From: Candidatus Saccharimonadota bacterium
Lineage (GTDB): Bacteria; Patescibacteriota; Saccharimonadia; Saccharimonadales; UBA4665
NCBI GenBank assembly: GCA_028289245.1
Contig: JAQGGT010000007.1
Location: forward strand, 1-64,000
Direction of reading: 5' to 3'
DNA: 64,000 nt
This document shows, in pieces, positions 1 through 64,000 of this stretch. Both the position numbers and the translations under genes were made by a program. The stretch's first letter is position 1; each line of letters opens with the position of its first letter. The notes below the pieces were generated by a model that did no database searches, was not told the origin of the DNA, and saw only the letters and a program-made list of their open reading frames with translations.

Positions 1-26
1 CGCTTATGCGGATGCTGGTTTAAGAA

Positions 27-752
27 TTAGTTAATGGTTGTGCCGCCGCGGCCATGGGCGGCGTTGAGAATATTGTCTGGCTCGGTGCTGTTGAAGATAA
101 TAATTGGTAGTTGGTGTTCCATAGCGAGGCCGAGCGCGGCTTTATCCATGACTTTAATATTGTCATCCGAGACAGCTGCCTGGAGACTAAGGTGCGCAAT
201 CTTGGCGGCATCAGGGTACTTGGCAGGGTCACGGTCATAGACGCCGTCGACCTTCGTGGCTTTCATTACTAGTTCACAATCGAGCTCGAGGGCCAACGAA
301 ACAGCGGCAGTATCGGTGGTCAAGTAGGGCCGGCCGATCCCACCTGCCACGATCACCACCCGGCCTTTCTTGAGGTGGTTGTTGGCCAGACGGTGCACGA
401 ATGGCTCGGCGACTTGCTCGGCAAAGATATTCGACAGGCAGCGAGTAGGAATGTCGCACGATTCAAAGATGTCGGTCAGGGCCAGGGCATTCATCATGGT
501 AGCCAACATACCGATGTGGTCGGCAGTCACGCGGCGGATGCCGTGGCCGGCCAGCTGGGCACCGCGGGCGTAGTTGCCGCCACCGACCATGATCACCACT
601 TGGGTGCCGCTATCGACGACTTTTTTGATTTCGGCAGCCAGCCAAGCGCCAAACTCGGCATCGATGCCGCTGTCGTACTTGCCAGACAGCTGTTCGCCGG
701 AAAGTTTTAAGAGGACTCGGTTGTACGTTTGAGAAGATGAGTCATCAGCCAT
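27..752 (-). CDS. pyrH: UMP kinase (uridylate kinase)
   Basis: Phosphorylates UMP to UDP with ATP in cytosolic pyrimidine nucleotide synthesis. The 241-residue protein has the bacterial PyrH layout of the amino acid kinase fold. The N-terminal KLSGE phosphate loop is at residues 16-20, the GGGNYARG segment follows near residue 58, and the central GGIGRPYLTTDTAA segment is near residue 137. The C-terminal part has KATKVDGVYDRDP and VMDKAA. The length is normal for the family. The start is an ATG 7 nt after a TATACT box, so the mRNA is probably leaderless. That box overlaps the divergent promoter of xthA. The identification is secure. Confidence 0.97.
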   Translation of the reverse strand: MADDSSSQTYNRVLLKLSGEQLSGKYDSGIDAEFGAWLAAEIKKVVDSGTQVVIMVGGGNYARGAQLAGHGIRRVTADHIGMLATMMNALALTDIFESCDIPTRCLSNIFAEQVAEPFVHRLANNHLKKGRVVIVAGGIGRPYLTTDTAAVSLALELDCELVMKATKVDGVYDRDPAKYPDAAKIAHLSLQAAVSDDNIKVMDKAALGLAMEHQLPIIIFNSTEPDNILNAAHGRGGTTIN

Positions 753-757
753 TGGTT

Positions 758-769
758 CTAGTATACTAG
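758..769. promoter_or_regulatory. Palindromic divergent -10 element of pyrH and xthA
   Basis: The 12-bp perfect palindrome CTAGTATACTAG supplies a TATACT -10 hexamer to both strands: 762-767 for xthA and 760-765 (complement) for pyrH. Each start codon lies 6-7 nt beyond its hexamer, so both mRNAs should be leaderless. The hexamers overlap by four bases, so two polymerases could not occupy the site at once. Confidence 0.6.
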
Positions 770-773
770 GGAC

Positions 774-1574
774 ATGCTAAAAATCTATTCCTGGAACGTC
801 AACGGCATCCGCGCCGTCCAAAAGAAGGGCCTCTGGGACCCGTTTATCGCTAAAGAGCAGCCCGATATTTTATGTCTGCAGGAAATAAAGGCCAAACCGG
901 AACAGATCGATATTGCCCTTGGCGACTACAAGGCCGTCTGGAACTCCGCCGAAAAGCCCGGCTATTCCGGCACGGCCATTCTATCAAAGGTCGATCCGTT
1001 ACAGGTCATCACCGGCTTCCCAAAGGATATCATCGAGAAGTATGGCGTTACCGGCGACACCTACGGCGATCCGAACCTCGAGGGCCGGGTAGTAGCTGCC
1101 GAGTTTGAAAAATTTTGGGTAGTGACCGTCTACACCCCCAACGCGAAGGACGATCTGAGCCGCATTCCACTGCGCCACAAGCATTGGGACCCAGCCTTTT
1201 TGGCCTACTGCCAGCAGCTCGAAAAAACCAAGCCCGTGGTTTTCTGCGGCGACCTCAACGTCGCTCACACCGAGGACGACCTCGCCAATCCTAAGCCCAA
1301 TCGCGGTAAGAAAGGCTTCACCGACGAAGAGCGCTCCGGCTTCCAGAGCTTCGTCGATGCCGGCTTTGTCGACACACTGCGTATATTCGAACAAGGTAAC
1401 GGCCACTACAGTTGGTGGAGTCACTTTGCCCACGCCCGCGAGCGCAATGTTGGTTGGCGCATCGATTATTTCTTAGTCTCGACATCTTTAAAGCCGCACG
1501 TCAAAGCCGCCGCCATCCACACCGACGTGCTTGGGTCAGACCACTGTCCGGTCAGTCTTAGCCTCGATTTTTAG
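774..1574 (+). CDS. xthA: Exodeoxyribonuclease III / AP endonuclease
   Basis: Base-excision-repair nuclease of the exonuclease/endonuclease/phosphatase superfamily. It cleaves abasic sites and degrades duplex DNA 3'-5'. The 266-residue protein starts with SWNVNGIRA and has LQEIKA with the metal-binding Glu. It also has the CGDLNVAH Asp/Asn motif near residue 158 and ends with the catalytic GSDHCPVS. Length and motif order match XthA/ExoA. The ATG is 6 nt after TATACT with no SD. The gene is divergent from pyrH and converges with the next gene, overlapping it by 4 bp. Confidence 0.95.
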   Translation: MLKIYSWNVNGIRAVQKKGLWDPFIAKEQPDILCLQEIKAKPEQIDIALGDYKAVWNSAEKPGYSGTAILSKVDPLQVITGFPKDIIEKYGVTGDTYGDPNLEGRVVAAEFEKFWVVTVYTPNAKDDLSRIPLRHKHWDPAFLAYCQQLEKTKPVVFCGDLNVAHTEDDLANPKPNRGKKGFTDEERSGFQSFVDAGFVDTLRIFEQGNGHYSWWSHFAHARERNVGWRIDYFLVSTSLKPHVKAAAIHTDVLGSDHCPVSLSLDF

Positions 1575-1969
1575 GTTTGGTCTTCGTCGCCAAGTTCGCC
1601 CTTGGACCAACTGCTGACACCCGCTTTAAACTGATCTGAGAGCGACCGGGCATCGCTGCCAAGCAACGTCTCGGCCTTGGCGTCGGCATAGGCCTCGATC
1701 ACAGCTTCAAGCGCCTTCGCAACTGGTTGCTTGAGATACACCGGTACGTCATTGTCGCCCGTAACTCCAGGCCGTGAACTCGCAATCATCCCGATGATCA
1801 ACTCGCCATCACTCTGATCTTCAATCGGTATCATCCGGTCGCGGTTTGCGCGGGCCGCCAAGCAGGCCGACCACAGCAGTTGGTACCCACCCCAAGAAAA
1901 AATGGCATTTTGGTGCAATGGGTCGATCGGCTCAAAATGCACCAGCTGAACTTCGGGGTTTTCTTCCAT
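1571..1969 (-). CDS. Hypothetical acidic protein, 132 aa
   Basis: I do not recognise this family. The protein is acidic, soluble and without a signal peptide or membrane segment. It has a tryptophan/tyrosine-rich middle (SWGGYQLLWSACLAARANR) and a helical C-terminal half. The start ATG has a TATAGT box 9 nt upstream, as in the leaderless genes nearby. The gene is convergent with xthA and their 3' ends overlap by 4 bp. Codon use resembles the neighbours, so I consider it a real gene. Confidence 0.6.
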   Translation of the reverse strand: MEENPEVQLVHFEPIDPLHQNAIFSWGGYQLLWSACLAARANRDRMIPIEDQSDGELIIGMIASSRPGVTGDNDVPVYLKQPVAKALEAVIEAYADAKAETLLGSDARSLSDQFKAGVSSWSKGELGDEDQT

Positions 1970-2033
1970 CGAGACATTACTATAGCCTGTTTTCGAATTT
2001 TTACTAGCTGCCAGCCTTTGTTAGACTTAGGAT

Positions 2034-2963
2034 ATGGTCCGCGCCGAACACATCGAACTCACTACAACTGACGGCTTGCTACTGCCAGGCTTACTCTACA
2101 CGCCCGTCAAAGACACCACGCGGGTCGCAATTTGGCTGCATGGCATGGGTGACAGCGGGGTGTTCTATACGCCGCGGCGCATTACCGCCCTGGCCGAAGC
2201 ACTGACAGCCCGCGGCATCGCGCTCCTCGCCTTCAATAATCGAGGCGCCCATAACGCCAAGCGCCTGCGCTACGCCGACAAAACCGCACCGCAGGCCGAG
2301 CTCGGCTACCAGGGCGGCAGCTTCTATGAACGCATCGAGGACTGTGTCGCCGACATCGACGGAGCCGTCGCCTATTTGCGTGGCGGTGGCTATAACCGCT
2401 TTTATCTCGTCGGTCACAGCAGCGGCGCCAACAAAATTGCTATCTACGACTGGCTCACCAAGCAGACACCCATCAGCAAGTACGTGCTAGCCAGTCCCGG
2501 CGACGACATTGGCCTATGGCGCCAGGAACTCGGTAGCCGGCGCTACGAGGGCGCCCTCGTCCAATCTAGTGAGCTCATGGCAGTTGGTAAACCATTGCGC
2601 GTAATGCCAAAGTACAGCGGTATGCATCCCTATAGCGCCCAGTCGACCCACGAATTACTCGATGCCAACGGCCCGTATAACAACTTCCCCTACTACGAAG
2701 CTACTGTCGGCCGCCTTGGGACAAAGCCACTCTTCCAGGAGTTTGCCGCCATCAAGACACCATTGCTGGTAATCGTGGGCGACCAAGACCAATACTTGGC
2801 TACCGTCGGTGGCGCTGCGCAGGCCATCCAACTTCTCAAGCAGCACACTAATCCGGCTATTGCTCAACAGTCTAGCTACCAGGTTGTGGCCAATGCCGAC
2901 CACAGCTTCCACGACGCCGAAGATGCGTTTGCAGGCGTGGTAGCCAAATGGTTGGCCGCCTAA
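2034..2963 (+). CDS. Alpha/beta hydrolase
   Basis: Serine hydrolase of the alpha/beta fold, substrate unknown. Of its 309 residues, WLHGMGDSG near residue 35 forms the oxyanion-hole strand. GHSSG at residues 127-131 is the nucleophile elbow (Ser129). GDQDQYL near residue 250 and NADHSFHD near residue 290 can supply the Asp and His of the triad. There is no signal peptide. ATG lies 6 nt after a TAGACT box without an SD. The next gene begins one base after its stop, so the two are probably co-transcribed. Confidence 0.85.
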   Translation: MVRAEHIELTTTDGLLLPGLLYTPVKDTTRVAIWLHGMGDSGVFYTPRRITALAEALTARGIALLAFNNRGAHNAKRLRYADKTAPQAELGYQGGSFYERIEDCVADIDGAVAYLRGGGYNRFYLVGHSSGANKIAIYDWLTKQTPISKYVLASPGDDIGLWRQELGSRRYEGALVQSSELMAVGKPLRVMPKYSGMHPYSAQSTHELLDANGPYNNFPYYEATVGRLGTKPLFQEFAAIKTPLLVIVGDQDQYLATVGGAAQAIQLLKQHTNPAIAQQSSYQVVANADHSFHDAEDAFAGVVAKWLAA

Positions 2964-2964
2964 G

Positions 2965-3750
2965 ATGTATCCTTACTGGCAGAAGCAAACTAAAGATAGA
3001 CCGCTATATCCGGATATGATCTGGAGCCGGCCCGAGAACCGAGCCCACGCCGGCAAATTACTGGTCATTGGCGGCAGCGCCCAGGGCTTTGCTAAACCGG
3101 CCCAGGCCTACGAAGCCGCTCGCAAAGCCGGCGCCGGTACAGTCCACGCCGTATTGCCCGACGTGCTACGCAGCATGCTGCCGCGCGGCTTTATGGAGGC
3201 CGACTTTCTGCCCAGCACGCCCAGTGGCAGCCTGGCCCGCGAAGCACTCGGCGGCCTACTCAACGAAAGCGACTGGGCCGACGCCGTGCTACTGGCCGGC
3301 GATCTCAGCCGTAACAGTGAGACAGCCATCCTCCTCGAGTCATTTGCCACTAAATATACTGCCGCCCTGACGCTAACCTGTGATGCCGTCGATTACGCGC
3401 TGAGCGCCCCCCGAATCGCCCTGGGCCGCGATAACACGCTGCTGGTACTCAGCTTCGCCCAGCTCCAAAAATTGGGGCAGGCCGCCCAAGCTACCACCGC
3501 CTTTACCTACGCTATGGATTTTCTACATCTTATCGAGGCACTGCATAGTTTTAGCGCCGAGCACCACCTCACATTGATCACCAAACGCGACAATACTATA
3601 TTCGTGGCCGTCGACGGACAGGTGACCACTACCCAGCTGGCCGAGGAGCAGCAAATATGGCGATTGACGACCGCTGCCGCGGCCAGTGTGTGGTGGCTCC
3701 AAAACCCTTCAAAACCACTCGAAGCCCTCACCACCGCTCTCGTCGCCTAA
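2965..3750 (+). CDS. NAD(P)HX dehydratase-like (YjeF C-terminal/NNRD-type) protein
   Basis: The 261-residue protein resembles the ribokinase-like domain that dehydrates damaged NAD(P)H hydrates using ADP or ATP. It has the N-terminal HAGKLLVIGGSAQGF strand-loop, a KAGAGTVHAVLP segment and LAGDLSRNSET where family members carry a GPG(L/M)G-type signature. That last motif is not canonical, so the reaction is uncertain. It follows the hydrolase gene with a one-base gap. It could instead be a diverged sugar-kinase-fold protein with another substrate. Confidence 0.55.
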   Translation: MYPYWQKQTKDRPLYPDMIWSRPENRAHAGKLLVIGGSAQGFAKPAQAYEAARKAGAGTVHAVLPDVLRSMLPRGFMEADFLPSTPSGSLAREALGGLLNESDWADAVLLAGDLSRNSETAILLESFATKYTAALTLTCDAVDYALSAPRIALGRDNTLLVLSFAQLQKLGQAAQATTAFTYAMDFLHLIEALHSFSAEHHLTLITKRDNTIFVAVDGQVTTTQLAEEQQIWRLTTAAAASVWWLQNPSKPLEALTTALVA

Positions 3751-3802
3751 CTGATCTGAAGGTGCTTGTAAATTTATCTATTCTGTGATATAATTAGCGT
3801 TA

Positions 3803-4828
3803 ATGATTGCAGCTGAGTTTGTCGAACCATACCGTCGAGAAATCCCAGACGCCGAATTGCACCGTGACCCTTGGGCCGAGCAAATGCACGAAGCCCGAGA
3901 AGTCGCTCATAGTTTCGGTGTGCTTTTGCATGACAAACTCTCCGGCAACTATGAGCCTAACACCGCCGATCTAGAGCGTTTACGCCTCTACCCACGCTGG
4001 GGCATGCATGCTATTGCCAACCTGGAAGATGCCTTTATCGACAGTGGTGAGCCCTGGATGAAAGAGAATAATGAGCTCAATTTCCAGCGCTTGACGCTGC
4101 ACTTCACCAACATGTGGAAGCACTTCCTACGTGGCACTCGTCCGACCAAGCTTGAGATCAAACGAGCCCAGGACAGTCTGGCCCTTCACGGCATGATGGG
4201 TTACAAGATCAAAAGTGATAACGCCTCCGCAGCCAATGGGTACGCTTATTTCGAGGAAGAAAATAATGAATACCGGGCGTCTTCCGAAGGTATCATTGGA
4301 GAACATGATGCTGCCGTCGTCTTGCTCGAAGTCGCCAAGCGTGTTCCCGGGATGATCGTCCTACCAGCTCCCGACCAGTTCGAGCACGACCGGCCACGCT
4401 ACGCCAAAGGCACATCACCAAATGGCGAAAAGTTCACCGGCCCAAACCGCAACACTGACTTTATAGTCATGCTCGGTGAACAGGTGGTCGGCGCGCAAGT
4501 CAAAAGCTACATCGATGGTGAGCGTCCCAACAACTACGACAAGCATCGGATCATCCTGATTGATGGCAGCCATGACCTGGGTAATCAGCGTGCCATGCGG
4601 ACGCGCCGCTCTTATCTAAAAACCGTCAGCTGGTCGGGTATGATTTGCGCCGAGCGAATGCTGACGACTCCGTTCAGTGCCGCCGGTAAGCTCGGCATTC
4701 CGCCGCACAGCCTGATCGTCACTAAAGGCATCGCGCGCACCATGATGAAGGATGTTAATCCGCATCTCCAAAAAGCCACTGACCGCGTCCAAGACCGGCT
4801 ACTCGCCAAACTCCAGCTCACCGAATAA
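3803..4828 (+). CDS. Putative PD-(D/E)XK nuclease-fold protein, 341 aa
   Basis: The family is not recognised. The C-terminal half has an acidic helix (GEHDAAVVLLE near residue 168), then NTDFIVML with Asp219, then GAQVKSY with Gln232 and Lys234. That order (E, D, Q-x-K) matches the PD-(D/E)XK nuclease core, in which QxK is an accepted variant. The N-terminal half is helical and charged. ATG is 8 nt after TATAAT, so the gene is probably leaderless. The following gene has the same layout (DFI ... VQVK), and the two look like diverged paralogs. The nuclease assignment is inference from short motifs. Confidence 0.5.
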   Translation: MIAAEFVEPYRREIPDAELHRDPWAEQMHEAREVAHSFGVLLHDKLSGNYEPNTADLERLRLYPRWGMHAIANLEDAFIDSGEPWMKENNELNFQRLTLHFTNMWKHFLRGTRPTKLEIKRAQDSLALHGMMGYKIKSDNASAANGYAYFEEENNEYRASSEGIIGEHDAAVVLLEVAKRVPGMIVLPAPDQFEHDRPRYAKGTSPNGEKFTGPNRNTDFIVMLGEQVVGAQVKSYIDGERPNNYDKHRIILIDGSHDLGNQRAMRTRRSYLKTVSWSGMICAERMLTTPFSAAGKLGIPPHSLIVTKGIARTMMKDVNPHLQKATDRVQDRLLAKLQLTE

Positions 4829-4867
4829 GCTTGCGCTTGCTCACCTGACGTTATATAAATCAAGGTT

Positions 4868-5824
4868 ATGAGTGACAGCCGCAGATCACCTGTACAGCTT
4901 AACCACCAGGAAGCGTGGGCCACCTTTCGCGGTGGTTATCTGCGCCACGGAACGCATATCGCCAGCAGTGACGACCTTGAAGCGCTGCAAAACTTTCGCA
5001 GTCAACTCGACCGTCTCCGCGACAACACCCAAATCCCGCATTACCACTTTTACAGCGGCTGGCTCGATTACGAACTCGCCACCGCTGAGCGGAACCGTGA
5101 CAAAGGCGCCGCCCGCGACCACTATTCGCACGCCGAGCTGTCCCTCCGAATGCCTGGCTCTGCCAACGACCGGATTAGTTTTCAGTCGCAACTTGAGCGC
5201 GATATTCAGCTTATCAGACTCGAAAAAAACCGTCTCTACGCCGAAGAGCGACAAAAGGGCACGCAACATCATGCTACCATTGCCGAAATCGGCCGCCAAA
5301 CAATTGTCCTCGCTACACGACTGGAGACTGACGATCTGCCGAGAGATGACTACTCCAAGTTAATTGGTATGCTCAGTGAAACCGCCGTAGCCGGGGTGCT
5401 GCTGACGCTAGGCGAGCAAACGACAACCTCGGTCGTAGCTCCCGCTACACCGCGCCAGAACAGCCCCTGGTTGGTAGAAAATGGCGGTTATAGAAACACG
5501 CCTGATGGTGCCCGCAGTATTCAAGCCTTTGATTTCATACACTTAGTCTACGAAGGCGCTCAGCCGGAGCCTGCCAGTCTCCGCCACGTCCAGGTTAAAA
5601 CTCGCTTCCTGAGCGAAGCCACGGAAGCCCGCTACGCCGATGAGGTTACGGTTCTCTACGCCGATCGAGACCTTTTTGTGGCCACCACGCCGGAGTTCAT
5701 TGAACTCGGCAGCGCCCTGGAGACATTCGGCACTACCCAAGCGCTGGAGCGCCCGCTGGAGATTGCCCGCAGCAATGTCGAGCTGGCATTTGAAGCCCAT
5801 GATACGTGGGTGGCGGAGAATTAG
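4868..5824 (+). CDS. Putative PD-(D/E)XK nuclease-fold protein, 318 aa
   Basis: Second member of a tandem pair. It has SETAVAGVLL near residue 170, AFDFIHLVYEG with Asp222, and HVQVKTRF with Gln242 and Lys244, giving the same E-D-QxK order as the upstream protein. The first 120 residues are helical with several Trp and Tyr. There is no membrane segment or signal peptide. The gap to the previous gene is 39 bp. No methyltransferase, helicase or toxin partner is visible beside it, so a restriction role is not supported. The products could equally be non-catalytic. Confidence 0.5.
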   Translation: MSDSRRSPVQLNHQEAWATFRGGYLRHGTHIASSDDLEALQNFRSQLDRLRDNTQIPHYHFYSGWLDYELATAERNRDKGAARDHYSHAELSLRMPGSANDRISFQSQLERDIQLIRLEKNRLYAEERQKGTQHHATIAEIGRQTIVLATRLETDDLPRDDYSKLIGMLSETAVAGVLLTLGEQTTTSVVAPATPRQNSPWLVENGGYRNTPDGARSIQAFDFIHLVYEGAQPEPASLRHVQVKTRFLSEATEARYADEVTVLYADRDLFVATTPEFIELGSALETFGTTQALERPLEIARSNVELAFEAHDTWVAEN

Positions 5825-5855
5825 TCCTTGCCGGCGCGCTTCATACTAGCGGCCG

Positions 5856-5904
5856 CCACCAAAATAAAACAACCTGGACATGCCAGGTTGTTTTATTTTG
5901 GTGG
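5856..5904. terminator. 22-bp perfect inverted repeat; bidirectional terminator reaching into the tRNA CCA end
   Basis: Arms 5856-5877 and 5883-5904 are perfect reverse complements around a 5-nt loop. The core (AACCTGG/CCAGGTT flanked by A- and T-rich arms) looks like a bidirectional intrinsic terminator between the convergent 4868-5824 gene and tRNA-Leu. Unusually, the repeat continues through the tRNA's encoded CCA and discriminator base. Confidence 0.75.
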
Positions 5905-5981
5905 GCGAGGAGGGACTTGAACCCTCAATCCGAAGAACGCGATTTTGAGTCGCGCGCGTATACCAATTCCGCCACTCGCCC
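5899..5981 (-). tRNA. tRNA-Leu (anticodon CAA), CCA encoded
   Basis: On the minus strand the 7-bp acceptor GGGCGAG/CTCGCCC encloses a D-arm (GCG/CGC), an anticodon stem CGCGA/TCGCG with loop CTCAAAA (anticodon CAA), an 11-nt variable arm and a T-arm GAGGG-TTCAAGT-CCCTC. The discriminator is A and the CCA is encoded. It reads UUG codons. The variable arm is short for a class II tRNA, but the leucine anticodon is clear. Confidence 0.95.
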
Positions 5982-6065
5982 GGATATACCGTAAGCACGG
6001 TAGGCTACAAGGGGTCATTGTACTATAATTGATACAGAAGCTCCAATAAGCCCCCAAAGGCGCCT

Positions 6066-7349
6066 ATGACAGACATCAAAACAACAGATGACCAACCACC
6101 GGGCGACGGTACCGCCGCCGACCTGATCCGCGACAAAGTTGCTCGTATTTACGCCGGTGAGCCGGACGCCGGGCAGGAGTTGGCCGAAGCCGAGGCCCAG
6201 CCGCACCGCAGCAAGCACCAGCAGTTCATGCACCAGTTGAGCACCTCGGGCAAAGACTTGGCAACCATCCAAACCGAGTGGCACCAGTACTACATCAGCC
6301 TGCCCGACGACGAAAAGCATCAGGTGTGGCAAGAATTTTACTCGAGCAGCGCTACCCAGGCAGCCGCGCCGGCTACTTTACCAGCGGCCGCACCGCAGCG
6401 AGAAGCCAGCCACAAACATCAAGTGATGAGTTCAAGCCGGCACAAAGCCCGACGTAAGCAAGTGGCCGCCCGCCCCAAGCGCGACCTGCGCAAGCCGGAG
6501 GACATCCGGGCCGCCGTCCGCGATACCGTCAGCGCCAACGGCAAGCTGACGGCTAAGCATCACCTTCAGTCGCTGCTGTTTGGCCTTGGCATGGGCTTTT
6601 TGGTGATTTTCATCTTCTTGTTCAGCTTTTTCAACGAAATTATCATCGCGCCGTTTATCCAACCGAGTCGTACGACGGCCTCGACGCCGATTATCGTCAA
6701 CACGGCCAGCGCCGAAGTTAGCAAAGACCCCTTGGTGATCATCCCCAAGATCAATGTCCAGATTCCGGTCGACTACAACCAGACCAGTATCAACGAAGAA
6801 GACATCCAGAACTCCCTGGAAGACGGGGTGGTGCATTACCCCAGTACCGTCAAGCCAGGCGAGCAGGGCAATACGGCAATTTTCGGCCACTCCAGTAACA
6901 ACATTTTTAATAAGGGTCACTATAAATTTGCTTTCGTACTACTGCACACACTGGTGCCGGGGGACACCTTTTATCTGGCATACAACGGTCAGATGTTCGT
7001 CTATAAAGTCATCGACAAAAAGGTGGTCGATCCGACCGACGTCGGCATTTTAGATGCCGTGCCAGGCCATACCGCCACGGCGACGCTCATTACCTGCGAC
7101 CCGCCAGGTACCACACTCCACCGCCTGGCGATCATTGGTGAACAGATCTCGCCCGATCCAAACTCAAACGCCGCACCGGCCACTCCAACCACCGCTGCCA
7201 CTACCACCGCCTCAACCCTACCCGGAAATGGCCCGACGCTGTTCGGCCGCTTAGCCGCCACCATCGCTGGTAAGGCGGTCATTACGTTGGTAATTGTAGG
7301 GGCAATTGCGCTGGTTATTCGCTGGACCCGCCAACCGCGCGACAATTAG
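6066..7349 (+). CDS. Sortase-family transpeptidase with long cytoplasmic N-terminus
   Basis: Membrane cysteine transpeptidase of the sortase family. These enzymes attach secreted proteins to the wall or join pilins. The first ~170 of 427 residues are charged and cytoplasmic. A transmembrane segment follows at about 175-203. The extracellular sortase barrel has His275 in FGHSS, Cys344 in the TLITC motif and an Arg in TLHRLAI. A Thr/Ala-rich linker leads to a second transmembrane segment near 400. The cytoplasmic extension and two anchors are unlike typical sortase A. The leader has a weak AAGG before the ATG and a TATAAT about 30 nt upstream. No LPxTG protein is obvious nearby. Confidence 0.88.
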   Translation: MTDIKTTDDQPPGDGTAADLIRDKVARIYAGEPDAGQELAEAEAQPHRSKHQQFMHQLSTSGKDLATIQTEWHQYYISLPDDEKHQVWQEFYSSSATQAAAPATLPAAAPQREASHKHQVMSSSRHKARRKQVAARPKRDLRKPEDIRAAVRDTVSANGKLTAKHHLQSLLFGLGMGFLVIFIFLFSFFNEIIIAPFIQPSRTTASTPIIVNTASAEVSKDPLVIIPKINVQIPVDYNQTSINEEDIQNSLEDGVVHYPSTVKPGEQGNTAIFGHSSNNIFNKGHYKFAFVLLHTLVPGDTFYLAYNGQMFVYKVIDKKVVDPTDVGILDAVPGHTATATLITCDPPGTTLHRLAIIGEQISPDPNSNAAPATPTTAATTTASTLPGNGPTLFGRLAATIAGKAVITLVIVGAIALVIRWTRQPRDN

Positions 7350-7377
7350 CCACAGTTTTGGCGATCAATTCTACAGT

Positions 7378-8457
7378 CTACAGCGAGCTAGCGAGATCGA
7401 GGAGCTGGCGGGAGCTAAGGGTACCGTCGGTTTTGACTTGGTACCAGACGCCACCATTGACCCAAGTGGCATTATTATCGCCGTAGAGATACACGGTGCG
7501 GCCACCAGCTTCGACGGTTTGATACTTGCCCGCAACGCTGCTACCGGATAAAAAGACGTCGCGCAGCGCTTGGCTATCCCAGTTGGAAGCTTTTTGGGTT
7601 ACCACAAAGCTGCGGTTATCACTGTTACTCTTGAAGTTAACATCGACGGCGCCGGGTGTGGCGCTCAGCGTACCAACTGAAAATCCAGCTGGGCGCTTGG
7701 TGGGTAAAACAGCGTGAAAGCCGGCTCGCGACGAAGCAACTTGCATCTTAATATTGGCAACATTGTTATACGCGATGCAACCGCCAATGACTACTACAGC
7801 CAGGCTGGACATAGCAACCGTCAAGGCGCGGCGGCGGGTGCGCGCTTTGATATCACTCGCCAGTACCGGAGCTTTGTGCTTGTGCGATTCGGCCGCAGCC
7901 AGGGCACGCTCAAAAATATCCATAGACGGCTGGTGGGCAGCGGGCTGAGCGGCAGCAGGAGCAGCCGGCTGGTGGACGCGTGGGGCTGGGGTAGCAGCGC
8001 TCCGTACCGTGGTGGCGTGGTTGAATTTATTGATCATGGCATGCTTGGCGGTCGTTTCAGCATGCAGGGCGCGGCGCGGATCAACTGATGCCACTGATGG
8101 TTTGGCGACGACAGTGGCCAATGGCTTTTTAGTCAGCGGGGAAGTTACTGTCGTCTGGCGCTTGAGGCTGGCCGACGGCTTGAGCACGGCACGGCGCATC
8201 AGCGTTTTGCCGGCCTGCGGTTGGTGCTTGGCCAGGTGCTTCGCGGGGTGGCGGGTCACCGCTAACTGTTTTGCGGTTGTAGACACCGCCGGCCCGGGGG
8301 CAGACGCGGGAGCCGGAATAATCTCTGGAATATAGGACTTGCCTATCACCGTATCAATTGTCAGGGCAGGAGCCGCCTTGCCGGCTTTAATCAGCTCGCC
8401 CGAGTGAGCGTCGTAGGTATTCCCGTTGATAGTGATATGTGTGCTGTTTTTGGCCAC
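7378..8457 (-). CDS. Single-pass membrane protein with Lys/Ala-rich cytoplasmic region
   Basis: A 359-residue protein of unknown function. About 200 N-terminal residues are rich in Ala, Lys, His and Pro. One transmembrane segment follows at about 212-235 (LAVVVIGGCIAYNN). The ~120-residue outside domain contains VDVNFKSNSDNRSF, YLYGDNNATWVNGGVWY and a C-terminal helix. The outside domain vaguely recalls DUF4367-type domains, but I would not assign it. The start appears to be GTG at 8457, since no ATG fits. It converges with the sortase gene, whose stop is 28 bp away. Confidence 0.65.
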   Translation of the reverse strand: MAKNSTHITINGNTYDAHSGELIKAGKAAPALTIDTVIGKSYIPEIIPAPASAPGPAVSTTAKQLAVTRHPAKHLAKHQPQAGKTLMRRAVLKPSASLKRQTTVTSPLTKKPLATVVAKPSVASVDPRRALHAETTAKHAMINKFNHATTVRSAATPAPRVHQPAAPAAAQPAAHQPSMDIFERALAAAESHKHKAPVLASDIKARTRRRALTVAMSSLAVVVIGGCIAYNNVANIKMQVASSRAGFHAVLPTKRPAGFSVGTLSATPGAVDVNFKSNSDNRSFVVTQKASNWDSQALRDVFLSGSSVAGKYQTVEAGGRTVYLYGDNNATWVNGGVWYQVKTDGTLSSRQLLDLASSL

Positions 8458-8599
8458 GATTTTTTACTTCTTTGTTTCACCGCAACATAAGCGATTTGTA
8501 TCTATAGTACCGCCTCTTATATATAACCGCAAGCCAAAAGTGCCGTCTGGCCAGAAAATCCTATCCATAACCGATATAAACTGCGTATAATAAAGCTTC

Positions 8600-10075
8600 A
8601 TGGACTATCTCGACCCCAAAAAGCATCGCCGGCACACTATCCTCCTACTCACCGGCTACATCCTCATTACCATCGCCATCATTATCGGCACGACCGTGCT
8701 GGTCTACCAGGCCAACGGGTTTGGTGTCGCCAAAGACGGCACCGTGATCCAAAACGGGCTACTGTTCTTCTCGAGTCAGCCCAATCCGGCCCAGATTTAC
8801 ATCGATGGCAAGCGCTACAAGGCCGACACCAATACTCGCGTCACCTTGCCGGCGGACATCTACAAGTTTGAACTTCGCCGCAGTGGCTACCAGACCTGGA
8901 AGCGCACCATCAGCGTCCCCGGCGGCCAGATCCTCAGTTTTGATTATCCGTTGCTCATCCCCAACAAACTATCACCGGTCAAACTTGCCGACTACACCTC
9001 GGCTCCAGCACTGGCCACCCAGAGTCCCGACCGGCGCTGGATCGTCATCGCCAAGGCCGGTTCACTTAGCGAATTCGATGTCTACGACACCCGTGACCTC
9101 ACCAAGGCTCCGGTTAGCATCAGCCTGCCCACCGGGGTACTCACGACGGCCACCGGAGCCCAGACACTCGAGCTCAGCGAGTGGTCCACCGACAACAGCC
9201 ATTTCCTCGTTAAGCACCACTACGACAACAAGACCGAGTACATCCTCATCAACCGGGAGAGCCCGACCGATTCAGTCAACCTGTCGAGCGTTATCACCGG
9301 CAGTTTTACCGAACTCAAGCTGCTGGACCGCAAATACGATCACTATCTGGTCTATAACAGGGCCGACCAAAGCCTCAAAAAGGCCACCCTCAGCCAGCCG
9401 ACGCCGACGGCGTATCTTACGAATGTCTTGGCTTACCAGTCGTATTCCGATGATATGATGCTCTATGCCACCCCAGGCAGCGAAGCCGACAAAGTAGCCA
9501 TCCGTCTCTTGCAGGGTACCCACACCTACACCATCCGCTCTCTCGACACTAGCGCAACCTATCTGCTGGATCTGACGAAATTCAACAATACGCTCTACGT
9601 GGCCGCTGGGGCGAGCGCCGACAACCGAGTATTTATTTACAAGGACCCCATCGGCCAGATCAATTCCCAGAATCTCACCGCCGCCGCGCCCGAGCAGGTA
9701 CTTCGGGTCACCGCGCCGAACTTTATGAAATTCTCGGACAACACCCAGTACATTATGATCGAAAACGGCACTAGTTTTGCCGTCTACGATCTCAAGAATC
9801 TGAACCGCTACACCTACACCACCGGCCAGCCCCTCGACAGCCCGCAAATCCATGCCACCTGGATGGACGGCAACCGACTGACCTACGTCTCAGGCGGCAA
9901 ACAGTTAATCTTTGATTACGATCACCTCAATGCCCACAGCCTCAGCCCTGCCGCCGGCAGCTATCTGTCGTTTTACACCCAAAACTACAACAGCACGCTT
10001 ACCTTGGCCCCGGCGGCCAACGGCACAGCTTACAGTTTCCAACGCACGCCGCTACTGATCCCCGCCGATCAGTAA
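8600..10075 (+). CDS. PEGA-domain surface protein
   Basis: The 491-residue protein has an N-terminal transmembrane anchor at about 14-38. A PEGA domain follows (residues ~55-115: FSSQPNPAQIYIDGK, LPADIYKFELRRSGYQTWKR). PEGA domains are small beta-sandwiches common in exported proteins. About 370 residues rich in beta-strand and aromatic residues come next, possibly a propeller-like fold. It is probably anchored with the bulk outside the membrane. ATG lies 8 nt after TATAAT without an SD. gltX starts 19 bp after its stop from its own -10 box. Confidence 0.8.
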   Translation: MDYLDPKKHRRHTILLLTGYILITIAIIIGTTVLVYQANGFGVAKDGTVIQNGLLFFSSQPNPAQIYIDGKRYKADTNTRVTLPADIYKFELRRSGYQTWKRTISVPGGQILSFDYPLLIPNKLSPVKLADYTSAPALATQSPDRRWIVIAKAGSLSEFDVYDTRDLTKAPVSISLPTGVLTTATGAQTLELSEWSTDNSHFLVKHHYDNKTEYILINRESPTDSVNLSSVITGSFTELKLLDRKYDHYLVYNRADQSLKKATLSQPTPTAYLTNVLAYQSYSDDMMLYATPGSEADKVAIRLLQGTHTYTIRSLDTSATYLLDLTKFNNTLYVAAGASADNRVFIYKDPIGQINSQNLTAAAPEQVLRVTAPNFMKFSDNTQYIMIENGTSFAVYDLKNLNRYTYTTGQPLDSPQIHATWMDGNRLTYVSGGKQLIFDYDHLNAHSLSPAAGSYLSFYTQNYNSTLTLAPAANGTAYSFQRTPLLIPADQ

Positions 10076-10094
10076 AATGCTATACTAGGCCGAT

Positions 10095-11522
10095 ATGAAG
10101 CCCGTACGCACTCGCTTTGCTCCCAGCCCGACCGGCTTTTTGCACGTCGGTGGCATCCGTACGGCCTTATTTGCCTGGTTGGTGGCCCGCCAAGCCGGTG
10201 GTCAATTTATCCTACGCTTTGAGGATACCGACAAAAAACGTGAAGTCGAGGGCGCCCGCGAGCACCTTATAAAGAGCCTGCGCGACCTCGGCTTGGAATA
10301 CGACGAAGGTCCGGACATCGGTGGCCCTTACGCTCCGTATACCCAGAGTGAACGCCTCGAGAGCTATCAGCGTTGGGCCCAGCGGCTGATCGAGGCTGGC
10401 CGAGCCTATGCCGACCCATACACTCCCGAGCAGGTCCAAGGCTTCCGCGAAGCCGCTCAAGCTGCCAAACAGCCCTTTTTGTACCGCAACCACCGACCCG
10501 AGAACCCGCCAGCGTGGGATGGTTCTCAGCCCTTACGCTTCAAGGCTGAACCGAAAGCCTACACCCGCACCGACGCCGTCATGGGCGAACTGACTACCGG
10601 GCCGGAAGTTATTGATGATTTCGTACTCATCAAATCCGACGGCTACCCAACCTACAACTTCGCACACATCGTCGATGATGCCGAAATGGAAATTACCCAC
10701 GTCATGCGCGGCCAGGAATTCCTGTCCAGCACACCAAACTACCTCAACCTCTACGAGGCGCTCGGCTTGGAAGCGCCAATCTTAGCCCACTTGCCGCACA
10801 TCATGAATGAAGCCGGCAACAAAAAACTTGGCAAGCGCGACGGTGCCAAAGACGTCCTGGACTACATACGCGACGGCTATTTGCCAGAAGCCATGATCAA
10901 CTTCATCGCCTCGATGGGCTGGAACGATGGAACTGAGCAGGAGATTTTTACCCGCGACGAACTAATTGCCAAATTTAGCCTCGACCACGTGCAGCGCAGT
11001 GGCGCCCGCTTCGACGAACGCCGTCTAGAGTGGATGAACGGCGCCTATATCCGCGAGTTAGCGCTCGATGACCTCTTCGACCGCGTTACCGATTTCTGGC
11101 CACCCGAAGCCGCCGACTACGACGACGATTATCGCAAAAAAGTACTCGGTCTAATTCAGGAACGTCTCAAATTCTTCACCGAGCTACCACAGTTGACGAC
11201 CTTTTTCTTTGCCGATTTGCCACTCAACCCGGAGCTAATTGCTGGCAATAAACAACTTAAAAAATTTGATGCCAGCGAGCTTGGTAACTGGCTCGAACAA
11301 ACCAAGGCATCATTATTAGACAGCGATTTTAGCGTCGGCGACCTTACCGACCGTTTAAACGCCTTACTCGAAGCCACCGGCCAAAAGCCGGGCGTGCTGT
11401 TTAGTCTAATCCGTATCGCTACCACGCAGGCGCCAGCCAGCCCAGGCCTGGCCGACACCATGGCCGTGCTCGGCCGCGACCGCACGCTGGCCCGCATCGA
11501 CGCCCAACTCTCCAAGCTCTAA
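10095..11522 (+). CDS. gltX: Glutamate--tRNA ligase
   Basis: Class I aminoacyl-tRNA synthetase charging tRNA-Glu. Its 475 residues begin with RFAPSPTGFLHVGG, the HIGH-box equivalent. FEDTD follows near residue 42, and KLGKRDGA near residue 245 is the KMSKS equivalent. The helical anticodon-binding domain ends the protein. Length and order are typical of bacterial GltX. ATG lies 8 nt after TATACT, so it is probably leaderless. A tRNA-Glu gene lies at 39.1 kb. gatCAB is not in this window, so I cannot say whether the enzyme is discriminating. Confidence 0.97.
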   Translation: MKPVRTRFAPSPTGFLHVGGIRTALFAWLVARQAGGQFILRFEDTDKKREVEGAREHLIKSLRDLGLEYDEGPDIGGPYAPYTQSERLESYQRWAQRLIEAGRAYADPYTPEQVQGFREAAQAAKQPFLYRNHRPENPPAWDGSQPLRFKAEPKAYTRTDAVMGELTTGPEVIDDFVLIKSDGYPTYNFAHIVDDAEMEITHVMRGQEFLSSTPNYLNLYEALGLEAPILAHLPHIMNEAGNKKLGKRDGAKDVLDYIRDGYLPEAMINFIASMGWNDGTEQEIFTRDELIAKFSLDHVQRSGARFDERRLEWMNGAYIRELALDDLFDRVTDFWPPEAADYDDDYRKKVLGLIQERLKFFTELPQLTTFFFADLPLNPELIAGNKQLKKFDASELGNWLEQTKASLLDSDFSVGDLTDRLNALLEATGQKPGVLFSLIRIATTQAPASPGLADTMAVLGRDRTLARIDAQLSKL

Positions 11523-11562
11523 TTTTTTTGAAGCAGTATGCCGCTTATGGTACGCTCAAAGC

Positions 11563-12102
11563 ATGCAACGGTTATCTTCTCAAGGCGGCTTCTCGGCCAC
11601 TGAAGCCCTCATCTGTCTAGCCGTAGGAGCCATTGTAGTGGTAGTGGGCTTTTTTGTTTGGCACAACCACAGCCAAGACAGCAGCTCGCACCAGTCGAGT
11701 CAGCGCAGCGCCACCAGCTACTTTATTATCTCTAAGTACTTCGTGCGCTTGCCGCTTACCAGCGAGCTCGCCGACCTTAAAGAGAGCAGTCCGCAGCCAT
11801 CGGCCTACAACGCCAACGATGATTCGGTGAGCGTGCTGGCGCCACATCTTGATGCAGGCTGGAAGTGCGCCGCAGACGCCGCCGGGCATAAAGCTATCAT
11901 CGGTAACATCTTGATCAGCCTGCAGGGCACCGAAGCCGCTCGCACCGGTTTCCAGCCAGCAGCCAGTAAAAAAATAGGCAACTACACTTACAGCTTTTAT
12001 CCGGTCACTGGCACCAGCTGTGTCGGTAATGCCGACATCAGCACATTCACCCAGTTACAGAAGTTATTTGCCAGTCAGTTCGGTCAACTCCAGAGCAATT
12101 AA
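11563..12102 (+). CDS. Type IV pilin-like protein
   Basis: The 179-residue protein begins with a short basic leader, then GGFSATEALICLAVGAIVVVVG. This is a prepilin peptidase site (Gly/Phe) with Glu at mature position 5 and a hydrophobic helix. The globular part has Cys residues near 106 and 155 that could form a disulfide. It is probably a pilin or pseudopilin exported by a type IV pilus system. No other pilus gene is in the window, so it may be a stand-alone minor pilin. Confidence 0.75.
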   Translation: MQRLSSQGGFSATEALICLAVGAIVVVVGFFVWHNHSQDSSSHQSSQRSATSYFIISKYFVRLPLTSELADLKESSPQPSAYNANDDSVSVLAPHLDAGWKCAADAAGHKAIIGNILISLQGTEAARTGFQPAASKKIGNYTYSFYPVTGTSCVGNADISTFTQLQKLFASQFGQLQSN

Positions 12103-12131
12103 GCCAAACACGCTTATGCTATAATATGCCT

Positions 12132-13463
12132 ATGATTGATGACTTTAAGCCGGTACGGCGCCGGCCCAAGTCTTTGGACGCCCAAACAAACACCGAATCC
12201 AAAGTAGAAACGCCAAAACAAACCCCCGCACACGCCAAATCGGCTTTTGAGACGCCCGAGCAGGTCGCCGCCCATGAGGCGCCTACCACCGATGAGACGG
12301 CAGGAGCGTTGCCGTTAGTACCACCGTTAAAATTTGAGATTGATGCCGCTGTCGCCGACAGTGGCAGCCCCAAGCCCAGCCAGGGTCGCTTCGACAAGCT
12401 CAAGCTGCGCTGGCCGCCTAGCAAAAAAGAAGCCATTGCCTTCGCCTTGGTAATAGTCGTGGTCGTCAGTGGCTTGGGCAGCGTTTTACTGATGCACAAG
12501 GCGGCCGAACCGGCAGCTGCCGAGCCCGTTGCCAAGACCAAGGTCAAAGTTTCCGCCAAGCCAGTCGCACCCACCACTGTGCCCTCGAACTTAACCGGTC
12601 GTCAGATCGATCCGGCGCTCAATAATAAGCCGGTAACCGCCGTGATGATCGAAAATAGTACCGACGCTCGGCCCCAATCTGGATTAAGCCAAGCCGGCGT
12701 CGTGTTTGAGGCGGTAGCCGAAGGCGGCATTACCCGCTTCGTTGCCCTATTCCAAGACACCTCACCCGAGGACATTGGTCCGATTCGCAGCGTCCGGCCA
12801 TACTACCTGCAATGGGCCATGGGCTTTGACGCACCGCTGGCTCATGTCGGCGGCAGTCCCGAAGCGCTTAGCGACGTTAAATCCTGGGGCGCCAAGGATC
12901 TCGACCAGTTCTACAACGGCGGCAGCTATCACCGGATTACCAGCCGGGCCGCACCGCACAACGTCTATACCGGTCTCACTACCCTCAACCAACTCGAGGC
13001 CGCTAAGGGCTGGACGACCAGCCAGTTCACGACCTGGAAGCGTAAAGAAGAGGCACCCGTCAAAACCCCGACCGCCAAGACAATTAACTTTAGCGTCTCG
13101 GGAGCCTACTACAACTCACACTACGATTACGACACTGCGAGCAATAGTTATAAGCGCAGCGAGGGTGGGGCACCACACATGGACGCCAACGGCAATGTGC
13201 AGATCAGCCCCAAAGTTGTGATTGGTTTAGTTATTCCATACGGCATTCAAAGCGACGGCAAACACTCCGATTACGGTACCATCGGCAGCGGCAAGGCCTA
13301 CGTTTTCCAGGATGGCACCGTTACTATCGGCAACTGGAGCAAGGCCACTGATACCAGCCAAATACTCTTTACCACCGACGATGGTAAGCCATTGGCGCTT
13401 GACCCGGGCCAAACCTGGCTCACCGCCATCTCCGACACCTCCAAAGTAACCTACGCTCCCTAG
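12132..13463 (+). CDS. DUF3048 (YerB-like) membrane-anchored protein
   Basis: The protein has a charged cytoplasmic region and a transmembrane segment near residues 101-119. The extracytoplasmic part matches DUF3048: PVTAVMIENSTDARPQSGL, AEGGITRFVALFQ, GPIRSVRPYY and the C-terminal DPGQTWL. The molecular function of DUF3048 is not established. I place the start at 12132, not at the in-frame ATG at 12126. The TATAAT box ends at 12125, and a transcript starting 6-7 nt later would begin at 12132. The stop is 6 bp before the histidine kinase gene. Confidence 0.85.
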   Translation: MIDDFKPVRRRPKSLDAQTNTESKVETPKQTPAHAKSAFETPEQVAAHEAPTTDETAGALPLVPPLKFEIDAAVADSGSPKPSQGRFDKLKLRWPPSKKEAIAFALVIVVVVSGLGSVLLMHKAAEPAAAEPVAKTKVKVSAKPVAPTTVPSNLTGRQIDPALNNKPVTAVMIENSTDARPQSGLSQAGVVFEAVAEGGITRFVALFQDTSPEDIGPIRSVRPYYLQWAMGFDAPLAHVGGSPEALSDVKSWGAKDLDQFYNGGSYHRITSRAAPHNVYTGLTTLNQLEAAKGWTTSQFTTWKRKEEAPVKTPTAKTINFSVSGAYYNSHYDYDTASNSYKRSEGGAPHMDANGNVQISPKVVIGLVIPYGIQSDGKHSDYGTIGSGKAYVFQDGTVTIGNWSKATDTSQILFTTDDGKPLALDPGQTWLTAISDTSKVTYAP

Positions 13464-13469
13464 CCCTCG

Positions 13470-15005
13470 ATGGACCACTTCCACCTCACCCTCAAACAAA
13501 TCCGTCGCTATGTGCTGGCCTGGATGCTGCTGGAGAACGTGGTGGTTGTGGCTAGCTTCTGGGCCTTGAGCCGCTACAGTAGCTTGCCACTCTGGCTCGA
13601 TGCCGCTGCCTGCCTGCTCGCGGCAGTTGTATTGGCGTTGCTGTGTAGCAGCAAAGTGACCGCCGTCGCTACCCAACCGCTCAAAGCCCTCTGGCAACTA
13701 GTGTTACACCTCAGCCCCGACACCCAGTCGGTGGCCGCGCCCGATATGAAGCAGCTCAAAATTGGCCATGAACTAGTGGCCAACTTGGCCGGGCAGATTA
13801 ATCAGCTGATTACCGTCGCCGATGGCATTGCTGTGGCGGCCCGCAGAGAGAGCTATGATCTGCACAAAAACTTTATCGCCAATAGTTTGCCACTGCCGCT
13901 CATTGTCCTCGACAAAGAGGAGACCATCGTCTACGCCAACGAGGCCGCCGCTGCCTACATCGGCCAGTCCAGTGATGAAATGGCTGGCAAGAACGTCTAT
14001 ATGGTCCTCGACATGTCCTTCCCCAGCATCGACACCTTCGATACTTGGCTTCGCCAAGCCAAGCAAAATGTCGCCACAGCCACTGGTAGTTGGGAACGCG
14101 TCCGTCTGAATGTTCGCGATAACCACCCAACCCGCTTGTTCGACCTGGCCAGCTACTATAACAAAGATAATGGCACCGGTAACGAAACCATGCTGGTACT
14201 CTTCGACCACACCAAGCAGTACAGCCAAGACGAGCAGGCCGTCAGCTTTATTGCCCTCAGCGTCCACGAGCTGCGTACACCACTGACGCTGCTGCGGGGC
14301 TACATCGAAGTCTTCGAAGAAGAAATGGCCACCACCCAAAACCCTGAACTGGCCAGCTTTATGGAAAAAATGAGTGCCACCGCCCAACAGCTGATGGCCT
14401 TTGTAAACAACATCCTCAACGTCGCTCGGGTCGACGCCGACCAAATGCAAATGGAGCTCCACGAAGAAGATTGGAACAAAGTCCTAACCACGGCCATCGC
14501 CAACATCGGGCTGCGCGCCAAAGTCCGCGGTATTACGCTAGAGTGCACCATCGCACCCGGATTACCACCAGTAGCCATCGACCGTCTCAGCCTGTTCGAA
14601 GTCATCAACAACCTGGTCGATAACGCCATTAAGTACAGCGGCAAATCACAGATTATCAAGGTCGACGCTCACCTTACCAAAGACAACATGGTGGAGACCA
14701 CCGTCCAGGACTTTGGCCTCGGCATCAGTGGCAGCGTTATGCCGAACCTCTTCACCAAGTTCTACCGCGACCATCGCAACCGGGCCCAGATCGGCGGCAC
14801 CGGCCTCGGCTTGTATCTTTCCAAGGCCATCGTCACGGCCCACGGCGGCCACCTCTGGGTGCAGAGCAAGGAAGGCGAGGGCAGCACCTTTGGGTTTACC
14901 ATCCAGCCCTTTGCTAACCTGGCGGCCGAAGGCAAACGCGACAACCAAGAAATCGTCCGCGGCGCCCACGGCTGGATCAAAAACCACTCAATGTACCGCC
15001 GCTAA
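13470..15005 (+). CDS. Membrane sensor histidine kinase with PAS domain
   Basis: Two-component sensor of 511 residues. Two N-terminal transmembrane segments (about 12-34 and 38-58) join through a helix to a PAS domain (about 130-260, FIANSLPLPLIVLDKEETIVYAN). The HisKA domain has the phospho-acceptor in VHELRTPL (His266). The ATPase domain has an N-box (NNLVDNAIKYSG), G1 (DFGLGISG) and G2 (GGTGLGLYL). The extracellular loop is tiny, so sensing is probably in the membrane or PAS domain. The response regulator starts 17 bp downstream and is its likely partner. Confidence 0.93.
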   Translation: MDHFHLTLKQIRRYVLAWMLLENVVVVASFWALSRYSSLPLWLDAAACLLAAVVLALLCSSKVTAVATQPLKALWQLVLHLSPDTQSVAAPDMKQLKIGHELVANLAGQINQLITVADGIAVAARRESYDLHKNFIANSLPLPLIVLDKEETIVYANEAAAAYIGQSSDEMAGKNVYMVLDMSFPSIDTFDTWLRQAKQNVATATGSWERVRLNVRDNHPTRLFDLASYYNKDNGTGNETMLVLFDHTKQYSQDEQAVSFIALSVHELRTPLTLLRGYIEVFEEEMATTQNPELASFMEKMSATAQQLMAFVNNILNVARVDADQMQMELHEEDWNKVLTTAIANIGLRAKVRGITLECTIAPGLPPVAIDRLSLFEVINNLVDNAIKYSGKSQIIKVDAHLTKDNMVETTVQDFGLGISGSVMPNLFTKFYRDHRNRAQIGGTGLGLYLSKAIVTAHGGHLWVQSKEGEGSTFGFTIQPFANLAAEGKRDNQEIVRGAHGWIKNHSMYRR

Positions 15006-15022
15006 CCTGCTAGAATAAACCT

Positions 15023-15556
15023 ATGGAACCAACACAAAATCCTGTCCCGCCCCCAACTCCAGCCGCCGTACCAGAACCGACGCCAGCAGCTGCTGATGCT
15101 CCAGCTCCGGCCGCGCCCACGGGTACCCAGCTTGGGGCCGCCCCGGTAGCCCAGCCCCAGACGGCCACCCCCACTGGTCGCGGTGCCGGCCGCAAAATCT
15201 TGTGTATCGAGGACGAGCACTTCATCGCCGAGCTCTATTCGCGCTCGCTTACCAAGGCCGGCTACGACGTCACGGTCGAGATGGACGGCATCCAAGGTCT
15301 CGCGCTAGCCCAGACCAACCAGTTCGACATTATTTTGCTCGATCTGATGGTGCCCAACAAAACCGGCATCGAAATCCTGCGCGCCCTTCGTGACAAGATC
15401 GAGACGCCCGAGCTCAAAGCTAAAATTATTATCACCACCAACCTCGAACAGCGCGAAGACGTCCGGGCAGACATCGAGAAGCAGGCCGACGGCTACCTCG
15501 TCAAGGCCGAGCTGACGCCGCGCGAGCTGGCTGCCTTCGTCGACTCCATCGCCTAA
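15023..15556 (+). CDS. Response regulator receiver protein with Pro/Ala-rich N-terminal tail
   Basis: A single receiver domain (residues ~57-177) follows ~55 residues rich in Pro and Ala. Acidic residues in CIEDE and phospho-acceptor Asp107 in LLDLMVPN are present. The conserved Thr is in ITTN and the Lys in LVKAE. There is no DNA-binding or enzymatic output domain, so signalling must go through protein contacts. It is probably phosphorylated by the adjacent kinase. It has its own TAGAAT box 6 nt before the ATG. The window's other response regulator carries its Pro/Ala tail at the C-terminus. Confidence 0.9.
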   Translation: MEPTQNPVPPPTPAAVPEPTPAAADAPAPAAPTGTQLGAAPVAQPQTATPTGRGAGRKILCIEDEHFIAELYSRSLTKAGYDVTVEMDGIQGLALAQTNQFDIILLDLMVPNKTGIEILRALRDKIETPELKAKIIITTNLEQREDVRADIEKQADGYLVKAELTPRELAAFVDSIA

Positions 15557-15597
15557 GCCCGTTGCACCACTACGAATTTAGTATAAAATACTAGTCT

Positions 15598-16104
15598 ATG
15601 AGTAGAGCCGGCAACAAAAAGTTTGAAGAGTGCGACGTCAAAGTCGTCGAGTTGGTTGACTACGATTTCGATCCCGCTGTAGATGTAAAGCGCGACAACA
15701 TGTATATCTATCCGGCTACAGGAGTAGGCACGGCCAAAAGACGGCTTGCCGACCCGAACTGTTCTACTGGCCGCTACGGCGGTACTCAGGCCAAACTTCA
15801 TTGCCCCCGCACCGAAGACGAGCGCGTCGGTGTAACCACGCAAGACAATATGAAGTCCCGCGCCATCGCATTCCAAGAACTACGTAAACAAGCCGGCGAA
15901 ATGCTATGCCGCAATTGCTTATTTTCAGACATGTCCCCGGCAGAGGTTGCCATTTCGCGTACCGAACAAGCTACTGCCGAAGCCGCCCTCCTGACCGCCC
16001 AAGCCGCTCGCGCCAAGGCCGAGACCGAATACGCCGCCATCGTGGCCACGGCTCAGGCCGAACTGACCGCGAGCCAGCAACATATTCTCCACCCCGAAGC
16101 CTAA
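15598..16104 (+). CDS. Hypothetical protein with Cys residues and C-terminal coiled coil, 168 aa
   Basis: Not recognised. The N-terminal ~110 residues contain four scattered Cys (DPNCS, LHCPR, MLCRNC), the last two as a CxxC pair. With His they could bind zinc. The final 55 residues are Ala/Glu-rich and predicted coiled coil (EQATAEAALLTAQAARAKAE). There is no signal peptide or membrane segment. The ATG follows TAAAAT by 8 nt. Cys spacing and charge suggest a nucleic-acid or protein-binding role, but no function can be assigned. Confidence 0.6.
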   Translation: MSRAGNKKFEECDVKVVELVDYDFDPAVDVKRDNMYIYPATGVGTAKRRLADPNCSTGRYGGTQAKLHCPRTEDERVGVTTQDNMKSRAIAFQELRKQAGEMLCRNCLFSDMSPAEVAISRTEQATAEAALLTAQAARAKAETEYAAIVATAQAELTASQQHILHPEA

Positions 16105-16160
16105 TCCCAGAACAGGGGCGGTAATTGCTTTTATTGACATAAAATGCTATAATTATAATA

Positions 16161-17183
16161 ATGAGTGAATTAGAACCATCCGCCGAACGAGCTAATGAAT
16201 TGTTGGTGCCTAATACCCGGCGTCTTTTAGAGTTTGTGGTTGAGCAACCGCTGTTTACGGCCGAGGAAGTACGCCTATACGCCGGCCTGGAGGTCGAGGA
16301 GGGCAGCAGCTTCACAAAAGTGTTGGCCGCGGCCAAGAAAGACATCGTTGAGCTGTTTGCCGACAAAGCTTACGAAACCGCCTGGTGGCACCGCTTTAGC
16401 GACATGCACCCACCACTGAACACACTCATCGTACGTGACAAGGGCATCGACTCGGCCTGGGCCCGCGAACTAGCTGCCGATCTATTATTTGTGCCGCCGG
16501 AGCCTGCGCAGCCTACGTTTTTTGGCGAAGTCGTCCAGCCTCCCTTGCCGAAGCCGCCTGCGCCAAGCATCCAAAAGACCCCTGAAGAGCTAGCGGCCGC
16601 CGAAGAGCGCCGAGCCATTTTGTTTACCGACCGCTTATTGCGCGGCGTTCAGGACATCATCCATGCTGGCGCCACTGGCCCCGAAGGCATTAAGGCCAAA
16701 GATGTCGTGGCTCGGGTGGCCGGACGAATGGGCGTCGAACACGCCTTGGCCGAGAAGCTGGTGGCTGATCTCAGCCAAGCCGAATTAATCTTTAAGCACA
16801 ACCTGAGTGGGAAACGCTTCATCAGCCTTCAGCCCATCGAAGCTACCCGTCCTGTCGTTGACGAGCAGCCCAGCGACGCCGAGACGGAGCTCAGCCCTAC
16901 TGATCGCCAAGCCGGCCGCCAGATCTTTAACGAGTTGCTATCGATCACGCCAAACCAAGGCCGTACGCCAAAAGCTCTCTTGCACGCCCACCAAGAGCAA
17001 GGCGCATCCCTCGAAGACGAGCGCTTCAAGCAGCTCCTCAACCGTCTTCGCCGTGCCGGCATTCTGGCCACCAACGATAGCCACAGCAAGCGCGGCATTA
17101 ACTTTGCTTCGACCGCCATTCGCCGCGCTTGGGCTAAGGGTAGCGGCAAGGAATTTGACAAGCTCTTCCGCGACTGGCTCTAG
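16161..17183 (+). CDS. Hypothetical helical protein, possibly winged-helix, 340 aa
   Basis: Family not recognised. The protein is soluble, with an N-terminal helical part, a Pro-rich linker near 120-145, then two helical blocks. The C-terminal block (RLRRAGILATNDSHSKRGINF) and the middle one (KDVVARVAGRMGVEHALAEKLVADL) both look like helix-turn-helix or winged-helix units. A DNA-binding role is plausible but unproven. ATG is 7 nt after TATAAT. It stands alone between the coiled-coil protein and the 314-bp gap before the umu-like locus. Confidence 0.55.
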   Translation: MSELEPSAERANELLVPNTRRLLEFVVEQPLFTAEEVRLYAGLEVEEGSSFTKVLAAAKKDIVELFADKAYETAWWHRFSDMHPPLNTLIVRDKGIDSAWARELAADLLFVPPEPAQPTFFGEVVQPPLPKPPAPSIQKTPEELAAAEERRAILFTDRLLRGVQDIIHAGATGPEGIKAKDVVARVAGRMGVEHALAEKLVADLSQAELIFKHNLSGKRFISLQPIEATRPVVDEQPSDAETELSPTDRQAGRQIFNELLSITPNQGRTPKALLHAHQEQGASLEDERFKQLLNRLRRAGILATNDSHSKRGINFASTAIRRAWAKGSGKEFDKLFRDWL

Positions 17184-17497
17184 CCCTAAGTCCGCCATAA
17201 TTATTGCCAAAAACAAGGCTTGTTTTGTCTCCCGGACGGGGACTATAGTAATGGTCTAGCCATGTGCGGGCTGGCCTAGCCTTCCACCGCGCAGACTTAT
17301 TTACAAGGAGTACACACACTGGCTTTCGAGCTAAGCGTCCCTACAATTCCTTTCATATTCACAGTTCTCTGGTCACGGAAATAGCACTGAACGGTCGCTT
17401 ACTTCTTATCCAGATAGCTTCTCCAAAAACCCGTTCACTACTTCGGTCATAACCCTAGTAGATCTCTTTATTTATAACTTTAGTCTGGAGAACGAAT
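17184..17497. other. 314-bp intergenic region upstream of the umuDC-like locus
   Basis: No convincing gene. It holds the small A/T-flanked hairpin AACAAGGCTTGTT near 17210-17222 and a GGTCTAGCC/GGCCTAGCC near-repeat around 17252-17281. A TATAAC box at 17473-17478 precedes the SD (CTGGAG) of the 17498 gene. I could not find a clear LexA-type operator. Confidence 0.5.
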
Positions 17498-17782
17498 ATG
17501 ACTATTTCTTACTACGATCAAACTGAATCTTTTGCGGGCAACCAAGACGTCGAAATCACCGCGCTGTACTTCCGCGGCGGCCGGCAAGCGCACTTAGAAA
17601 GCTACCCCCGCCGGATGGTCTACCAGGGACGAGAGTACAACTTCCTCGAGTCGGGCATGCAGTTCTTAGTCCGCAAAGGCCAGGAGCTGATCCGCCTGTT
17701 TGACGTCAGCGACGGTGACATGCTGTACCGTCTGCGCCAAGAAGGTGACCGCTGGACACTGGTAAACGCCAAGGCAGCTTAA
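17498..17782 (+). CDS. Small protein of the umuDC-like locus, 94 aa
   Basis: A 94-residue, beta-rich, soluble protein with ITALYFRGGRQAHLESYPRRM and YNFLESGMQFLVRKG. I do not recognise the family. It is first of three closely spaced genes (26 bp to the umuD-like gene, which overlaps umuC), so it is probably co-transcribed with the translesion polymerase. It could be an accessory or regulatory subunit. The SD CTGGAG lies 7 nt before the ATG. Confidence 0.6.
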   Translation: MTISYYDQTESFAGNQDVEITALYFRGGRQAHLESYPRRMVYQGREYNFLESGMQFLVRKGQELIRLFDVSDGDMLYRLRQEGDRWTLVNAKAA

Positions 17783-17808
17783 ATGAACATCCAAAAGGAG
17801 AACACTCT

Positions 17809-18183
17809 ATGCAAGACGATCTACAAACTTTGGCCAGCAGCGACCCAGACGCGGTATCCATCCACAGCGGTTTTCCAAACCCGGCCCTTGACCGGATTGG
17901 CAAGGGAAGTAAGCTAGCCCTCGACCTAAACGCTTTACTCATTCAGCACCCCAGCAGTACCTACCTGTTCCGGATCGCCGGCCATGGCCACGAAAGTTAT
18001 GGTTTGTTTGACGGCGATATTGCCGTCATCGACCGCGGGCTGCAGCCGCGCGCGAGCGATCTGGTCCTGGCCTGGCAGCCGGCTGGCTTCATCATCTGTC
18101 TGTTTGGCAAGTTGCAGCTCCACGACTCACTCTGGGGCGTGGTGAGCACCACCATCCATCAGCGGCAGCGGCGGCCGTCATGA
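17809..18183 (+). CDS. UmuD-like protein lacking the catalytic Ser-Lys dyad
   Basis: A 124-residue S24/LexA-fold protein. HSGFPNPALDRI corresponds to the UmuD cleavage-site region and LDLNALLIQHPSSTYLFRIAG to its core strand. DGDIAVIDR and WGVVSTTIH match later strands. Where active UmuD has G-D-S-M, this protein has G-H-G-H, so the nucleophile Ser is Gly. The strand that should carry the Lys reads GFIICLF. The strand region before the end is also shortened. It therefore probably cannot self-cleave, but may act like UmuD' as a polymerase partner. SD AAAGGAG is strong. It overlaps umuC by 4 bp. Confidence 0.75.
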   Translation: MQDDLQTLASSDPDAVSIHSGFPNPALDRIGKGSKLALDLNALLIQHPSSTYLFRIAGHGHESYGLFDGDIAVIDRGLQPRASDLVLAWQPAGFIICLFGKLQLHDSLWGVVSTTIHQRQRRPS

Positions 18184-19475
18184 GTCCGGCGCCGGTGTTT
18201 GCGCTCATCGACTGTAACAACTTTTTCGTCAGCTGTGAGCGGCTGTTCCGGCCGGAGCTGACTGGCAAACCGGTAGTAGTCCTCAGCAGCAATGACGGTT
18301 GTGCTGTCTCGCGCAGCCGAGAAGCCAAAGAGTTGGGCATCCCGATGGGCGCGCCGGCCTTTAAATACCGAGACTTATTCAAGCAACATGGCGTCGTCCA
18401 GTTCTCGGCCAACTTCGAGCTATACGGCGACATTAGCGACCGCATCACCCGCTTGCTGACGGCCATCACGCCGCGGATTGAGGTCTACTCAGTCGACGAG
18501 TCGTTTCTGGATCTCAGCCGGCTCGAGATCACCGATTATGCCGCCTGGGGTGCCATGGTCCGCGAACGCATCTGGCGCGAGATCGGCTTGCCGGTGTCCA
18601 TCGGTATCGCTCCCACCAAAACCCTCGCCAAGCTCGGCAGCGCCCATGCCAAGCAATCCCGCGCGCTTAGTGGTGTTCTCAGTATGGTCGACATGCCGGC
18701 CGAGCAACTCGAGACTGTACTGCGGCAAACGCCTATCGAGGACATTTGGGGCGTCGGCCGGCGGTTAGCGCCCAAACTCAAAGCTGAGAGTATTTTTACG
18801 GCCCTCGACCTGCGCCAGATGAGTCATCGCCGAGCCCAGCAGCTCATGGGCATCCTCGGCCGCCAAATGGTCAACGAGCTAGGTGGCCTGAGCTGCCACC
18901 CGCTGGAGCACAGCGGACGCGTCCGGCAGAGCGTCATGCACGGCCGGATGTTTGGCGAGGACACCCACAACCTGGGCGTGCTGGAGGCGGCCATCGCTGG
19001 GCTGACCGCCAAGGCCTGTCTGCGGCTGCGCCAATCGCAGCTAATCGCTCGCGGGGCGGCCCTCAGCCTCAGCACCGACCGTCATAAGCCCGGCTACCAA
19101 CAACTTAGCCAGTACATCACCTTCCGCACGCCTACCGCCGATACCGGCAGCGTGAGCACGGCGCTCATCCGGGCCCTCGGCGAAGTCTACAGCCCCAGCA
19201 TCGCCTACCACCGGGCCAACATCTTGCTCTACGATCTCCAGGCCGAAGACGCCCTACAGGCCGACCTGTTCGGCGAGGTCGATATCACCGGCAGCCGCCT
19301 CAGCCGGTCACGAATGCAAGCCGTCGATAGCCTCAACAAACGTTACGGCAACCGCACCGTCCGCTTCGCGGCCGAAGACCTCAGCCAAGCCTGGCAGCCC
19401 AAGCACCAGCTGCGCAGCCCGCACTACACCACCAGCTGGAATGAATTGCCAACCGCCCAATTGCGGTTAGAATAA
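18180..19475 (+). CDS. umuC: Y-family DNA polymerase, UmuC-type
   Basis: Translesion polymerase subunit of 431 residues. ALIDCNNFFVSCERLF holds the first catalytic Asp near residue 10. VYSVDESFLDLS carries the second Asp-Glu near residue 107. The fingers and thumb have SIGIAPTKTLAKLGSAHAK. The little-finger domain is followed by the C-terminal DUF4113-like stretch (RYGNRTVRFAAE). Length fits UmuC rather than the shorter DinB. It overlaps the umuD-like gene (ATGA-type), implying translational coupling. Catalytic residues look intact even though the UmuD-like partner is degenerate. Confidence 0.93.
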   Translation: MSPAPVFALIDCNNFFVSCERLFRPELTGKPVVVLSSNDGCAVSRSREAKELGIPMGAPAFKYRDLFKQHGVVQFSANFELYGDISDRITRLLTAITPRIEVYSVDESFLDLSRLEITDYAAWGAMVRERIWREIGLPVSIGIAPTKTLAKLGSAHAKQSRALSGVLSMVDMPAEQLETVLRQTPIEDIWGVGRRLAPKLKAESIFTALDLRQMSHRRAQQLMGILGRQMVNELGGLSCHPLEHSGRVRQSVMHGRMFGEDTHNLGVLEAAIAGLTAKACLRLRQSQLIARGAALSLSTDRHKPGYQQLSQYITFRTPTADTGSVSTALIRALGEVYSPSIAYHRANILLYDLQAEDALQADLFGEVDITGSRLSRSRMQAVDSLNKRYGNRTVRFAAEDLSQAWQPKHQLRSPHYTTSWNELPTAQLRLE

Positions 19476-19499
19476 CAGAGAAGATGCTAGTATGAGAAC

Positions 19500-19928
19500 A
19501 TGAAAATCCACCTTATCACTGTCGGCACGCCCAAGCTCCACTACGCCAAGCTCGGCTGGGAAGAGTACTACAAGCGCTTACAGCGCCAGCACACGGTCCG
19601 GGTAACGCATCTGGCGGACAAATCCAATACGGCCGAACACCTACTGGCGGCGGCGGCCGGCACCAGTCTGGTGGTCATGGAGATCGAAGGCGCGCAGCTG
19701 AGCAGCCGGCAGCTGGCCGACTTTCTACGCAAAAAAGAGCTCGACGCCAGGGAAGTCAGTTTTATGATCGGCGGCCCGGAAGGCTTGCCGGCCGAAGTTA
19801 TTGCCCAAGCCAACCACCAGCTCAGCCTGAGCAAACTAACTTTTCCACACGATCTAGCCATGGTCGTCCTGCTGGAAGCATTGTACCGAGCTTCTTCTAT
19901 CAATGCCGGCATGCCATATCACAAATAG
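19500..19928 (+). CDS. rlmH: 23S rRNA (pseudouridine-1915-N3)-methyltransferase
   Basis: SPOUT-class methyltransferase that modifies helix 69 of 23S rRNA on the assembled ribosome using SAM. The 142-residue protein has FMIGGPEGLP (SAM-binding knot) near residue 89. The diagnostic C-terminal block is LSLSKLTFPHDLAM followed by LYRASSINAGMPYHK. Length is slightly under the ~155 of E. coli. ATG follows TAGTAT by 6 nt, so it is probably leaderless. Confidence 0.96.
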   Translation: MKIHLITVGTPKLHYAKLGWEEYYKRLQRQHTVRVTHLADKSNTAEHLLAAAAGTSLVVMEIEGAQLSSRQLADFLRKKELDAREVSFMIGGPEGLPAEVIAQANHQLSLSKLTFPHDLAMVVLLEALYRASSINAGMPYHK

Positions 19929-19937
19929 CCGGCTTAC

Positions 19938-19969
19938 CATAAGCGTCATAGCAATACCATAAAAACGCT
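19938..19969. repeat. Inverted repeat upstream of the secreted repeat protein
   Basis: TAAGCGT and ACGCTTA form 7-bp arms about 18 bp apart. They lie 80-110 bp upstream of the 20051 gene and just after rlmH. It could be an operator or a weak hairpin. There is no T-run after it, so a terminator is unlikely. Confidence 0.3.
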
Positions 19970-20050
19970 TACGTGTAAAAATTCGTACAGGTAATCTCCG
20001 GCGCCCAGGAGCATAGTGAGCAACATACTAGTAACTCAGGAGGGCATCCT

Positions 20051-21190
20051 ATGGAGACGACTACTAAGTCGTGGCAGGAGCGAGCAGTCACCGCGACCGC
20101 TGCAATTGTCATGGCATTATTTGGCATGACCGGACTTGCAACCGCAGCCACAATAACCGGACCAGATTCATCAAACCGAGTAGACACCTCAGTCAGTAAT
20201 GACTGCCACGTCACCAATAATAACGACGTAAGCCTTGATAACAGCACCTCGCAGAGTGCCAAAACCGGCGATACCAGCGTCCACGAAAACACCGAAGGTG
20301 GTGATGCCACCAGTGGCGATGCGGCCAACCACAATACGACCAGCGCAAGTGTCAGCATCGACAACAGCGGCACCAGCTGCGCTTGCATGGCACCGGTTGT
20401 ACCGGCTACCGCACCAACCTCAGTAGTTACCGGCCCCGACTCCAACAATAGCGTGACTACCACTGTCACCAATGACACTAGCGTTACCAACAACAACGAC
20501 GTCTCGGTTAGCAATAGCACCACTCAGTCGGCCAGCAGTGGTAACGCGAGCGACAGCCACAATACTGAAGATGGGGCCGCCACTAGTGGCAATGCTTCCA
20601 ATGCGAGCGCCGCTCAATTCTTTGCCAACCTCATGAACAGCACTCCGGTACCAACTGTAGCGACAATGTCCGGCAGCTGCGGCAGCTCTGCACCCGGTAG
20701 GGGCGGCGAAAAACCGGCAGTGCCTGGCATGCCCACTGGTGGCTACGGCGGTGGCAGCACCACTAGTTGGCAACCTCGTTACGCAACCGGCAGCGGCGGC
20801 AACTTTAGCTGGCACACGCCGACCTACCACGTCACTACTAGTACCACCGCAAACGCAGCGCCAACGGCTACTGCTACTATCTCAAGTGCGTCGCTACCCG
20901 CTCCAATGCCCGCGCCCGCGCCTGCTCCCGTAGTCAGCCCCCCGGCCCCCGTAGCGAGCGTCTCCAGCAGCTGGGTCACCGGGCCTGGCTCAACCAACAC
21001 GAGTAGTACTAGCTACCACAGCTCGACCAGCATTACCAACACTACCAACATCAGCGTCAGCAACACTACTGGCCAGTCGGCCAGTAGTGGCAGCACGAGC
21101 GACAGCCACAACACCGAAGGTGGCCAAACTGGTAGCGGCAATGCTGGCAACGTCAGCAACACTGGTACCGGCGTCGGCGTGAGCAACTAG
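20051..21190 (+). CDS. Secreted low-complexity repeat protein
   Basis: A 379-residue exported protein. The N-terminus has a signal-peptide-like segment (IVMALFGMTGLATAA, residues ~18-34). Three diverged ~60-residue repeats follow at about 36-105, 125-188 and 311-379. Each has T-G-P-D/G-S, then Thr/Ser/Asn-rich strands (VTNNNDVSVSN), an SGN...HNTE block and SGNA. A Gly/Pro/Ala-rich linker separates repeats two and three. No C-terminal anchor or LPxTG is visible, so it is released or non-covalently bound. SD AGGAGG lies 7 nt before the ATG, unlike the leaderless neighbours, which suggests high expression. Confidence 0.7.
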   Translation: METTTKSWQERAVTATAAIVMALFGMTGLATAATITGPDSSNRVDTSVSNDCHVTNNNDVSLDNSTSQSAKTGDTSVHENTEGGDATSGDAANHNTTSASVSIDNSGTSCACMAPVVPATAPTSVVTGPDSNNSVTTTVTNDTSVTNNNDVSVSNSTTQSASSGNASDSHNTEDGAATSGNASNASAAQFFANLMNSTPVPTVATMSGSCGSSAPGRGGEKPAVPGMPTGGYGGGSTTSWQPRYATGSGGNFSWHTPTYHVTTSTTANAAPTATATISSASLPAPMPAPAPAPVVSPPAPVASVSSSWVTGPGSTNTSSTSYHSSTSITNTTNISVSNTTGQSASSGSTSDSHNTEGGQTGSGNAGNVSNTGTGVGVSN

Positions 21191-21207
21191 CAACGTCCAC
21201 CCCTAGT

Positions 21208-21237
21208 AAAAAGAGGCTTTATTCTGAGCCTCTTTTT
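21208..21237 (+). terminator. Intrinsic terminator after the secreted repeat protein
   Basis: AAAAAGAGGCT and AGCCTCTTTTT form an 11-bp stem with an 8-nt loop and end in a T-run. It starts 18 bp after the stop of the 20051-21190 gene. The A-tract makes it potentially bidirectional. Confidence 0.85.
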
Positions 21238-21272
21238 CACAAACGGGCAATATGTAGTACGCTAATATACCT

Positions 21273-21689
21273 ATGAGAGAAGAACTTTGGCAAAAAATTA
21301 AGGATTACGACCGGGAGCGGCTGTGGGTCATTACTAAGCTGAAAGCTAATGATAGCTGGGAACACCTACAGGAGTATCACCAACTCATCAAAAAACACGC
21401 CGGCACGATCGCTGTGCACGGCTACCGTGAGCCGATACTCAGCTATTTCGACTCGATCGAAGGCGACGGACCAATTGTCCCCGTCCCGGGCCCGACGGCG
21501 GCCTATGCCGCCCAGAGCTACGCCAAGGCTATGCAGCGCGCCGCTTCCATAGCCGGCGAGCCAATCTTTACCGTCACCGATCGACCAGATGGGCAAGAAA
21601 GTTATCGCTATGCCTTTGTTCCGGGCGGCAGCCATCAGGAGTATATGGCACGGTTATTCCCAGATTTTGTCGAGCACAACATCACCTAA
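21273..21689 (+). CDS. Hypothetical protein, 138 aa
   Basis: Not recognised. It is a soluble, mixed alpha/beta protein with a Trp-rich N-terminal helix (LWQKIKDYDRERLWVITKL) and a Pro-rich middle (GPIVPVPGPTAAYAAQSYAKAM). No catalytic motif is visible. It begins shortly after a TAATAT box and a terminator, so it is a separate transcription unit. Confidence 0.55.
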   Translation: MREELWQKIKDYDRERLWVITKLKANDSWEHLQEYHQLIKKHAGTIAVHGYREPILSYFDSIEGDGPIVPVPGPTAAYAAQSYAKAMQRAASIAGEPIFTVTDRPDGQESYRYAFVPGGSHQEYMARLFPDFVEHNIT

Positions 21690-21742
21690 AAATACGCCGC
21701 TCATGCTTGCAATCACTACTGTAAAATGTCAGGCTGGAAAGT

Positions 21743-22393
21743 ATGAATATGATACCGAATAGAGAATTGTTAAGTATGGCCTACAACCTGCGGGCTTTCG
21801 ACATCGAGCAGGGCGCCTGGCCACACGAATCCGAGGGATTTGAGGCTAACGCCCAACACGCGCTCGAGCACCTGGCGAGTGACATGGTGACTAAAAACTT
21901 TAATGACGAAGACACTATCCTGCGCGAAATCGCGCCCGATGCCCTCAGTTTTGCCCTGCGGCTCAACCGCTGGGCCGACCTGAAACCGGTTGAAAATGGC
22001 AATCCGGACGAAACGCCACTCGGCAGAACTCGCAGTACTGTTTTAGAGCTGCGGCCGCACTATGGCGATCTTGAAACCTCGCATATCGCCTACATTGGGG
22101 CGGTGGGAACGCTAGCCAGCCACTTACGCGATTTACGGCACCCCGACAAACGCGAGCTAGCCCAAACGGCTCGGCCAGAAGTTGTCCGTAATACCGCCAG
22201 TTTGTTACAATACTGCGTCGAACAACAGATGAAGTGGCTCGGATTTAACTACCGCAGTGTGTTTCATCTCCGGTTACGCAGCCTGCGCGACGAGCTTGGC
22301 ATACCACAGCCCAAAGGTGTCCCCGACGAACCCATAACTGACGCCGTCTATGACAGCCTACGCAGCCTCGATCCCGAATTTATCAACTGGTAA
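21743..22393 (+). CDS. Hypothetical helical protein, 216 aa
   Basis: Not recognised. Soluble, almost entirely helical, with DDE-rich segments and a C-terminal YRSVFHLRLRSLRDELG. No signal peptide or membrane segment. GGAAAG just upstream may serve as an SD for the ATG at 21743 or the one at 21749. The next gene is convergent, with 6 bp between stops. Confidence 0.55.
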   Translation: MNMIPNRELLSMAYNLRAFDIEQGAWPHESEGFEANAQHALEHLASDMVTKNFNDEDTILREIAPDALSFALRLNRWADLKPVENGNPDETPLGRTRSTVLELRPHYGDLETSHIAYIGAVGTLASHLRDLRHPDKRELAQTARPEVVRNTASLLQYCVEQQMKWLGFNYRSVFHLRLRSLRDELGIPQPKGVPDEPITDAVYDSLRSLDPEFINW

Positions 22394-22399
22394 GTCTAA

Positions 22400-23194
22400 T
22401 TACAGCATAATACCCTTGAGTGAGGTGTGCTCAGCCACCATCCGGGTAAACTGCGGTGTGGTCCGGTAAACATCATCACCTAACTGACGGCGGCGATAGG
22501 CGTCAACTTCGAGGGCTCGCTCCATAAACGTCGAATTCGGCATACCCGACACCATGTAAGCCGCCTGCACGGCATAGGCCTCTAGCTCTTCATTCAGCTG
22601 GTCGGCAGCGTTGTATTTGGGCCGATCGAGTGCCTGGATGACGTGCACCAGTTCGTGCATGATGACACTTGGGCAAGGCGGTTCCGGCGGTTGTGGCTGT
22701 TCGGGAACGATCAACATCATGGCCGGTTTGGTGCGAAAACGGATTGGTCGACCATCCGGATCGGTACTAAGTACCGTCGAGGTCATCACCGCCGCCGAAA
22801 TTGCCGCCATCTGGGGTTTACTATCGAGGAGCCCCAGGTCTGCTATCTGCGCCGCCCGCGTCGCAATGTAGCTCGGTTCAAAGCCAGCCCGCTCCAGCGC
22901 AAAGCGCTGTAAATGGTGCAGTGCCGGCTGATGGGGCATGGTTAGGCCTTCTCCAGACTCCAGGCCCAGCACCGGAATGGCATTTGGGCTGACCCACTTC
23001 GGCTTTTGGTAGGTGCCAGCTTCGAGTACCGGCACAAAGTAGTTGTCTTGATCCAGGGCAAAATTCATGGCCACGGCCGAAAAGCCCAGGTCTTCCAGGA
23101 CCTCAAGTGAAGGGTCCATCTGGCCTTTGTCATAGCAGTGCCAAAAAGTTTCGAGGGCAGCCTCGGCGAAGCGGGCTTTAGTGATGGGTTGCAT
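22400..23194 (-). CDS. Putative zincin-type metallopeptidase (HELVH), 264 aa
   Basis: The protein carries HELVH at residues 180-184, a zinc-binding HExxH motif on a helix. About 20 residues later NEELEAYAVQAAYM offers a third ligand Glu, the gluzincin-like arrangement. The first 170 residues are helical with a Pro-rich stretch just before the motif. There is no signal peptide, so it acts in the cytoplasm or is exported by another route. The substrate is unknown. Start ATG lies 7 nt after TACACT. Another HExxH protein lies at 54.6 kb but is not otherwise similar. Confidence 0.6.
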   Translation of the reverse strand: MQPITKARFAEAALETFWHCYDKGQMDPSLEVLEDLGFSAVAMNFALDQDNYFVPVLEAGTYQKPKWVSPNAIPVLGLESGEGLTMPHQPALHHLQRFALERAGFEPSYIATRAAQIADLGLLDSKPQMAAISAAVMTSTVLSTDPDGRPIRFRTKPAMMLIVPEQPQPPEPPCPSVIMHELVHVIQALDRPKYNAADQLNEELEAYAVQAAYMVSGMPNSTFMERALEVDAYRRRQLGDDVYRTTPQFTRMVAEHTSLKGIML

Positions 23195-23228
23195 AATAAC
23201 TAGTGTAGACGATTGGTATAAAAGGGGA

Positions 23229-23299
23229 ACTGCGGGAGGGCGAAACGAAGGGTAATGAACGCGAAGCGTCCAAGCCTTGTTTCACCCTCCCGGCGCAGT
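23229..23299 (-). terminator. Long 3'-UTR hairpin of the 24202-23309 unit
   Basis: On the minus strand ACTGCG...CCGGGAGGG pairs with CCCTCCCGCAGT. Inner pairs GAAAC/GTTTC and AAGG/CCTT extend it, and the stem is capped by a region containing CGCTTCGCG. It is followed by CCCCTTTTAT, a poor U-tract. It takes the place that hammerhead ribozymes occupy in the neighbouring units. Confidence 0.5.
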
Positions 23300-23308
23300 C
23301 CTCTGTTC

Positions 23309-23998
23309 TTAGCTCTGTGAGGAGCCCTTACGCTTGGTGAAGCTGGCGGTGCCGTCGGGCTGCTCCACGAAGTGGTAGTCGTTCGGGTTGAGCTCCGACA
23401 GGTAGTTGTTCTGCCACATCGGGACGGGGCGATCTGCTCGCGAAGTCGTCGGACCGTAGAACATGCCCTGGTAGGTGTTGATGTACACCGTACCGTGTTG
23501 CATCGCGTCGCCGTCGCGGTGCAGCACCACGCTCATGATCTCGAGCTCTTGCAAGGCGTCCGCCGTACCGAAGTACAGCTTGATGCTGTCGGGCAACAGG
23601 CCGAAAGCTTGCGTCGCGGAACTGACGTAGACGAACGAGCCGTCTCGCGCCTGACACAGGAACAACGGGTGACGACCTTTGCTCGGCAGCGACAGGATGC
23701 GCAGCTCGCTCGGGTCGAAGTCCCCCGGACGCAGGTGGTAGTCCTCGCCACGGAAGACCAGCCGGTCGTTGACGCGATGGATGACACCGATCACCCCAGT
23801 AAGGAGATCTTCCGCGCCGACGTGTTCGTCGATGTTGTCGCTATCCTGATGTGCTTCATACCTATGGATGACCAGCGTGTGGTACACCGTGCCATCGGGG
23901 CTGTAGAGCAGATCACCTTCGTGGACGAACTGGTTCAGGTAGACAATGGACTTGCCAGTGTCGGAGCGGAACAGCTGAGCCTGACAGGTGGTGGGCAT
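23309..23998 (-). CDS. Hypothetical protein, 229 aa (unit H)
   Basis: Not recognised. It is a soluble, beta-rich protein with repeated strand-turn patterns (GDLLYSPDGTVYHTLVIHRYE, DGSFVYVSSATQAFG). It is second in a two-gene unit behind the 63-aa membrane protein (12 bp apart), with a strong AAGGAG SD. Codon choice (CTC, GTC, GAC rich) differs somewhat from the surrounding leaderless genes. The bases right after its stop are complementary to the unit's 5' leader over 14 bp. Confidence 0.6.
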   Translation of the reverse strand: MPTTCQAQLFRSDTGKSIVYLNQFVHEGDLLYSPDGTVYHTLVIHRYEAHQDSDNIDEHVGAEDLLTGVIGVIHRVNDRLVFRGEDYHLRPGDFDPSELRILSLPSKGRHPLFLCQARDGSFVYVSSATQAFGLLPDSIKLYFGTADALQELEIMSVVLHRDGDAMQHGTVYINTYQGMFYGPTTSRADRPVPMWQNNYLSELNPNDYHFVEQPDGTASFTKRKGSSQS

Positions 23999-24010
23999 GG
24001 TGACTCCTTC

Positions 24011-24202
24011 TTAGACGACGAGGACCAGAACAACGAACAGCAGCAGGCCGAAGCCAGCGAGGATGCAGCTCAGACGCAAACGGCGAAGCCCAAACTCGAG
24101 GCTTTGGCGCTTCACGTTGGGCAACCGACGAATGTCAATGTCCCAGGCCAGCACAAATGCGATCAGTGCCAGCACAAGTAGGAACACAATAAAGCTTGTC
24201 AT
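24011..24202 (-). CDS. Small two-pass membrane protein, 63 aa (unit H)
   Basis: Two hydrophobic helices (about residues 2-20 and 44-63) flank a basic loop (DIDIRRLPNVKRQSLEFGLRR). Function unknown. An SD-like AAAGGGGTGG lies before the ATG. It is the first gene of the unit driven from the promoter at 24275-24303 and is followed 12 bp later by the 229-aa gene. Confidence 0.65.
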   Translation of the reverse strand: MTSFIVFLLVLALIAFVLAWDIDIRRLPNVKRQSLEFGLRRLRLSCILAGFGLLLFVVLVLVV

Positions 24203-24274
24203 CTTCCACCCCTTTCAGAAGGTAGAACAGAGAACTGTTAAGGTGCTTTGGAGAATACTCAACAAAGTGAGCAT
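24203..24274 (-). promoter_or_regulatory. 5' leader of unit H
   Basis: The leader starts near a small hairpin (GAG-tatt-CTC), then CAAAGCACCTT. The segment complementary to the unit's own 3' UTR follows (24224-24237, CAGTTCTCTGTTCT in the RNA). The same order (GTTGAG hairpin, CACCTT, CTCTGTT, TACCTTC) is found in the leader of unit B, which encodes an unrelated protein. Confidence 0.55.
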
Positions 24275-24303
24275 ATTTTAGCATAAAATAACAATTTTTA
24301 CAA
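24275..24303 (-). promoter_or_regulatory. Promoter of unit H
   Basis: Minus-strand -35 TTGTAA (24298-24303) and -10 TAAAAT (24275-24280) with 17-bp spacing. The same hexamers occur before unit B. Confidence 0.75.
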
Positions 24304-24439
24304 TTACAGGGTCCTGCCACAACACAAATCACCAGCAGTGGTGAGTTCTGGTGTAGCAGGTGAGAAATGGGGGGAGGTCGCCGAGGCGAACCGTCACGAG
24401 CCATCGCTCACCTGACCGGAAAATCCGGATTTGGTGAAG
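24304..24439 (-). other. Structured 3' UTR of unit I
   Basis: Two stacked hairpin systems on the minus strand follow the stop at 24440. One is closed by AGGTGAG/CTCACCT (24358-24413) with inner GGTTCGCC/GGCGACC. The other is closed by CCTGC/GCAGG (24313-24360) with inner TCACCA/TGGTGA. No hammerhead core or terminator U-tract is present. Just after the stop, CTTCACCAA can pair weakly with TTGTGAAG in the unit's leader. Confidence 0.45.
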
Positions 24440-25192
24440 CTACCACGGCCAGCTGAGGCCAGTCCAGCCAATCACGAAGTGCAGCAGCTGGTAGCCAAGC
24501 GCCACAACAGCAACGCTGAGCGCCACGCGGTTGTAGACGCGGTGCACCAAGGCGGCTGCCAAGACGGCCTGCTCGCGGTTATGCGCCCGCTTGATGTCAC
24601 GCAGGTAAACCCGCATGAACACGTAGCCACAAAGGCTCAGCGGCAAAATGGTGCAGAAGGGGTAGTACAGGTTGGCCATGTGGGCGAAACCGAAGCTAAC
24701 ACAGCTCCGAAACCGCTGCCAGGGCGTCCAGTTCTCCGAACCTTCGCGAAACCACTGCTCCTCGAGCACCGACATGCTGTTCAGGAAGCCAATACCCCCG
24801 ACACTCACCTGCGCTCGCCGCTTCTTGACGCGTCGCTTCAAAGCCAGCCAGACCCCATAGGCCGGGACAAGCGCCAGTAGCCCGTACGGAAAGCCGGTTT
24901 TATCCCAGTACCAGACAGCGGCATGGACGGCCAGCGTCAGCGGACTCTGGTTCGAGTACGGTATCAGCCGGATCTGCAAGGCTACTAGCGCAAAAAACGT
25001 GCCCAGCAGCGGCACTGCCATCAGGTAGTGCGTGAACCGGAACAGGCGCTTGAGGTTGCCGTAGCGCAGAGTGGACTGATCGGTTGGTGCCGGCGGCAAC
25101 AGCTTGTTGCTAATACGGAAGAACACGCTTGAATCCGGCCGATTGAACGGCTTCGGCTCAAACAAACCTCGATACAGCTCGGCGTGCGTCAT
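24440..25192 (-). CDS. Multi-pass membrane protein, 250 aa (unit I)
   Basis: Not recognised. Four hydrophobic segments are visible (about 52-73, 98-114, 165-190 and 222-243) with a basic loop KRRVKKRRAQ between the second and third. It is probably an integral membrane protein with cytoplasmic N-terminus. The SD GGAG lies 6 nt before the ATG. It has its own promoter (25282-25310), which abuts the hammerhead ribozyme of the upstream unit. Confidence 0.65.
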   Translation of the reverse strand: MTHAELYRGLFEPKPFNRPDSSVFFRISNKLLPPAPTDQSTLRYGNLKRLFRFTHYLMAVPLLGTFFALVALQIRLIPYSNQSPLTLAVHAAVWYWDKTGFPYGLLALVPAYGVWLALKRRVKKRRAQVSVGGIGFLNSMSVLEEQWFREGSENWTPWQRFRSCVSFGFAHMANLYYPFCTILPLSLCGYVFMRVYLRDIKRAHNREQAVLAAALVHRVYNRVALSVAVVALGYQLLHFVIGWTGLSWPW

Positions 25193-25281
25193 GCGAACTC
25201 CAAAGATAGGGGCGACAAGTTGGGAACGTGCACTTCACAAGTTTGCCCTTAGGCAATGCTTCATCTCATGAAGACTGACTA

Positions 25282-25310
25282 TTTATACTATGTTTTATTG
25301 AGTTTTACAA
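25282..25310 (-). promoter_or_regulatory. Promoter of unit I
   Basis: Minus-strand -35 TTGTAA (25305-25310) and -10 TATAAA (25282-25287), spacing 17. The -35 begins at the base directly after the ribozyme of unit A. Confidence 0.75.
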
Positions 25311-25362
25311 TCGCTTTCGCTGTTTACAGCTCGTCAGCACGACTAGTAATTCGTGGAGCGAA
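25311..25362 (-). ncRNA. Type III hammerhead ribozyme, 3' UTR of unit A
   Basis: Minus-strand RNA: TTCGC-U-C, stem I CACGA/TCGTG with loop ATTACTAG, core CTGACGA, stem II GCTG-TAAA-CAGC, GAAA, then GCGA closing stem III. All invariant core bases are present; position 7 is C, which the fold tolerates. Stems I and II are closed and stem III is open (type III). Predicted cleavage lies 3' of the C at 25356. Shares its layout with five other copies in the window. Confidence 0.88.
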
Positions 25363-25488
25363 CAAGGGGGCGGGGAGGTGACTTGTGAAGAAACTTCACG
25401 AAATCACCGCCACCGGCCGCCCTCTACAGGATTATTGCGACATCCTGCGTGTCCGCTGCGTGGTGCTTTTGGGGTAGTTCTGGGGTGC
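25363..25488 (-). other. 3' UTR of unit A
   Basis: Between the stop and the ribozyme lies a segment (25467-25479) able to pair with the SD region of the same mRNA. A nested hairpin follows (GTGA-GTGAAG-ttt-CTTCAC-TCAC) and then a C-rich tract (CTCCCCGCCCCC) just before the cleavage strand. GCGGACA in this segment can pair partly with the TGTTCGC cleavage strand. Confidence 0.45.
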
Positions 25489-26265
25489 TTAGTGCCGAAC
25501 CTCGCTGCTGGGCTGGTAGTCCGCGAAGTTGTTGAGCAGGGGCGACCAGCGACGATAGGCATCGCCTGCGCAGAGGAACCGGTCCTTGTCGTGCGGCCGA
25601 TCGAACTGCAGCGTGCTAACTGAGCCATCGTCGCTGACCGTGAAGGGCCAATCGTCGACTAAGGCGTAGATGTTGCACTTGTGGTAGTGTCGCCAGAACG
25701 ACTTGATCCACTTGGTGCGGTCCTTCTGCCCCACGAAGTCGAAGCTGGTTCGCGGGTCGCGAGCGAAGTACGACACCATGTCGAGTCCGATCTCGCCGCG
25801 GGCCGACTCACAATCGCGCTCACGGGGACTCTGCCCGGGCCAGTCGAAGTGGACCTGCGGAGTCAGCCAGCAGACGCCGATGAGCTCGTTGTTTGCCACG
25901 AAGCCGTAGGCCTGACCCGGTGGCGGAGCCACGGTGCACTCCTTGATGTGGTTCAGCAAGAACGGCACATTCATCCCCGACAGGTAGTGATCGATGTCGG
26001 GGCTGGAGGCCACGCCGTTGATGATCTGCACCCGGTAGTCGCAGCTGCCGACCGCGCTGACGGTGATGACGATGGCATCCTCGGTGACAACGATGCGGAA
26101 ACCGAAGTAGTCGCCACTGAGAGTGAAGACCATGCCGGTGTTGTCAGCCAAGCGTTCGGTGGCGCCAAGCTTGATGGCCCGCTTCATGTTGCGATGGATC
26201 AGACGTTGCAGCTGGCGCATCTCACGTGCGGTGGCGTGGACGCGGCGTCCGCGGGTGTAGGTCAT
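25489..26265 (-). CDS. Hypothetical protein, 258 aa (unit A)
   Basis: Not recognised. It is a soluble protein with a basic N-terminal helix (QLQRLIHRNMKRAIKLGA), a beta-rich middle and a C-terminal half with Trp, His and Asp clusters (WIKSFWRHYHKCNIYALVDDW). No known catalytic motif. The ATG at 26265 is preceded by GGGAG at 5 nt. An in-frame TTG four codons earlier is unlikely because it overlaps the SD. It is the only gene of a unit with its own promoter and a hammerhead ribozyme 127 nt after the stop. Confidence 0.6.
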   Translation of the reverse strand: MTYTRGRRVHATAREMRQLQRLIHRNMKRAIKLGATERLADNTGMVFTLSGDYFGFRIVVTEDAIVITVSAVGSCDYRVQIINGVASSPDIDHYLSGMNVPFLLNHIKECTVAPPPGQAYGFVANNELIGVCWLTPQVHFDWPGQSPRERDCESARGEIGLDMVSYFARDPRTSFDFVGQKDRTKWIKSFWRHYHKCNIYALVDDWPFTVSDDGSVSTLQFDRPHDKDRFLCAGDAYRRWSPLLNNFADYQPSSEVRH

Positions 26266-26338
26266 AGCAACTCCCAAAATGTAAACGAAGAGACGACAAA
26301 GTCGCTCTTCACGAACTGCACCATGCAGCTTAATGCTT

Positions 26339-26367
26339 ATTATACAATTTTATGTGTTTTTATTCAA
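26339..26367 (-). promoter_or_regulatory. Promoter of unit A
   Basis: Minus-strand -35 TTGAAT (26362-26367) and consensus -10 TATAAT (26339-26344), spacing 17, two bases beyond the unit B ribozyme. The leader contains a GAAGAG/CTCTTC hairpin with inner GAC/GTC. Confidence 0.75.
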
Positions 26368-26369
26368 TA

Positions 26370-26421
26370 TCGCTTTCGTCTTCTAAAGACTCATCAGCAC
26401 AACTATACATTTGTGGAGCGA
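26370..26421 (-). ncRNA. Type III hammerhead ribozyme, 3' UTR of unit B
   Basis: TCGC-U-C, stem I CACAA/TTGTG with loop ATGTATAG, core CTGATGA, stem II GTCTT-tag-AAGAC, GAAA, GCGA. Full catalytic core; predicted cleavage 3' of the C at 26416. A nested hairpin precedes it in the 3' UTR: GGTTGAGCG/CGCTCAACC with inner GCGAG/CTCGC and TATCAC/GTGATA. Confidence 0.9.
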
Positions 26422-26524
26422 GGAGTGGAGGTTGAGCGAAGCGAGAAGAGAGTATCACGGATGTGATAAACCTGCTCGCTGAGCGCTCAACCCGACACTC
26501 GGATCGCCTCTGTCTTGGTACCTA

Positions 26525-26890
26525 CTACGGTGCGTCGAGCGCGAAGCGCTCGGTGTCGAACTCCTCGTGGCAACGCGCGATGGCGAGCGTGATGATCAGC
26601 TCGAGGCGGCTGGCGATCTGCTCGGGCGTCAGACGCTCGACCTCGTTGTACAGCGAGAGCCGCAGGTTGGCGATCGGCTGTGAGCCGAAGGCCGCGGCGT
26701 GCTTGTTGAGGTAGCGCTGGACTGGCAGGGCCATCTCGGACGGTCCGAAGGGGCGCGTGCGCAGCACGTTGACGAGGCGCTTGCCTTCGTCGGTGACGGC
26801 GTCGATGGTGTACTCGTTGAAGTACGTGTCGCCGGCCCGGTAGCTGGTGTGCACGGTGCTTAGCGCTGGCTTCTTACGCAGGCTGAACAT
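26525..26890 (-). CDS. Hypothetical protein, 121 aa (unit B)
   Basis: Not recognised. Soluble, with beta-rich first half (YFNEYTIDAVTDEGKRLVNVL) and helical second half (LTPEQIASRLELIITLAIARCHEEF). It has a very strong SD AAGGAG before the ATG. GTAGGT and ACAGAGG right after the stop can pair with ACCTAC and CCTCTGT of the leader. Confidence 0.6.
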   Translation of the reverse strand: MFSLRKKPALSTVHTSYRAGDTYFNEYTIDAVTDEGKRLVNVLRTRPFGPSEMALPVQRYLNKHAAAFGSQPIANLRLSLYNEVERLTPEQIASRLELIITLAIARCHEEFDTERFALDAP

Positions 26891-26966
26891 GTCGACTCCT
26901 TGGAAGGTAGGTAAAACAGAGGTCTTGGGAAGGTGCTTGGAGATTGGTTCTCAACAAACTGTTATT

Positions 26967-26995
26967 ATTTTAACATAATTATCTATAAATTACAA
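26967..26995 (-). promoter_or_regulatory. Promoter of unit B
   Basis: Minus-strand -35 TTGTAA (26990-26995) and -10 TAAAAT (26967-26972), spacing 17. It overlaps the last codons of the upstream 27748-26990 gene. The leader (26891-26966) starts with a GAGA/TCTC hairpin and CACCTT as in unit H. Confidence 0.75.
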
Positions 26996-27748
26996 TCCTA
27001 GGCGGATTACTTTTTCATTGTCGACTTCTACCCAGCCTACTGCAAGGTCATCTATAGTCGCTACTACCGGCGTGCCGTCACCATGTTGGCTAATTTCCAT
27101 GGCGATTGCAGAAAATTTGCTGATAAAGGGCGTCACGGAATCCCTGTTGTCTACTCTCATGGGGTTGCCAAATGCGCCGAGCGCGCCGGCGCGCATGGTT
27201 CCATGTCTCGGAGAATACGAAACTGAACGAATAGTGTCGCTCACCAGCACAAACCTATGGTCATCGTGTTTACGAGCCACCACTTCGCGTCTTGTAGGTT
27301 CGCTCCTACGCGCCATGTTTGGGTGATACAGCCCGGCAGTTACGACTTGACCGACATGCAAACGGCTAAGGTCAAGGGTGTTGGTATGCTGAGTTTCGGC
27401 CTTAAGCTCGGCCATAGCAGCTTCGCGCTCGGCCTGCTTGCGACGGAGCTCGCCAAGGCGGCGGATTGGCTCGTTGACGCTGTCGTCCCCGAGCACCCGG
27501 GCGTATAAACCCAGTAGCTGCAAAGTGGGCAGAGCCTCGATTTTGGCCTCAATGCCTTGTTGCACCAAGGCATCCTCTTGCTCGGCGATGATCCGGCTGA
27601 GAGCGGCGTCCATATCGGCTGGACCGACTTGCGAAAGGCGTTCGGCGACGCGCTCCTGCATACTCTGGGCAATCGGCAGGTAGGGCAAGGCTTCCGGCGC
27701 GATCTCCGGGAGCTGCGGCAGGTTATCCTGGCGACCTCGACCAAACAC
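26990..27748 (-). CDS. Hypothetical protein, 252 aa
   Basis: Not recognised. The N-terminal 130 residues are helical and coiled-coil prone (AELRRKQAEREAAMAELKAE follows the pattern). The C-terminal 120 are beta-rich (RFVLVSDTIRSVSYSPRHG, VVATIDDLAVGWVEVDNE). The start is GTG in a TAGTG overlap with the stop of the preceding gene, which indicates translational coupling. Both proteins may belong to one complex. It lies between ribozyme-bearing units but lacks their UTR features. Confidence 0.6.
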   Translation of the reverse strand: MFGRGRQDNLPQLPEIAPEALPYLPIAQSMQERVAERLSQVGPADMDAALSRIIAEQEDALVQQGIEAKIEALPTLQLLGLYARVLGDDSVNEPIRRLGELRRKQAEREAAMAELKAETQHTNTLDLSRLHVGQVVTAGLYHPNMARRSEPTRREVVARKHDDHRFVLVSDTIRSVSYSPRHGTMRAGALGAFGNPMRVDNRDSVTPFISKFSAIAMEISQHGDGTPVVATIDDLAVGWVEVDNEKVIRLGL

Positions 27749-28464
27749 TAGCTGATCTCCTCCAGCGAGGCTTGCAAGATACCGAGCAGGTGCAAGCTGG
27801 TAACTTCATCTGCCTGGTAGTCATCATCGGGTGTTCCACTGTATTTGTAGCCAGCGGCACTTTGGCGTTCACGAGCCAGCTGCCAGCAGTATATTGGCTG
27901 GCGGCCTTCTTCATCGATACTAAACCACAATTCCTTAGCCTGTAAGCCAGTGACCCGGTCTTCCGCCGAGCGATAAATACGAAGCGAGCTATTTTCATAC
28001 CGGGCATAGTGATGCGGTGGGAGGATTTTACCATGGCTCAAAATGGCGCCGGGCTGGCGGCTCTGCAGGCGAAATACCCAGCCGTAAGCCACAGTGGCTT
28101 CAGGCGTACTGTCTTCGCTGGCCAGTAGCGGCGCCGTCTCGACCGTCAGGTCATGACTTAGATAATGACCTGGCAGAATTTCTTCATCGTCCATGCCAAA
28201 GCGAAGGTCCGGCAGCGGCCCGCGGCGCATCACTCGGCGGCCGAGGGTGGCGATGCGGCTGGCCCGCAAGTGCTTCGCTTGGAGCTCGATAATCCGCTTC
28301 CTCATCTCAGTGGCGGAATCCAAAATTGCCCGCTCCGGGCTAGCGGCGACCAGTACACCCTCGACGTAGGCTAACTCGGCCTGAGCGGCTTGCTCGGTGC
28401 GCGTAGCCTGGAGCTCGGCCCGCTTAGCCCGCAACTGCTCATGTAATAGGTGATCGGATTCCAT
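27748..28464 (-). CDS. Hypothetical protein with N-terminal coiled coil, 238 aa
   Basis: Not recognised. The first 90 residues are a charged helix (LLHEQLRAKRAELQATRTEQ), followed by a beta-rich region. I choose the ATG at 28464 because the upstream extension of the reading frame would overlap the divergent gene's promoter region and looks non-coding. It shares its design (coiled coil, then beta-rich domain) with the overlapping downstream gene. Confidence 0.55.
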   Translation of the reverse strand: MESDHLLHEQLRAKRAELQATRTEQAAQAELAYVEGVLVAASPERAILDSATEMRKRIIELQAKHLRASRIATLGRRVMRRGPLPDLRFGMDDEEILPGHYLSHDLTVETAPLLASEDSTPEATVAYGWVFRLQSRQPGAILSHGKILPPHHYARYENSSLRIYRSAEDRVTGLQAKELWFSIDEEGRQPIYCWQLARERQSAAGYKYSGTPDDDYQADEVTSLHLLGILQASLEEIS

Positions 28465-28582
28465 AATAGCACTGATAATGACCTGTTTTTGTATGTTTTG
28501 CAAGCATGAGCAAAACAGGGGTGGAATATATTTGCATTTTATTGGCCAGCGGGCGAATATAAAGGCAATAAGAGGAGCAACC

Positions 28583-29539
28583 ATGTCAGCAGAAATTACC
28601 ACCAGCAGCCCCGTTACCACCCCCGCCGAAGCGCTCTTTGGAGAATTCGATCGCCTCGGCGTAGCGTTCGACGAACTCAGGGCCGATCAACGGGCTGAAT
28701 CAGACCGCGCCAGCCAAGCCCAGGCAGCACTTGATGGCCGCCGCCAAGCCATTACCAGTGAGCAGGGCGGCGCGATTGAGCAGTTTTGGGCCAGCGTCAG
28801 CCAGCTTGGGGCGCTCAGCCGCTCTGCCTACGAGTTGTCGATCGGTGATTCGGGCGCCAACCGGCGTAGTGTCGAGCAAGCCAGTCGGGTAGCAGCTGCC
28901 CTCACGGACTTCTCGGACTATCTGGAGACCGGCGAGCCCAAGCCAGTACTGCTCGCGCGCAGCTTCTGGGTGCGGGAAGTCCAGAGCGACCTACCGAATG
29001 CTCGCAACACCCGCTCGCAAGCTGCGCACAGCCTGGCGCTTGGCACGGCGCCGCTCATGCCGCTGCATTTGGGTCGGCCAGCAGTTTTGAACAAAGACAA
29101 TACCGTAGCTCCGGGCGCGGTACACGAGATTTCTCTCGTCCTGCCGACGGCAACCACTATTTCGACGCAGATCGAGCGCCGAGACGGCAAATCTTATCTT
29201 GCCGAGCCACTGGTTACGGACGAGAGCTATTACCACATCCCGCTTGTGCCGTATGATCGGCAGTATAGCAACAGCGAGGCCTATCGCTTAGCCGTAACGC
29301 GCCGCGTCTACAGCGCTCAGTACAGTGATGAAACCATCACCTTCGGCCGAGAGCTCCAGCACGCCTTCGAGGAGTTCCGGCTATACATCGGTGAGCAGGC
29401 AGTTGCACACGGTCTCGAGCTGCTTGCCCGGCAACAGTTACGCAGCCCGGACCGCTTGCTTGGCCGCGACGCACCCACGGTAGATTTGGCGCTAGAAACT
29501 GCCCGCACCAAATGGGGCATTGAAGCGCCAACGGCGTAG
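28583..29539 (+). CDS. Hypothetical protein, 318 aa
   Basis: Not recognised. Helical, Ala/Gln-rich N-terminal 110 residues lead to a mixed C-terminal domain (AYRLAVTRRVYSAQYSDETITFG). The ATG at 28583 follows GAGGAG by 6 nt. An upstream in-frame ATG at 28478 has no SD and would overlap the divergent gene's start region. ACAGGGGT, an octamer recurring in several intergenic regions here, is at 28514-28521. Confidence 0.55.
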   Translation: MSAEITTSSPVTTPAEALFGEFDRLGVAFDELRADQRAESDRASQAQAALDGRRQAITSEQGGAIEQFWASVSQLGALSRSAYELSIGDSGANRRSVEQASRVAAALTDFSDYLETGEPKPVLLARSFWVREVQSDLPNARNTRSQAAHSLALGTAPLMPLHLGRPAVLNKDNTVAPGAVHEISLVLPTATTISTQIERRDGKSYLAEPLVTDESYYHIPLVPYDRQYSNSEAYRLAVTRRVYSAQYSDETITFGRELQHAFEEFRLYIGEQAVAHGLELLARQQLRSPDRLLGRDAPTVDLALETARTKWGIEAPTA

Positions 29540-29541
29540 GA

Positions 29542-29570
29542 CTTGACATTAAATAGTGTTAGATGTACAC
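29542..29570 (+). promoter_or_regulatory. Promoter of the 29598 gene
   Basis: TTGACA followed after 17 bp by TACACT, with an AGTGT/ACACT inverted repeat overlapping the -10 region. A GAGGAG SD lies between it and the ATG at 29598. Confidence 0.6.
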
Positions 29571-29597
29571 TAAGTGTCAGTAACAGAGGAGACTGAC

Positions 29598-30626
29598 ATG
29601 CCGTTTCAAGAACCGTACCGATTGGGTGGCCCCGAAGAAATTTCTAATCCAGAAGTTGCCCAAAACTTAGCAACGCTCGAGGCCTTTACGCCGGAACGGG
29701 CTCGGATTGCTCGCTCGACCGCCACGTACATAGCCGATGAGCTGGGAGGGGAAACGCAAGATATACGGCTGTACTATACCGCGATGTTCGGTCGCAGCTG
29801 GCAGGAAGGCGCCAGTGAGCACGATCCAAACTATCTGGCGCCCTTGGCCATGGCCCGATTGGTCACCCGCTCTGAGGGTGAGCCAGTCTCAGTATTAGAC
29901 GGGTCCAATGGCTCAATTGGTATGTTGGCTAGTTTTTCCGAAGCCAGTTTCGAGCCAATCAAATTCGAAGTCAAGTTTGAGCACCAGAGCGAAGCGTTCA
30001 GCTCCTGGCGCGGCCGCGTGGCCATCGCCATGGTCAAAGTCCAACCCAAACGCAACGGCACTGCTAGCGCCGACTCCTTCGAACTAGCCGACGAGATCAG
30101 TGACGTCACGGCCAGCAACACCGCGACCTGGCAAGGGATTAATGGCGGCCTAGAGGTCCATACTCAAAATGTCAGCGAAGTTGAGACTGGCATGTACGTC
30201 CACATTGGCAGCCAGTTCAGTACGAGCTTCCACGGTTCCATGGCTTATTGGCTGCGTCAACAGCTGGCCCCAACCGATCGCGCCGAGCTGAGCGAGACAC
30301 TTCAGCACATGCAACGGAGCATGCGTCACAGCCGTCCGCACTACGCCCAAGTACGGGGCGTATCCGAGGATGTCTACCTGGCGGAGGGGCTATCGCCGAC
30401 TATCAAGCGCTTCTTCCAAGCTCTCGGAGCCTACGCCGAGCTCGATGAACCGCAACCTATCGATACTGCCGCCGTGCTCAAAGATTGGTCTCCAGACGCC
30501 TATGATGGCCAAAATCTCATCACCGAGCTGGAAGTCCGAGACATTCTCGAACTCAACCAGGACGGTAAGTTGGTGGTATCAGCACTCGGCCGCGCAGCCT
30601 ACCAGCACCTCGCCCAGTCTAGATAA
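29598..30626 (+). CDS. Hypothetical protein, 342 aa
   Basis: Not recognised. Soluble, with no signal peptide; the middle (EVKFEHQSEAFSSWRGRVAIAMVKVQ) is beta-rich and the ends are helical. The ATG at 29598 has SD GAGGAG 5 nt upstream and a TTGACA/TACACT promoter. The convergent hammerhead ribozyme of unit C begins at the base immediately after its stop codon. Confidence 0.6.
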   Translation: MPFQEPYRLGGPEEISNPEVAQNLATLEAFTPERARIARSTATYIADELGGETQDIRLYYTAMFGRSWQEGASEHDPNYLAPLAMARLVTRSEGEPVSVLDGSNGSIGMLASFSEASFEPIKFEVKFEHQSEAFSSWRGRVAIAMVKVQPKRNGTASADSFELADEISDVTASNTATWQGINGGLEVHTQNVSEVETGMYVHIGSQFSTSFHGSMAYWLRQQLAPTDRAELSETLQHMQRSMRHSRPHYAQVRGVSEDVYLAEGLSPTIKRFFQALGAYAELDEPQPIDTAAVLKDWSPDAYDGQNLITELEVRDILELNQDGKLVVSALGRAAYQHLAQSR

Positions 30627-30682
30627 ATCCGCTTTCGTCGTAGCACGACTCATCAGTACGACTCAGTATTCGTAGAGCGGAT
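30627..30682 (-). ncRNA. Type III hammerhead ribozyme, 3' UTR of unit C
   Basis: ATCCGC-U-C, stem I TACGA/TCGTA with loop ATACTGAG, core CTGATGA, stem II GTCGT-gct-ACGAC, GAAA, GCGGAT. Stem III is 6 bp, the longest of the set. Predicted cleavage is 3' of the C at 30675. It directly abuts the stop codon of the convergent gene. Confidence 0.92.
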
Positions 30683-30773
30683 GGGGAGCGGGGCGAGGAC
30701 GAGGGATGGATGTCACTGGAGGTGACCACATCTATCGAAATCTCGACCCGACTCACCCAACCTGCAGGTGTTG
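30683..30773 (-). other. 3' UTR of unit C
   Basis: CAACACCTGCAGGTT right after the stop (30759-30773) is complementary, with small bulges, to AACCTGC-AGGT-GTTG in the leader (31632-31649). It is followed by a GATGT-GTCAC/GTGAC-ATC hairpin and a C-rich tract that can pair back with GGTTGGGTGAG near the stop. Confidence 0.45.
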
Positions 30774-31586
30774 CTAGATCAGCGCATCGGCCAGCTCGAA
30801 GCCGGTACAGCCAGCTGCCACATCGTCCAGACGGACGACGTAGTCGCGGTTGGGGCCGGCGTAGCGGTTGTCCCGGAAGCCCGCGACGCTGGATGGTGCC
30901 CAGAAGGATCCCGCGACGTCGTCGTGGTAGTGCACCTCGTGGGGCAGCTTGACGCCTTCGATGCCGAACGCGACGTAGAAGTCGCGCGCCAGCGGGGCGT
31001 TGGGCTGCGGGGCGAAACCGTCGTGCGCGTCGAGACCGGGGACGGTCAGGACGTCGGGGTTGCGCGGCGTGTAGCTCACCGTGATGGGGTGCGACGGCTT
31101 GACCGCTCCGTTGAAGCAGGCGAGCACGAACGTGTCGTGCGGGTAGTACGCCATGTAGAAGTTCACCATCTCCTCGAGGAGCGGTGTCCGGTAGACGCGA
31201 CGTTCGATGGGGATCTCCTCCGACTCGAGCACCGACAGGATGTCTGCCGGGTGCTGGGACAGGACGACCGTGTAGTCGCCGTAGTCCTCCACCGAGACGC
31301 CGCCGCCGAAGAGCGACTTGGACATGCCGCGGGTAACGACGACGGGCTCCAGCGCGTACAGGCTCTTGGTCATATCGAGCATGAGGCTCTTGGTGCCCAG
31401 CGCCTCGCGCACCAGCGCCAGGTTGCGGCCGGCGAAGTTCAGGAACATGCAGTTCGGAGCACTGACGGTCTCGGCCTGGTTCTGGTAGCCACAGACGTGC
31501 AACGGCTGGCCGTCCCGGGAGGTGGCGTAGGCGTAGGTCCGCGTGTTGCGGATCTTGGCTGGGTTTGAGGTGACGCACATGTGCAT
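30774..31586 (-). CDS. Hypothetical protein, 270 aa (unit C)
   Basis: Not recognised. Soluble, beta-rich, with many Tyr, His and Pro (RVYRTPLLEEMVNFYMAYYP, GPNRDYVVRLDDVAAG). No signal peptide. GAAGGA lies 4-10 nt before two possible ATG codons (31586 and 31580), and I cannot decide between them. The longer reading frame in another phase over the same bases is a shadow. Confidence 0.6.
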   Translation of the reverse strand: MHMCVTSNPAKIRNTRTYAYATSRDGQPLHVCGYQNQAETVSAPNCMFLNFAGRNLALVREALGTKSLMLDMTKSLYALEPVVVTRGMSKSLFGGGVSVEDYGDYTVVLSQHPADILSVLESEEIPIERRVYRTPLLEEMVNFYMAYYPHDTFVLACFNGAVKPSHPITVSYTPRNPDVLTVPGLDAHDGFAPQPNAPLARDFYVAFGIEGVKLPHEVHYHDDVAGSFWAPSSVAGFRDNRYAGPNRDYVVRLDDVAAGCTGFELADALI

Positions 31587-31656
31587 CAAATCCTTCCATG
31601 TCGGTGTGGCTGGGATGATTTAGCTGTAAAACAACAACCTTTGCAGGTTAATATAC

Positions 31657-31685
31657 ATTATACAATAAATATGAGTAATGTACAA
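31657..31685 (-). promoter_or_regulatory. Promoter of unit C
   Basis: Minus-strand -35 TTGTAC (31680-31685) and -10 TATAAT (31657-31662), spacing 17. The divergent TATACT box of the 31703 gene is only 6 bp away (31691-31696). Confidence 0.75.
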
Positions 31686-31702
31686 GATGGTATACTAGCG
31701 CC

Positions 31703-32335
31703 ATGGATTATTCACAACACAAGCAAATCGACTTTCGACGTAAATTTTTAAAACTGTTCGGCGCCGAAATTCGGCTCAGCGACGCCCACACCGAGGAAGC
31801 CCTTGGTATCATCAAAATGAAAGCCTGGAAGCTGCGCGAAGATATTCGCCTCTACCGCGACGACAGCTTGCAGCAAGAGCTGCTGCGCATTAGCGCTCGC
31901 CAAATCATCGACTTTGGGGCTACCTACGATGTTTTTGACAGCGCCCAGGGCCAACCATTATTCTCGCTCAGGCGCAAAGGCCTCAAGTCGACTTTCGTGC
32001 GCGACCACTGGGATCTGCTCGACGCTCATGGTGGCGTGTTTGGCAATGTTCAGGAAACCAGTAGCGGCCTGGCTCTGGCGCGCCGCTGGCTAGAAGTGCT
32101 GCCGTTTGGCGATATTATTGCCCTAATCTTTGCCTTCGTACCCCAGACTTACACCATTAGCACTAGCGACGGGCAGGGCGGTCTGGCGCTGGCCGGCACT
32201 ATTATCCACCGCAAAAATCCGGTGATCGTCAAAATGCACCTCGACACCACGCAAGCCCAGGCTACCCTCGACCCACGAGTCTGCCTGTCGGCCTCGGCAC
32301 TGCTGAGCGTCATTGACGCCGCCAAAAATAACTAA
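31703..32335 (+). CDS. LURP-one/Tubby-C-like fold protein
   Basis: The 210-residue protein has strand patterns of the LURP-one-related family (YDVFDSAQGQPLFSLRRKGLKS, AGTIIHRKNPVIVKM). It would form a 12-strand barrel around a central helix. The biochemical role of bacterial members is unclear. ATG lies 6 nt after TATACT with no SD, so it is leaderless and of the ordinary type. Assignment is from pattern recognition only. Confidence 0.6.
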   Translation: MDYSQHKQIDFRRKFLKLFGAEIRLSDAHTEEALGIIKMKAWKLREDIRLYRDDSLQQELLRISARQIIDFGATYDVFDSAQGQPLFSLRRKGLKSTFVRDHWDLLDAHGGVFGNVQETSSGLALARRWLEVLPFGDIIALIFAFVPQTYTISTSDGQGGLALAGTIIHRKNPVIVKMHLDTTQAQATLDPRVCLSASALLSVIDAAKNN

Positions 32336-32339
32336 TTGT

Positions 32340-32497
32340 AAACTATCAAAGAAATAATAAGGGTGGAAATGACAAGTAGACAATAGTTGGGGTGAGAGTG
32401 GCGAAAGCCATCGTCTGGAACCCAAACTACTCTCTACCCGCCAAGGTGCTTTGAAAACACAATCTTCTGTTGAAGACTTTTTGATATTTTGCAATGA
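32340..32497 (-). other. Probable remnant of a hammerhead-type unit without a gene
   Basis: Downstream of ribozyme D the minus strand has CTTC/GAAG as a small hairpin, then CAAAGCACCTT (the leader motif of units H, B and E). A self-complementary stretch follows (AGTAGTTTGGG with CCCCAACTATT), then TGTCTACTTGTCAT, which resembles the TGTCTGCTTGTCAT of the 3' UTRs of E and F. There is no reading frame between these elements and no ribozyme. Confidence 0.4.
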
Positions 32498-32550
32498 TTC
32501 GCTTTCGTCCTTTTGGACTCATCAGTATGACCGCACAGTCATAGAGCAAA
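32498..32550 (-). ncRNA. Type III hammerhead ribozyme, 3' UTR of unit D
   Basis: TTTGC-U-C, stem I TATGAC/GTCATA with loop TGTGCG, core CTGATGA, stem II GTCC-AAAA-GGAC, GAAA, GCGAA (one G-U pair in stem III). Predicted cleavage is 3' of the C at 32544. Its stem I is one pair longer and its loop 1 differs from the other five (AT....AG), so the loop-loop contact may differ. Confidence 0.92.
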
Positions 32551-32637
32551 GGTGACAAGCAGACATGGGGTTAGGAAAAAGCACACGGGTGACCGTGATT
32601 CCAGGTTGTAGCCCATATCTCCTTGTCACCTTCGCCC
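32544..32637 (-). other. 3'-UTR lock hairpin ending at the cleavage site of unit D
   Basis: GGGCGAAGGTGACAAG (32622-32637) pairs over 16 bp, two of them G-U, with CTTGTCACCTTTGCTC (32544-32559). The last base of the second strand is the nucleotide 5' of the scissile bond. The helix continues inward through AGA/TCT and ATGGG/CCCAT and is capped by CACGG/CCGTG. It uses the same bases as ribozyme stem III. Confidence 0.7.
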
Positions 32638-32649
32638 ATGGACGTCGTT

Positions 32650-33081
32650 CTAGCCGAGATGACTGACCGGCAGAGTCTCAGCATCGTGCTGACGAGCGAG
32701 CTTGCTGAAGTCCTCGTAGGAGAGGACCGTGGTGTTGTCCGTCGTCCAGCCGAGACGCATGTGGATGGCGGCGAGTACCTGGTCCTGGATCTGCTCCCAC
32801 AGGAACATGGGGTTGATCTGGAGGATCAGGCGATTCTTCTCTAGCCAGATGATCTGACTGACGCCGCGGATGGCGAGCAACGTCGAGACGAACTGCTTGG
32901 TGGCGTCGTCCGTCTGCTCGTTGAGCTCCGTCACGTCGGTGATGCCGCTGGTCTGGCACCAGTTGGTGAGGTCTCCGGTCACGTAGAAGTACCGCGTTGT
33001 GCGACCCGCATCGTGATGTGTGATGCCGATCCGGTTGTCGTGGATGGGCTCCGACTTGATGACGGTGGGTGCAGTAGTCAT
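32650..33081 (-). CDS. Hypothetical protein, 143 aa (unit D)
   Basis: The C-terminal 70 residues (LLAIRGVSQIIWLEKNRL, then WEQIQDQVLAAI) faintly resemble the N-terminal domain of Nfu/NifU-type scaffold proteins. The N-terminal part is unassigned. I would not name it on this evidence. ATG at 33081 follows the SD GAGGAGAAGG at 8 nt. The frame upstream of it overlaps a structured leader and is not coding. It is the only gene of its unit. Confidence 0.55.
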   Translation of the reverse strand: MTTAPTVIKSEPIHDNRIGITHHDAGRTTRYFYVTGDLTNWCQTSGITDVTELNEQTDDATKQFVSTLLAIRGVSQIIWLEKNRLILQINPMFLWEQIQDQVLAAIHMRLGWTTDNTTVLSYEDFSKLARQHDAETLPVSHLG

Positions 33082-33250
33082 AACTCTGTCCTTCTCCTCA
33101 CGGCACAGGGGCCTCTCGCATTGGCGAGCGTGTGTTTTCCTAACACACAAGATGAGGAGTTAATGCGCGGTTCGGGCGCACTTACTTCTCACCTCGTGTA
33201 TGTCTGCTTGTCAAAGAACACCGTGGAGCTGCCTCAACAACGGATAAGGA
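33082..33250 (-). promoter_or_regulatory. Structured 5' leader of unit D
   Basis: Order on the RNA: GTTGAG...CTCC hairpin, then TGACAAGCAGACAT (33200-33213), which is complementary to the unit's 3' UTR. A long stem follows (ACACGAGGTGAG/CTCATCTTGTGT with inner GTGCGC/GCGCAT). Next are the hairpin GTGTG-TTAGGAAAA-CACAC and the hairpin CTCGC-caat-GCGAG, and finally the SD. Unit F has the same order with compensatory changes. Confidence 0.65.
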
Positions 33251-33252
33251 AA

Positions 33253-33281
33253 ACATTAGCATAAATACTTTTAATTGTCAA
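33253..33281 (-). promoter_or_regulatory. Promoter of unit D
   Basis: Minus-strand -35 TTGACA (33276-33281) and -10 TAATGT (33253-33258), spacing 17. Confidence 0.75.
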
Positions 33282-33288
33282 TATTATA

Positions 33289-33320
33289 ACGGGGGTGGCT
33301 ACACACTTACTCTCTAAAAG
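33289..33320 (-). promoter_or_regulatory. Conserved element upstream of the unit D promoter
   Basis: Minus strand CTTTTAGAGAG, then a YAAGYGYGYA-like segment and CCACCCCCGTT. Nearly the same sequence lies upstream of the ncRNA promoter (49771-49803), and a looser copy upstream of unit F (38331-38357). Confidence 0.5.
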
Positions 33321-33455
33321 CACGAGATAACTCATGCGCTTGGAGAGCGCCAGGAAAGAAGGGGTGAAATAGGGAAGATAGTGGATGCACATTGCGCACC
33401 GACCATCGACACTACGTCACCGCCTCCTCTCCCGGAAGTTCTTGAAACCGAGCCG

Positions 33456-33761
33456 TCAGAGCTTCCGCAGGATCTGGACCAGGTTCATGTCCTTGTACTG
33501 GGGCTGCCAGCAGGCGATGAGCGCGATCCAGGTGTACATCCAGCCGGTGATGGCCAGAATAAAATCACCAACGACGGGCTCGACTTCCTTGCCATACATG
33601 AGCCGACCGATGATGATGCCGAGGGCCGCGTAGCCGAGGTAGTACCAGTGACTGACGTAGACGGCGAGCAAGACGAAAGTCAGCCCAAGTAGAAAGGGGG
33701 TGACGACGCTGGCCTTGTTCCGGAAGGTAGACAGGGATGTCGTACTGCCAACAGTGCTCAT
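33456..33761 (-). CDS. Small membrane protein, 101 aa (unit G)
   Basis: Not recognised. Two to three hydrophobic helices (about 19-38, 40-56 and 64-84) with short charged loops. The start ATG has a CAGGAG SD at 8 nt. The unit has its own promoter (33872-33900) and a ~110-nt leader, but no hammerhead. TTCAAGAACT after the stop can pair with AGTTTCTTGAA in the leader with one bulge. Confidence 0.65.
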   Translation of the reverse strand: MSTVGSTTSLSTFRNKASVVTPFLLGLTFVLLAVYVSHWYYLGYAALGIIIGRLMYGKEVEPVVGDFILAITGWMYTWIALIACWQPQYKDMNLVQILRKL

Positions 33762-33871
33762 GGGATTACTCCTGGGTGATGGACGGGATGGAGGGACCGT
33801 GCGAAAACGAGGGCTTGATGTTCAAGAAACTAAGGTACATCGGAGTGAAATTACTCTACGAATCAGACAGT

Positions 33872-33900
33872 ATGATACTAGATTTTAGGTAAATTGTCAA
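33872..33900 (-). promoter_or_regulatory. Promoter of unit G
   Basis: Minus-strand -35 TTGACA (33895-33900) and -10 TATCAT (33872-33877), spacing 17. The -35 overlaps the stop region of the upstream HAD gene. Confidence 0.75.
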
Positions 33901-34679
33901 GAATGGCTCTGCTCGTCAGTGCCAGCAATTCGCAGTCTATCAAGGAGCACATCGACAGCCTTTTCTTCGTATAACTCCCGGTCGATGTTATATTCAAGCA
34001 CCGACTGTTGGTCCTTAACCTCGTTGACCCGCAGCCAACCAAACTCCTGCCCGTACTTCGTTAGCGTTCGGCTGGCATTGAACATAATAGCTGTCTCGGC
34101 GTAGGCCAGCATTGGTGCGTCGCTAAACGTGTCGCCCACGGCAACACTGCCAGCTTGGCTCGCCACATTCGCCGCCACTAGGCCCTGGAGGATTGCCGCC
34201 TTGTCACCTACCGCTCTCGCCGCGCCGGTAAATATGCCATCTTCAACTGCGAATGCACTCCCAAAAGCCGTTTGAACGGGCAGATCTGCCAGAAACGGCC
34301 GTACCAGGATATCGGGTGATCCGGATATGGCAACGATATGATGACTGGTCTGCAGGCTGTTTATGAGCCTACGTGGAAAGGCAAATTTACGAACCGAATG
34401 CTCGGAGATCATAGTGGCTATAACCCGATCAAAACGCTCTACCTCAATGCCAGCCATCTGGGATATAAATGTTCTCACCAGGCGGTGGAGATAGGCTTGA
34501 TAGACCCCTTCATTATTATTAGTTTGCCAGCGACGTTTATTGGCAAATACTAGGTTGAAGGGCTCGGCAGCAAAGACCTTGGCATCTATGCAGGCATCGA
34601 CAACTTTTTCAGCCAAGCTCGATTTAAAGATTGTACCGTCTACGTCTAGCGCGGCAAATGGTTTAGGCATATAGCTCAT
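33897..34679 (-). CDS. HAD-superfamily phosphatase (PSP/HAD-IB-like)
   Basis: The protein starts with the HAD motif I ALDVDGTIFKSS (nucleophile Asp and general acid Asp). Motif II is AISGSPD near residue 139. A Lys near VGDKAAI serves as motif III, and motif IV is VGDTFSDAPML. A helical cap lies between I and II. This order resembles phosphoserine-phosphatase-like HAD-IB enzymes; the substrate is unknown. I start at 34679 because the longer open frame would run through the ribozyme and the unit E gene. No SD is visible. Confidence 0.82.
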   Translation of the reverse strand: MSYMPKPFAALDVDGTIFKSSLAEKVVDACIDAKVFAAEPFNLVFANKRRWQTNNNEGVYQAYLHRLVRTFISQMAGIEVERFDRVIATMISEHSVRKFAFPRRLINSLQTSHHIVAISGSPDILVRPFLADLPVQTAFGSAFAVEDGIFTGAARAVGDKAAILQGLVAANVASQAGSVAVGDTFSDAPMLAYAETAIMFNASRTLTKYGQEFGWLRVNEVKDQQSVLEYNIDRELYEEKAVDVLLDRLRIAGTDEQSHS

Positions 34680-34716
34680 TGTGTCTGAATAATTCAAACG
34701 TGCAAGCACGAGCAAT

Positions 34717-34770
34717 TTCGCTTTCGTCCTTTTAGGACTCATCAGTGTAACTACACATTTACAGAGCGAA
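34717..34770 (-). ncRNA. Type III hammerhead ribozyme, 3' UTR of unit E
   Basis: TTCGC-U-C, stem I TGTAA/TTACA with loop ATGTGTAG, core CTGATGA, stem II GTCC-taaaa-GGAC, GAAA, GCGAA. Complete core. Predicted cleavage is 3' of the C at 34764. Confidence 0.92.
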
Positions 34771-34850
34771 TATGACAAGCAGACATGGGGAGGAGAAAGC
34801 ACACGGAGACCGTGACACCTGAGACCCATATCTCCTTGCCATAGTCGCTC
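34764..34850 (-). other. 3'-UTR lock hairpin ending at the cleavage site of unit E
   Basis: GAGCGACTATGGCAAG (34835-34850) pairs with CTTGTCATATTCGCTC (34764-34779): 14 Watson-Crick pairs, one G-U and one mismatch. The outermost pair involves the nucleotide 5' of the scissile bond. Inner pairs AGA/TCT and ATGGG/CCCAT and a CACGG/CCGTG cap follow as in unit D. Confidence 0.7.
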
Positions 34851-34866
34851 GAGTGATCGGGCAGGG

Positions 34867-35787
34867 TTACCAGCGGGACTTGTAGGTCTGGCCGTTGGCC
34901 GTGATCTTGCCACTACCAGAGATGTTGTGGTCGAGCTCGCCGCCGACAGTGCCGACTTCGATCTTGCCACTGCCTGACACGCGCAGCCGTGCGTCACCGA
35001 CCAGACTACCTTGATGGGTAATCTTGCCGCTGCCCGACACCGATGCACGCAGCGAACGCGAACGTCCTCCAGCGATGGTGACTCGTCCGCTGCCGGAGAT
35101 CTTGGCCTCGATCTTGCCGGTAGCTTGTCCGATATTGAACCGGCCGCTGCCGCTGATCTCGACGTCCACGTCGCCATCGACGAGAAGGACCTCTGCGCTG
35201 CCACTACCCGCAACGTCACCAGTCAGGCTGGTGGCGTCATTGGCGAACAGCCGGGTGTTGAGCGAGGCCGAGAAGTCGATCTCACCGCCAAGTCCAGGTC
35301 CCACGCCGACAGCGCCGACGAGGCCCCTGACCTTGAGGTTGATGCCCTGGGGCACCATCAGCACGAGCTGCATGGCACGCTCCAGGTCGACTTCGCGGCC
35401 ATTGATGATCAACACGTTGTTGTCCACACTGGAGAAACTGCCGCCACTGATCGTGACGTTGCCGCCGATGAAGACGTTGCCGCCTCGCATGTTCTGCGAT
35501 GCGCTGCCGGGCTTGTAGGGAAGATCCCCCTTGAGCGTCAGCACGCCGTTCGTCACGACGGGCACGAGCCGTCCGATCATCTCGTCATCGCCTCCGTAGA
35601 CCACCAGCGTGACCTGGTCGGTTTGCTGTGGCAGGACGGCGACTTGGGCGAGCATGGTGTCGAGCACGATGGTGCGTACGCCGGCGCCTAGCTGGCGGGA
35701 GTACTTGTAATCGCTGGCTGCGGTCGGGAGACCACGGCCTTCGGCCAGCGCCGGGGCGATGCCAAGGAAAAGCTCGAGGTTGCTCAT
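34867..35787 (-). CDS. GIN/DUF2807-like beta-helix protein (unit E)
   Basis: A 306-residue protein whose C-terminal half is built of regular repeats with the signature SGSGK/R (VEISGSGRFNIG, AKISGSGRVTIAG, ASVSGSGKITHQG, RVSGSGKIEVG, NISGSGKITANG). This is the pattern of putative adhesin-head GIN/DUF2807/DUF4097 beta-solenoids. The usual signal peptide or lipoprotein leader of that family is missing, so it may stay in the cytoplasm. SD GGAGG lies before the ATG and could pair with a CCTCC-containing stretch of the unit's 3' UTR. Confidence 0.78.
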   Translation of the reverse strand: MSNLELFLGIAPALAEGRGLPTAASDYKYSRQLGAGVRTIVLDTMLAQVAVLPQQTDQVTLVVYGGDDEMIGRLVPVVTNGVLTLKGDLPYKPGSASQNMRGGNVFIGGNVTISGGSFSSVDNNVLIINGREVDLERAMQLVLMVPQGINLKVRGLVGAVGVGPGLGGEIDFSASLNTRLFANDATSLTGDVAGSGSAEVLLVDGDVDVEISGSGRFNIGQATGKIEAKISGSGRVTIAGGRSRSLRASVSGSGKITHQGSLVGDARLRVSGSGKIEVGTVGGELDHNISGSGKITANGQTYKSRW

Positions 35788-35849
35788 TGCTTCCTCCGAT
35801 TGATTGTCTGCTTGTCAAGGTGCCTTGAATGGGTATTCAAAACGTGCTT
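35788..35849 (-). promoter_or_regulatory. 5' leader of unit E
   Basis: Short leader: hairpin TTGAAT-accc-ATTCAA, then GGCACCTT, then TGACAAGCAGACA (35805-35817), which is exactly complementary to 34773-34785 in the 3' UTR. The SD GGAGGAAGC and ATG follow. Confidence 0.6.
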
Positions 35850-35878
35850 ATTTTATCATAAACCTATCATATAGTCAA
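35850..35878 (-). promoter_or_regulatory. Promoter of unit E
   Basis: Minus-strand -35 TTGACT (35873-35878) and -10 TAAAAT (35850-35855), spacing 17. Confidence 0.75.
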
Positions 35879-35892
35879 TCTGAGCGGACTTG

Positions 35893-36594
35893 CTAGGCCA
35901 GCGTGTAACCTTGGCTGAGCACCGGGTATGATTCGCCAAGCTGGCGGCCTTGTTCAGCGTATTTTTTGAGAACGAAGTCGGCACTGTCCGTACCACGCAA
36001 ATTCTTACGATGCCTTGCATATGCTACCACGCCTGCCAATTGTAACGGCAGCCCAATGGCAAGGGCCTTGAGGCCCATACCCGTCGTAAGCCCTAAAGTC
36101 TCATCAACGGCAAAGCCACCGATGGCCGGTACGACATATTCCTGCCACTTGGCACTATTCAGCTTTTGGCGCTCTTGCATCAACTCTGGGCCGCGGCCTT
36201 CGTTGAGCGCTTCGGTCGCTAAAACGCCAGTCCAGAAGGCGGCGTTCATTTTTTTCTCAGCGCCGGCGGCGTTCATCTCGGCAGTAAAGTTAGGGTGGAT
36301 TCGAACCGTTGCCTGGACCGGGATAAGGATTCGGGGCCAGTTAAGAGATAAGGCTGGCTCAACAGTAGTGCTATCTTTGGGTAGAGAATCAAAACTCACG
36401 TAAGTGGGGCGCTCAATTTCTAGCTCGCTAACGCCTTGGATTAAGGAAACTTCATTGATTTCGAGCGTCCGGCCATGGCGTAGCATGCGGTTTTGTAATA
36501 CCGGACTAATTGCTAAAGTAGGTGAGACGAGCTGCAGCTGCTCAATTTGCTGGGTGTAGAATTCGGTTTGGAGAACGGGGCTGAAGTCTGACAT
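35893..36594 (-). CDS. Hypothetical protein with C-terminal hydrophobic segment, 233 aa
   Basis: Not recognised. The N-terminal 110 residues are beta-rich, and a helical middle follows. One moderately hydrophobic segment near 170-192 (MGLKALAIGLPLQLAGVVAY) could insert in the membrane. A TATTGT/TATACT-containing region lies directly before the ATG, as in leaderless genes. It is separate from the neighbouring ribozyme units. Confidence 0.5.
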   Translation of the reverse strand: MSDFSPVLQTEFYTQQIEQLQLVSPTLAISPVLQNRMLRHGRTLEINEVSLIQGVSELEIERPTYVSFDSLPKDSTTVEPALSLNWPRILIPVQATVRIHPNFTAEMNAAGAEKKMNAAFWTGVLATEALNEGRGPELMQERQKLNSAKWQEYVVPAIGGFAVDETLGLTTGMGLKALAIGLPLQLAGVVAYARHRKNLRGTDSADFVLKKYAEQGRQLGESYPVLSQGYTLA

Positions 36595-36655
36595 AAAGTA
36601 TACAATACCTTAATTACGTTTATACGTCAATAGTATCGATCTGTCGTAAGCGTAG

Positions 36656-37462
36656 CTAATGGGACTGAAAAGCACCCCGGCGCATAGCAGCCTGGGCGCC
36701 ACAGTGCGCAGCCAGTTTGAGCGCCTCGGAAACCACCAAATTCTGGCCAAGGCCAAGAGTCAGACCGGCCGCGAATGAGTCGCCACAGCCATAGGTGTCT
36801 ATGAATTTGTCCGGGGGTATGAATTCGGCCTTATACGTTTCACCACTGGCGGTCTTACCGCCATCGCTGCCATCCGTTGTCACGATCAGAGTAGGGACAG
36901 GCTCCAGCCTACCCGGCTCATAGTGCTCTCCGGCATCTTGGCTGCTCGCCACCAGTGCATCGAGCGGGATCGCCGATTGCTGCAGCAGCGGCAGTACACG
37001 CGCCGTCGAAACGAGCACCGCAGCTTGCCGGGCGGCCACAAGCGCCGCACCATCGCCACTCACAAAATACACGGCGTCGGCTTCGGCCAGTTTTTCCCAG
37101 GGCAGTGTGGCATCTTGGCCGCTCGGCACTAGATTTCCGTTGACGGTAATCGTGCGCTCGTTGTTAGCATCAATGTCTACGAAGATGGTTCGCGTCGGTA
37201 CCTCGGCTGTACTAGAAGCATACACCTCGACACCTTTCGCCCGGAGATCGGCGATGGCTTGGCGGCCATGTTCGTCATTGCCAACAGCAGTGAAAAACAG
37301 GCAATTGTCCGCTAACGCCGCTAGCTGCATTGCTGCCACGGCGCCACCACCAGCAACTTCTTCCCACGAGCTGTGCGTATGGATAATTTCGCCCGCGACA
37401 GGGACATGGTCTACTTTAGAAAACGTGGCCCATTCTAGGTGACCGACGACGGCTACTTTCAT
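36656..37462 (-). CDS. PfkB-family carbohydrate/nucleoside kinase
   Basis: The 268-residue ribokinase-superfamily protein has an N-terminal GGGAVAAMQLAAL substrate-binding region. The C-terminal PfkB signature DTYGCGDSFAAGL holds the catalytic Asp near residue 227. It is shorter than ribokinase (about 300), so the lid is probably reduced. The sugar or nucleoside substrate cannot be read from the sequence. ATG lies 6 nt after TAAGAT, probably leaderless. Confidence 0.85.
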   Translation of the reverse strand: MKVAVVGHLEWATFSKVDHVPVAGEIIHTHSSWEEVAGGGAVAAMQLAALADNCLFFTAVGNDEHGRQAIADLRAKGVEVYASSTAEVPTRTIFVDIDANNERTITVNGNLVPSGQDATLPWEKLAEADAVYFVSGDGAALVAARQAAVLVSTARVLPLLQQSAIPLDALVASSQDAGEHYEPGRLEPVPTLIVTTDGSDGGKTASGETYKAEFIPPDKFIDTYGCGDSFAAGLTLGLGQNLVVSEALKLAAHCGAQAAMRRGAFQSH

Positions 37463-37501
37463 GTCATCATCTTAGCAAATAAGCCCCCGCGGTAATATGG
37501 T

Positions 37502-37554
37502 TTCGCTTTCGTCGTTTACGACTCATCAGTACAACTAAGCATTTGTAGAGCGAA
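37502..37554 (-). ncRNA. Type III hammerhead ribozyme, 3' UTR of unit F
   Basis: TTCGC-U-C, stem I TACAA/TTGTA with loop ATGCTTAG, core CTGATGA, stem II GTCG-TAAA-CGAC, GAAA, GCGAA. All stems are fully paired. Predicted cleavage is 3' of the C at 37548. Confidence 0.93.
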
Positions 37555-37643
37555 TATGACAAGCAGATATGGGGTTAGGAAGAAAACACACGGAAGACCG
37601 TGACAACCAGGTTGTAACCCATAGCCACTTGCCACATTCGCTC
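37548..37643 (-). other. 3'-UTR lock hairpin ending at the cleavage site of unit F
   Basis: GAGCGAATGTGGCAAG (37628-37643) pairs over all 16 positions, two as G-U, with CTTGTCATATTCGCTC (37548-37563). The outer end is flush with the predicted cleaved bond. Inner TATGGG/CCCATA and CACGG/CCGTG repeat the D and E arrangement. Confidence 0.72.
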
Positions 37644-37649
37644 GTTGAG

Positions 37650-38120
37650 CTACTTGTTCAGGTACGGCCTGATGCGTTCGCCAACGGCACCGCTCAGCTC
37701 GTCGAAGCCCATCTCGACCACGCCGGGACTGGTGAAGTGGGACTCGCCACCGAGGTGCTCGCTGGCGATGATGGCGGCGCGTTCGCGTCCGTGTTCGTGG
37801 ATGCCCTGCGTCATGTTGCCGTTGACAACGCCGCTGGAGCGCAGCTCGTCGATGACGACCTTGGCGGCGTTCTGACCGTTGTCGCGGTCGTAGCCCCACG
37901 GGTCGAAGCTGTCGCCGGAGAGGTCGACCTTCATGACGCGCCCCTGCAGGTAGTCGAAGCCGGTCTGACCGCTGTCGAGGATGGCCTGGGCCTGCTCGGT
38001 GGTCATGCCTTCACCGCCGTTGTAGGCGAGGAAGCCGAGTCCCTGAGGACGCGAACCGTTGAAGAGGGCGGCCAGGACGGCTGCCTTATCGAGGTCAGCG
38101 ATGGAGATGGTCTCGGACAT
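37650..38120 (-). CDS. Hypothetical protein, 156 aa (unit F)
   Basis: Soluble protein with ALFNGSRPQGLGFLAYN, EQAQAILDSGQTGFDYLQGR and KVDLSGDSFDPWGYDRDNG. I recall similar unnamed proteins from phages and bacteria, but know no function. ATG at 38120 follows an AGGAGAG SD; the frame upstream runs through the structured leader and is not coding. It is the only gene of its unit. Confidence 0.6.
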   Translation of the reverse strand: MSETISIADLDKAAVLAALFNGSRPQGLGFLAYNGGEGMTTEQAQAILDSGQTGFDYLQGRVMKVDLSGDSFDPWGYDRDNGQNAAKVVIDELRSSGVVNGNMTQGIHEHGRERAAIIASEHLGGESHFTSPGVVEMGFDELSGAVGERIRPYLNK

Positions 38121-38296
38121 GATTGTCTCTCTCCTACATCTTTGGCTGAGATGCCTCTCACAAAAGTGAGCGTGTGTTTTCCTATACACACAAGATGAGG
38201 CCCCGCCTCTCATTAAAGAGGTGGGGTCCCACCTTGTGCTATCTGCTTGTCAAAGAACCTCGAAGGTAATGATAACCACCTCAACGAAGTACCAAC
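38121..38296 (-). promoter_or_regulatory. Structured 5' leader of unit F
   Basis: TGACAAGCAGATA (38240-38252) matches the 3' UTR complement 37557-37569. A stem CACAAGGTG/CATCTTGTG carries an inner GAGGTGGGG-type hairpin. Next come GTGTG-tataggaaaa-CACAC, then CTCAC-tttt-GTGAG, then the SD. Order and pairing match unit D, although many paired bases differ. Confidence 0.65.
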
Positions 38297-38325
38297 ATAC
38301 TAGCATAAACTCTTCTATATGTCAA
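38297..38325 (-). promoter_or_regulatory. Promoter of unit F
   Basis: Minus-strand -35 TTGACA (38320-38325) and -10 TAGTAT (38297-38302), spacing 17. A TTTAGGGAG...CCCTGTT element lies upstream (38331-38357). Confidence 0.75.
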
Positions 38326-38397
38326 TAGTATTAACAGGGATACGTAGCTCCCTAAATACACAAAAGCTTATGTACTTAGGGAGTGCCAGGAGAGAAG

Positions 38398-38898
38398 CTA
38401 TTCGGCGTACAGGTCCTTAATTAGAGGAGTTTGTACGGGAGCATCAAGAAAGAGTTTGATCTGCGTGGCTTCGGCGTTATTTACTGCATAGACCTCCGCA
38501 CCGGCAGTCACCTCAGTAAGTAACTGATTGTAGAGTAGCACGCTACGATTGGTTGTTTCGCCATAAGAAAGTCCGTCGGTAGCGGACATGCGCAAGATTG
38601 CTTGCATAGTTGGACCGTTAAGATTTACGCCTAGTTTTACTGGGCGATACACGGCGTCGAGTGGCCGACGCAGGTCGACTTGATCATACTGAGCGTCTTT
38701 GGCAACCCAAAGATGGCCACCATTCATCTCGACATCGTGGGCAAAGTTATTGACGGTAATCGCATGACGAACTAATTCTGTCCCTGTGATACCCGCATAG
38801 CTCATTATGCCTCGCATCGCGAAGACCACATCGCTAGAGATATAAGCTTGTAATCGCCAGTACTCACCGTTTGGCTCCATTGTTTCTAGATCTGTCAT
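38398..38898 (-). CDS. Hypothetical protein, 166 aa
   Basis: Not recognised. Soluble, mixed alpha/beta, no signal peptide. TATAAA lies 7 nt before the ATG without an SD, so it is of the leaderless class and not a ribozyme-type unit. A stem-loop CTCCCTAA/TTAGGGAG follows its stop at about 38350-38385, possibly its terminator. Confidence 0.5.
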   Translation of the reverse strand: MTDLETMEPNGEYWRLQAYISSDVVFAMRGIMSYAGITGTELVRHAITVNNFAHDVEMNGGHLWVAKDAQYDQVDLRRPLDAVYRPVKLGVNLNGPTMQAILRMSATDGLSYGETTNRSVLLYNQLLTEVTAGAEVYAVNNAEATQIKLFLDAPVQTPLIKDLYAE

Positions 38899-39039
38899 AA
38901 GGTATTTTATATCATTTTATTAGATTATTTGCAAAGATTACCCTTGCGGGAGTCTGGCTTCAAGCCGGGCTCGCCTGGCTTCAGGATAGGTTCGTGCTAA
39001 CCGCATGCACATCGAATTGTTCTACCCTCGCCGAGAATA

Positions 39040-39079
39040 CCAAGTAAAAAGCTCATCCTCGGATGAGCTTTTTATTTGG
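39040..39079. terminator. Palindromic terminator after tRNA-Glu, reaching into its CCA end
   Basis: Arms 39040-39058 and 39061-39079 pair over 19 positions with one mismatch around a 2-nt centre. The core AAAAAGCTCATCC/GGATGAGCTTTTT is a bidirectional intrinsic terminator. The outer CCAA/TTGG pairs include the tRNA's encoded CCA, as at tRNA-Leu. Confidence 0.75.
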
Positions 39080-39153
39080 TGACCCCTGCGGGAGTCGAAC
39101 CCGCGATCTTTTGGATGAGAACCAAATGTCCTGGACCACTAGACGAAGGGGCC
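39077..39153 (-). tRNA. tRNA-Glu (anticodon CTC), CCA encoded
   Basis: Minus strand: acceptor GGCCCCT/AGGGGTC, D-arm with AGTGGTCCAGG, anticodon stem TTTGG/CCAAA with loop TTCTCAT (anticodon CTC), T-arm CGCGGGTTCGACTCCCGC, discriminator A and encoded CCA. It reads GAG. Confidence 0.95.
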
Positions 39154-39346
39154 GCGGCAGGAAGTGGCGAAAATGTGCTTGCATATTTTCGTGTCTTCCG
39201 ACAAGGTCACTATCTCGAAGAGATAGGGGCCGCGAGGAAGGAATACCACTGCTCAAATTTGAGCAGTGTCATAGTACCATGCTTCCTCTGGATTTGCTAG
39301 AGTAAACTATTGCCATTACATCTATAAAATTGTATAGTATTAGAAT

Positions 39347-42127
39347 ATGTCAGACCCTGAGAATCTTATCCCGGTAGAAGTTACCGAGTACGAGCCCCAG
39401 AAAAATGTACTCGAGAACATGCCGGGCGTTAGCCTGTTTCTGGAGCGCTGGGACAAAAACCACCAAAATTTTGCTCTCATCCCACTCGTCATGGGCGCTG
39501 GCGCATTTGTATCTTCGGTAGTGACAAATGGGCATTCAATGGGAGAAACCGTATTGCCACCCGTCAGCGCCAGTCTGCCGGCTATGGGCGCTGGGATGGC
39601 GACCAGCTATTTTATGGCCCGAGCGCAGAATAAACGTGGCTTGCGAATGGCCATCCGCCAACACGAAGCCCTACAAGCAGTATGGGGACAGCCTGTCGAC
39701 CAGAAGCGAGACGTCTTGCGCTGGTACGGCTTCGACTATGGCTATCACCGAGAAGGTTTTGATCCAGCTGACAATCTGCCGGAGTTTCAGCAAGTGGTTA
39801 ATGATGCTCCGGGGCGCAGCATTACCAAGATTGCAGTGTCTAATAGTGCCATCGAGGCGCTGTTTCCCCGCGATGACCCCATCCAACCAACGGTAGTAAG
39901 TGGCATGACGTTCTTGCACAAACGGGTGGAAGATTTTTATAGCGACCCAGCGGTAGCCGTCCTTACTATTGAGGAAGCACAGACGCTGGTTGCGCGATTA
40001 CTCGACAAACGGTCCGACGGGCTACTCGACCCAGCTATGACATTACTCGACGAGATAAATCCGCTCCACCCCATACTGCAGGCTTACCGGGAAGGTGGCA
40101 TTAGGGATCATGCCCGCCTGCAACGCATCCTTCGACCACGCATAGAGAACGCTTCCCATGACGGGTATCGGACCGCCGAGCGTAACGACGACCACACCGG
40201 TTGGAAGCACAGCCGCGTCCAGAGTCGGGGCATACTATCCGGTAGGCAGCTACAGTTGGTGGCGAGTAGCCTCGACAACAATGGCAATGAACGCTTACGA
40301 ATGGACGGGCAGACGCCGCTTAGCACCAGGCCGGCCAGCGAGCTCGTTGAGCAGGCGCGCCAAGCAGTGGCGAGCGGCGGAAAGCCTATCGATATACTTG
40401 AGCAAGCCCTTTGGCTACAGATCGAAGATTATAAACAGGTCGTTATCAAAAAAGCCGGCACTAGCGCAGCCATCCATGATTCACTCCAGACCAGAACGCT
40501 GGAGCATCGCCCCCGGCATGCGCCATATATGGGGAGCTACGGCCGTGGCGTTAAGCACGAAAGTGCCAGCTTTCACTACAATCATACCCCTCGGTTCTTG
40601 ATCGGGCTAGGCGCGGCGGCGCTAACGACCCTGGCATTAGCGTCGCCAATTGCCGGAAGTGGCGGGCATAGTGGTAATTCGAAGGCCACCAGTATTAGCG
40701 GCTCGACTGGAGATGTTGACAGCAGGCAAGTCAGCCATCCAACAACTATGTGGAACATCGAACGTCATAACGGTGCTTCGTCGGCCGGCTACTGGGCGCA
40801 AAGCGTCAGCAACCAGCTCCTGCTTGCACCGGACGGTCTCGGGGGTGGCAATCCGTTACCACCCGACAATTTTGGCATTGAATTCAGCACCAGTTACCAA
40901 AACTACCAGCAGGACAGCGAACGGCTTACCCTTCCTACTGCCGTCACGACGAATAATCCGTATATCGTCGTTAGCCACAAACTGGCCAGTAACGACCGGA
41001 GAGTGTACTCATTCCTCTCGGATGAAAAATTTAAAGCCGGTTTGAGCCAGCGAGACGTTCCATTTAGTATCGGCTACCAGCTACCCGTCTTGGAAGGCAC
41101 TACTATTACAAGCGTGAATGCCGAGATAGACGGCCACAAGCTGAGTCCTGATACCTTCGCCGTCTTTGCGCAACCCGATGGCACGTACAGCCTCCGCGTC
41201 TTACACGATACCCCTAATCACTCACCGACAGTTACCTATACCGTCACGCCGAGCAACCAGCCGCTACCGGTCCGGGCCGCCGCACCGGTGAGTGTAGCTC
41301 GCTATAACGCTCGGGACATGCCAATCACTGCGGCGATGACAGAGTCGGATAGGCTGCACGTATTGCAGGCGCTGCCGGGCCACCATACGGACACAGATAC
41401 CACTCCCGGGCATATCGTAGCAGCCGTACGCACCGCTCACCACTATAGCTACACACCCTATGTCGACGAGCAAAAGGCCGGCACATTTATCCCAATCAAA
41501 GATACAAACTCACTCGTCGCCATTGGCGAGACGGCCGCCCAGCTTTCCGGCGCCAATTGTAACGTTGCCAGCATGCAAAGCTTCTTAATGACTGGCGGCG
41601 TCGATGCCCAACAGCAACCCATCGACCCGGTGATAGGCTTTAAAAATGATAATGATGCCACGCTCCGTAGCGACGAGGCCCACATGTGGCTCACTAATAG
41701 TACCGGCAACTACGGCGACCCGACACCGGGCGGGCAACCAGCCGGCAAAGATGAGTCCCATCTGTATATTCCGTGGAAAGAAATCCTAGGCGGCGGGGTC
41801 GGGCTTATAGCCCTTGCTGGAGCTGCCGGTACTGTCCTTATCCGCAGGCAAAATAACGCCAACGTTATTAAGGCACTCCATGAGCAGGCCTCACTCCTAG
41901 AATATGTGCACTATGCAGCGCCAGATAGCGTCATTACCGCCGAGCAAGCCAAAGCTCTTGGTGCCACAAAGGCCGGGCGACCCCTTAGTAGCCGCTATCC
42001 GGCGCTCCCCAAATCCAGCCCGACACAGCTGGAGCGTATTTTGGACGCGCGTAGCATACCACTTGATCAGGGGGCCAGGAAAGATTTGCTAGCCTTTGCT
42101 CGTCGACTACACTTCGCTCACCGTTAA
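39347..42127 (+). CDS. Large membrane protein with extracytoplasmic transglutaminase-like domain
   Basis: A 926-residue protein. Two hydrophobic segments lie near residues 43-85. A long cytoplasmic, helical region (~90-420) and a transmembrane segment near 425-445 follow. An outside region of about 370 residues and a last transmembrane segment near 815-838 precede a cytoplasmic tail. The outside region has Cys738 in ANCNVAS, His779 in EAHMWL and Asp791 in YGDPTPG. These have the spacing and the DPTP motif of the transglutaminase/protease catalytic triad. It may act on wall or surface proteins. No named family fits the whole protein. ATG is 6 nt after TAGTAT. Confidence 0.7.
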   Translation: MSDPENLIPVEVTEYEPQKNVLENMPGVSLFLERWDKNHQNFALIPLVMGAGAFVSSVVTNGHSMGETVLPPVSASLPAMGAGMATSYFMARAQNKRGLRMAIRQHEALQAVWGQPVDQKRDVLRWYGFDYGYHREGFDPADNLPEFQQVVNDAPGRSITKIAVSNSAIEALFPRDDPIQPTVVSGMTFLHKRVEDFYSDPAVAVLTIEEAQTLVARLLDKRSDGLLDPAMTLLDEINPLHPILQAYREGGIRDHARLQRILRPRIENASHDGYRTAERNDDHTGWKHSRVQSRGILSGRQLQLVASSLDNNGNERLRMDGQTPLSTRPASELVEQARQAVASGGKPIDILEQALWLQIEDYKQVVIKKAGTSAAIHDSLQTRTLEHRPRHAPYMGSYGRGVKHESASFHYNHTPRFLIGLGAAALTTLALASPIAGSGGHSGNSKATSISGSTGDVDSRQVSHPTTMWNIERHNGASSAGYWAQSVSNQLLLAPDGLGGGNPLPPDNFGIEFSTSYQNYQQDSERLTLPTAVTTNNPYIVVSHKLASNDRRVYSFLSDEKFKAGLSQRDVPFSIGYQLPVLEGTTITSVNAEIDGHKLSPDTFAVFAQPDGTYSLRVLHDTPNHSPTVTYTVTPSNQPLPVRAAAPVSVARYNARDMPITAAMTESDRLHVLQALPGHHTDTDTTPGHIVAAVRTAHHYSYTPYVDEQKAGTFIPIKDTNSLVAIGETAAQLSGANCNVASMQSFLMTGGVDAQQQPIDPVIGFKNDNDATLRSDEAHMWLTNSTGNYGDPTPGGQPAGKDESHLYIPWKEILGGGVGLIALAGAAGTVLIRRQNNANVIKALHEQASLLEYVHYAAPDSVITAEQAKALGATKAGRPLSSRYPALPKSSPTQLERILDARSIPLDQGARKDLLAFARRLHFAHR

Positions 42128-42248
42128 CCGTTGCATATTCCGGCGCTAACAGCGATAATAATGCTTACGTTATATATGAATACCGTAACGCAGCAAACAA
42201 GTAATGTGGGCAGGGTAGCTGCGGTTGCCCTAGTTTGGTGTGGGCACG

Positions 42249-43511
42249 ATGTTCGGACTCAGTAAAGGTGGCAAGTCTGGCAAAAGCGGCAAGCTCTTAG
42301 CGGCCGACCTCAAGAGTGAGCAGCAAAAATTTGAGCTGATCGTCAACACCATCGAGGATGGCGTGGCGTTACTCGATGCCGAGGGCGTTATTCAACTCTT
42401 CAACCCAGGAGCCGGTAAAATCAGCGGCTGGAACTGCGATGAGGCCCGCGGACTGAGTAGCCGCTCGGTGCTCAAGCTTGTCGACAATAAGAATACGCCG
42501 GTAGCCGACGCCGATGATCCGCTAACCAAGGTTTTTAGCACCGGCCAGCCAGTCCGAAACAACACCTTATTTCTCAAGACAAAATCCGAAAAACAGCTGC
42601 CCGTCAGCCTAAATATTTCGCCACTCATCGGGCCGGACGGCACTGTCAATGCCGCTGTCGTCGTCTTCCGCGACGTCGAGGAAGAGCGCGCCGAAGAGCA
42701 GCGCCGGGCCGACTTTATTAGCACCGCCAGCCACGAGATGCGCACTCCGGTGGCCGCCATTGAAGGCTACCTGGCATTGGCACTCAACAACAAGGTCACT
42801 ACTATCGACAACCGGGCCCGCGACTACCTCGAGAAAGCCCACGCCTCCACCCAACACCTGGGCCAGCTGTTCCAGGATCTTCTCACTAGTGCTAAGGCCG
42901 AAGATGGCCGCCTCAGCAGCCACCCGGTGGTGGTTGAATTGGGAGCTTATCTTGAGCAGCTGGCAGACGACCTCAAGTTTGCCGCCGAAAAGAAGGGCCT
43001 GTTTATGGAGTTCGTAGTCGGCTCCAGCCGTCATAAAGATGCCAGTAAGTCAACCGGCGGCGAGCGGACTATTCGGCCGCTGTACTACGTCTTGGTTGAC
43101 CCCGATCGCCTGCGCGAGGTTGTTACCAATCTCTTCGATAATGCCGTTAAGTACACCGACACCGGCAAGGTATCGATCGGCCTGACCGGCGACGACCAAG
43201 TCGTCCAGTTTTATGTCCGCGATACCGGCCCGGGCATCCCAAGCGAAGACGCCCCGCATCTCTTCCAAAAATTCTACCGCGTCGATAACTCAGCAACCCG
43301 CACTATCGGCGGTACTGGTCTCGGTCTGTTCATCTGCCAGAAGATCGTTCAGCTCTACAATGGCCGTATCTGGGTGGAGAGTGAGCTGGGCAAGGGCAGT
43401 ACCTTCTTTATTAACTTCCCGCGCCTCACCGCCCAGCAAGCCGCCGAAAAGCAAGCCGCCGAGGCCGCCCACCAGGAGCTGGCACCGATTAACTCACTCG
43501 CTTCTTCGTGA
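42249..43511 (+). CDS. Soluble PAS-domain histidine kinase
   Basis: A kinase of about 420 residues without transmembrane segments. A PAS domain (about 28-140: IVNTIEDGVALLDAEGVIQLFN) is followed by HisKA with ASHEMRTPVAAIEGY. The ATPase domain has NLFDNAVKYTD, DTGPGIP and GGTGLGLFICQK. I prefer the ATG at 42249 over the GTG three codons earlier, though neither has a clear SD. The gene 50 bp downstream encodes a receiver protein, its likely partner. Confidence 0.9.
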   Translation: MFGLSKGGKSGKSGKLLAADLKSEQQKFELIVNTIEDGVALLDAEGVIQLFNPGAGKISGWNCDEARGLSSRSVLKLVDNKNTPVADADDPLTKVFSTGQPVRNNTLFLKTKSEKQLPVSLNISPLIGPDGTVNAAVVVFRDVEEERAEEQRRADFISTASHEMRTPVAAIEGYLALALNNKVTTIDNRARDYLEKAHASTQHLGQLFQDLLTSAKAEDGRLSSHPVVVELGAYLEQLADDLKFAAEKKGLFMEFVVGSSRHKDASKSTGGERTIRPLYYVLVDPDRLREVVTNLFDNAVKYTDTGKVSIGLTGDDQVVQFYVRDTGPGIPSEDAPHLFQKFYRVDNSATRTIGGTGLGLFICQKIVQLYNGRIWVESELGKGSTFFINFPRLTAQQAAEKQAAEAAHQELAPINSLASS

Positions 43512-43561
43512 TACAATGAACTTAAACATAAGCATATAACATATATAACAGGGGTACACTA

Positions 43562-44863
43562 ATGGCAAAAGTATTGTTAGTCGAAGATGACAACAACCTA
43601 CGCGAGATCTATGAAGCTCGCTTGCAGGCCGAGGGCTACGATATCGTAACCGCTCATGACGGCGAGGAGGCACTGGTTGTGGCTAAGGCTGAGCGTCCCG
43701 ACCTGATTATTTCCGATGTTATGATGCCCAAAATCTCCGGCTTTGAGATGCTCGACATCTTGCGTAACACCGACGGCCTCAAAGACGTCAAAGTTATCAT
43801 GCTGACCGCTCTCGGCCAGGCCGACGACCAGCAACGGGCCGACCGCCTCGGTGCCGACCGTTACTTGGTCAAATCGCAGGTAACTCTCGAGGACATCGTC
43901 AAGGTAGCCCAGCACTTACTCGGTCAAGACGAAGCCGTACCAGAGGCGGTAGCCGCCGCAGCAGCACCGGCACCAGCCGCGGCACCTGAGCCTGCAGCCG
44001 CCACCCCGGCACCAGTAGTCCCAGCACCTGCCGCCCCAGCCGTAACACCAGTAGCGCCTGCAACACCGCCCGAACCAGCCGCGGCACCCGAGCCGGCCAC
44101 GCCAGCCGTCGTCACACCCGACCCAGTGGTCGAGCCGACCGAGCCCGAGCCGGCCACGCCAGCACCAACTGTCGAGGCAACCACGCCAATCGACAGTGCT
44201 GCTGTTTCGCCGACTTTGAGCGAGCTTGAGGCATCTACCGCGGCCAGTACCGCGAGCGAAGAGGCCGATGTCCAAGCCCAAATTATCGATTTTGAAGCCG
44301 CCCCAGCACCTGAACCAGTTGCCGTTGAGCCCACTCCCACACCGCAAGCCGCCATTGATGAGGCTATGCAGCCCGAGCCTGAGTCCACAGCCGCCCCAGC
44401 ACCTGAACCAGTCGTTGCTCCAGCCACTACTCCTGACCCAGCACCTGCCACCCCAGCCGCAACACCGGTAGCACCAGCAACACCGCCCGAGCCCGCCGCA
44501 ACACCCGCATCACCAGCCACCAATGACCAAGTTATGGCCGAGGCCGTACAAGATCTCAGTGGCGACACTCCACTCCATCCCAACGATGGCACCTCAGGAA
44601 GTGGTCATGCCAAGAAGATCGTCGCGCCTTTGGATACACCAGCTCAGCCCGATATCAACGAGCTGCTAGCCCGCGAAGAAGCCAAGGAAATCCAGGCCGG
44701 TATTGTGACCGATCCATCACAACAACTCAGCCCCGAAGTCGTCACACCGGCGCCGCCTTCGAGCGAAGATCAGCCATCGGGTGGCGCAGCCAATCCCGGC
44801 AGTGATGTCTCACCATCCGACAGCGGCGAAAAGCCCTTTGACCCCAACAGCATCGCACTTTAG
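43562..44863 (+). CDS. Response regulator with ~300-residue Pro/Ala/Glu-rich tail
   Basis: The receiver domain (residues 1-120) has LVEDDNN, phospho-acceptor Asp52 in ISDVMMP, Thr in MLTALG and Lys in LVKSQ. The rest is low-complexity sequence of PAAAPEPA/ATPPEPA type repeats followed by an acidic, Ser/Pro-rich end. No output domain is visible. The tail may be a spacer or a multivalent protein-binding region. ACAGGGGT precedes the ATG and may double as an SD. Confidence 0.88.
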   Translation: MAKVLLVEDDNNLREIYEARLQAEGYDIVTAHDGEEALVVAKAERPDLIISDVMMPKISGFEMLDILRNTDGLKDVKVIMLTALGQADDQQRADRLGADRYLVKSQVTLEDIVKVAQHLLGQDEAVPEAVAAAAAPAPAAAPEPAAATPAPVVPAPAAPAVTPVAPATPPEPAAAPEPATPAVVTPDPVVEPTEPEPATPAPTVEATTPIDSAAVSPTLSELEASTAASTASEEADVQAQIIDFEAAPAPEPVAVEPTPTPQAAIDEAMQPEPESTAAPAPEPVVAPATTPDPAPATPAATPVAPATPPEPAATPASPATNDQVMAEAVQDLSGDTPLHPNDGTSGSGHAKKIVAPLDTPAQPDINELLAREEAKEIQAGIVTDPSQQLSPEVVTPAPPSSEDQPSGGAANPGSDVSPSDSGEKPFDPNSIAL

Positions 44864-44886
44864 CCCTCGCAGGCTATACTAGGCCC

Positions 44887-45558
44887 ATGCGCATTAATAA
44901 ATACCTTGCCCAAGCCACTGGCATTAGTCGCCGGATGGCTGATAAAGCCGTGGCCGCAGGCCGCGTCAGCGTCAATGGCCAGCTCGCTGAGCAGGGCACG
45001 GCCATCGCAGCCAACGACACCGTGCTACTCGACGGCCGAGCAGTCACACCGCTCAGCACCACCACCGTTATGTTTCACAAACCAGCTGGCGCCGTGGTCA
45101 GCCGCGACGGGCAGGGCGCCCAAACCATTTACGACATCCTGCCAGCCGAGTACCGCTTACTGAAACCAATCGGTCGCCTCGACAAAAACTCATCTGGTCT
45201 CTTATTGCTCACCAACGACGGCGACCTTGCTAACGAGCTGACCCACCCCCGTTACAGCAAGCAGAAAATCTATGAAATTGTTTTGCACAAACCACTCCAG
45301 CCGCTGCACCGCCAAATGATCAACGACCACGGGTTACAATTGGAAGATGGCTTAAGCAAATTGCAGCTCGAGCGCCTCCGTGACGGCGATGATACTGCCT
45401 GGCGGGTTACCATGCACGAGGGTCGCAATCGCCAGATCCGCCGTACCTTTGAGGCGCTGGGTTATGCGGTTACACGGCTACATCGTACCCACTTCGGGCC
45501 ATATGTACTCGAGGAGCTGGCGCCGGGACAGTGCCGTCTAATTAGGTCAGAATCGTAG
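44887..45558 (+). CDS. rRNA pseudouridine synthase, RsuA/RluB/E/F family
   Basis: The 223-residue enzyme has an N-terminal S4 RNA-binding domain (MRINKYLAQATGISRRMADK). The catalytic domain has the GRLDKNSSGLLLLTNDG motif, whose Asp is the nucleophile. Its C-terminal EGRNRQIRRTFEALGY is diagnostic. It isomerises a uridine in rRNA; which one (RluB-, RluF- or RsuA-type) cannot be decided here. ATG is 6 nt after TATACT. It is convergent with the next gene, overlapping by 17 bp. Confidence 0.93.
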   Translation: MRINKYLAQATGISRRMADKAVAAGRVSVNGQLAEQGTAIAANDTVLLDGRAVTPLSTTTVMFHKPAGAVVSRDGQGAQTIYDILPAEYRLLKPIGRLDKNSSGLLLLTNDGDLANELTHPRYSKQKIYEIVLHKPLQPLHRQMINDHGLQLEDGLSKLQLERLRDGDDTAWRVTMHEGRNRQIRRTFEALGYAVTRLHRTHFGPYVLEELAPGQCRLIRSES

Positions 45559-46357
45559 CCGAAATAGCTCGGTGATCGGAGAGTTTTTTCTTAGGATACC
45601 GTTGGAAATTCGCAGCGCTCACCTCACTGTCGCCTCGCTTGACCAAAATGTGATCCAGCTGCGCCACCCCTTTGAACGTCGGACTATAGCGATGGTCTGC
45701 GTCAATAAAGCCAGCCGAACGGAGCACGGCTATGGCGTCACCCGTAGCCATATCGCCGAGGCGGTAGGCAATGTTACTAAAACGATTTAGCTTGGAAATT
45801 TTAGGCTCTAGCTCGGTAGGGTATTGGTACGGTAAACGTGTGGTGAGTGGCCGCAGGTCATTTAGGAAGTTCTGGCGGAAGCCGATGCGCGGCATGGCGT
45901 TTAAGTCACCGACTACTAGTGCAGGATCACCTTCTAACAGCTGAGACGCCAGGGTAGTTTGCTTGACGCGGGTCGTCTCACGGCGGTCATCGAGGTGGGC
46001 CCCAACCATTTTCAGGCGCACGTCGGTATCGGGGTCGATAAGTTCAAGCAGCATCGCATTGCGTGAAACCAAGCGAACAACATCGATCGATCCACCAACG
46101 CGACTAATCACCATCGTGGCACGTCGGTCGAGACGATGGTCGGCATCATCATTTTCTGCATGAACCACACTAGTGTAACCGAGTGCTCTGAAGCCAGCGA
46201 GGGCAGCCTCAAGATTATCAGTTTCACCGGCAGTGTAGGCCTCACTAAAGATAGCCACGTCGACGTCCATCGCATCGACAGCCGCAATTATCTCGGAGCT
46301 AGTCTCCGGATTACCCAGACCACTCTTTACATTCCACGCCGCCACAGCTAAAGACAT
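45542..46357 (-). CDS. Endonuclease/exonuclease/phosphatase-family protein
   Basis: A 271-residue EEP-fold protein with AAWNVKSGLG at the start, an Asp-Asn pair in VVGDLNAMPR and a C-terminal SDHRAIS. These are the metal and catalytic residues of this superfamily (Glu in FSEAYT). It differs from xthA in sequence and has no secretion signal. The substrate could be nucleic acid, lipid headgroup or a small phosphodiester. A GAGG SD lies before the ATG. Confidence 0.8.
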   Translation of the reverse strand: MSLAVAAWNVKSGLGNPETSSEIIAAVDAMDVDVAIFSEAYTAGETDNLEAALAGFRALGYTSVVHAENDDADHRLDRRATMVISRVGGSIDVVRLVSRNAMLLELIDPDTDVRLKMVGAHLDDRRETTRVKQTTLASQLLEGDPALVVGDLNAMPRIGFRQNFLNDLRPLTTRLPYQYPTELEPKISKLNRFSNIAYRLGDMATGDAIAVLRSAGFIDADHRYSPTFKGVAQLDHILVKRGDSEVSAANFQRYPKKKLSDHRAISATILT

Positions 46358-46413
46358 ATCATACCTCAGTTATTTATTATATTAAACATTCCAATAGGAA
46401 TAATGTCAAAGTA

Positions 46414-46662
46414 CTACTTGACGCGGAAGTAGACCTCTATGCCCTTTGTTACTCCATCTGCATGCACGGCAGGGGAATTCTGATCCATATTACAGATCGA
46501 TATACGATCAGACTGAACGCGGATGGCTATCTTGCAGCTCTCGCTTAGATCAGTCAAAGCCGCCTCCACATGTTCATCTGGGTCTAATCGAGCCAGATAG
46601 TCATTACATTCATTCACGATCGTGCTGAGTGGTCTGCTGGATAATCGGTAAATTAGGAAAAT
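46414..46662 (-). CDS. Small hypothetical protein, about 82 aa, uncertain non-ATG start
   Basis: Not recognised; beta-strand and helix mix with EHVEAALTDLSESCKIAIRVQ. The promoter TTGACA/TATTAT (46715-46720 and 46692-46697) sits over the only in-frame ATG (46704), so that ATG cannot be used. The first SD, CAGGAG, is followed by ATT codons at 46662 and 46653. I place the start at 46662, which would be a rare ATT start. A GTG at 46617 lacks an SD. Confidence 0.4.
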   Translation of the reverse strand: MFLIYRLSSRPLSTIVNECNDYLARLDPDEHVEAALTDLSESCKIAIRVQSDRISICNMDQNSPAVHADGVTKGIEVYFRVK

Positions 46663-46691
46663 CTTCTCCTGAGGTTGTAGGCATGCGTGGG

Positions 46692-46720
46692 ATAATAATA
46701 ACATTTGGTTCTTTTGTCAA
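46692..46720 (-). promoter_or_regulatory. Promoter of the small 46662-46414 gene
   Basis: Minus-strand -35 TTGACA and -10 TATTAT, spacing 17. Its -35 overlaps the probable -35 (TTTTGT, 46712-46717) of the divergent der promoter. Confidence 0.65.
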
Positions 46721-46747
46721 TACCCCTTATCTGTTATAATGAGGGAA

Positions 46748-48274
46748 ATGGCAAAGAAGTTACCAATTATCGCAATCGTCGGCCGGGCTAATGTGGGCAA
46801 GTCCAGCTTGTTTAATGCCATTCTGGAGCGCAAGGAAGCCATTGTCGCTCGCGAAGCCGGCACCACTCGCGACAGCATCATCGCCAAGGCCACCTACAAC
46901 GAGCAAAACTTCTGGTTAGTCGACACCGCTGGTATGAAAGACGCCGAAGACGACTTTGAATTCACCATCCAAGAACAGATCACTCAGGCCGCCGACAGCG
47001 CCGATATCATCTGGGTAATGGTAGAGGCCGACGTGCCAATTACCGAAGAGGATCGCAAGGTTGCCAAGATGGCGCTCAAGAGCCGCAAGCCCGTCTTCCT
47101 TATTATCAACAAGATCGACAAAGCCCGCGGCGCCGATCTGTTTGCCTTCGACCGGCTGGGTATTAAGCCAATTTTTAAGGTTAGCGCCTCGAACAACCGT
47201 GGCGTCGAGCAGCTGCTCGATCATCTGATCACCGTCATCCCGAGCGTCGTGGAGCTCGACGACGATGACCGCCTGCGCATCGCCATTCTCGGCCGTCCTA
47301 ATGTCGGTAAGTCCCAGCTGTTTAACACCCTCGCCAAAAAGCAGCAGGCCATCGTCGCCGACCGCGCCGGCACTACCCGCGACATCAACCGCACCATTGT
47401 CCGTTACCAGGGCAGGGAGATCGAGCTGATGGACACCGCCGGCATCCGCCGCGCCGGCAAAATCGGCGTTGGCATCGAGCGCTTCAGCGTCATCCGAGCC
47501 ATTAGTGCCATCGAGCAGTCCGACGTGTGCTTTATGCTAATGGACGTCAACGAACTCAACGTGCAGCTTGACCAAAAAATCGCCGGTATGATCAAAGAGG
47601 CCGGGAAGGGCCTGGTGCTGGTCGTCAGCAAATGGGACTCTGCCGAAAAAGACGCCTACACGCGGGACGCGCTGGCCCCACAGATCGCTCACACCTACGA
47701 CTTCGTGCCGTGGGCGCCGCTGATCTTTACCAGCGCTATTAGCGGCCAGAACGTCGCCAAGCTCTTCGACCTGGCGCTCGACATCGACGTCCAACGCCAT
47801 AAACGCATCGCCACCCGCGATCTCAACAAGTGGCTCAAGCAAGCCATCGACGCCCACCCGCCGGCCGGCCTCAAGGGCCGCACCCCCAAGCTCAACTACA
47901 TGGTCCAAGAGGACGACAACCCGATTCCGGCCTTCAAAATCTTTGGCTCGCAGACCAAATACGTCCACTGGAGCTATCGCCGCTTCCTGGAGACCCGCCT
48001 CCGGAACGTCTACGAATACACCGGCACGCCAATCCAGCTGTGGTTTATCGAAAAGCACGTTGCCCACAAACACGGCAACTCGCCAACCAAGCCCGAGCGC
48101 CAGTACAACGGTGTTGATCGTAGTGGCCCCAAGCCAAAGCGGTTCGCCAACCGGGCGGTCGAGACCGCACCAGGCGCTGCCGTACCGTTCGACGGCAAAC
48201 AACGCGCTGCTGGCGGACTGGTGCCCAAAAAGCCCGTCAAACAGCCTCCAGAGCAGTCAGGACGCGTCTACTAG
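46748..48274 (+). CDS. der: Ribosome-assembly GTPase Der (EngA)
   Basis: Double-GTPase needed for 50S maturation. The first G domain has GRANVGKSS near residue 10 and the second GRPNVGKSQ near residue 183. DTAG and NKID/SKWD motifs occur in both. A KH-like C-terminal domain ends in a basic, Pro-rich tail longer than usual. I start at 46748 and not at the ATG at 46739. The latter overlaps the -10 box TATAAT (46735-46740), while 46748 sits 7 nt after it, as in other leaderless genes. Confidence 0.96.
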   Translation: MAKKLPIIAIVGRANVGKSSLFNAILERKEAIVAREAGTTRDSIIAKATYNEQNFWLVDTAGMKDAEDDFEFTIQEQITQAADSADIIWVMVEADVPITEEDRKVAKMALKSRKPVFLIINKIDKARGADLFAFDRLGIKPIFKVSASNNRGVEQLLDHLITVIPSVVELDDDDRLRIAILGRPNVGKSQLFNTLAKKQQAIVADRAGTTRDINRTIVRYQGREIELMDTAGIRRAGKIGVGIERFSVIRAISAIEQSDVCFMLMDVNELNVQLDQKIAGMIKEAGKGLVLVVSKWDSAEKDAYTRDALAPQIAHTYDFVPWAPLIFTSAISGQNVAKLFDLALDIDVQRHKRIATRDLNKWLKQAIDAHPPAGLKGRTPKLNYMVQEDDNPIPAFKIFGSQTKYVHWSYRRFLETRLRNVYEYTGTPIQLWFIEKHVAHKHGNSPTKPERQYNGVDRSGPKPKRFANRAVETAPGAAVPFDGKQRAAGGLVPKKPVKQPPEQSGRVY

Positions 48275-48300
48275 CCGCCGGGCGCTGGTATACTAGGGCC

Positions 48301-48945
48301 ATGGCATTATTCCAACGTCGTCCGCAAGCCGGCGATACCGTCCAATATTACAGCGCCGGCAATAACCGCACGTTACTGCTCGTAGGCCTGGGTAACCCTG
48401 GTAAAGAGTACGATCTGACTCGCCACAACGTCGGCTTTGCGTGCCTGGACGCGTTCGTCGCCAAGAACGCCGACATGGCCGACTGGATCAATAAAAAAGA
48501 TCTCAAATGTCTGGTGAGCAGCGGCCAGGTGGGCGACAACCGGGTCATCGCTATAAAACCGACCACCTTTATGAACCTCAGCGGCGAAGCCGTGTTGGCC
48601 GCCGCCAACTTTTATAAAATTCCGCTCGAGCAAACCGTCGTCGTGTACGATGAGCTAGACATTGAGTTTGGCCAGATCCGCCTGCGCGTCGGCGGCTCAA
48701 GCGCCGGCCATAACGGCGTCAAATCGGTGAGCAAACTGCTCGGCGAAGACTATGGCCGCGTCCGGATTGGCATCGGCCCCAAAACACCGGCTCGCATGGC
48801 CACAGCCGATTTCGTACTCCAAAAATTTTCGGCCGAGCAGCAAGCCCAATTACCGAACCTTACTAAAGAGGTCAACGCGATTCTGAGTGAGTTCGTCTAT
48901 GGCACCGAACAGCTGCCAGCCGAAACCCGGACATTTTTGATCTAG
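48301..48945 (+). CDS. pth: Peptidyl-tRNA hydrolase
   Basis: Releases peptides from peptidyl-tRNA. The 214-residue protein has a ~24-residue N-terminal extension. LLVGLGNPGKEYDLTRHNVGF follows in pattern, with catalytic His42. FMNLSGEAV, YDELDIEFG and GGSSAGHNG come next in the usual order. ATG is 6 nt after TATACT. Its last four bases overlap the convergent hypothetical gene. Confidence 0.95.
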   Translation: MALFQRRPQAGDTVQYYSAGNNRTLLLVGLGNPGKEYDLTRHNVGFACLDAFVAKNADMADWINKKDLKCLVSSGQVGDNRVIAIKPTTFMNLSGEAVLAAANFYKIPLEQTVVVYDELDIEFGQIRLRVGGSSAGHNGVKSVSKLLGEDYGRVRIGIGPKTPARMATADFVLQKFSAEQQAQLPNLTKEVNAILSEFVYGTEQLPAETRTFLI

Positions 48946-49229
48946 CGCTCGCCGGCTGCCCAGCGCGAAACGATCTCCTCTACGCCGTGAGCCGGGCCGT
49001 GATTCTGGATAGTACCCAGCTGAGTATTGAGCAAATTCAGGGCGCCGATGTGGTGGCCAACTGTCTGGACAACGGCCCTGTCGGTGTGGAACGGACTACT
49101 TTGGGCTTCGGCAAATTGCTCCTGCTTTGATTCCAGAAGGGCAGCGACTCGCTGACGCGCCTCTTGGAGTTGGACCAGGTCCATAGTATCGGGCATACCG
49201 GCAGCAGTTTCCGGATCAGTAAATATCAT
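48942..49229 (-). CDS. Hypothetical helical protein, 95 aa
   Basis: Not recognised. Helical, with MDLVQLQEARQRVAALLESK and a Trp-containing C-terminus. I start at 49229, where AAGGA precedes ATG. The reading frame continues upstream through the ncRNA terminator and is not coding there. It may be translated from read-through of the ncRNA transcript or from an unseen promoter. Confidence 0.5.
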   Translation of the reverse strand: MIFTDPETAAGMPDTMDLVQLQEARQRVAALLESKQEQFAEAQSSPFHTDRAVVQTVGHHIGALNLLNTQLGTIQNHGPAHGVEEIVSRWAAGER

Positions 49230-49299
49230 CGTGTTTCCTTGTAAATCCATGGCTAACCCTTCAGTTAATAACTCTATTATACCGTGCATTTTGGGCACT

Positions 49300-49341
49300 A
49301 AAAAAGGCCGACGAGAGGGGGTGGGCACCGCTCGCCGGCCT
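49300..49341 (-). terminator. Intrinsic terminator of the candidate ncRNA
   Basis: Minus strand AGGCCG-CGAG pairs with CTCG-CGGCCT around a 15-nt C-rich loop, followed by six T (49300-49305). Confidence 0.85.
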
Positions 49342-49687
49342 ATTTCAGGAGAAAAGCCGAGGCTTTTCTCCATACCCTTCAACCCACCCGGACGAAGCAT
49401 CGACGTCTATTAATCAAATGACTCGTGCCAGTTCCACCCCGGGAGGCGGAACTACCATTTAGGCTCGCTTGAATACGGGACCTCACTCAACGTGGGGATT
49501 TAGTTAAAGGGGTTAGTATGTTTTAGAGCGTGCCAACGGCTTTATGCCGAAGGCGTCTTTAGAAAAAGTGGAGGGTAACAACTCTTCGTCAGCGCTCTAA
49601 AACACTCTAACAATGTTTAAGACCGAGGTCTCAAACGTTAGAATTGGGGGGTAAAAGGTACAAGAATCCTATCGATAGAATTCACAG
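49300..49687 (-). ncRNA. Candidate structured non-coding RNA of ~390 nt
   Basis: A promoter (49694-49722) and an intrinsic terminator enclose ~390 nt without a credible reading frame. Strong stems in order are CTAAC/GTTAG with inner TTTGAGAC/GTCTTAAA, a 12-bp TGTTTTAGAGCG/CGCTCTAAAACA helix enclosing ~65 nt, and AGTTCC-CC/GG-GGAACT. GGAGAAAAGCC/GGCTTTTCTCC and the terminator follow. It lacks the signatures I know for RNase P RNA, tmRNA, SRP RNA or 6S RNA, so I cannot name it. Confidence 0.65.
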
Positions 49688-49693
49688 TTTGCA

Positions 49694-49722
49694 ATTTTAG
49701 CAAACTTATTGCTTATTGTCAA
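49694..49722 (-). promoter_or_regulatory. Promoter of the candidate ncRNA
   Basis: Minus-strand -35 TTGACA (49717-49722) and -10 TAAAAT (49694-49699), spacing 17. Confidence 0.75.
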
Positions 49723-49770
49723 TACTTCAAAACATTTAATGTTTTTTAGCAACAGGCTTATGTTTTTTAA

Positions 49771-49803
49771 AACAGGGGTAGGTGCGCGCTTGCTCTCTAA
49801 AAA
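49771..49803 (-). promoter_or_regulatory. Conserved element upstream of the ncRNA promoter
   Basis: Minus strand TTTTTAGAGAG, then CAAGCGCGCA and CCTACCCCTGTT, about 50 bp before the -35. It is nearly the same as the element before unit D and related to that before unit F. Confidence 0.5.
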
Positions 49804-49874
49804 TTAGGATTAAAAGATTATTAAATCTAATCTGAAATTCGACGGTTTTTCAGGGCCGTGTAATACTGCTGGGC

Positions 49875-50738
49875 ATGAAGATTTCCAAAACTTCAGCAAC
49901 AGACCAAACCTTTCCCCGCGGTTTGTCTGACATCCCCAACTCCCCACACACCATCTTCTGGAAGGGCAGATCTCCGCACGAATTGCTCTCCCGACCCAGT
50001 GTTGCGATTGTCGGTAGCCGTAGAATGTCCGCCTACGGCAGTGCCGTAACTAAGCAACTCGCAACCCAACTTGCTGAACGGGAAATCGTCATAATCAGTG
50101 GGTTGGCGCTCGGTATCGATGCGCTAGCCCACCAAGCAGCCCTTGAGGTAGGCGGTAGCACCATTGCGGTGCTACCGTGTAGCTTGCACACCATTTATCC
50201 GCAGACCAACGCCCCAATTGCCCGCCAAATTTTAGCCCAGGACGGGGCACTGCTCAGTGAGTACGAGACTGACGAAGCCTTTTCTTTTAAATACAGCTTC
50301 GTGGAACGCAATCGCATTATCGCCGGTCTGGCCGACCTCGTGATAGTAACCGAGGCCGCGAAGGGCAGCGGCAGCCTGCATACCGCCAGCTTTGCCATCG
50401 AGCAAGGTAAACCCGTCTTTGCCGTACCCGGCCCCATCAATAGCCCGAATTCATATGGCACTAACAACCTACTCAAAATGCCCGAGGCCGCCCCGGTCAC
50501 CGAACTAAATGACATTTTGCTCGCCCTCAAGATGACGCCCGCTAACAGCCCACCGGTGCGGGGCAGAAACCCAGCCGAGCAAGTTGTGCTTGATCTGCTT
50601 AGAAAAGGAGTCGAAGAAGGCGAAGCGTTGTTTCACGACAGCTTACTGAGCATTCAAAGCTTCAATCAGACACTCACCATGCTGGAGATTACTGGCAAAA
50701 TCCGGGCTCTCGGCAATAATCACTGGTCCTTGCGCTAG
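49875..50738 (+). CDS. dprA: DNA-processing protein DprA
   Basis: Loads RecA on incoming single-stranded DNA in natural transformation. The 287-residue protein has the Rossmann-like core. VAIVGSRRMSAYG, SGLALGIDALAHQAAL, PCSLHTIYP and ERNRIIAGLAD are followed by GSLHTASFAIEQGK and a C-terminal winged-helix-like segment. It lacks an N-terminal SAM-like domain. The ATG is 7 nt after a TAATACT region. Confidence 0.93.
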   Translation: MKISKTSATDQTFPRGLSDIPNSPHTIFWKGRSPHELLSRPSVAIVGSRRMSAYGSAVTKQLATQLAEREIVIISGLALGIDALAHQAALEVGGSTIAVLPCSLHTIYPQTNAPIARQILAQDGALLSEYETDEAFSFKYSFVERNRIIAGLADLVIVTEAAKGSGSLHTASFAIEQGKPVFAVPGPINSPNSYGTNNLLKMPEAAPVTELNDILLALKMTPANSPPVRGRNPAEQVVLDLLRKGVEEGEALFHDSLLSIQSFNQTLTMLEITGKIRALGNNHWSLR

Positions 50739-50760
50739 GCCTATCTGCTAGACTAGTTAT

Positions 50761-50937
50761 ATGAAGCTTATGATTACTATTGGCATTACAGTCTTCGGCT
50801 TTATTGGCGGCTGGCTGGGAGCTTTACTCGACCACAACCCCAGTGGGCTTGGCGCTTGGAGCTTGACGCTCGGCACGATCGGCTCGTTCGTTGGTATTTG
50901 GGTCGGCTATAAAGTCGGCAAAAATTATCTCGGCTAA
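50761..50937 (+). CDS. Small two-helix membrane protein, 58 aa
   Basis: Two Gly-rich hydrophobic helices (about 4-22 and 33-50), ending YKVGKNYLG. TAGACT ends 6 nt before the ATG, the same leaderless spacing as in its neighbours, which supports it as a gene. The Gly spacing (GGWLGALL, GSFVGIWVGY) suggests close helix packing or oligomerisation. Function unknown. Confidence 0.6.
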   Translation: MKLMITIGITVFGFIGGWLGALLDHNPSGLGAWSLTLGTIGSFVGIWVGYKVGKNYLG

Positions 50938-51019
50938 CAGGGTCCGGTAGGTCGATTTTACGGCACTTTCTCTTATATATGATTTGCAAAATGCCGGGGT
51001 TACGCTTAGGATGTAAGAC

Positions 51020-53314
51020 GTGGCAAAAAATTTAGTTATCGTTGAAAGTCCGGCGAAAGCCAAAACTATTGAGAAATTTCTGGGCAAAGACTACGTCGTA
51101 AAGAGTAGCTTTGGCCACATTCGTGACCTCCCAAAAAAGGGTCTGAACATCGACCTAGAGCACGACTTTACCCCTCATTATGAAGTCAGCGCTGATAAGC
51201 GCAAAATTGTTGCCGAGCTGAAGAAGGCCGCCGCCGGTGCCGAAGTCTGGCTAGCCTCCGATGAAGACCGCGAAGGGGAGGCAATCGCCTGGCACTTAGC
51301 CTACGCTCTTAAACTTGATCCTACTAAGACTAAGCGTATCGTCTTCCACGAAATCACCAAGACGGCCATTGATGCCGCCATCAAGGCGCCCCGCACCGTC
51401 GATATCAAGCTAGTCGACGCCCAGCAAGCTCGCCGCGTCCTCGACCGCTTGGTTGGCTACGAACTCAGCCCGGTACTTTGGAAGAAGGTCCGCACCGGCC
51501 TCAGTGCCGGCCGCGTGCAGTCGGTCGCCGTCCGGTTGATCGTAGAGCGTGAACGCGAAATCCGCGATTTCAACGCCGTCAGCAGCTTTAAGGTCACGGC
51601 CATCTTCTTAGTCGATGGCGCCGAGTTGCCGGCCGAGCTCAGCGTCAAGTTCGATTCTGAAGCCGAGACCACCAAGTGGCTGGAGAGCCTGACTGGGGTT
51701 GGCTACACCGTCGAAGCTATCAATAAGAAGCCCAGCACCCGCAGCCCAGGCGCACCGTTCACCACCAGTACATTGCAGCAGGAGGCCTCGCGCCGCCTCG
51801 GCTATTCAGTCCGCCAAACGATGACGTTAGCTCAGCGGCTCTACGAATCCGGCTACATCACCTACATGCGTACCGATAGTACGATCCTATCTGGCCAGGC
51901 CATCGCGGCCGCCAAGGAACAAATTACCCATGAGTACGGCGAGCAGTACCACAAGCTACGCCAGTTTAAGACCAAGAATGCCAGCGCTCAAGAAGCCCAC
52001 GAGGCCATCCGCCCCACCAACTTTAACGCCCTGTCCCTCGGGGGCGACGAACAGCAGAAGCGCCTCTACAGCCTCATCTGGCAGCGGGCGATCGCCTCGC
52101 AAATGGCTGAGGCTAAACTCGAGCGAACAGAGGTAGAAGTGGCCATTAGCGGCCATAAAGAACATTTTGTAGCCAAGGGAGAGGTCTTACTCTTTGATGG
52201 TTTTATGAAAGTCTATGGTGGTGGCAAAGATGACACGCTGCTACCGCCAATCAAACAAGGGCAGGTGCTCGAGGCTCAATCTGTCAGCGCCACCGAAACC
52301 TTCAGCCGCTCAGCCGCTCGTTACAGCGAAGCCATGTTGGTCAAAAAGCTCGAGGAGCTTGGCATCGGCCGCCCAAGTACCTACGCGCCGACTATCTCGA
52401 CCGTCCAAACCCGCGGCTACGTCGAAAAAACCGACCTCGAAGGCAAAGAACGCGACGTTATCGAGCTCGAGCTCAAGCACGGGGCAGTCGAGCGCACCAT
52501 CAATAAGACCATCACCGGCGCCGACCGCAATAAGCTCGTCCCAACTCCCATCGCTGAAGTTACCACTGACTTTTTGGTTAATCATTTCCCAGCCGTCGTC
52601 GACTTTGATTTTACAGCCAAGGTAGAGGCCCAGTTCGACAGCGTCGCCGACGGTGACCTCGCCTGGCAGAAAATGATCGGCACCTTTTATAAGGACTTCC
52701 ACCCCTTAGTGGAGGCATCGGCCGACATCAGCCGGCAAGAAGTCTCCCAGGCCCGTTTGATCGGCCCGGACCCCAAGAGTGGCGAGCCGATCTACGCCCG
52801 CTTCGGCCGCTACGGCCCAATGCTCCAGATGGGCGACACCGAAGATGAGTCCAAAAAGCCAACCTTTGCGCCCATGCCCAAAGACTCCACCATTGATACC
52901 GTGACGCTCGAGCAAGCTCTGGTTATGTTTCAGCTACCGCGCCTCGTGGGCACGACCAACGACGGCCAGGAAATCAAAGCTAACATCGGTCGCTTTGGCC
53001 CATACGTCCAAGTCGGTAAGACATTTGTATCTATTAAACCGCTCGACCCGCACGACATTACCCTCGAAGAAGCCCTCGAGAAATACGAAGAAAAGCTGGC
53101 CAAAGACGCCGCCAAAAACATTGCCGAGTTCAAGAGCGGCATCAAGATCCTGAACGGGCCTTACGGTCCATACGTTACCGACGGCAAGAAGAACGCTCGC
53201 ATTGCCAAAGATGTTGACCCCAAGGGCTTGACCGAAAAGGATGCCAAAGCCCTATTGAAGGCAGCTCCGGCCAAAAAACGCGGCTTCAAACGCCGCGCAC
53301 CCGCCAAAAAATAA
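51020..53314 (+). CDS. topA: DNA topoisomerase I (type IA)
   Basis: Relaxes negative supercoils. The 764-residue protein begins with the Toprim domain (VIVESPAKAKTIEKFLG; acidic triad in SDEDREGEAIAW). The active-site Tyr is in ITYMRTDS at residue 282. Instead of zinc fingers the C-terminus has Cys-free repeats of RFGRYGPMLQMG / RFGPYVQVG / GPYGPYVTDG type and a Lys-rich tail. The start is GTG at 51020 with the expected MAKNLVIVES beginning. Confidence 0.97.
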   Translation: MAKNLVIVESPAKAKTIEKFLGKDYVVKSSFGHIRDLPKKGLNIDLEHDFTPHYEVSADKRKIVAELKKAAAGAEVWLASDEDREGEAIAWHLAYALKLDPTKTKRIVFHEITKTAIDAAIKAPRTVDIKLVDAQQARRVLDRLVGYELSPVLWKKVRTGLSAGRVQSVAVRLIVEREREIRDFNAVSSFKVTAIFLVDGAELPAELSVKFDSEAETTKWLESLTGVGYTVEAINKKPSTRSPGAPFTTSTLQQEASRRLGYSVRQTMTLAQRLYESGYITYMRTDSTILSGQAIAAAKEQITHEYGEQYHKLRQFKTKNASAQEAHEAIRPTNFNALSLGGDEQQKRLYSLIWQRAIASQMAEAKLERTEVEVAISGHKEHFVAKGEVLLFDGFMKVYGGGKDDTLLPPIKQGQVLEAQSVSATETFSRSAARYSEAMLVKKLEELGIGRPSTYAPTISTVQTRGYVEKTDLEGKERDVIELELKHGAVERTINKTITGADRNKLVPTPIAEVTTDFLVNHFPAVVDFDFTAKVEAQFDSVADGDLAWQKMIGTFYKDFHPLVEASADISRQEVSQARLIGPDPKSGEPIYARFGRYGPMLQMGDTEDESKKPTFAPMPKDSTIDTVTLEQALVMFQLPRLVGTTNDGQEIKANIGRFGPYVQVGKTFVSIKPLDPHDITLEEALEKYEEKLAKDAAKNIAEFKSGIKILNGPYGPYVTDGKKNARIAKDVDPKGLTEKDAKALLKAAPAKKRGFKRRAPAKK

Positions 53315-53499
53315 TTTCTTTTTTATTTTTGATTCGTTGCGTCACCCCTGAAATGGCGAGTACTGCCATAAGCGCTTCTGTGATGAATATCACCAAGCAC
53401 TACCTCTATACAACAGAGGTGACGGCATGTACAGATTTACAACAGTAAAATGGTAGACACGTCATATTTGTGCTACTATATGTTTAGTACAGTAATAGT

Positions 53500-53528
53500 T
53501 TGACTTTTAAAAATTTAAGTTTTATAAT
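53500..53528 (+). promoter_or_regulatory. Promoter of the sigma4/HARE-HTH gene
   Basis: TTGACT, 17 bp, TATAAT. A 41-nt leader with an AAGGAAAG SD follows, in contrast to the leaderless neighbours. Between topA and this promoter lies an ACCTCT/AGAGGT hairpin (about 53402-53420) and nothing else I can interpret. Confidence 0.75.
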
Positions 53529-53569
53529 ACTACTTTAACGAATAGTATTACAAGGAAAGAACTACCCAT

Positions 53570-54628
53570 ATGACGGAGACCGCCGCCGGTATCGAAATGC
53601 AAGCTGCGTTATCGACAGAAACATTAGTCAGCGATATCCTCGCCACGATTGATCGTGAACGAGAGCGCGAGATTGTTGCCCGCCGCTTTGGCCTCTTCGA
53701 TCGCAAAGAAACCCTTGAGCAAATCGGTGAGATGCTTGGCATCACCCGCGAGCGCGTTCGCCAGCTCGAGAAGTCCGTCGTTACGCGTCTCCGCACCTCG
53801 GCGGAGCAGGGGAACCTTCCACACATTACTGATTTCCAAGCTAAGCTGGTCGAGCAGCTTAAGCAGAGCGGCAACGTCGCTCGTGTAAGTACGCTCACCG
53901 CCGCCATTGTCAAAGACGCGAGTAAGGTAGAGCAGGCCCGTACCGCTTTCCTGTCAAAATTATGCCCTGAGCTGATCGTCATCAGCGAAGACGACCACTT
54001 CTACTACAGTGTCGCCATCAAAGCTGTCTACGAAGAGAAGGCCCTCAAAGCTGCCGTCGCTACTATTACTGACACCATTAAGCAGCTGGGCGAGCCAGAA
54101 ACTATCGAAACCATCGCCGAGAAGGCTAAAATCGATGATCCTAAGCAGGCCGAAGCGCTTGCCAGCACCAGCAAGCATCTTGCCACCCTAAACGGCCGCT
54201 GGGGCCTCATTAAGTGGCCAATGGTCAACCCTAAGAACATCCGCGACAAAATCTATGTCATTCTTAAGGAACACGGCAAACACCTCCACTTCAACGAAAT
54301 CGCCGACGCCATCAAGGCCAGCGAGTTCAAGCGTAAGGACGTTACCACCCAGGCTATCCACAACGAACTCATCAAAGACAAGCGCTTCGTCCTTATTGGT
54401 CGTGGCATCTACGCCTTGAAAGAATGGGGCTACGCCAAGGGTACCGTCGCCGATATCATCACCGAAGTTCTCAAGAAGGCTAATGAGCCGCTGCACCGCG
54501 ACGAAATCGTCAAGCGCGTCCTCGAGAGCCGGTACGTTAAAGAAACTACCATCCTCCTGAACCTCCAGGGCAAATCGCAGTTCAAGCGCGTCGCCAAAGC
54601 CACCTACGAACTCGCCGACGCCGAGTAA
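53570..54628 (+). CDS. Sigma-70 region 4-like protein with HARE-HTH domain
   Basis: The N-terminal part (about 25-85) matches sigma region 4: REREIVARRFGLFDRKETLEQIGEMLGITRERVRQLEKSV in pattern, with the helix-turn-helix that contacts -35 DNA. No regions 1-3 are present. The C-terminal 140 residues (LHFNEIADAIKASEF, ALKEWGYAKGTVADII) form a HARE-HTH/RpoE-delta-like winged helix. It probably binds RNA polymerase or promoter DNA as a regulator, not as a full sigma factor. Confidence 0.8.
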   Translation: MTETAAGIEMQAALSTETLVSDILATIDREREREIVARRFGLFDRKETLEQIGEMLGITRERVRQLEKSVVTRLRTSAEQGNLPHITDFQAKLVEQLKQSGNVARVSTLTAAIVKDASKVEQARTAFLSKLCPELIVISEDDHFYYSVAIKAVYEEKALKAAVATITDTIKQLGEPETIETIAEKAKIDDPKQAEALASTSKHLATLNGRWGLIKWPMVNPKNIRDKIYVILKEHGKHLHFNEIADAIKASEFKRKDVTTQAIHNELIKDKRFVLIGRGIYALKEWGYAKGTVADIITEVLKKANEPLHRDEIVKRVLESRYVKETTILLNLQGKSQFKRVAKATYELADAE

Positions 54629-54633
54629 AGTCT

Positions 54634-55503
54634 ATGTCCTACGAAGTTGCCGTTGCCTGTGATGTTAAACTCGGGGATTTCGTACGCGACAACCCAGAGG
54701 TCAACAGTATCGACATCGACCTCGAGGCCCTCAATGCTACGTTGCAAATACTAGAGCAGGGCAGGCCAAACAATGATGAGGAGCCGCAAGAGCTTCTCTT
54801 CTTAGCAAGCAGCTACGAATCGATGCATTCCACCCAGAATGAGATCGTTTTGGGCAACTTTACCAAAAAGAAACAGCGAAGTTTTCGGAATCCCAAATCC
54901 GTTACCTGCAAGATCCGGACCTGTGTGGCCGGTGCACCCGACACTTTCCTCCGTATGAGTGATGACGAACTTCAGAGCTACACAAGTCAGCAAGCCGAGC
55001 TGTTGGCACCAGGGTATCGCGCAGCAGCGGCGCAGAACCCCGAAATCGATTCTCTAGCGTACGTTACGAATCTCGCCGACGCTATTATTGCCTCTGTAAA
55101 AGCTGACAAACCGGCGTTTGAAGCAGCTGATTCCATACAGCAAGTAGCCGTCCACGAGCTCAGTCACGCCGTGGACCGAGCAAATCGGGCCGCCAACCGC
55201 GTCGAACGCTGGCACGGCGCCAAAATCGCCGCCAAAGACTGGGTCACCGGCACGGCAGTCATCTACGGCACGGCTTTTTCGGGGTATGGCGTCGACGAAG
55301 AGATCGGCTATCACCCCAACCTGCCGGTACAACTCGCGCTATACGGCCTAGTCCCAGCGGTAGTAGCGTATCAAGCCATGAAGCGTATATTCATTCGCCC
55401 CGAGGTGCGGCACCGCCGCTATCTCGCCAGCCCGACCGAAGCCCGAGCTCGCCAGCTGGAAGCAGACGCGCTCGAATATCCAACCATAATCAGACTGCAA
55501 TAA
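54634..55503 (+). CDS. Membrane-associated HExxH protein (putative metallopeptidase), 289 aa
   Basis: VAVHELSHAVDR carries HELSH at residues 174-178, a zinc-binding motif. Two hydrophobic stretches follow near 205-225 and 232-250. A third ligand is not obvious. The N-terminal 100 residues are unassigned, with two Cys near 92-97. It begins 5 bp after the sigma4/HARE gene and is followed 4 bp later by the 173-aa gene, so all three may be one operon. Confidence 0.6.
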   Translation: MSYEVAVACDVKLGDFVRDNPEVNSIDIDLEALNATLQILEQGRPNNDEEPQELLFLASSYESMHSTQNEIVLGNFTKKKQRSFRNPKSVTCKIRTCVAGAPDTFLRMSDDELQSYTSQQAELLAPGYRAAAAQNPEIDSLAYVTNLADAIIASVKADKPAFEAADSIQQVAVHELSHAVDRANRAANRVERWHGAKIAAKDWVTGTAVIYGTAFSGYGVDEEIGYHPNLPVQLALYGLVPAVVAYQAMKRIFIRPEVRHRRYLASPTEARARQLEADALEYPTIIRLQ

Positions 55504-55507
55504 TACT

Positions 55508-56029
55508 ATGAAAATTCCATCCCCCGAAACCATTGAACAACTCCAGAGCTACAGCCAGACGCTGCCGCAAGCCAGCTATGAACTCGGCGGTCTAACGGTG
55601 CAGTATGCCACCGTCGAAATCCCCGAAGACCAGCGGCCATTCCCAATGGCCGTAGCCGCTGCATTTCCCGCCAAACGGGTCATACCACCCCGCCAGCAGG
55701 CTGGCGCAATTCTGGTGAGCAATGAAGTGCCCGAAGACCTGCGCGGCCTGTGGGCCATGCACGAATACATCGATTTTGCGGTTATCGGCCACGGCGCAGT
55801 GCTACGCTGCCAAAACTCGGAAAGCCTCATCCACCAGCGCCTTAACCAATCCGCGCAATACGAGCTCAGCTACGAGTACGCTGCGGCCCGTCTTGGCTTC
55901 TTTACCAACCTCAAGCAATACATGCAGGCTGATCTCGATAAAAACGGCCTAGAGAGCCCGTATGACGATGAAGACGTCACTGGCTGCGACTTTGCCCTCG
56001 AGTTGCACCGCTACGCCCTGAGTGCTTAA
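55508..56029 (+). CDS. Hypothetical protein, 173 aa
   Basis: Not recognised. Soluble; AMHEYIDFAVIGHG in the middle resembles a degenerate HExxx..H helix, and a helical C-terminus follows. It lies 4 bp after the HExxH gene and could be its partner or a decayed relative. No enzymatic claim is supported. Confidence 0.5.
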   Translation: MKIPSPETIEQLQSYSQTLPQASYELGGLTVQYATVEIPEDQRPFPMAVAAAFPAKRVIPPRQQAGAILVSNEVPEDLRGLWAMHEYIDFAVIGHGAVLRCQNSESLIHQRLNQSAQYELSYEYAAARLGFFTNLKQYMQADLDKNGLESPYDDEDVTGCDFALELHRYALSA

Positions 56030-56834
56030 ACAGGGGTCCACCCCTGGTAGTATACTCATCCCATCGTCAATTAATTCATGAGCAATACCGAACGTTTTAC
56101 GAACATACTCTAGGTTTACAGGGGTCAAACGGTGTTTGAGAGGTGTTACGGATGATCTGAGCTGTAAAAGCCGCTCAAAAGCCATATATCGGCCCAAGAT
56201 AGCAATGCGGGTATGGTGAATGAGCAGAGCACGAAATTAAAATTTTCAAAACATGCAGGGCTTAACATTGTCAGCAGAAGTCGGGCCAGGCAACTGCATA
56301 CATTAGCGCTGAACGACATATCGACTCAACGTCGCACAATGTATATTTTGCGACTCGAATTTAGAAAATAAAGTGATGTACTGATACCCCTGTCGGGGGA
56401 GCACTATTAACGCCCAGAGTCATTCAGCCCACATCCATTTGTATATACGTTTGTACATACAAATGGATGTCCGGTGAGCTGTTAATATAGCCCTCTAGTA
56501 GCCACGCTCCATCTCGCCCTCATGGCTACGAGGCCCTAGTGTCGTGGTGTGATATGGGACACTATTTGACTTATCCACAGTTTTGTCGTGAAAACTTTAC
56601 TTTTTGCGACATTATTATTAAATTTTCACGTTCCCTGCTTTTCACGATTTGTATGAAAAGTTTTGACATATTGCCCTTTTTGTATGTTTATATAGTTTTT
56701 TTCAAAAACGTAAGCTTGAACCAAGCTTGAACAAAATCCGAACATGCAAGGGGAGATAATAGGGGAACCGCAGTAATTGCCCGATGGCGCTCTGGCCTGG
56801 CTTAGCCAGCTGGTTGGCGCCCTACCCCTAACTC
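56030..56834. other. 805-bp structured intergenic region
   Basis: No credible gene. It contains CAGGGGT/ACCCCTG arms at 56033-56048, two more copies of ACAGGGGT or its complement (56116, 56390) and a 14-bp inverted repeat (56431-56470). GTAGCCA/TGGCTAC arms lie near 56499-56531, with one DnaA-box-like TTATCCACA near 56571. A TTGACA at about 56660 and a tandem AAGCTTGAAC duplication near 56712-56731 follow. A GC-rich hairpin with CTGGC/GCCAG lies just after the ftsQ stop (about 56785-56822). AT content is higher than in the flanks. Confidence 0.55.
56431..56470. repeat. 14-bp perfect inverted repeat
   Basis: ACATCCATTTGTAT and ATACAAATGGATGT are perfect arms around a 12-bp centre. TATTAAC/GTTAATA arms outside it extend the symmetry. 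It could be an operator or the core of a structured RNA. Confidence 0.55.
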
Positions 56835-57749
56835 CTACTTATAATAAGCGCGGCCATCGACGCGTACATCAACATATTCCGCCGGCGTAATCCCCTGTTC
56901 TTTCAGTCGTTGGATTACCGCCAAGAAGGTGCCAGCTTGCTGCCGGGCGGTATTAGTCATCAGATTAAATTTTATTAAATAGGGCTGCCCTGTTAAGCGG
57001 ACGTCAAGCTCACTAACTCCTGCCGGTAGGGTGAGCGTAGCCACCGGCATACTCTTGAGCGCTAACTGGGAGATTATATTCCTGATAAAACTAACATTCG
57101 AGGCCGTCAGGGCCTGAGCGTGGAGCTTGACGGTAATGCCGCTCTCATCGGTCACTAGCGGTAATTTAAGTGAACTGAGCTGGGCTAGTTGCGCCCCCGT
57201 AGCGAGCGCCGTACCGTTACGGTCGAGGGCGAAACTACCGGTTGAAGTCCCGAGTATCAACACCGGATCATCCGCCCGAAGATAGAGCGTTGGTTGGCGA
57301 CCAATAAATGGCAATACCAATTGCACACTAGCCAGCTCCGGAAACTGTGCCTGCAGCTGGCTACTTATAGCCGTAGTGTCGATGGTAACCTTATTTTTGT
57401 TGAGGATCGAACTGTCGATCAGCTGCTGGGCGGCCCGTTGATAATCGCTACTACCGCGGAGTACGGCTTGGCTGCCGCTAGAGTCTTGGACAATAACCTT
57501 GGGATTAGTAGTGAGTGAAGTACCGAGCAGCAGTATGAGCACACACACCGCCAGGCCGATCATAATCAGCGTCCGAGTATCAGTGGCCCGCTGGCGCCGA
57601 GAGGGCAGCCGGGGCTCGGCGTTGACCGATTGACGCTCACCGGCGTGAGTCTGTTCGGACCGGCGAGCGTAATACGAAAAAGCCGCCATATTGCGGGCGC
57701 GATCAGGCCGTTGTCGGCCGGCCGGTGGTGTTTGTTTTTTGCGGAACAT
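56835..57749 (-). CDS. ftsQ: FtsQ/DivIB-like cell division protein
   Basis: A 304-residue bitopic protein. The N-terminal ~60 residues are basic and cytoplasmic, with a transmembrane segment near 62-82. A POTRA-like domain (SSILNKNKVTIDTTAISSQL onward) and an FtsQ beta-domain follow outside the membrane. Sequence identity to named FtsQ is low. Position after murG in the dcw cluster (1 bp apart) supports the call. It would link FtsL-type proteins to the divisome. Confidence 0.78.
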   Translation of the reverse strand: MFRKKQTPPAGRQRPDRARNMAAFSYYARRSEQTHAGERQSVNAEPRLPSRRQRATDTRTLIMIGLAVCVLILLLGTSLTTNPKVIVQDSSGSQAVLRGSSDYQRAAQQLIDSSILNKNKVTIDTTAISSQLQAQFPELASVQLVLPFIGRQPTLYLRADDPVLILGTSTGSFALDRNGTALATGAQLAQLSSLKLPLVTDESGITVKLHAQALTASNVSFIRNIISQLALKSMPVATLTLPAGVSELDVRLTGQPYLIKFNLMTNTARQQAGTFLAVIQRLKEQGITPAEYVDVRVDGRAYYK

Positions 57750-57750
57750 G

Positions 57751-58911
57751 TTATTTCTTGGCTTGTTCTAATAATACCATTGCCAGCCGCTTCGCGGCAT
57801 CCGGCCGAGCGAAGCCGTGTAAGGCTTCAGCGAGCGCCTGGCGCCGTATATCATCACCAAGCAGCTCATTGACCGTCTGCGGCAGTATTTCCCTGTCTGC
57901 GGCCAGCTGGGCGTCGCTGAGGGCTACAACAGCACCACGTTCGGCTAATGCCTCACTGTTTTTGACGGCCCAGATAAGTTGTCGTGGTGGGATAATAATA
58001 CAGGCCTTGGCTTGGACGGCAAATTCGGCCAGATTAGTCGCCCCTGCCCGAGCGATAATAACGTCGGCCGCGCCACTGTATTTATAGAAGTCTGTCACAA
58101 AGTCTTTAACGACAACCCGCGTTCGGTCGGCTGGGCTAAGCAGTGCGTCGTAGTCTTGGCTTAGCTGCTCGGCTAAGCTCCGGCCGGCGATGTGCACAAT
58201 GGCACAATCGGGATTGGCACTCAAGATTGCCGGCACGCCCAGCAACACTGCTTGGTTAAGGGCATGCGCCCCGTTGCCGCCACCAGTGACCAGCAGCACG
58301 CGCGAAAACTGCTCCAGGCCAATAGTCTGACGGAACGCTACGCGAGCGGCTGGTGTCACCAAACTGTTATGGGTGTTGATCGGAATACCAGTGGTAATGG
58401 TCTTATCTCTCGGATACGGATAGACGTCTTCGGGTAAGGCAACGGCGTGCAGTACAGCGTGTTTTGCTATCAGCCGGTTGGCCAGGCTGGGCAAGGCATC
58501 GGAGTCGTGCGTGATGTATGGTACGTGGTTAAACCGGCCACCGATAGCAACCGGTACACTGACAAAGCCACCGCGGGTAAAGATAATTACCGGCTTGAGT
58601 TGGCGCATCAAGCGGTAGCTCTGGGCGATGCCGATCAGCGTGTAGAAAGCATCGCGAACATTGAGAAACATCGTCGGTAGATCAAAAAATAAGCGCCAGG
58701 TCTCACCGTGGTAACGGCGAAACTTACCAGCCCGGACACTGTAGCTGGCATCGATATTGGGATCACTGGCCGGGATGTCAGCCAGCGCATCGCCCGTTTG
58801 GCCAATGTAGACGATGGTGACGTCTGGCTGCAGACGCTTCAGCTCAGCGGCGACCGCTAGGATCGGGGTGATATGCCCCCCGGAACCGCCGCCCGTCACG
58901 ACTATTGTCAT
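57751..58911 (-). CDS. murG: UDP-GlcNAc:undecaprenyl-PP-MurNAc-pentapeptide GlcNAc transferase
   Basis: Makes lipid II on the inner face of the membrane. The GT-B enzyme has the N-terminal GGGSGGHITP loop, an acceptor-binding segment and the C-terminal VIARAGATNLAEF donor motif. Its 386 residues make it slightly longer than E. coli MurG. Its first 68 bases overlap the end of ftsW in another frame, so the two are translationally coupled. Confidence 0.96.
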   Translation of the reverse strand: MTIVVTGGGSGGHITPILAVAAELKRLQPDVTIVYIGQTGDALADIPASDPNIDASYSVRAGKFRRYHGETWRLFFDLPTMFLNVRDAFYTLIGIAQSYRLMRQLKPVIIFTRGGFVSVPVAIGGRFNHVPYITHDSDALPSLANRLIAKHAVLHAVALPEDVYPYPRDKTITTGIPINTHNSLVTPAARVAFRQTIGLEQFSRVLLVTGGGNGAHALNQAVLLGVPAILSANPDCAIVHIAGRSLAEQLSQDYDALLSPADRTRVVVKDFVTDFYKYSGAADVIIARAGATNLAEFAVQAKACIIIPPRQLIWAVKNSEALAERGAVVALSDAQLAADREILPQTVNELLGDDIRRQALAEALHGFARPDAAKRLAMVLLEQAKK

Positions 58912-60130
58912 TGCCCTGCCTCCCTATGATTAATTTTTCGTTTTGGATTGGTGCGCTAAATGAAGTGTACTTGGAAACCTGGAATACCAGGCCGATGGCT
59001 GCGGCCACAAAAATTACGCTGGTACCACCATAACTAACCAGCGGCAGCGTAATTCCCTTTAATGGTAACAGACCGATCATGGCGCCGATGTTAATAATGG
59101 CTTGCACGCTAATCCAGGCCAGCACGCCACAGACCAGTAAACGGCTAAAGTCGTCCGGCGCCCGTTCGGCAATCTGTTTCAATCGACCAAACAATGCCGC
59201 CAGCAGCCCCAGCAAGATCACACAGCCGATAAAGCCGAACTTTTCGGCGTAAATAGCAAAGATCGAGTCGTTGGCCGCCTCCGGCAGATAGCCATAGGCC
59301 TGCACACTGCGTCCCAGACCAAGCCCGGCCATGCCACCCGAACCAACGGCTATCAGTGCTTGGCAGGCCTGATAGCCGGCGTCCTGGCAGTTGGCTTCGG
59401 GATGCAAGAAGCTCGTGAGGCGGTCTCGCCGATAGGCCGACGGCAACACCACCAAAATGATACCGATGGCCAGAATACCGACGGCCAAGGCAATAGTGCG
59501 CAGCTTAAGGCCAGCCACAAATAGCATGGCACCGAGCATGGCGATAAGTACCATCATTGAGCCGAGGTCACTTTGAGCATGGACTTTTTGAGGGCCGGCA
59601 ATAAATACCCCCAGCACCAGTGTGGCAATCAGTAAGGGCTTAAAGGTCGACTGCACCGTATTGACGGTCTCGTCTTTGATCCGGCTCGCCAAAAAGCCAC
59701 TGACCGCGAGCAGCACGGCGAACTTTACTAGCTCCACCGACTGAAATGATAACGTTCCCAGCCGCACCCACCGATGGGCCGGATAGGCTGGATTTACAGG
59801 GGTCACAAGCGCCACCAACGTGGCTGTACCGGCAATGATCAGCATCGGTTTGGCCAGCGCCTTCCAAACGTGCAGCGGGATTTGAGCGGTGGCAATAAAA
59901 GCCACGATCGCTAAGGCAATGGCGATGAGCTGGCGACTGACAAAGAAACTATTGCTCACCTTCGCAGCCTGTGACAGCGCCGGGCTGATGGCAAATACAA
60001 CTACCAGACCGATAGCCAGCAAGGCGGCGCACAGCACCACCAGCACATAATCCGGGCGATGTTTACGGCCAAACTCCGAAGCAGTCGGCAACTGCGGGCG
60101 AGGCCGGCGCCGAGTGACTTGCGGCCCCAC
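58844..60130 (-). CDS. ftsW: Septal peptidoglycan polymerase FtsW (SEDS family)
   Basis: Multi-pass SEDS glycosyltransferase working with a class B PBP. The 428 residues show about ten transmembrane segments. The extracytoplasmic loop contains AYRRDRLTSFLHPEANCQDAGYQ in pattern. GLGLGRSVQAYGYLPEAAND and GITLPLVSYGGTS are diagnostic. The start is GTG at 60130 with an AGGAG SD inside the end of mraY. The C-terminus runs 68 bases into murG. Confidence 0.95.
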   Translation of the reverse strand: MGPQVTRRRPRPQLPTASEFGRKHRPDYVLVVLCAALLAIGLVVVFAISPALSQAAKVSNSFFVSRQLIAIALAIVAFIATAQIPLHVWKALAKPMLIIAGTATLVALVTPVNPAYPAHRWVRLGTLSFQSVELVKFAVLLAVSGFLASRIKDETVNTVQSTFKPLLIATLVLGVFIAGPQKVHAQSDLGSMMVLIAMLGAMLFVAGLKLRTIALAVGILAIGIILVVLPSAYRRDRLTSFLHPEANCQDAGYQACQALIAVGSGGMAGLGLGRSVQAYGYLPEAANDSIFAIYAEKFGFIGCVILLGLLAALFGRLKQIAERAPDDFSRLLVCGVLAWISVQAIINIGAMIGLLPLKGITLPLVSYGGTSVIFVAAAIGLVFQVSKYTSFSAPIQNEKLIIGRQGNDNSRDGRRFRGAYHPDPSGRR

Positions 60131-60131
60131 G

Positions 60132-61169
60132 TTAACTGCTCCTGCTCAAAAGATACAAGATGAGGCCCAGCACGCTCGCTACCTGCCCGAGCACCCAAAA
60201 TCGCATAGTAACTTTGGTTTCTGGCCAACCGCGCGCCTCAAAGTGATGGTGGATTGGCGACGACAAGAAAACTTTTTTGCCATGGCGCAGCTTGCGTGAT
60301 AAACGGTTAATGATTACCGAGCCAGTTTCCATAACGTAGACCGCACCGATGATCGGCAACACCCAAATGGTATCGGTGAGCATGGCTACCACCCCGAGCG
60401 CCGTACCAAGAGCAAAGGCACCCACATCACCCATAAAAAATCGGGCTGGATAAATATTAAACCAGATGTAGCTCAGCAATGAACCCACAATCGTCAAACA
60501 GAAGGCCGCTAAAGCGTATTTGCCCTGTAAGGCGGCAATGATGGCATATGCCCCAAATGACGAGGCCAGGAGGCCGCCTGCCAGGCCGTCGAGGCCATCG
60601 GTAATGTTGACCGAGTTGGCCGTAGCCACCACCACAAACCAGAAAATAGCGATAATACACACGCCGACGTGCACCGCGCTAAAGCCCGGAATGTAGACCG
60701 TATTCACGCCGAGTTTTTCATAGAACCACCAACCGCCAATCAAGGCCACCGCGCTGTACAGACCAAACTTCATGGCCGACTTCATGCCGGCAATCTTACT
60801 GTCGCCACGAATGTTCATGATATCGTCGACGAGACCGATGGCCCCCGCCCCTAGCAGCGCCGCCAGTGGTAGCCAAGTTTGGCTACGATCAAGGTTTCCC
60901 ACCAGTGTTACGACGGTAATCGAAAATACAAAAATCAAACCAGCCATATTGGGCACGTGGCGTTTGTGCTTCGCCGCGTGCAGCTTCTGATAGACACTGG
61001 CCGACGCCCCGCCCCAGCTCTCGGTGCGCTGCTTTTTCCACCATTCCTGCTTGTAGGCTACCGTGGTGTACAACGGGGTTACCACCATACTCAGCGCAAA
61101 GCTAAAGATCGCCAGTAGCAGGATCTGGATGAGCTCATGGCTCGTGACGGTAATGGTAAGTGTGTTCAT
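60132..61169 (-). CDS. mraY: Phospho-MurNAc-pentapeptide transferase
   Basis: Integral membrane enzyme making lipid I from UDP-MurNAc-pentapeptide and undecaprenyl phosphate. Its 345 residues have the conserved NITDGLDGLAGG with catalytic Asp, DDIMNIR, and SSPIHHHFEARGWPETKV near the C-terminus. About ten transmembrane segments. Its promoter has TATAAT about 19 nt before the ATG. The stop is 1 bp before the ftsW start. Confidence 0.97.
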   Translation of the reverse strand: MNTLTITVTSHELIQILLLAIFSFALSMVVTPLYTTVAYKQEWWKKQRTESWGGASASVYQKLHAAKHKRHVPNMAGLIFVFSITVVTLVGNLDRSQTWLPLAALLGAGAIGLVDDIMNIRGDSKIAGMKSAMKFGLYSAVALIGGWWFYEKLGVNTVYIPGFSAVHVGVCIIAIFWFVVVATANSVNITDGLDGLAGGLLASSFGAYAIIAALQGKYALAAFCLTIVGSLLSYIWFNIYPARFFMGDVGAFALGTALGVVAMLTDTIWVLPIIGAVYVMETGSVIINRLSRKLRHGKKVFLSSPIHHHFEARGWPETKVTMRFWVLGQVASVLGLILYLLSRSS

Positions 61170-61207
61170 TTTGTGTAAATTTGGTCTAATTATATCACTT
61201 TTGGCCT

Positions 61208-62986
61208 CTAATGGCTCTTTGGCGTTACCAGCGATTCATCGATCAGCATGTGGGCGATATCGCCAAAGACCGGCTGGGCCGCGGCCGTGCCGGCGTACCC
61301 ACCGTTGGTCGGCTTATCGATAAATACCACGATGACGTACTGCGGCGTGTCACCGCCGACAAAGCCGGCGTAGGTGCCGTTAAACTGATCGTCGTAATAG
61401 CCGCCGGTCGGCTTAGCAATCTGGGCGGTGCCGGTCTTACCGCCAACGTTGTACTTGCTGAGGTCAAAACTCGGCGTGAAGTAGTGCTTGGCGACCACAT
61501 TGACCATCAGCGGCACCATTTCTTTACTAACCTCTGGCGACACCACGTTACTGTTGAGCACTTTCGGATTGTGCTTCGTTACTTTGCCGGCCGAATCAAT
61601 CGTTTGGTCGACCAACCGTGGCTGGTAGTAGGTGCCGCCGTTGAGCACCGCCGACATAGCACCAGCCATTTGGATCGGCGTTGCTAGTAAAGCCTGGCCA
61701 AACGAGGTGTTGGCGTAGGTTAGGTCAATGCCGGCGCCGTTTTCCTTGGGCGACGGGATGTAACCTTCGGACTCAGACCCCTGCTCTATGCCGGTAGCCT
61801 GGCCAAAACGATAGTGGTTGGTGAGGTAATCATTCCAAGCAGTGCGTGCCTTGGTATTAATCTCGCCGCCACCCATCTGCATCAACTCCCACGTCGCACC
61901 GGTGTTGAGCGACAAGTTGAGGATGTCAGCGATGCTGCGTGTCCCTGCTCCGCCGTCTTCTTCGATGTTGGTGATCTTAAATTTATCGACGGTCCAACTG
62001 GCCGGGTCGTAATAGGTTGTGCTTGGCTGGATGACACCTTGATCGAGGGCAGCGGCCGTGGTGAGCGCTTTCATGGTTGAGCCGACCTCAATCGCATCGT
62101 TAACGGCGTGGTTTTGGAAAATACCGACGTCCTTGCTATCGATGTCAAAGTACCTGGCCGGATCGTAGCTAGGGTAGTTGGCCATTGCCTTCACCGCCCC
62201 GGTGCGCGGATCCATGATGATGGCGCTGCCGCTCGGTGCTTTGGCATTTTTAACACCTTTGGCCAAGATGGTTTCTAGTTGCTGCTGCATGGCCAAGTCG
62301 AGCGTCAGCACGACGTCGTCACCCTTTTTGGCTGGTATTTCGGTATTGCTGGCACTGGAGGCCAGTGGTACACCGCTAATGTCAGTGATGGCTCTGAGCG
62401 TACCCGGCGTGCCAGTTAGTTCCTTATTGAAGTACTCCTCAAGTCCGTAGCGACCAGTACCACTATCGTCGACAAAACCCAGAATTTGCGAGGCCAGTGT
62501 GCCCTGCGGATAGGTCCGGTAATCTTGGGCCGTGGTACCAATGCCCGGCAGTTTTAGCTTCAGGATTTTGTCGTTTTGATCGGGTGTTAACTTCTTAGCC
62601 AATACCGCGTAGCGGGTCTTTGGCGTCTGCAACAGTTTAGCCACGTCATCGGTATTACCGCCAACTATGGCCGTAATCTTAGCCGCGGTTTTGTAAGCGT
62701 CCTTGACGTACGTTGGGTCACCGAATAAGGTGTAGAGCTTTTGGTTGAGCACGATGGGCACCAACTGGCCATCATCGTTAGCTTCGATCACCCCACGAGA
62801 GGCCGGAATAATATACTGCTTAAGCTGGTCGCTCAGGGCGGCATTTTTAAAGTGGCCATAGCGGATCACCTGCACGTAAAATAGCCGGACGCCAAAAACC
62901 GCCATTACAAGCAAGAGCACGCCGTACCAGATACGGACGCGCGTGACAGCTTTTATCGGATTCGTGTTTATATTTGGCAAAGCCAT
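61208..62986 (-). CDS. ftsI: Class B penicillin-binding protein (FtsI/PBP2-type transpeptidase)
   Basis: Septal cross-linking enzyme of 592 residues. One N-terminal transmembrane segment (about 18-38) leads to a pedestal domain starting SRGVIEAN. The transpeptidase domain has the motifs STMK (in EVGSTMKALT), SLN and KTG (in GGKTGTAQ). The C-terminus has no PASTA domain. Start ATG is 8 nt after TATACT. With ftsW next door it probably forms the septal synthase. Confidence 0.95.
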   Translation of the reverse strand: MALPNINTNPIKAVTRVRIWYGVLLLVMAVFGVRLFYVQVIRYGHFKNAALSDQLKQYIIPASRGVIEANDDGQLVPIVLNQKLYTLFGDPTYVKDAYKTAAKITAIVGGNTDDVAKLLQTPKTRYAVLAKKLTPDQNDKILKLKLPGIGTTAQDYRTYPQGTLASQILGFVDDSGTGRYGLEEYFNKELTGTPGTLRAITDISGVPLASSASNTEIPAKKGDDVVLTLDLAMQQQLETILAKGVKNAKAPSGSAIIMDPRTGAVKAMANYPSYDPARYFDIDSKDVGIFQNHAVNDAIEVGSTMKALTTAAALDQGVIQPSTTYYDPASWTVDKFKITNIEEDGGAGTRSIADILNLSLNTGATWELMQMGGGEINTKARTAWNDYLTNHYRFGQATGIEQGSESEGYIPSPKENGAGIDLTYANTSFGQALLATPIQMAGAMSAVLNGGTYYQPRLVDQTIDSAGKVTKHNPKVLNSNVVSPEVSKEMVPLMVNVVAKHYFTPSFDLSKYNVGGKTGTAQIAKPTGGYYDDQFNGTYAGFVGGDTPQYVIVVFIDKPTNGGYAGTAAAQPVFGDIAHMLIDESLVTPKSH

Positions 62987-63029
62987 TAGCGTTTAGTATA
63001 CCTCAAATGGCTGCTAGAAACTACCTTGG

Positions 63030-63377
63030 CTAGTTTTGCAATGAGTCACTTGGCGCTACCGACACCATGTTCTTGGCGACGTCACTATTTTGAACTCGGC
63101 TGAGCGATTGCAAGCGAGCCGAAGCCACTTCGAGGTCATCGTGTTCGCTCTTGAGTGCCGTCTGGCGCTCCTGCAAACCATTAATTTGGTAGCCGTAGGC
63201 GTTCGTTTTGGTGACCTGGGTAAGGTACAAGAGACCAAGCAAGCAGGCCAAGACGATGAGGATAATGGTGTTGGAAACCGGGCCAAGAGTACGCGCGGTA
63301 GGTCGGAAACTAACGGAATTCTGGTTGCGCCCGACAAAGCGGCTACGGTTCATGCTTAAACTACTTGAATATGTCAT
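63030..63377 (-). CDS. ftsL: FtsL/DivIC-like divisome protein, 115 aa
   Basis: Short bitopic protein: ~35 cytoplasmic residues, transmembrane helix near 36-54 (IILIVLACLLGLLYL), then a coiled coil (INGLQERQTALKSEHDDLEVA). Sequence is not conserved in this family; size, topology and position between rsmH and the PBP gene make the call. It would stabilise the FtsQ-FtsL-FtsB type complex. Confidence 0.75.
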   Translation of the reverse strand: MTYSSSLSMNRSRFVGRNQNSVSFRPTARTLGPVSNTIILIVLACLLGLLYLTQVTKTNAYGYQINGLQERQTALKSEHDDLEVASARLQSLSRVQNSDVAKNMVSVAPSDSLQN

Positions 63378-63408
63378 GTTTGCTTCTTTTTGTATTTATA
63401 TTTGTGGG

Positions 63409-63438
63409 GCCAGCCCTGCCATGAGCGGCAGGGCTGGC
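63409..63438 (-). terminator. 12-bp GC-rich hairpin between the 19-codon frame and ftsL
   Basis: GCCAGCCCTGCC and GGCAGGGCTGGC are perfect arms with a 6-nt loop. No U-tract follows on the minus strand, so it may be an attenuator or an mRNA processing/stability element within the dcw operon and not a full terminator. Confidence 0.5.
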
Positions 63439-63457
63439 GAGGTACTAGTGGGGTCGA

Positions 63458-63517
63458 TTAAACGACTTTGACTACTACTTTGTAGGCACGGGATGTGCTT
63501 TTGACCTGGATAGGCAT
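63458..63517 (-). CDS. Possible 19-residue microprotein between rsmH and ftsL
   Basis: ATG at 63517 is preceded by AAAGGGA at a good SD distance and encodes MPIQVKSTSRAYKVVVKVV followed by TAA. It is basic, beta-prone and too short for a domain. The frame could be a true small protein, or a leader peptide acting with the hairpin just downstream. Confidence 0.4.
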   Translation of the reverse strand: MPIQVKSTSRAYKVVVKVV

Positions 63518-63545
63518 GCTAGTCCCTTTCTAAGCTATTTTTGGC

Positions 63546-64000
63546 TTATTTATTTTTGACTGCGGCGCGCAACTTGGCGCTGCGAGCTCGCGGGTTGGTA
63601 ACTATTTCGTTGGGTCCGGCTACGACCGGTCGCTTCGTCAGGAGTCGTAATTCGGCATCGTATCTATCCCCTGCTATGTCAGCCAGATATCGTTTAACAA
63701 GGCGATCCTCTAGGCTATGGAAACTTATAATGGCCAGGTGTCCGCCAGGGTTTAACAAACGCAACATGTTCGGTAAGGTCCGCTCGAGGAGCCCCAGTTC
63801 ATCATTGACGGCTATGCGCAATGCCTGGAAGGTTCTGGTCGCGGGGTGCGTTTTGCTATACCCTGGCCACTGTCGTGCAACAATTTCTGCTAATTCGGAA
63901 GTCGTGGAGAGCGGTCTGGCTTCAGCGATGGCATGGGCAATTTGCTTGGCCTTCGGTTCTTCGCCGTAGTGCTTTAGAATGTCGGTCAGTTCAGATTCGC
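63546..64000 (-). CDS. rsmH: 16S rRNA (cytosine-1402-N4)-methyltransferase, 3' part only
   Basis: Partial gene; the 5' end lies beyond the window. The visible C-terminal ~150 residues read through HPATRTFQALRIAVNDEL, NPGGHLAIISFHSLEDRLVKR and a basic end, diagnostic of RsmH (MraW). The stretch 63822-64000 stays open in the same frame. It is the first visible gene of the leftward dcw cluster. Confidence 0.95.
   Translation of the reverse strand, partial: ESELTDILKHYGEEPKAKQIAHAIAEARPLSTTSELAEIVARQWPGYSKTHPATRTFQALRIAVNDELGLLERTLPNMLRLLNPGGHLAIISFHSLEDRLVKRYLADIAGDRYDAELRLLTKRPVVAGPNEIVTNPRARSAKLRAAVKNK

Follow-up and report, generated by a model that had tools for sequence, protein, structure and literature searches.

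What a bacterial chromosome gains from a series of ribozyme motifs, each placed behind a different gene, is the question raised by the 64,000-nt stretch of DNA analyzed here (hereafter the window), which is part of a 1.22-Mb Saccharibacteria genome in the GTDB family of Candidatus Saccharibacteria CP023991.1. Published work leaves open what hammerheads do in bacteria (PMC6155905; Perreault et al., 2011, PMC3088659).

Six type III hammerhead motifs in the window

The minus strand of the window carries six complete type III hammerhead motifs, each with closed stems I and II, an open stem III, the sequence CUGANGA followed by stem II and GAAA, and a CUC triplet at the predicted cleavage site (6/6; Table 1), which agrees with the description in the earlier note. 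Searched with a strict descriptor, the window yields these six copies and no others, the plus strand being empty, and 200 dinucleotide shuffles of it yield none; a simple core pattern matches 10 times vs. 2.05 expected. The hammerheads begin 91, 95, 96, 99, 103 and 127 nt past the stop codons, within the 50-130 nt previously estimated. Hammerhead self-cleavage produces 2',3'-cyclic phosphate and 5'-OH ends, and, judged from their sequences, these RNAs would be expected to cleave in the same manner.

The Rfam family RF00008 (Hammerhead_3) represents type III hammerheads of viroids, satellite RNAs and plant retrozymes. Comparison with this family, which had been proposed as a check, aligns five of the six copies correctly, all five below the gathering score of 48.5 bits (best 41.0 in the window and 45 in the genome), which is a detection threshold and not a biochemical feature, while the copy at 25310 is absent from the RF00008 matches at E<=5. 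An Rfam scan at the gathering score alone would miss all six. The window copies share topology, core, CUC site and loop-capped stems I and II with RF00008 members, from which they differ in scoring only 21-41 bits and in being encoded by bacterial DNA within mRNA 3' UTRs.

All six units lie in a ~19-kb region beside tRNA-Glu; most genes of this island have no family. By protein synteny the region is inserted relative to the same-genus genomes G001 and G003, a comparison by which exact unit ends are not definable, and a DNA search for the empty site in same-genus genomes returned only tRNA-level similarity. A gene-less remnant is found at 32498-32360, and hammerhead-less units also occur nearby.

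Table 1. Positions of the hammerhead units and their parts in the window (C3, core position; scores in bits are for RF00008)
Feature	Position	Strand	Remarks
~19-kb region	19950..39080	.	contains units 1-6, beside tRNA-Glu; in G001 ~0.4 kb separates tRNA-Glu from the orthologue of 19500-19928
Hammerhead type III, unit 1	37502..37555	-	C3 37529; predicted cut after 37548; 28.3 bits
Hammerhead type III, unit 2	34717..34771	-	C3 34745; predicted cut after 34764; 41.0 bits
Hammerhead type III, unit 3	32498..32551	-	C3 32525; predicted cut after 32544; 36.0 bits
Hammerhead type III, unit 4	30627..30682	-	C3 30656; predicted cut after 30675; 27.8 bits
Hammerhead type III, unit 5	26369..26423	-	C3 26397; predicted cut after 26416; 21.2 bits
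Hammerhead type III, unit 6	25310..25363	-	C3 25337; predicted cut after 25356; not matched at E<=5
Terminal hairpin, unit 1	37548..37643	-	base exactly at cut, 0 unpaired nt; MFE -46.1, z -6.6
Terminal hairpin, unit 2	34764..34850	-	base at cut; z -5.6
Terminal hairpin, unit 3	32544..32637	-	base at cut; MFE -50.5, z -5.5
Hairpin, unit 4	30677..30765	-	stops 2 nt before cut; z -5.3
Hairpin, unit 5	26417..26508	-	stops 1 nt before cut; z -6.5
Hairpin, unit 6	25357..25457	-	stops 1 nt before cut; z -3.9
Cargo ORF, unit 1	37650..38120	-	156 aa, GC3 0.87, no Pfam/NCBIfam match
Cargo ORF, unit 2	34867..35787	-	306 aa, DUF2807-like, GC3 0.78
Cargo ORF, unit 3	32650..33081	-	143 aa, weak NifU_N-like match, GC3 0.85
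Cargo ORF, unit 4	30774..31583	-	~270 aa, no family, GC3 0.91; no clear 5' arm
Cargo ORF, unit 5	26525..26890	-	121 aa, no family, GC3 0.92; no clear 5' arm
Cargo ORF, unit 6	25489..26265	-	258 aa, no family, GC3 0.84; no clear 5' arm
3' arm TATCTGCTTGTCA, unit 1	37557..37569	-	complementary to 5' arm 38240-38252
5' arm TGACAAGCAGATA, 5' UTR of unit 1	38240..38252	-	complementary to 3' arm
3' arm TGTCTGCTTGTCA, unit 2	34773..34785	-	
5' arm TGACAAGCAGACA, unit 2	35805..35817	-	
3' arm ATGTCTGCTTGTCA, unit 3	32553..32566	-	
5' arm TGACAAGCAGACAT, unit 3	33200..33213	-	

Genome-wide distribution, covariation and cargo

The six motifs had been described as an array; they are present as such, but they are not self-contained, as ordinary genes lie between them and they form the local part of a genome-wide set. 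A covariance model (R1) built from the six window copies, which necessarily match it, detects 29 in the genome (E<=1.5e-5), some in solitary units and others in clusters, with both strands represented. Hammerheads are carried by 98 of the 393 genomes of the class, about a quarter, and the units are scattered patchily through the phylum, with none in the five same-genus genomes. Across 105 distinct sequences, stems I and II are loop-capped and stem III is open, pairing is kept in 97.1% of pair cells, and both sides change in 13 of the 15 stem pairs; in shuffles 72.5% of cells are paired and the covariation score is far lower, with 0 of 500 reaching the observed value. The U16.1-A15.1 pair (the NUH triplet criterion) is found in 102 of the 103 scored sequences. 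The earlier suggestion that variable stems around a constant core mark a conserved RNA structure is thus well borne out.

Each hammerhead copy closes a single-gene unit, and in this genome it invariably follows an ORF, from which a hairpin separates it. The 84 cargo sequences fall into 80 clusters, so that the placement behind mostly unrelated protein-coding genes of a Patescibacteria genome also holds; neither same-cargo copies within the genome nor a shared cargo family was found. The cargo is GC3-rich: one GC3 comparison used an ORF choice favouring GC3, but taking the longest ORF, an unbiased choice, still gives a mean of 0.70 for the cargo. This unrelated cargo is flanked by conserved 5' and 3' modules, of which the ~140 bp hairpin-hammerhead 3' module is ~75-88% identical between genomes with unrelated cargo. 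A search for hammerhead-less units in relatives found the 5' motif in only four of 60 genomes, three of which have hammerheads, while in the fourth (G021) it lies inside a coding gene. The GC3-rich unrelated cargo, the terminal hairpin ending at the cut and the complementary 5' arm are features absent from the earlier note.

Terminal hairpins and complementary 5' arms

The RNA between stop codon and cut is usually predicted to fold as a long hairpin that closes at the cut or no more than ~3 nt from it (median z -4.8); the median unpaired 3' tail is 2 nt, and the tail is 0-2 nt in 43 of 81 units. In the predicted folds, the 5' strand of stem III participates in this hairpin. The hairpin 3' strand is also complementary to the 5' UTR of its own unit in roughly 35-40 of the 84 units; units 4-6 of the window are without a clear 5' arm, and thus the arm is not universal. 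The arm pairs show unit-specific compensatory changes and score 13 SD above permuted pairings (own arms, 10.91; permuted partners, 8.68 +/- 0.17, with no value above 9.37 in 20000 permutations), with 10.27 vs. 8.25 +/- 0.17 in the diverged-arm subset and 8.16 in the own-CDS control. Arm pairs with differing letters include TGACAAGTAAACAGAGA/TCTCTGTTTACTTGTCA, TTGACAAGATAGACTA/TAGTCTATCTTGTCAA and ATCAAGAAGCAGAA/TTCTGCTTCTTGAT. The arm matches of L063, L064, L067, L068, L100 and L101 are probably due to chance, and that of L026 probably hits a neighbouring unit.

With the hairpin left free, stem III has a predicted probability of 0.16, which rises to 0.48 when the 3' arm is held, and in many units the predicted loss of the hairpin and gain of the arm duplex are each ~20 kcal/mol. 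Holding the 3' arm moves predicted stem III from <0.2 to >0.8 in only nine of 44 units. Since the hairpin, at equilibrium, is predicted to inhibit the hammerhead in most units, cleavage would have to depend on folding during transcription, on tertiary contacts or on the 5' arm.

Candidate roles of the hammerhead units

Based on the motifs, their positions, the stem covariation, the hairpin geometry obtained by folding and the unit-specific 5'-3' complementarity, we propose that the hammerhead is probably the 3'-end former of a one-gene transcription unit, giving a hairpin-terminated mRNA and perhaps gated by 5'-3' pairing. RNA polymerase would transcribe beyond the gene, and the hammerhead would fold and cut after CUC, leaving on the upstream product a long, frequently blunt hairpin 3' end that has its foot at the cut or adjoining it and bears a 2',3'-cyclic phosphate; such an end should resist 3' exonucleases. 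As this 3' end would be independent of downstream sequence, a unit would work wherever it is inserted, and horizontal spread of the units is compatible with such 3'-end formation. The hairpin 3' strand would have up to three partners: the hairpin 5' strand, hammerhead stem III and, in many units, the 5' UTR arm. Pairing with the 5' arm would open the hairpin and could free the stem III strand, so that 5'-3' pairing may license cleavage or keep the mRNA ends together.

The hammerheads may instead serve chiefly to split long read-through RNAs into mRNAs of one gene each or to insulate adjacent genes, the hairpin and 5' arm being secondary. Prophage hammerheads are clustered and flank single genes of inconstant identity, some are active in vitro and in E. 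coli, and transcript cutting was proposed as their role (Perreault et al., 2011, PMC3088659). Some of the present units do stand head to tail, 680-810 bp apart (C6:141701-143242); however, many are solitary among host genes, some convergent (31703-32335, plus strand; C4:82741/82827), promoter-like sequence is found upstream of the leaders, and read-through cutting leaves the hairpin foot at the cut and the 5'/3' arm covariation unexplained, and we regard it as unlikely to be the chief role. As serial hammerheads around individual genes are already known in prophages, the present set is no new category; the earlier suggestion of an unreported serial array concerned type III copies in a Patescibacteria-like genome. 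A search of the open-licence literature for hammerheads in Patescibacteria, Saccharibacteria and the candidate phyla radiation returned no relevant paper, and "TM7" is absent from the text of PMC3088659. Unlike the prophage clusters, the hammerheads here are of type III, occur chromosome-wide and follow the gene of a one-gene unit, whose terminal hairpin reaches to the cut and whose 5' UTR can carry a matching arm, features that the available part of that paper does not describe for its clusters, and in place of a prophage setting with a nearby integrase there is a single tyrosine recombinase in the genome, on another contig. In mammalian Clec2 3' UTRs, the type III hammerhead likewise lies behind a protein-coding gene, but there it is discontinuous, has a very large helix I and is confined to one gene family (PMC6155905), whereas here it is compact and spread over ~80 unrelated cargo clusters.

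A type III hammerhead adjoining complementary ends, in units of ~0.6-1.2 kb, also brings to mind circular or viroid-like RNAs (obelisk, retrozyme or Tornado-like) with ligated paired ends; obelisks are ~1-kb viroid-like RNAs of bacteria for which type III hammerheads are mentioned (PMC11922315). Unlike obelisks and retrozymes, the units show neither a rod-like coding RNA (z -1.8 to +0.6 in 11 of 12 unit CDS, L138 being the exception) nor multicopy same-sequence elements; Rfam matches no second ribozyme in the 5' leaders of the region, except a sub-threshold RAGATH-10 in one unit; and RtcB is found in none of 60 genomes, including this one, while control genomes were matched. RtcB-dependent circularisation is consequently disfavoured, a viroid-like rod is unsupported by the folding of the unit CDS, which apart from L138 has z near 0, and we consider such RNAs highly improbable products. 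The interchangeable unrelated genes between conserved ends resemble integron cassettes, and together with the patchy occurrence and the variable island near tRNA-Glu they could indicate DNA recombination sites of a gene-cassette system, to which the hammerhead is incidental. Yet the units are dispersed on both strands, no integron integrase is linked to them, which leaves an integron unsupported, and the covariation and intact core of the conserved end fit a catalytic RNA, not a DNA site; a cassette system is very unlikely. That the units are relics of mobile elements without present function, as the gene-less remnant and the hammerhead-less units might suggest, is scarcely credible, since the invariant core and strongly covarying stems across divergent genomes show purifying selection.

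With ribozyme-made 3' ends as the preferred reading, the units look like an undescribed route to mRNA 3' ends. More tentatively, they may represent a phylum-wide class of ribozyme-finished Patescibacteria mRNAs, in which interchangeable UTR modules (leader, 5' arm, terminal hairpin and hammerhead) confer a self-made hairpin 3' end on a pool of orphan genes that are otherwise unrelated, rich in GC3 and spread horizontally, and in which pairing with its own 5' end would license cleavage of the transcript. The set is large, patchy and of phylum scale, and its consistent anatomy points to one job, the making of defined hairpin mRNA 3' ends; it supplies its own controls, as differing sequences keep the same geometry, and gives bacterial hammerheads a testable job. 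If true, bacteria of very small genome size would possess a protein-free mechanism for mRNA 3' ends, the units would mark a hidden reservoir of mobile orphan genes, perhaps connected with episymbiotic life, and their build would offer a natural template for portable expression cassettes.

Hammerhead motifs and their spread

The six type III hammerhead motifs that the earlier note had placed on the minus strand of the window are complete and lie where it had put them, and in all six the order is stem III, CUC (the predicted cleavage triplet), stem I hairpin, CUGANGA, stem II hairpin, GAAA and stem III. A strict descriptor returns exactly these six motifs in the window, with zero matches on its plus strand and zero in 200 dinucleotide shuffles, and the three-stem shape is recovered by single-sequence folding for most of the six, not all. 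In Rfam, the type III model RF00008 detects five of the six, all five below the gathering score, and a standard annotation run would therefore list none.

The window corresponds to C6:1-64000, the start of one contig of the host genome (1.22 Mb, 97% complete). A covariance model built from the six motifs finds 29 copies in the host genome (E ≤ 1.5e-5) and matches 24 of the 60 genomes searched, the host genome included, 0 of 5 same-genus genomes and, within the class, 98 of 393; the relatives match named Candidatus Saccharibacteria records, e.g., CP023991.1 of the same family, and loci L112 and L129 are identical in sequence. A strict 20-base pattern, searched for in 257 Gb of genome sequence from bacteria and archaea, matched 27 stretches, the majority from Patescibacteria (Saccharibacteria, Gottesman-, Levy-, Berkel-, Shapiro-, Woese- and Peregrinibacteria). 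Eight IMG/VR contigs (L142-L149) carry the strict hammerhead pattern. Among 105 distinct sequences, standard pairs fill 97.1% of pair cells and both sides vary in 13 of 15 stem pairs, percentages that are biased upward by fitting of the alignment to the model. Despite this bias, slid (27-53% pairing) and shuffled controls remain far from the observed pairing, in agreement with the conserved RNA structure claimed earlier.

Coordinates of hammerheads and related features
Location	Strand	Feature
Window 37502	-	Hammerhead, unit 1
Window 34717	-	Hammerhead, unit 2
Window 32498	-	Hammerhead, unit 3
Window 30627	-	Hammerhead, unit 4
Window 26370	-	Hammerhead, unit 5
Window 25311	-	Hammerhead, unit 6
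Window 38126-38204	-	Unit 1 5'UTR, sub-threshold RAGATH-10 match (33.5 bits vs gathering 41.2)
Window 33100-33143		Unit 3, resembles the RAGATH-10-like sequence of unit 1
Window 32360-32498	-	Leader-like CAAAGCACCTT, hairpin and 3' arm CTACTTGTCA; without ORF or hammerhead
Window 23309-25192 and 33456-33761	-	More GC-rich orphan genes without hammerhead; leaders and 3' hairpins styled like those of hammerhead units
Host genome C4:82741-82794	+	Hammerhead, convergent with the next (gap about 33 bp, holding a terminator-like hairpin common to both)
Host genome C4:82827-82880	-	Hammerhead
L138 1902-2363		Cargo CDS from Shapirobacteria, with folding much stronger than in its synonymous shuffles (z -6.7)
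L085 about 9730-10000		Partial tRNA-Glu copy directly before the intact gene, same-genus genome G001

Unit anatomy and cargo genes

Each unit comprises a single gene, a 5'UTR, usually a 3'UTR hairpin and a predicted hammerhead, which, much as noted earlier, usually lies 80-130 nt 3' of the stop codon and is directly followed by unrelated sequence. Folded from stop codon to predicted cut, the RNA forms a long hairpin (median z relative to simple letter shuffles, -4.8) followed by a median of 2 unpaired nucleotides, and by zero in units 1, 2 and 3. In the folding the same bases serve this hairpin and stem III; therefore, both structures would compete in the uncut RNA, and after cleavage the product would be able to close the hairpin fully. 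The gene-less remnant at 32360-32498 in the window is possibly a deletion derivative or a small RNA.

That the genes are mostly unrelated holds, as 84 units yield 80 ORF clusters. Most cargo ORFs match nothing in Pfam, NCBIfam and PHROGs; among the few matches are NUDIX, Nramp, adenylosuccinate synthetase-like, Tad4 (Thoeris inhibitor), SPFH and DUF2807, some of which may be neighbours chosen in error. In 80 of 82 loci the cargo has a higher GC3 than the flanking ORFs (p 1.4e-14) under an ORF choice that partly favoured GC3; with the longest ORF chosen, mean cargo GC3 is 0.70. One cargo family, among the few met more than once, occurs in three units of different genomes (L106, L110 and L127), with a NUDIX domain in two. 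Strong folding like that of the L138 gene is absent from the other unit genes. The ~140 bp 3' module is roughly 75-88% identical across genomes with unrelated cargo, and modules and cargo have therefore recombined. The window's units occupy a variable region adjoining tRNA-Glu, and the partial tRNA-Glu copy in G001 is likely a footprint of integration at this site.

Arm complementarity and proposed 3'-end formation

In many units the hairpin's 3' strand (3' arm) is also complementary to a segment of the unit's own 5'UTR (5' arm), which sits some 40-55 nt downstream of a promoter-like -10 element, just behind a small leader hairpin. Arm letters vary among units while complementarity is kept: own arm pairs score 10.91 vs 8.68 +/- 0.17 for permuted partners (none of 20000 permutations >9.37), and 10.27 vs 8.25 +/- 0.17 in units without the commonest arm. 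The score cut is passed by 46 of 84 units, of which we judge by position that roughly 35-40 have credible arm pairs; a clear arm was not found in window units 4-6. The L138 unit has 22 nt of nearly perfect 5'-3' complementarity adjoining its hammerhead. The RAGATH-10-like element, which lies between the 5' arm and the start codon, may be a structured leader.

The function of prokaryotic hammerheads is listed as an open question in a review (PMC6155905), and a search of open-licence literature found no paper linking them to Patescibacteria. Perreault et al. (2011; PMC3088659) reported bacterial hammerheads that cluster around single prophage genes, demonstrated activity and proposed processing into gene-length mRNAs. 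For clustered units, simple transcript separation is possible. Circularisation by RtcB is disfavoured, the ligase being not found in any of the 60 genomes searched, as are a viroid-like nature, the coding RNA not being rod-like in 11 of 12 unit CDS, and a recombination cassette, for which a linked integrase was not found.

We infer cleavage of the RNA in cells, and favour the model that the hammerheads make mRNA 3' ends. In equilibrium folding, the predicted probability of stem III averages 0.16 with the hairpin free and 0.48 with the 3' arm paired to the 5' arm. For many units, hairpin loss and arm-duplex gain are about 20 kcal/mol each, rough energies that leave out loop-closure cost and tertiary contacts, and the two states would therefore be near balance. 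The folding model suggests that 5'-end pairing may license cutting. A long hairpin ending at the predicted cut has the geometry that a protective 3' end would require, and a ribozyme-made end would free the unit from the need for a downstream terminator.
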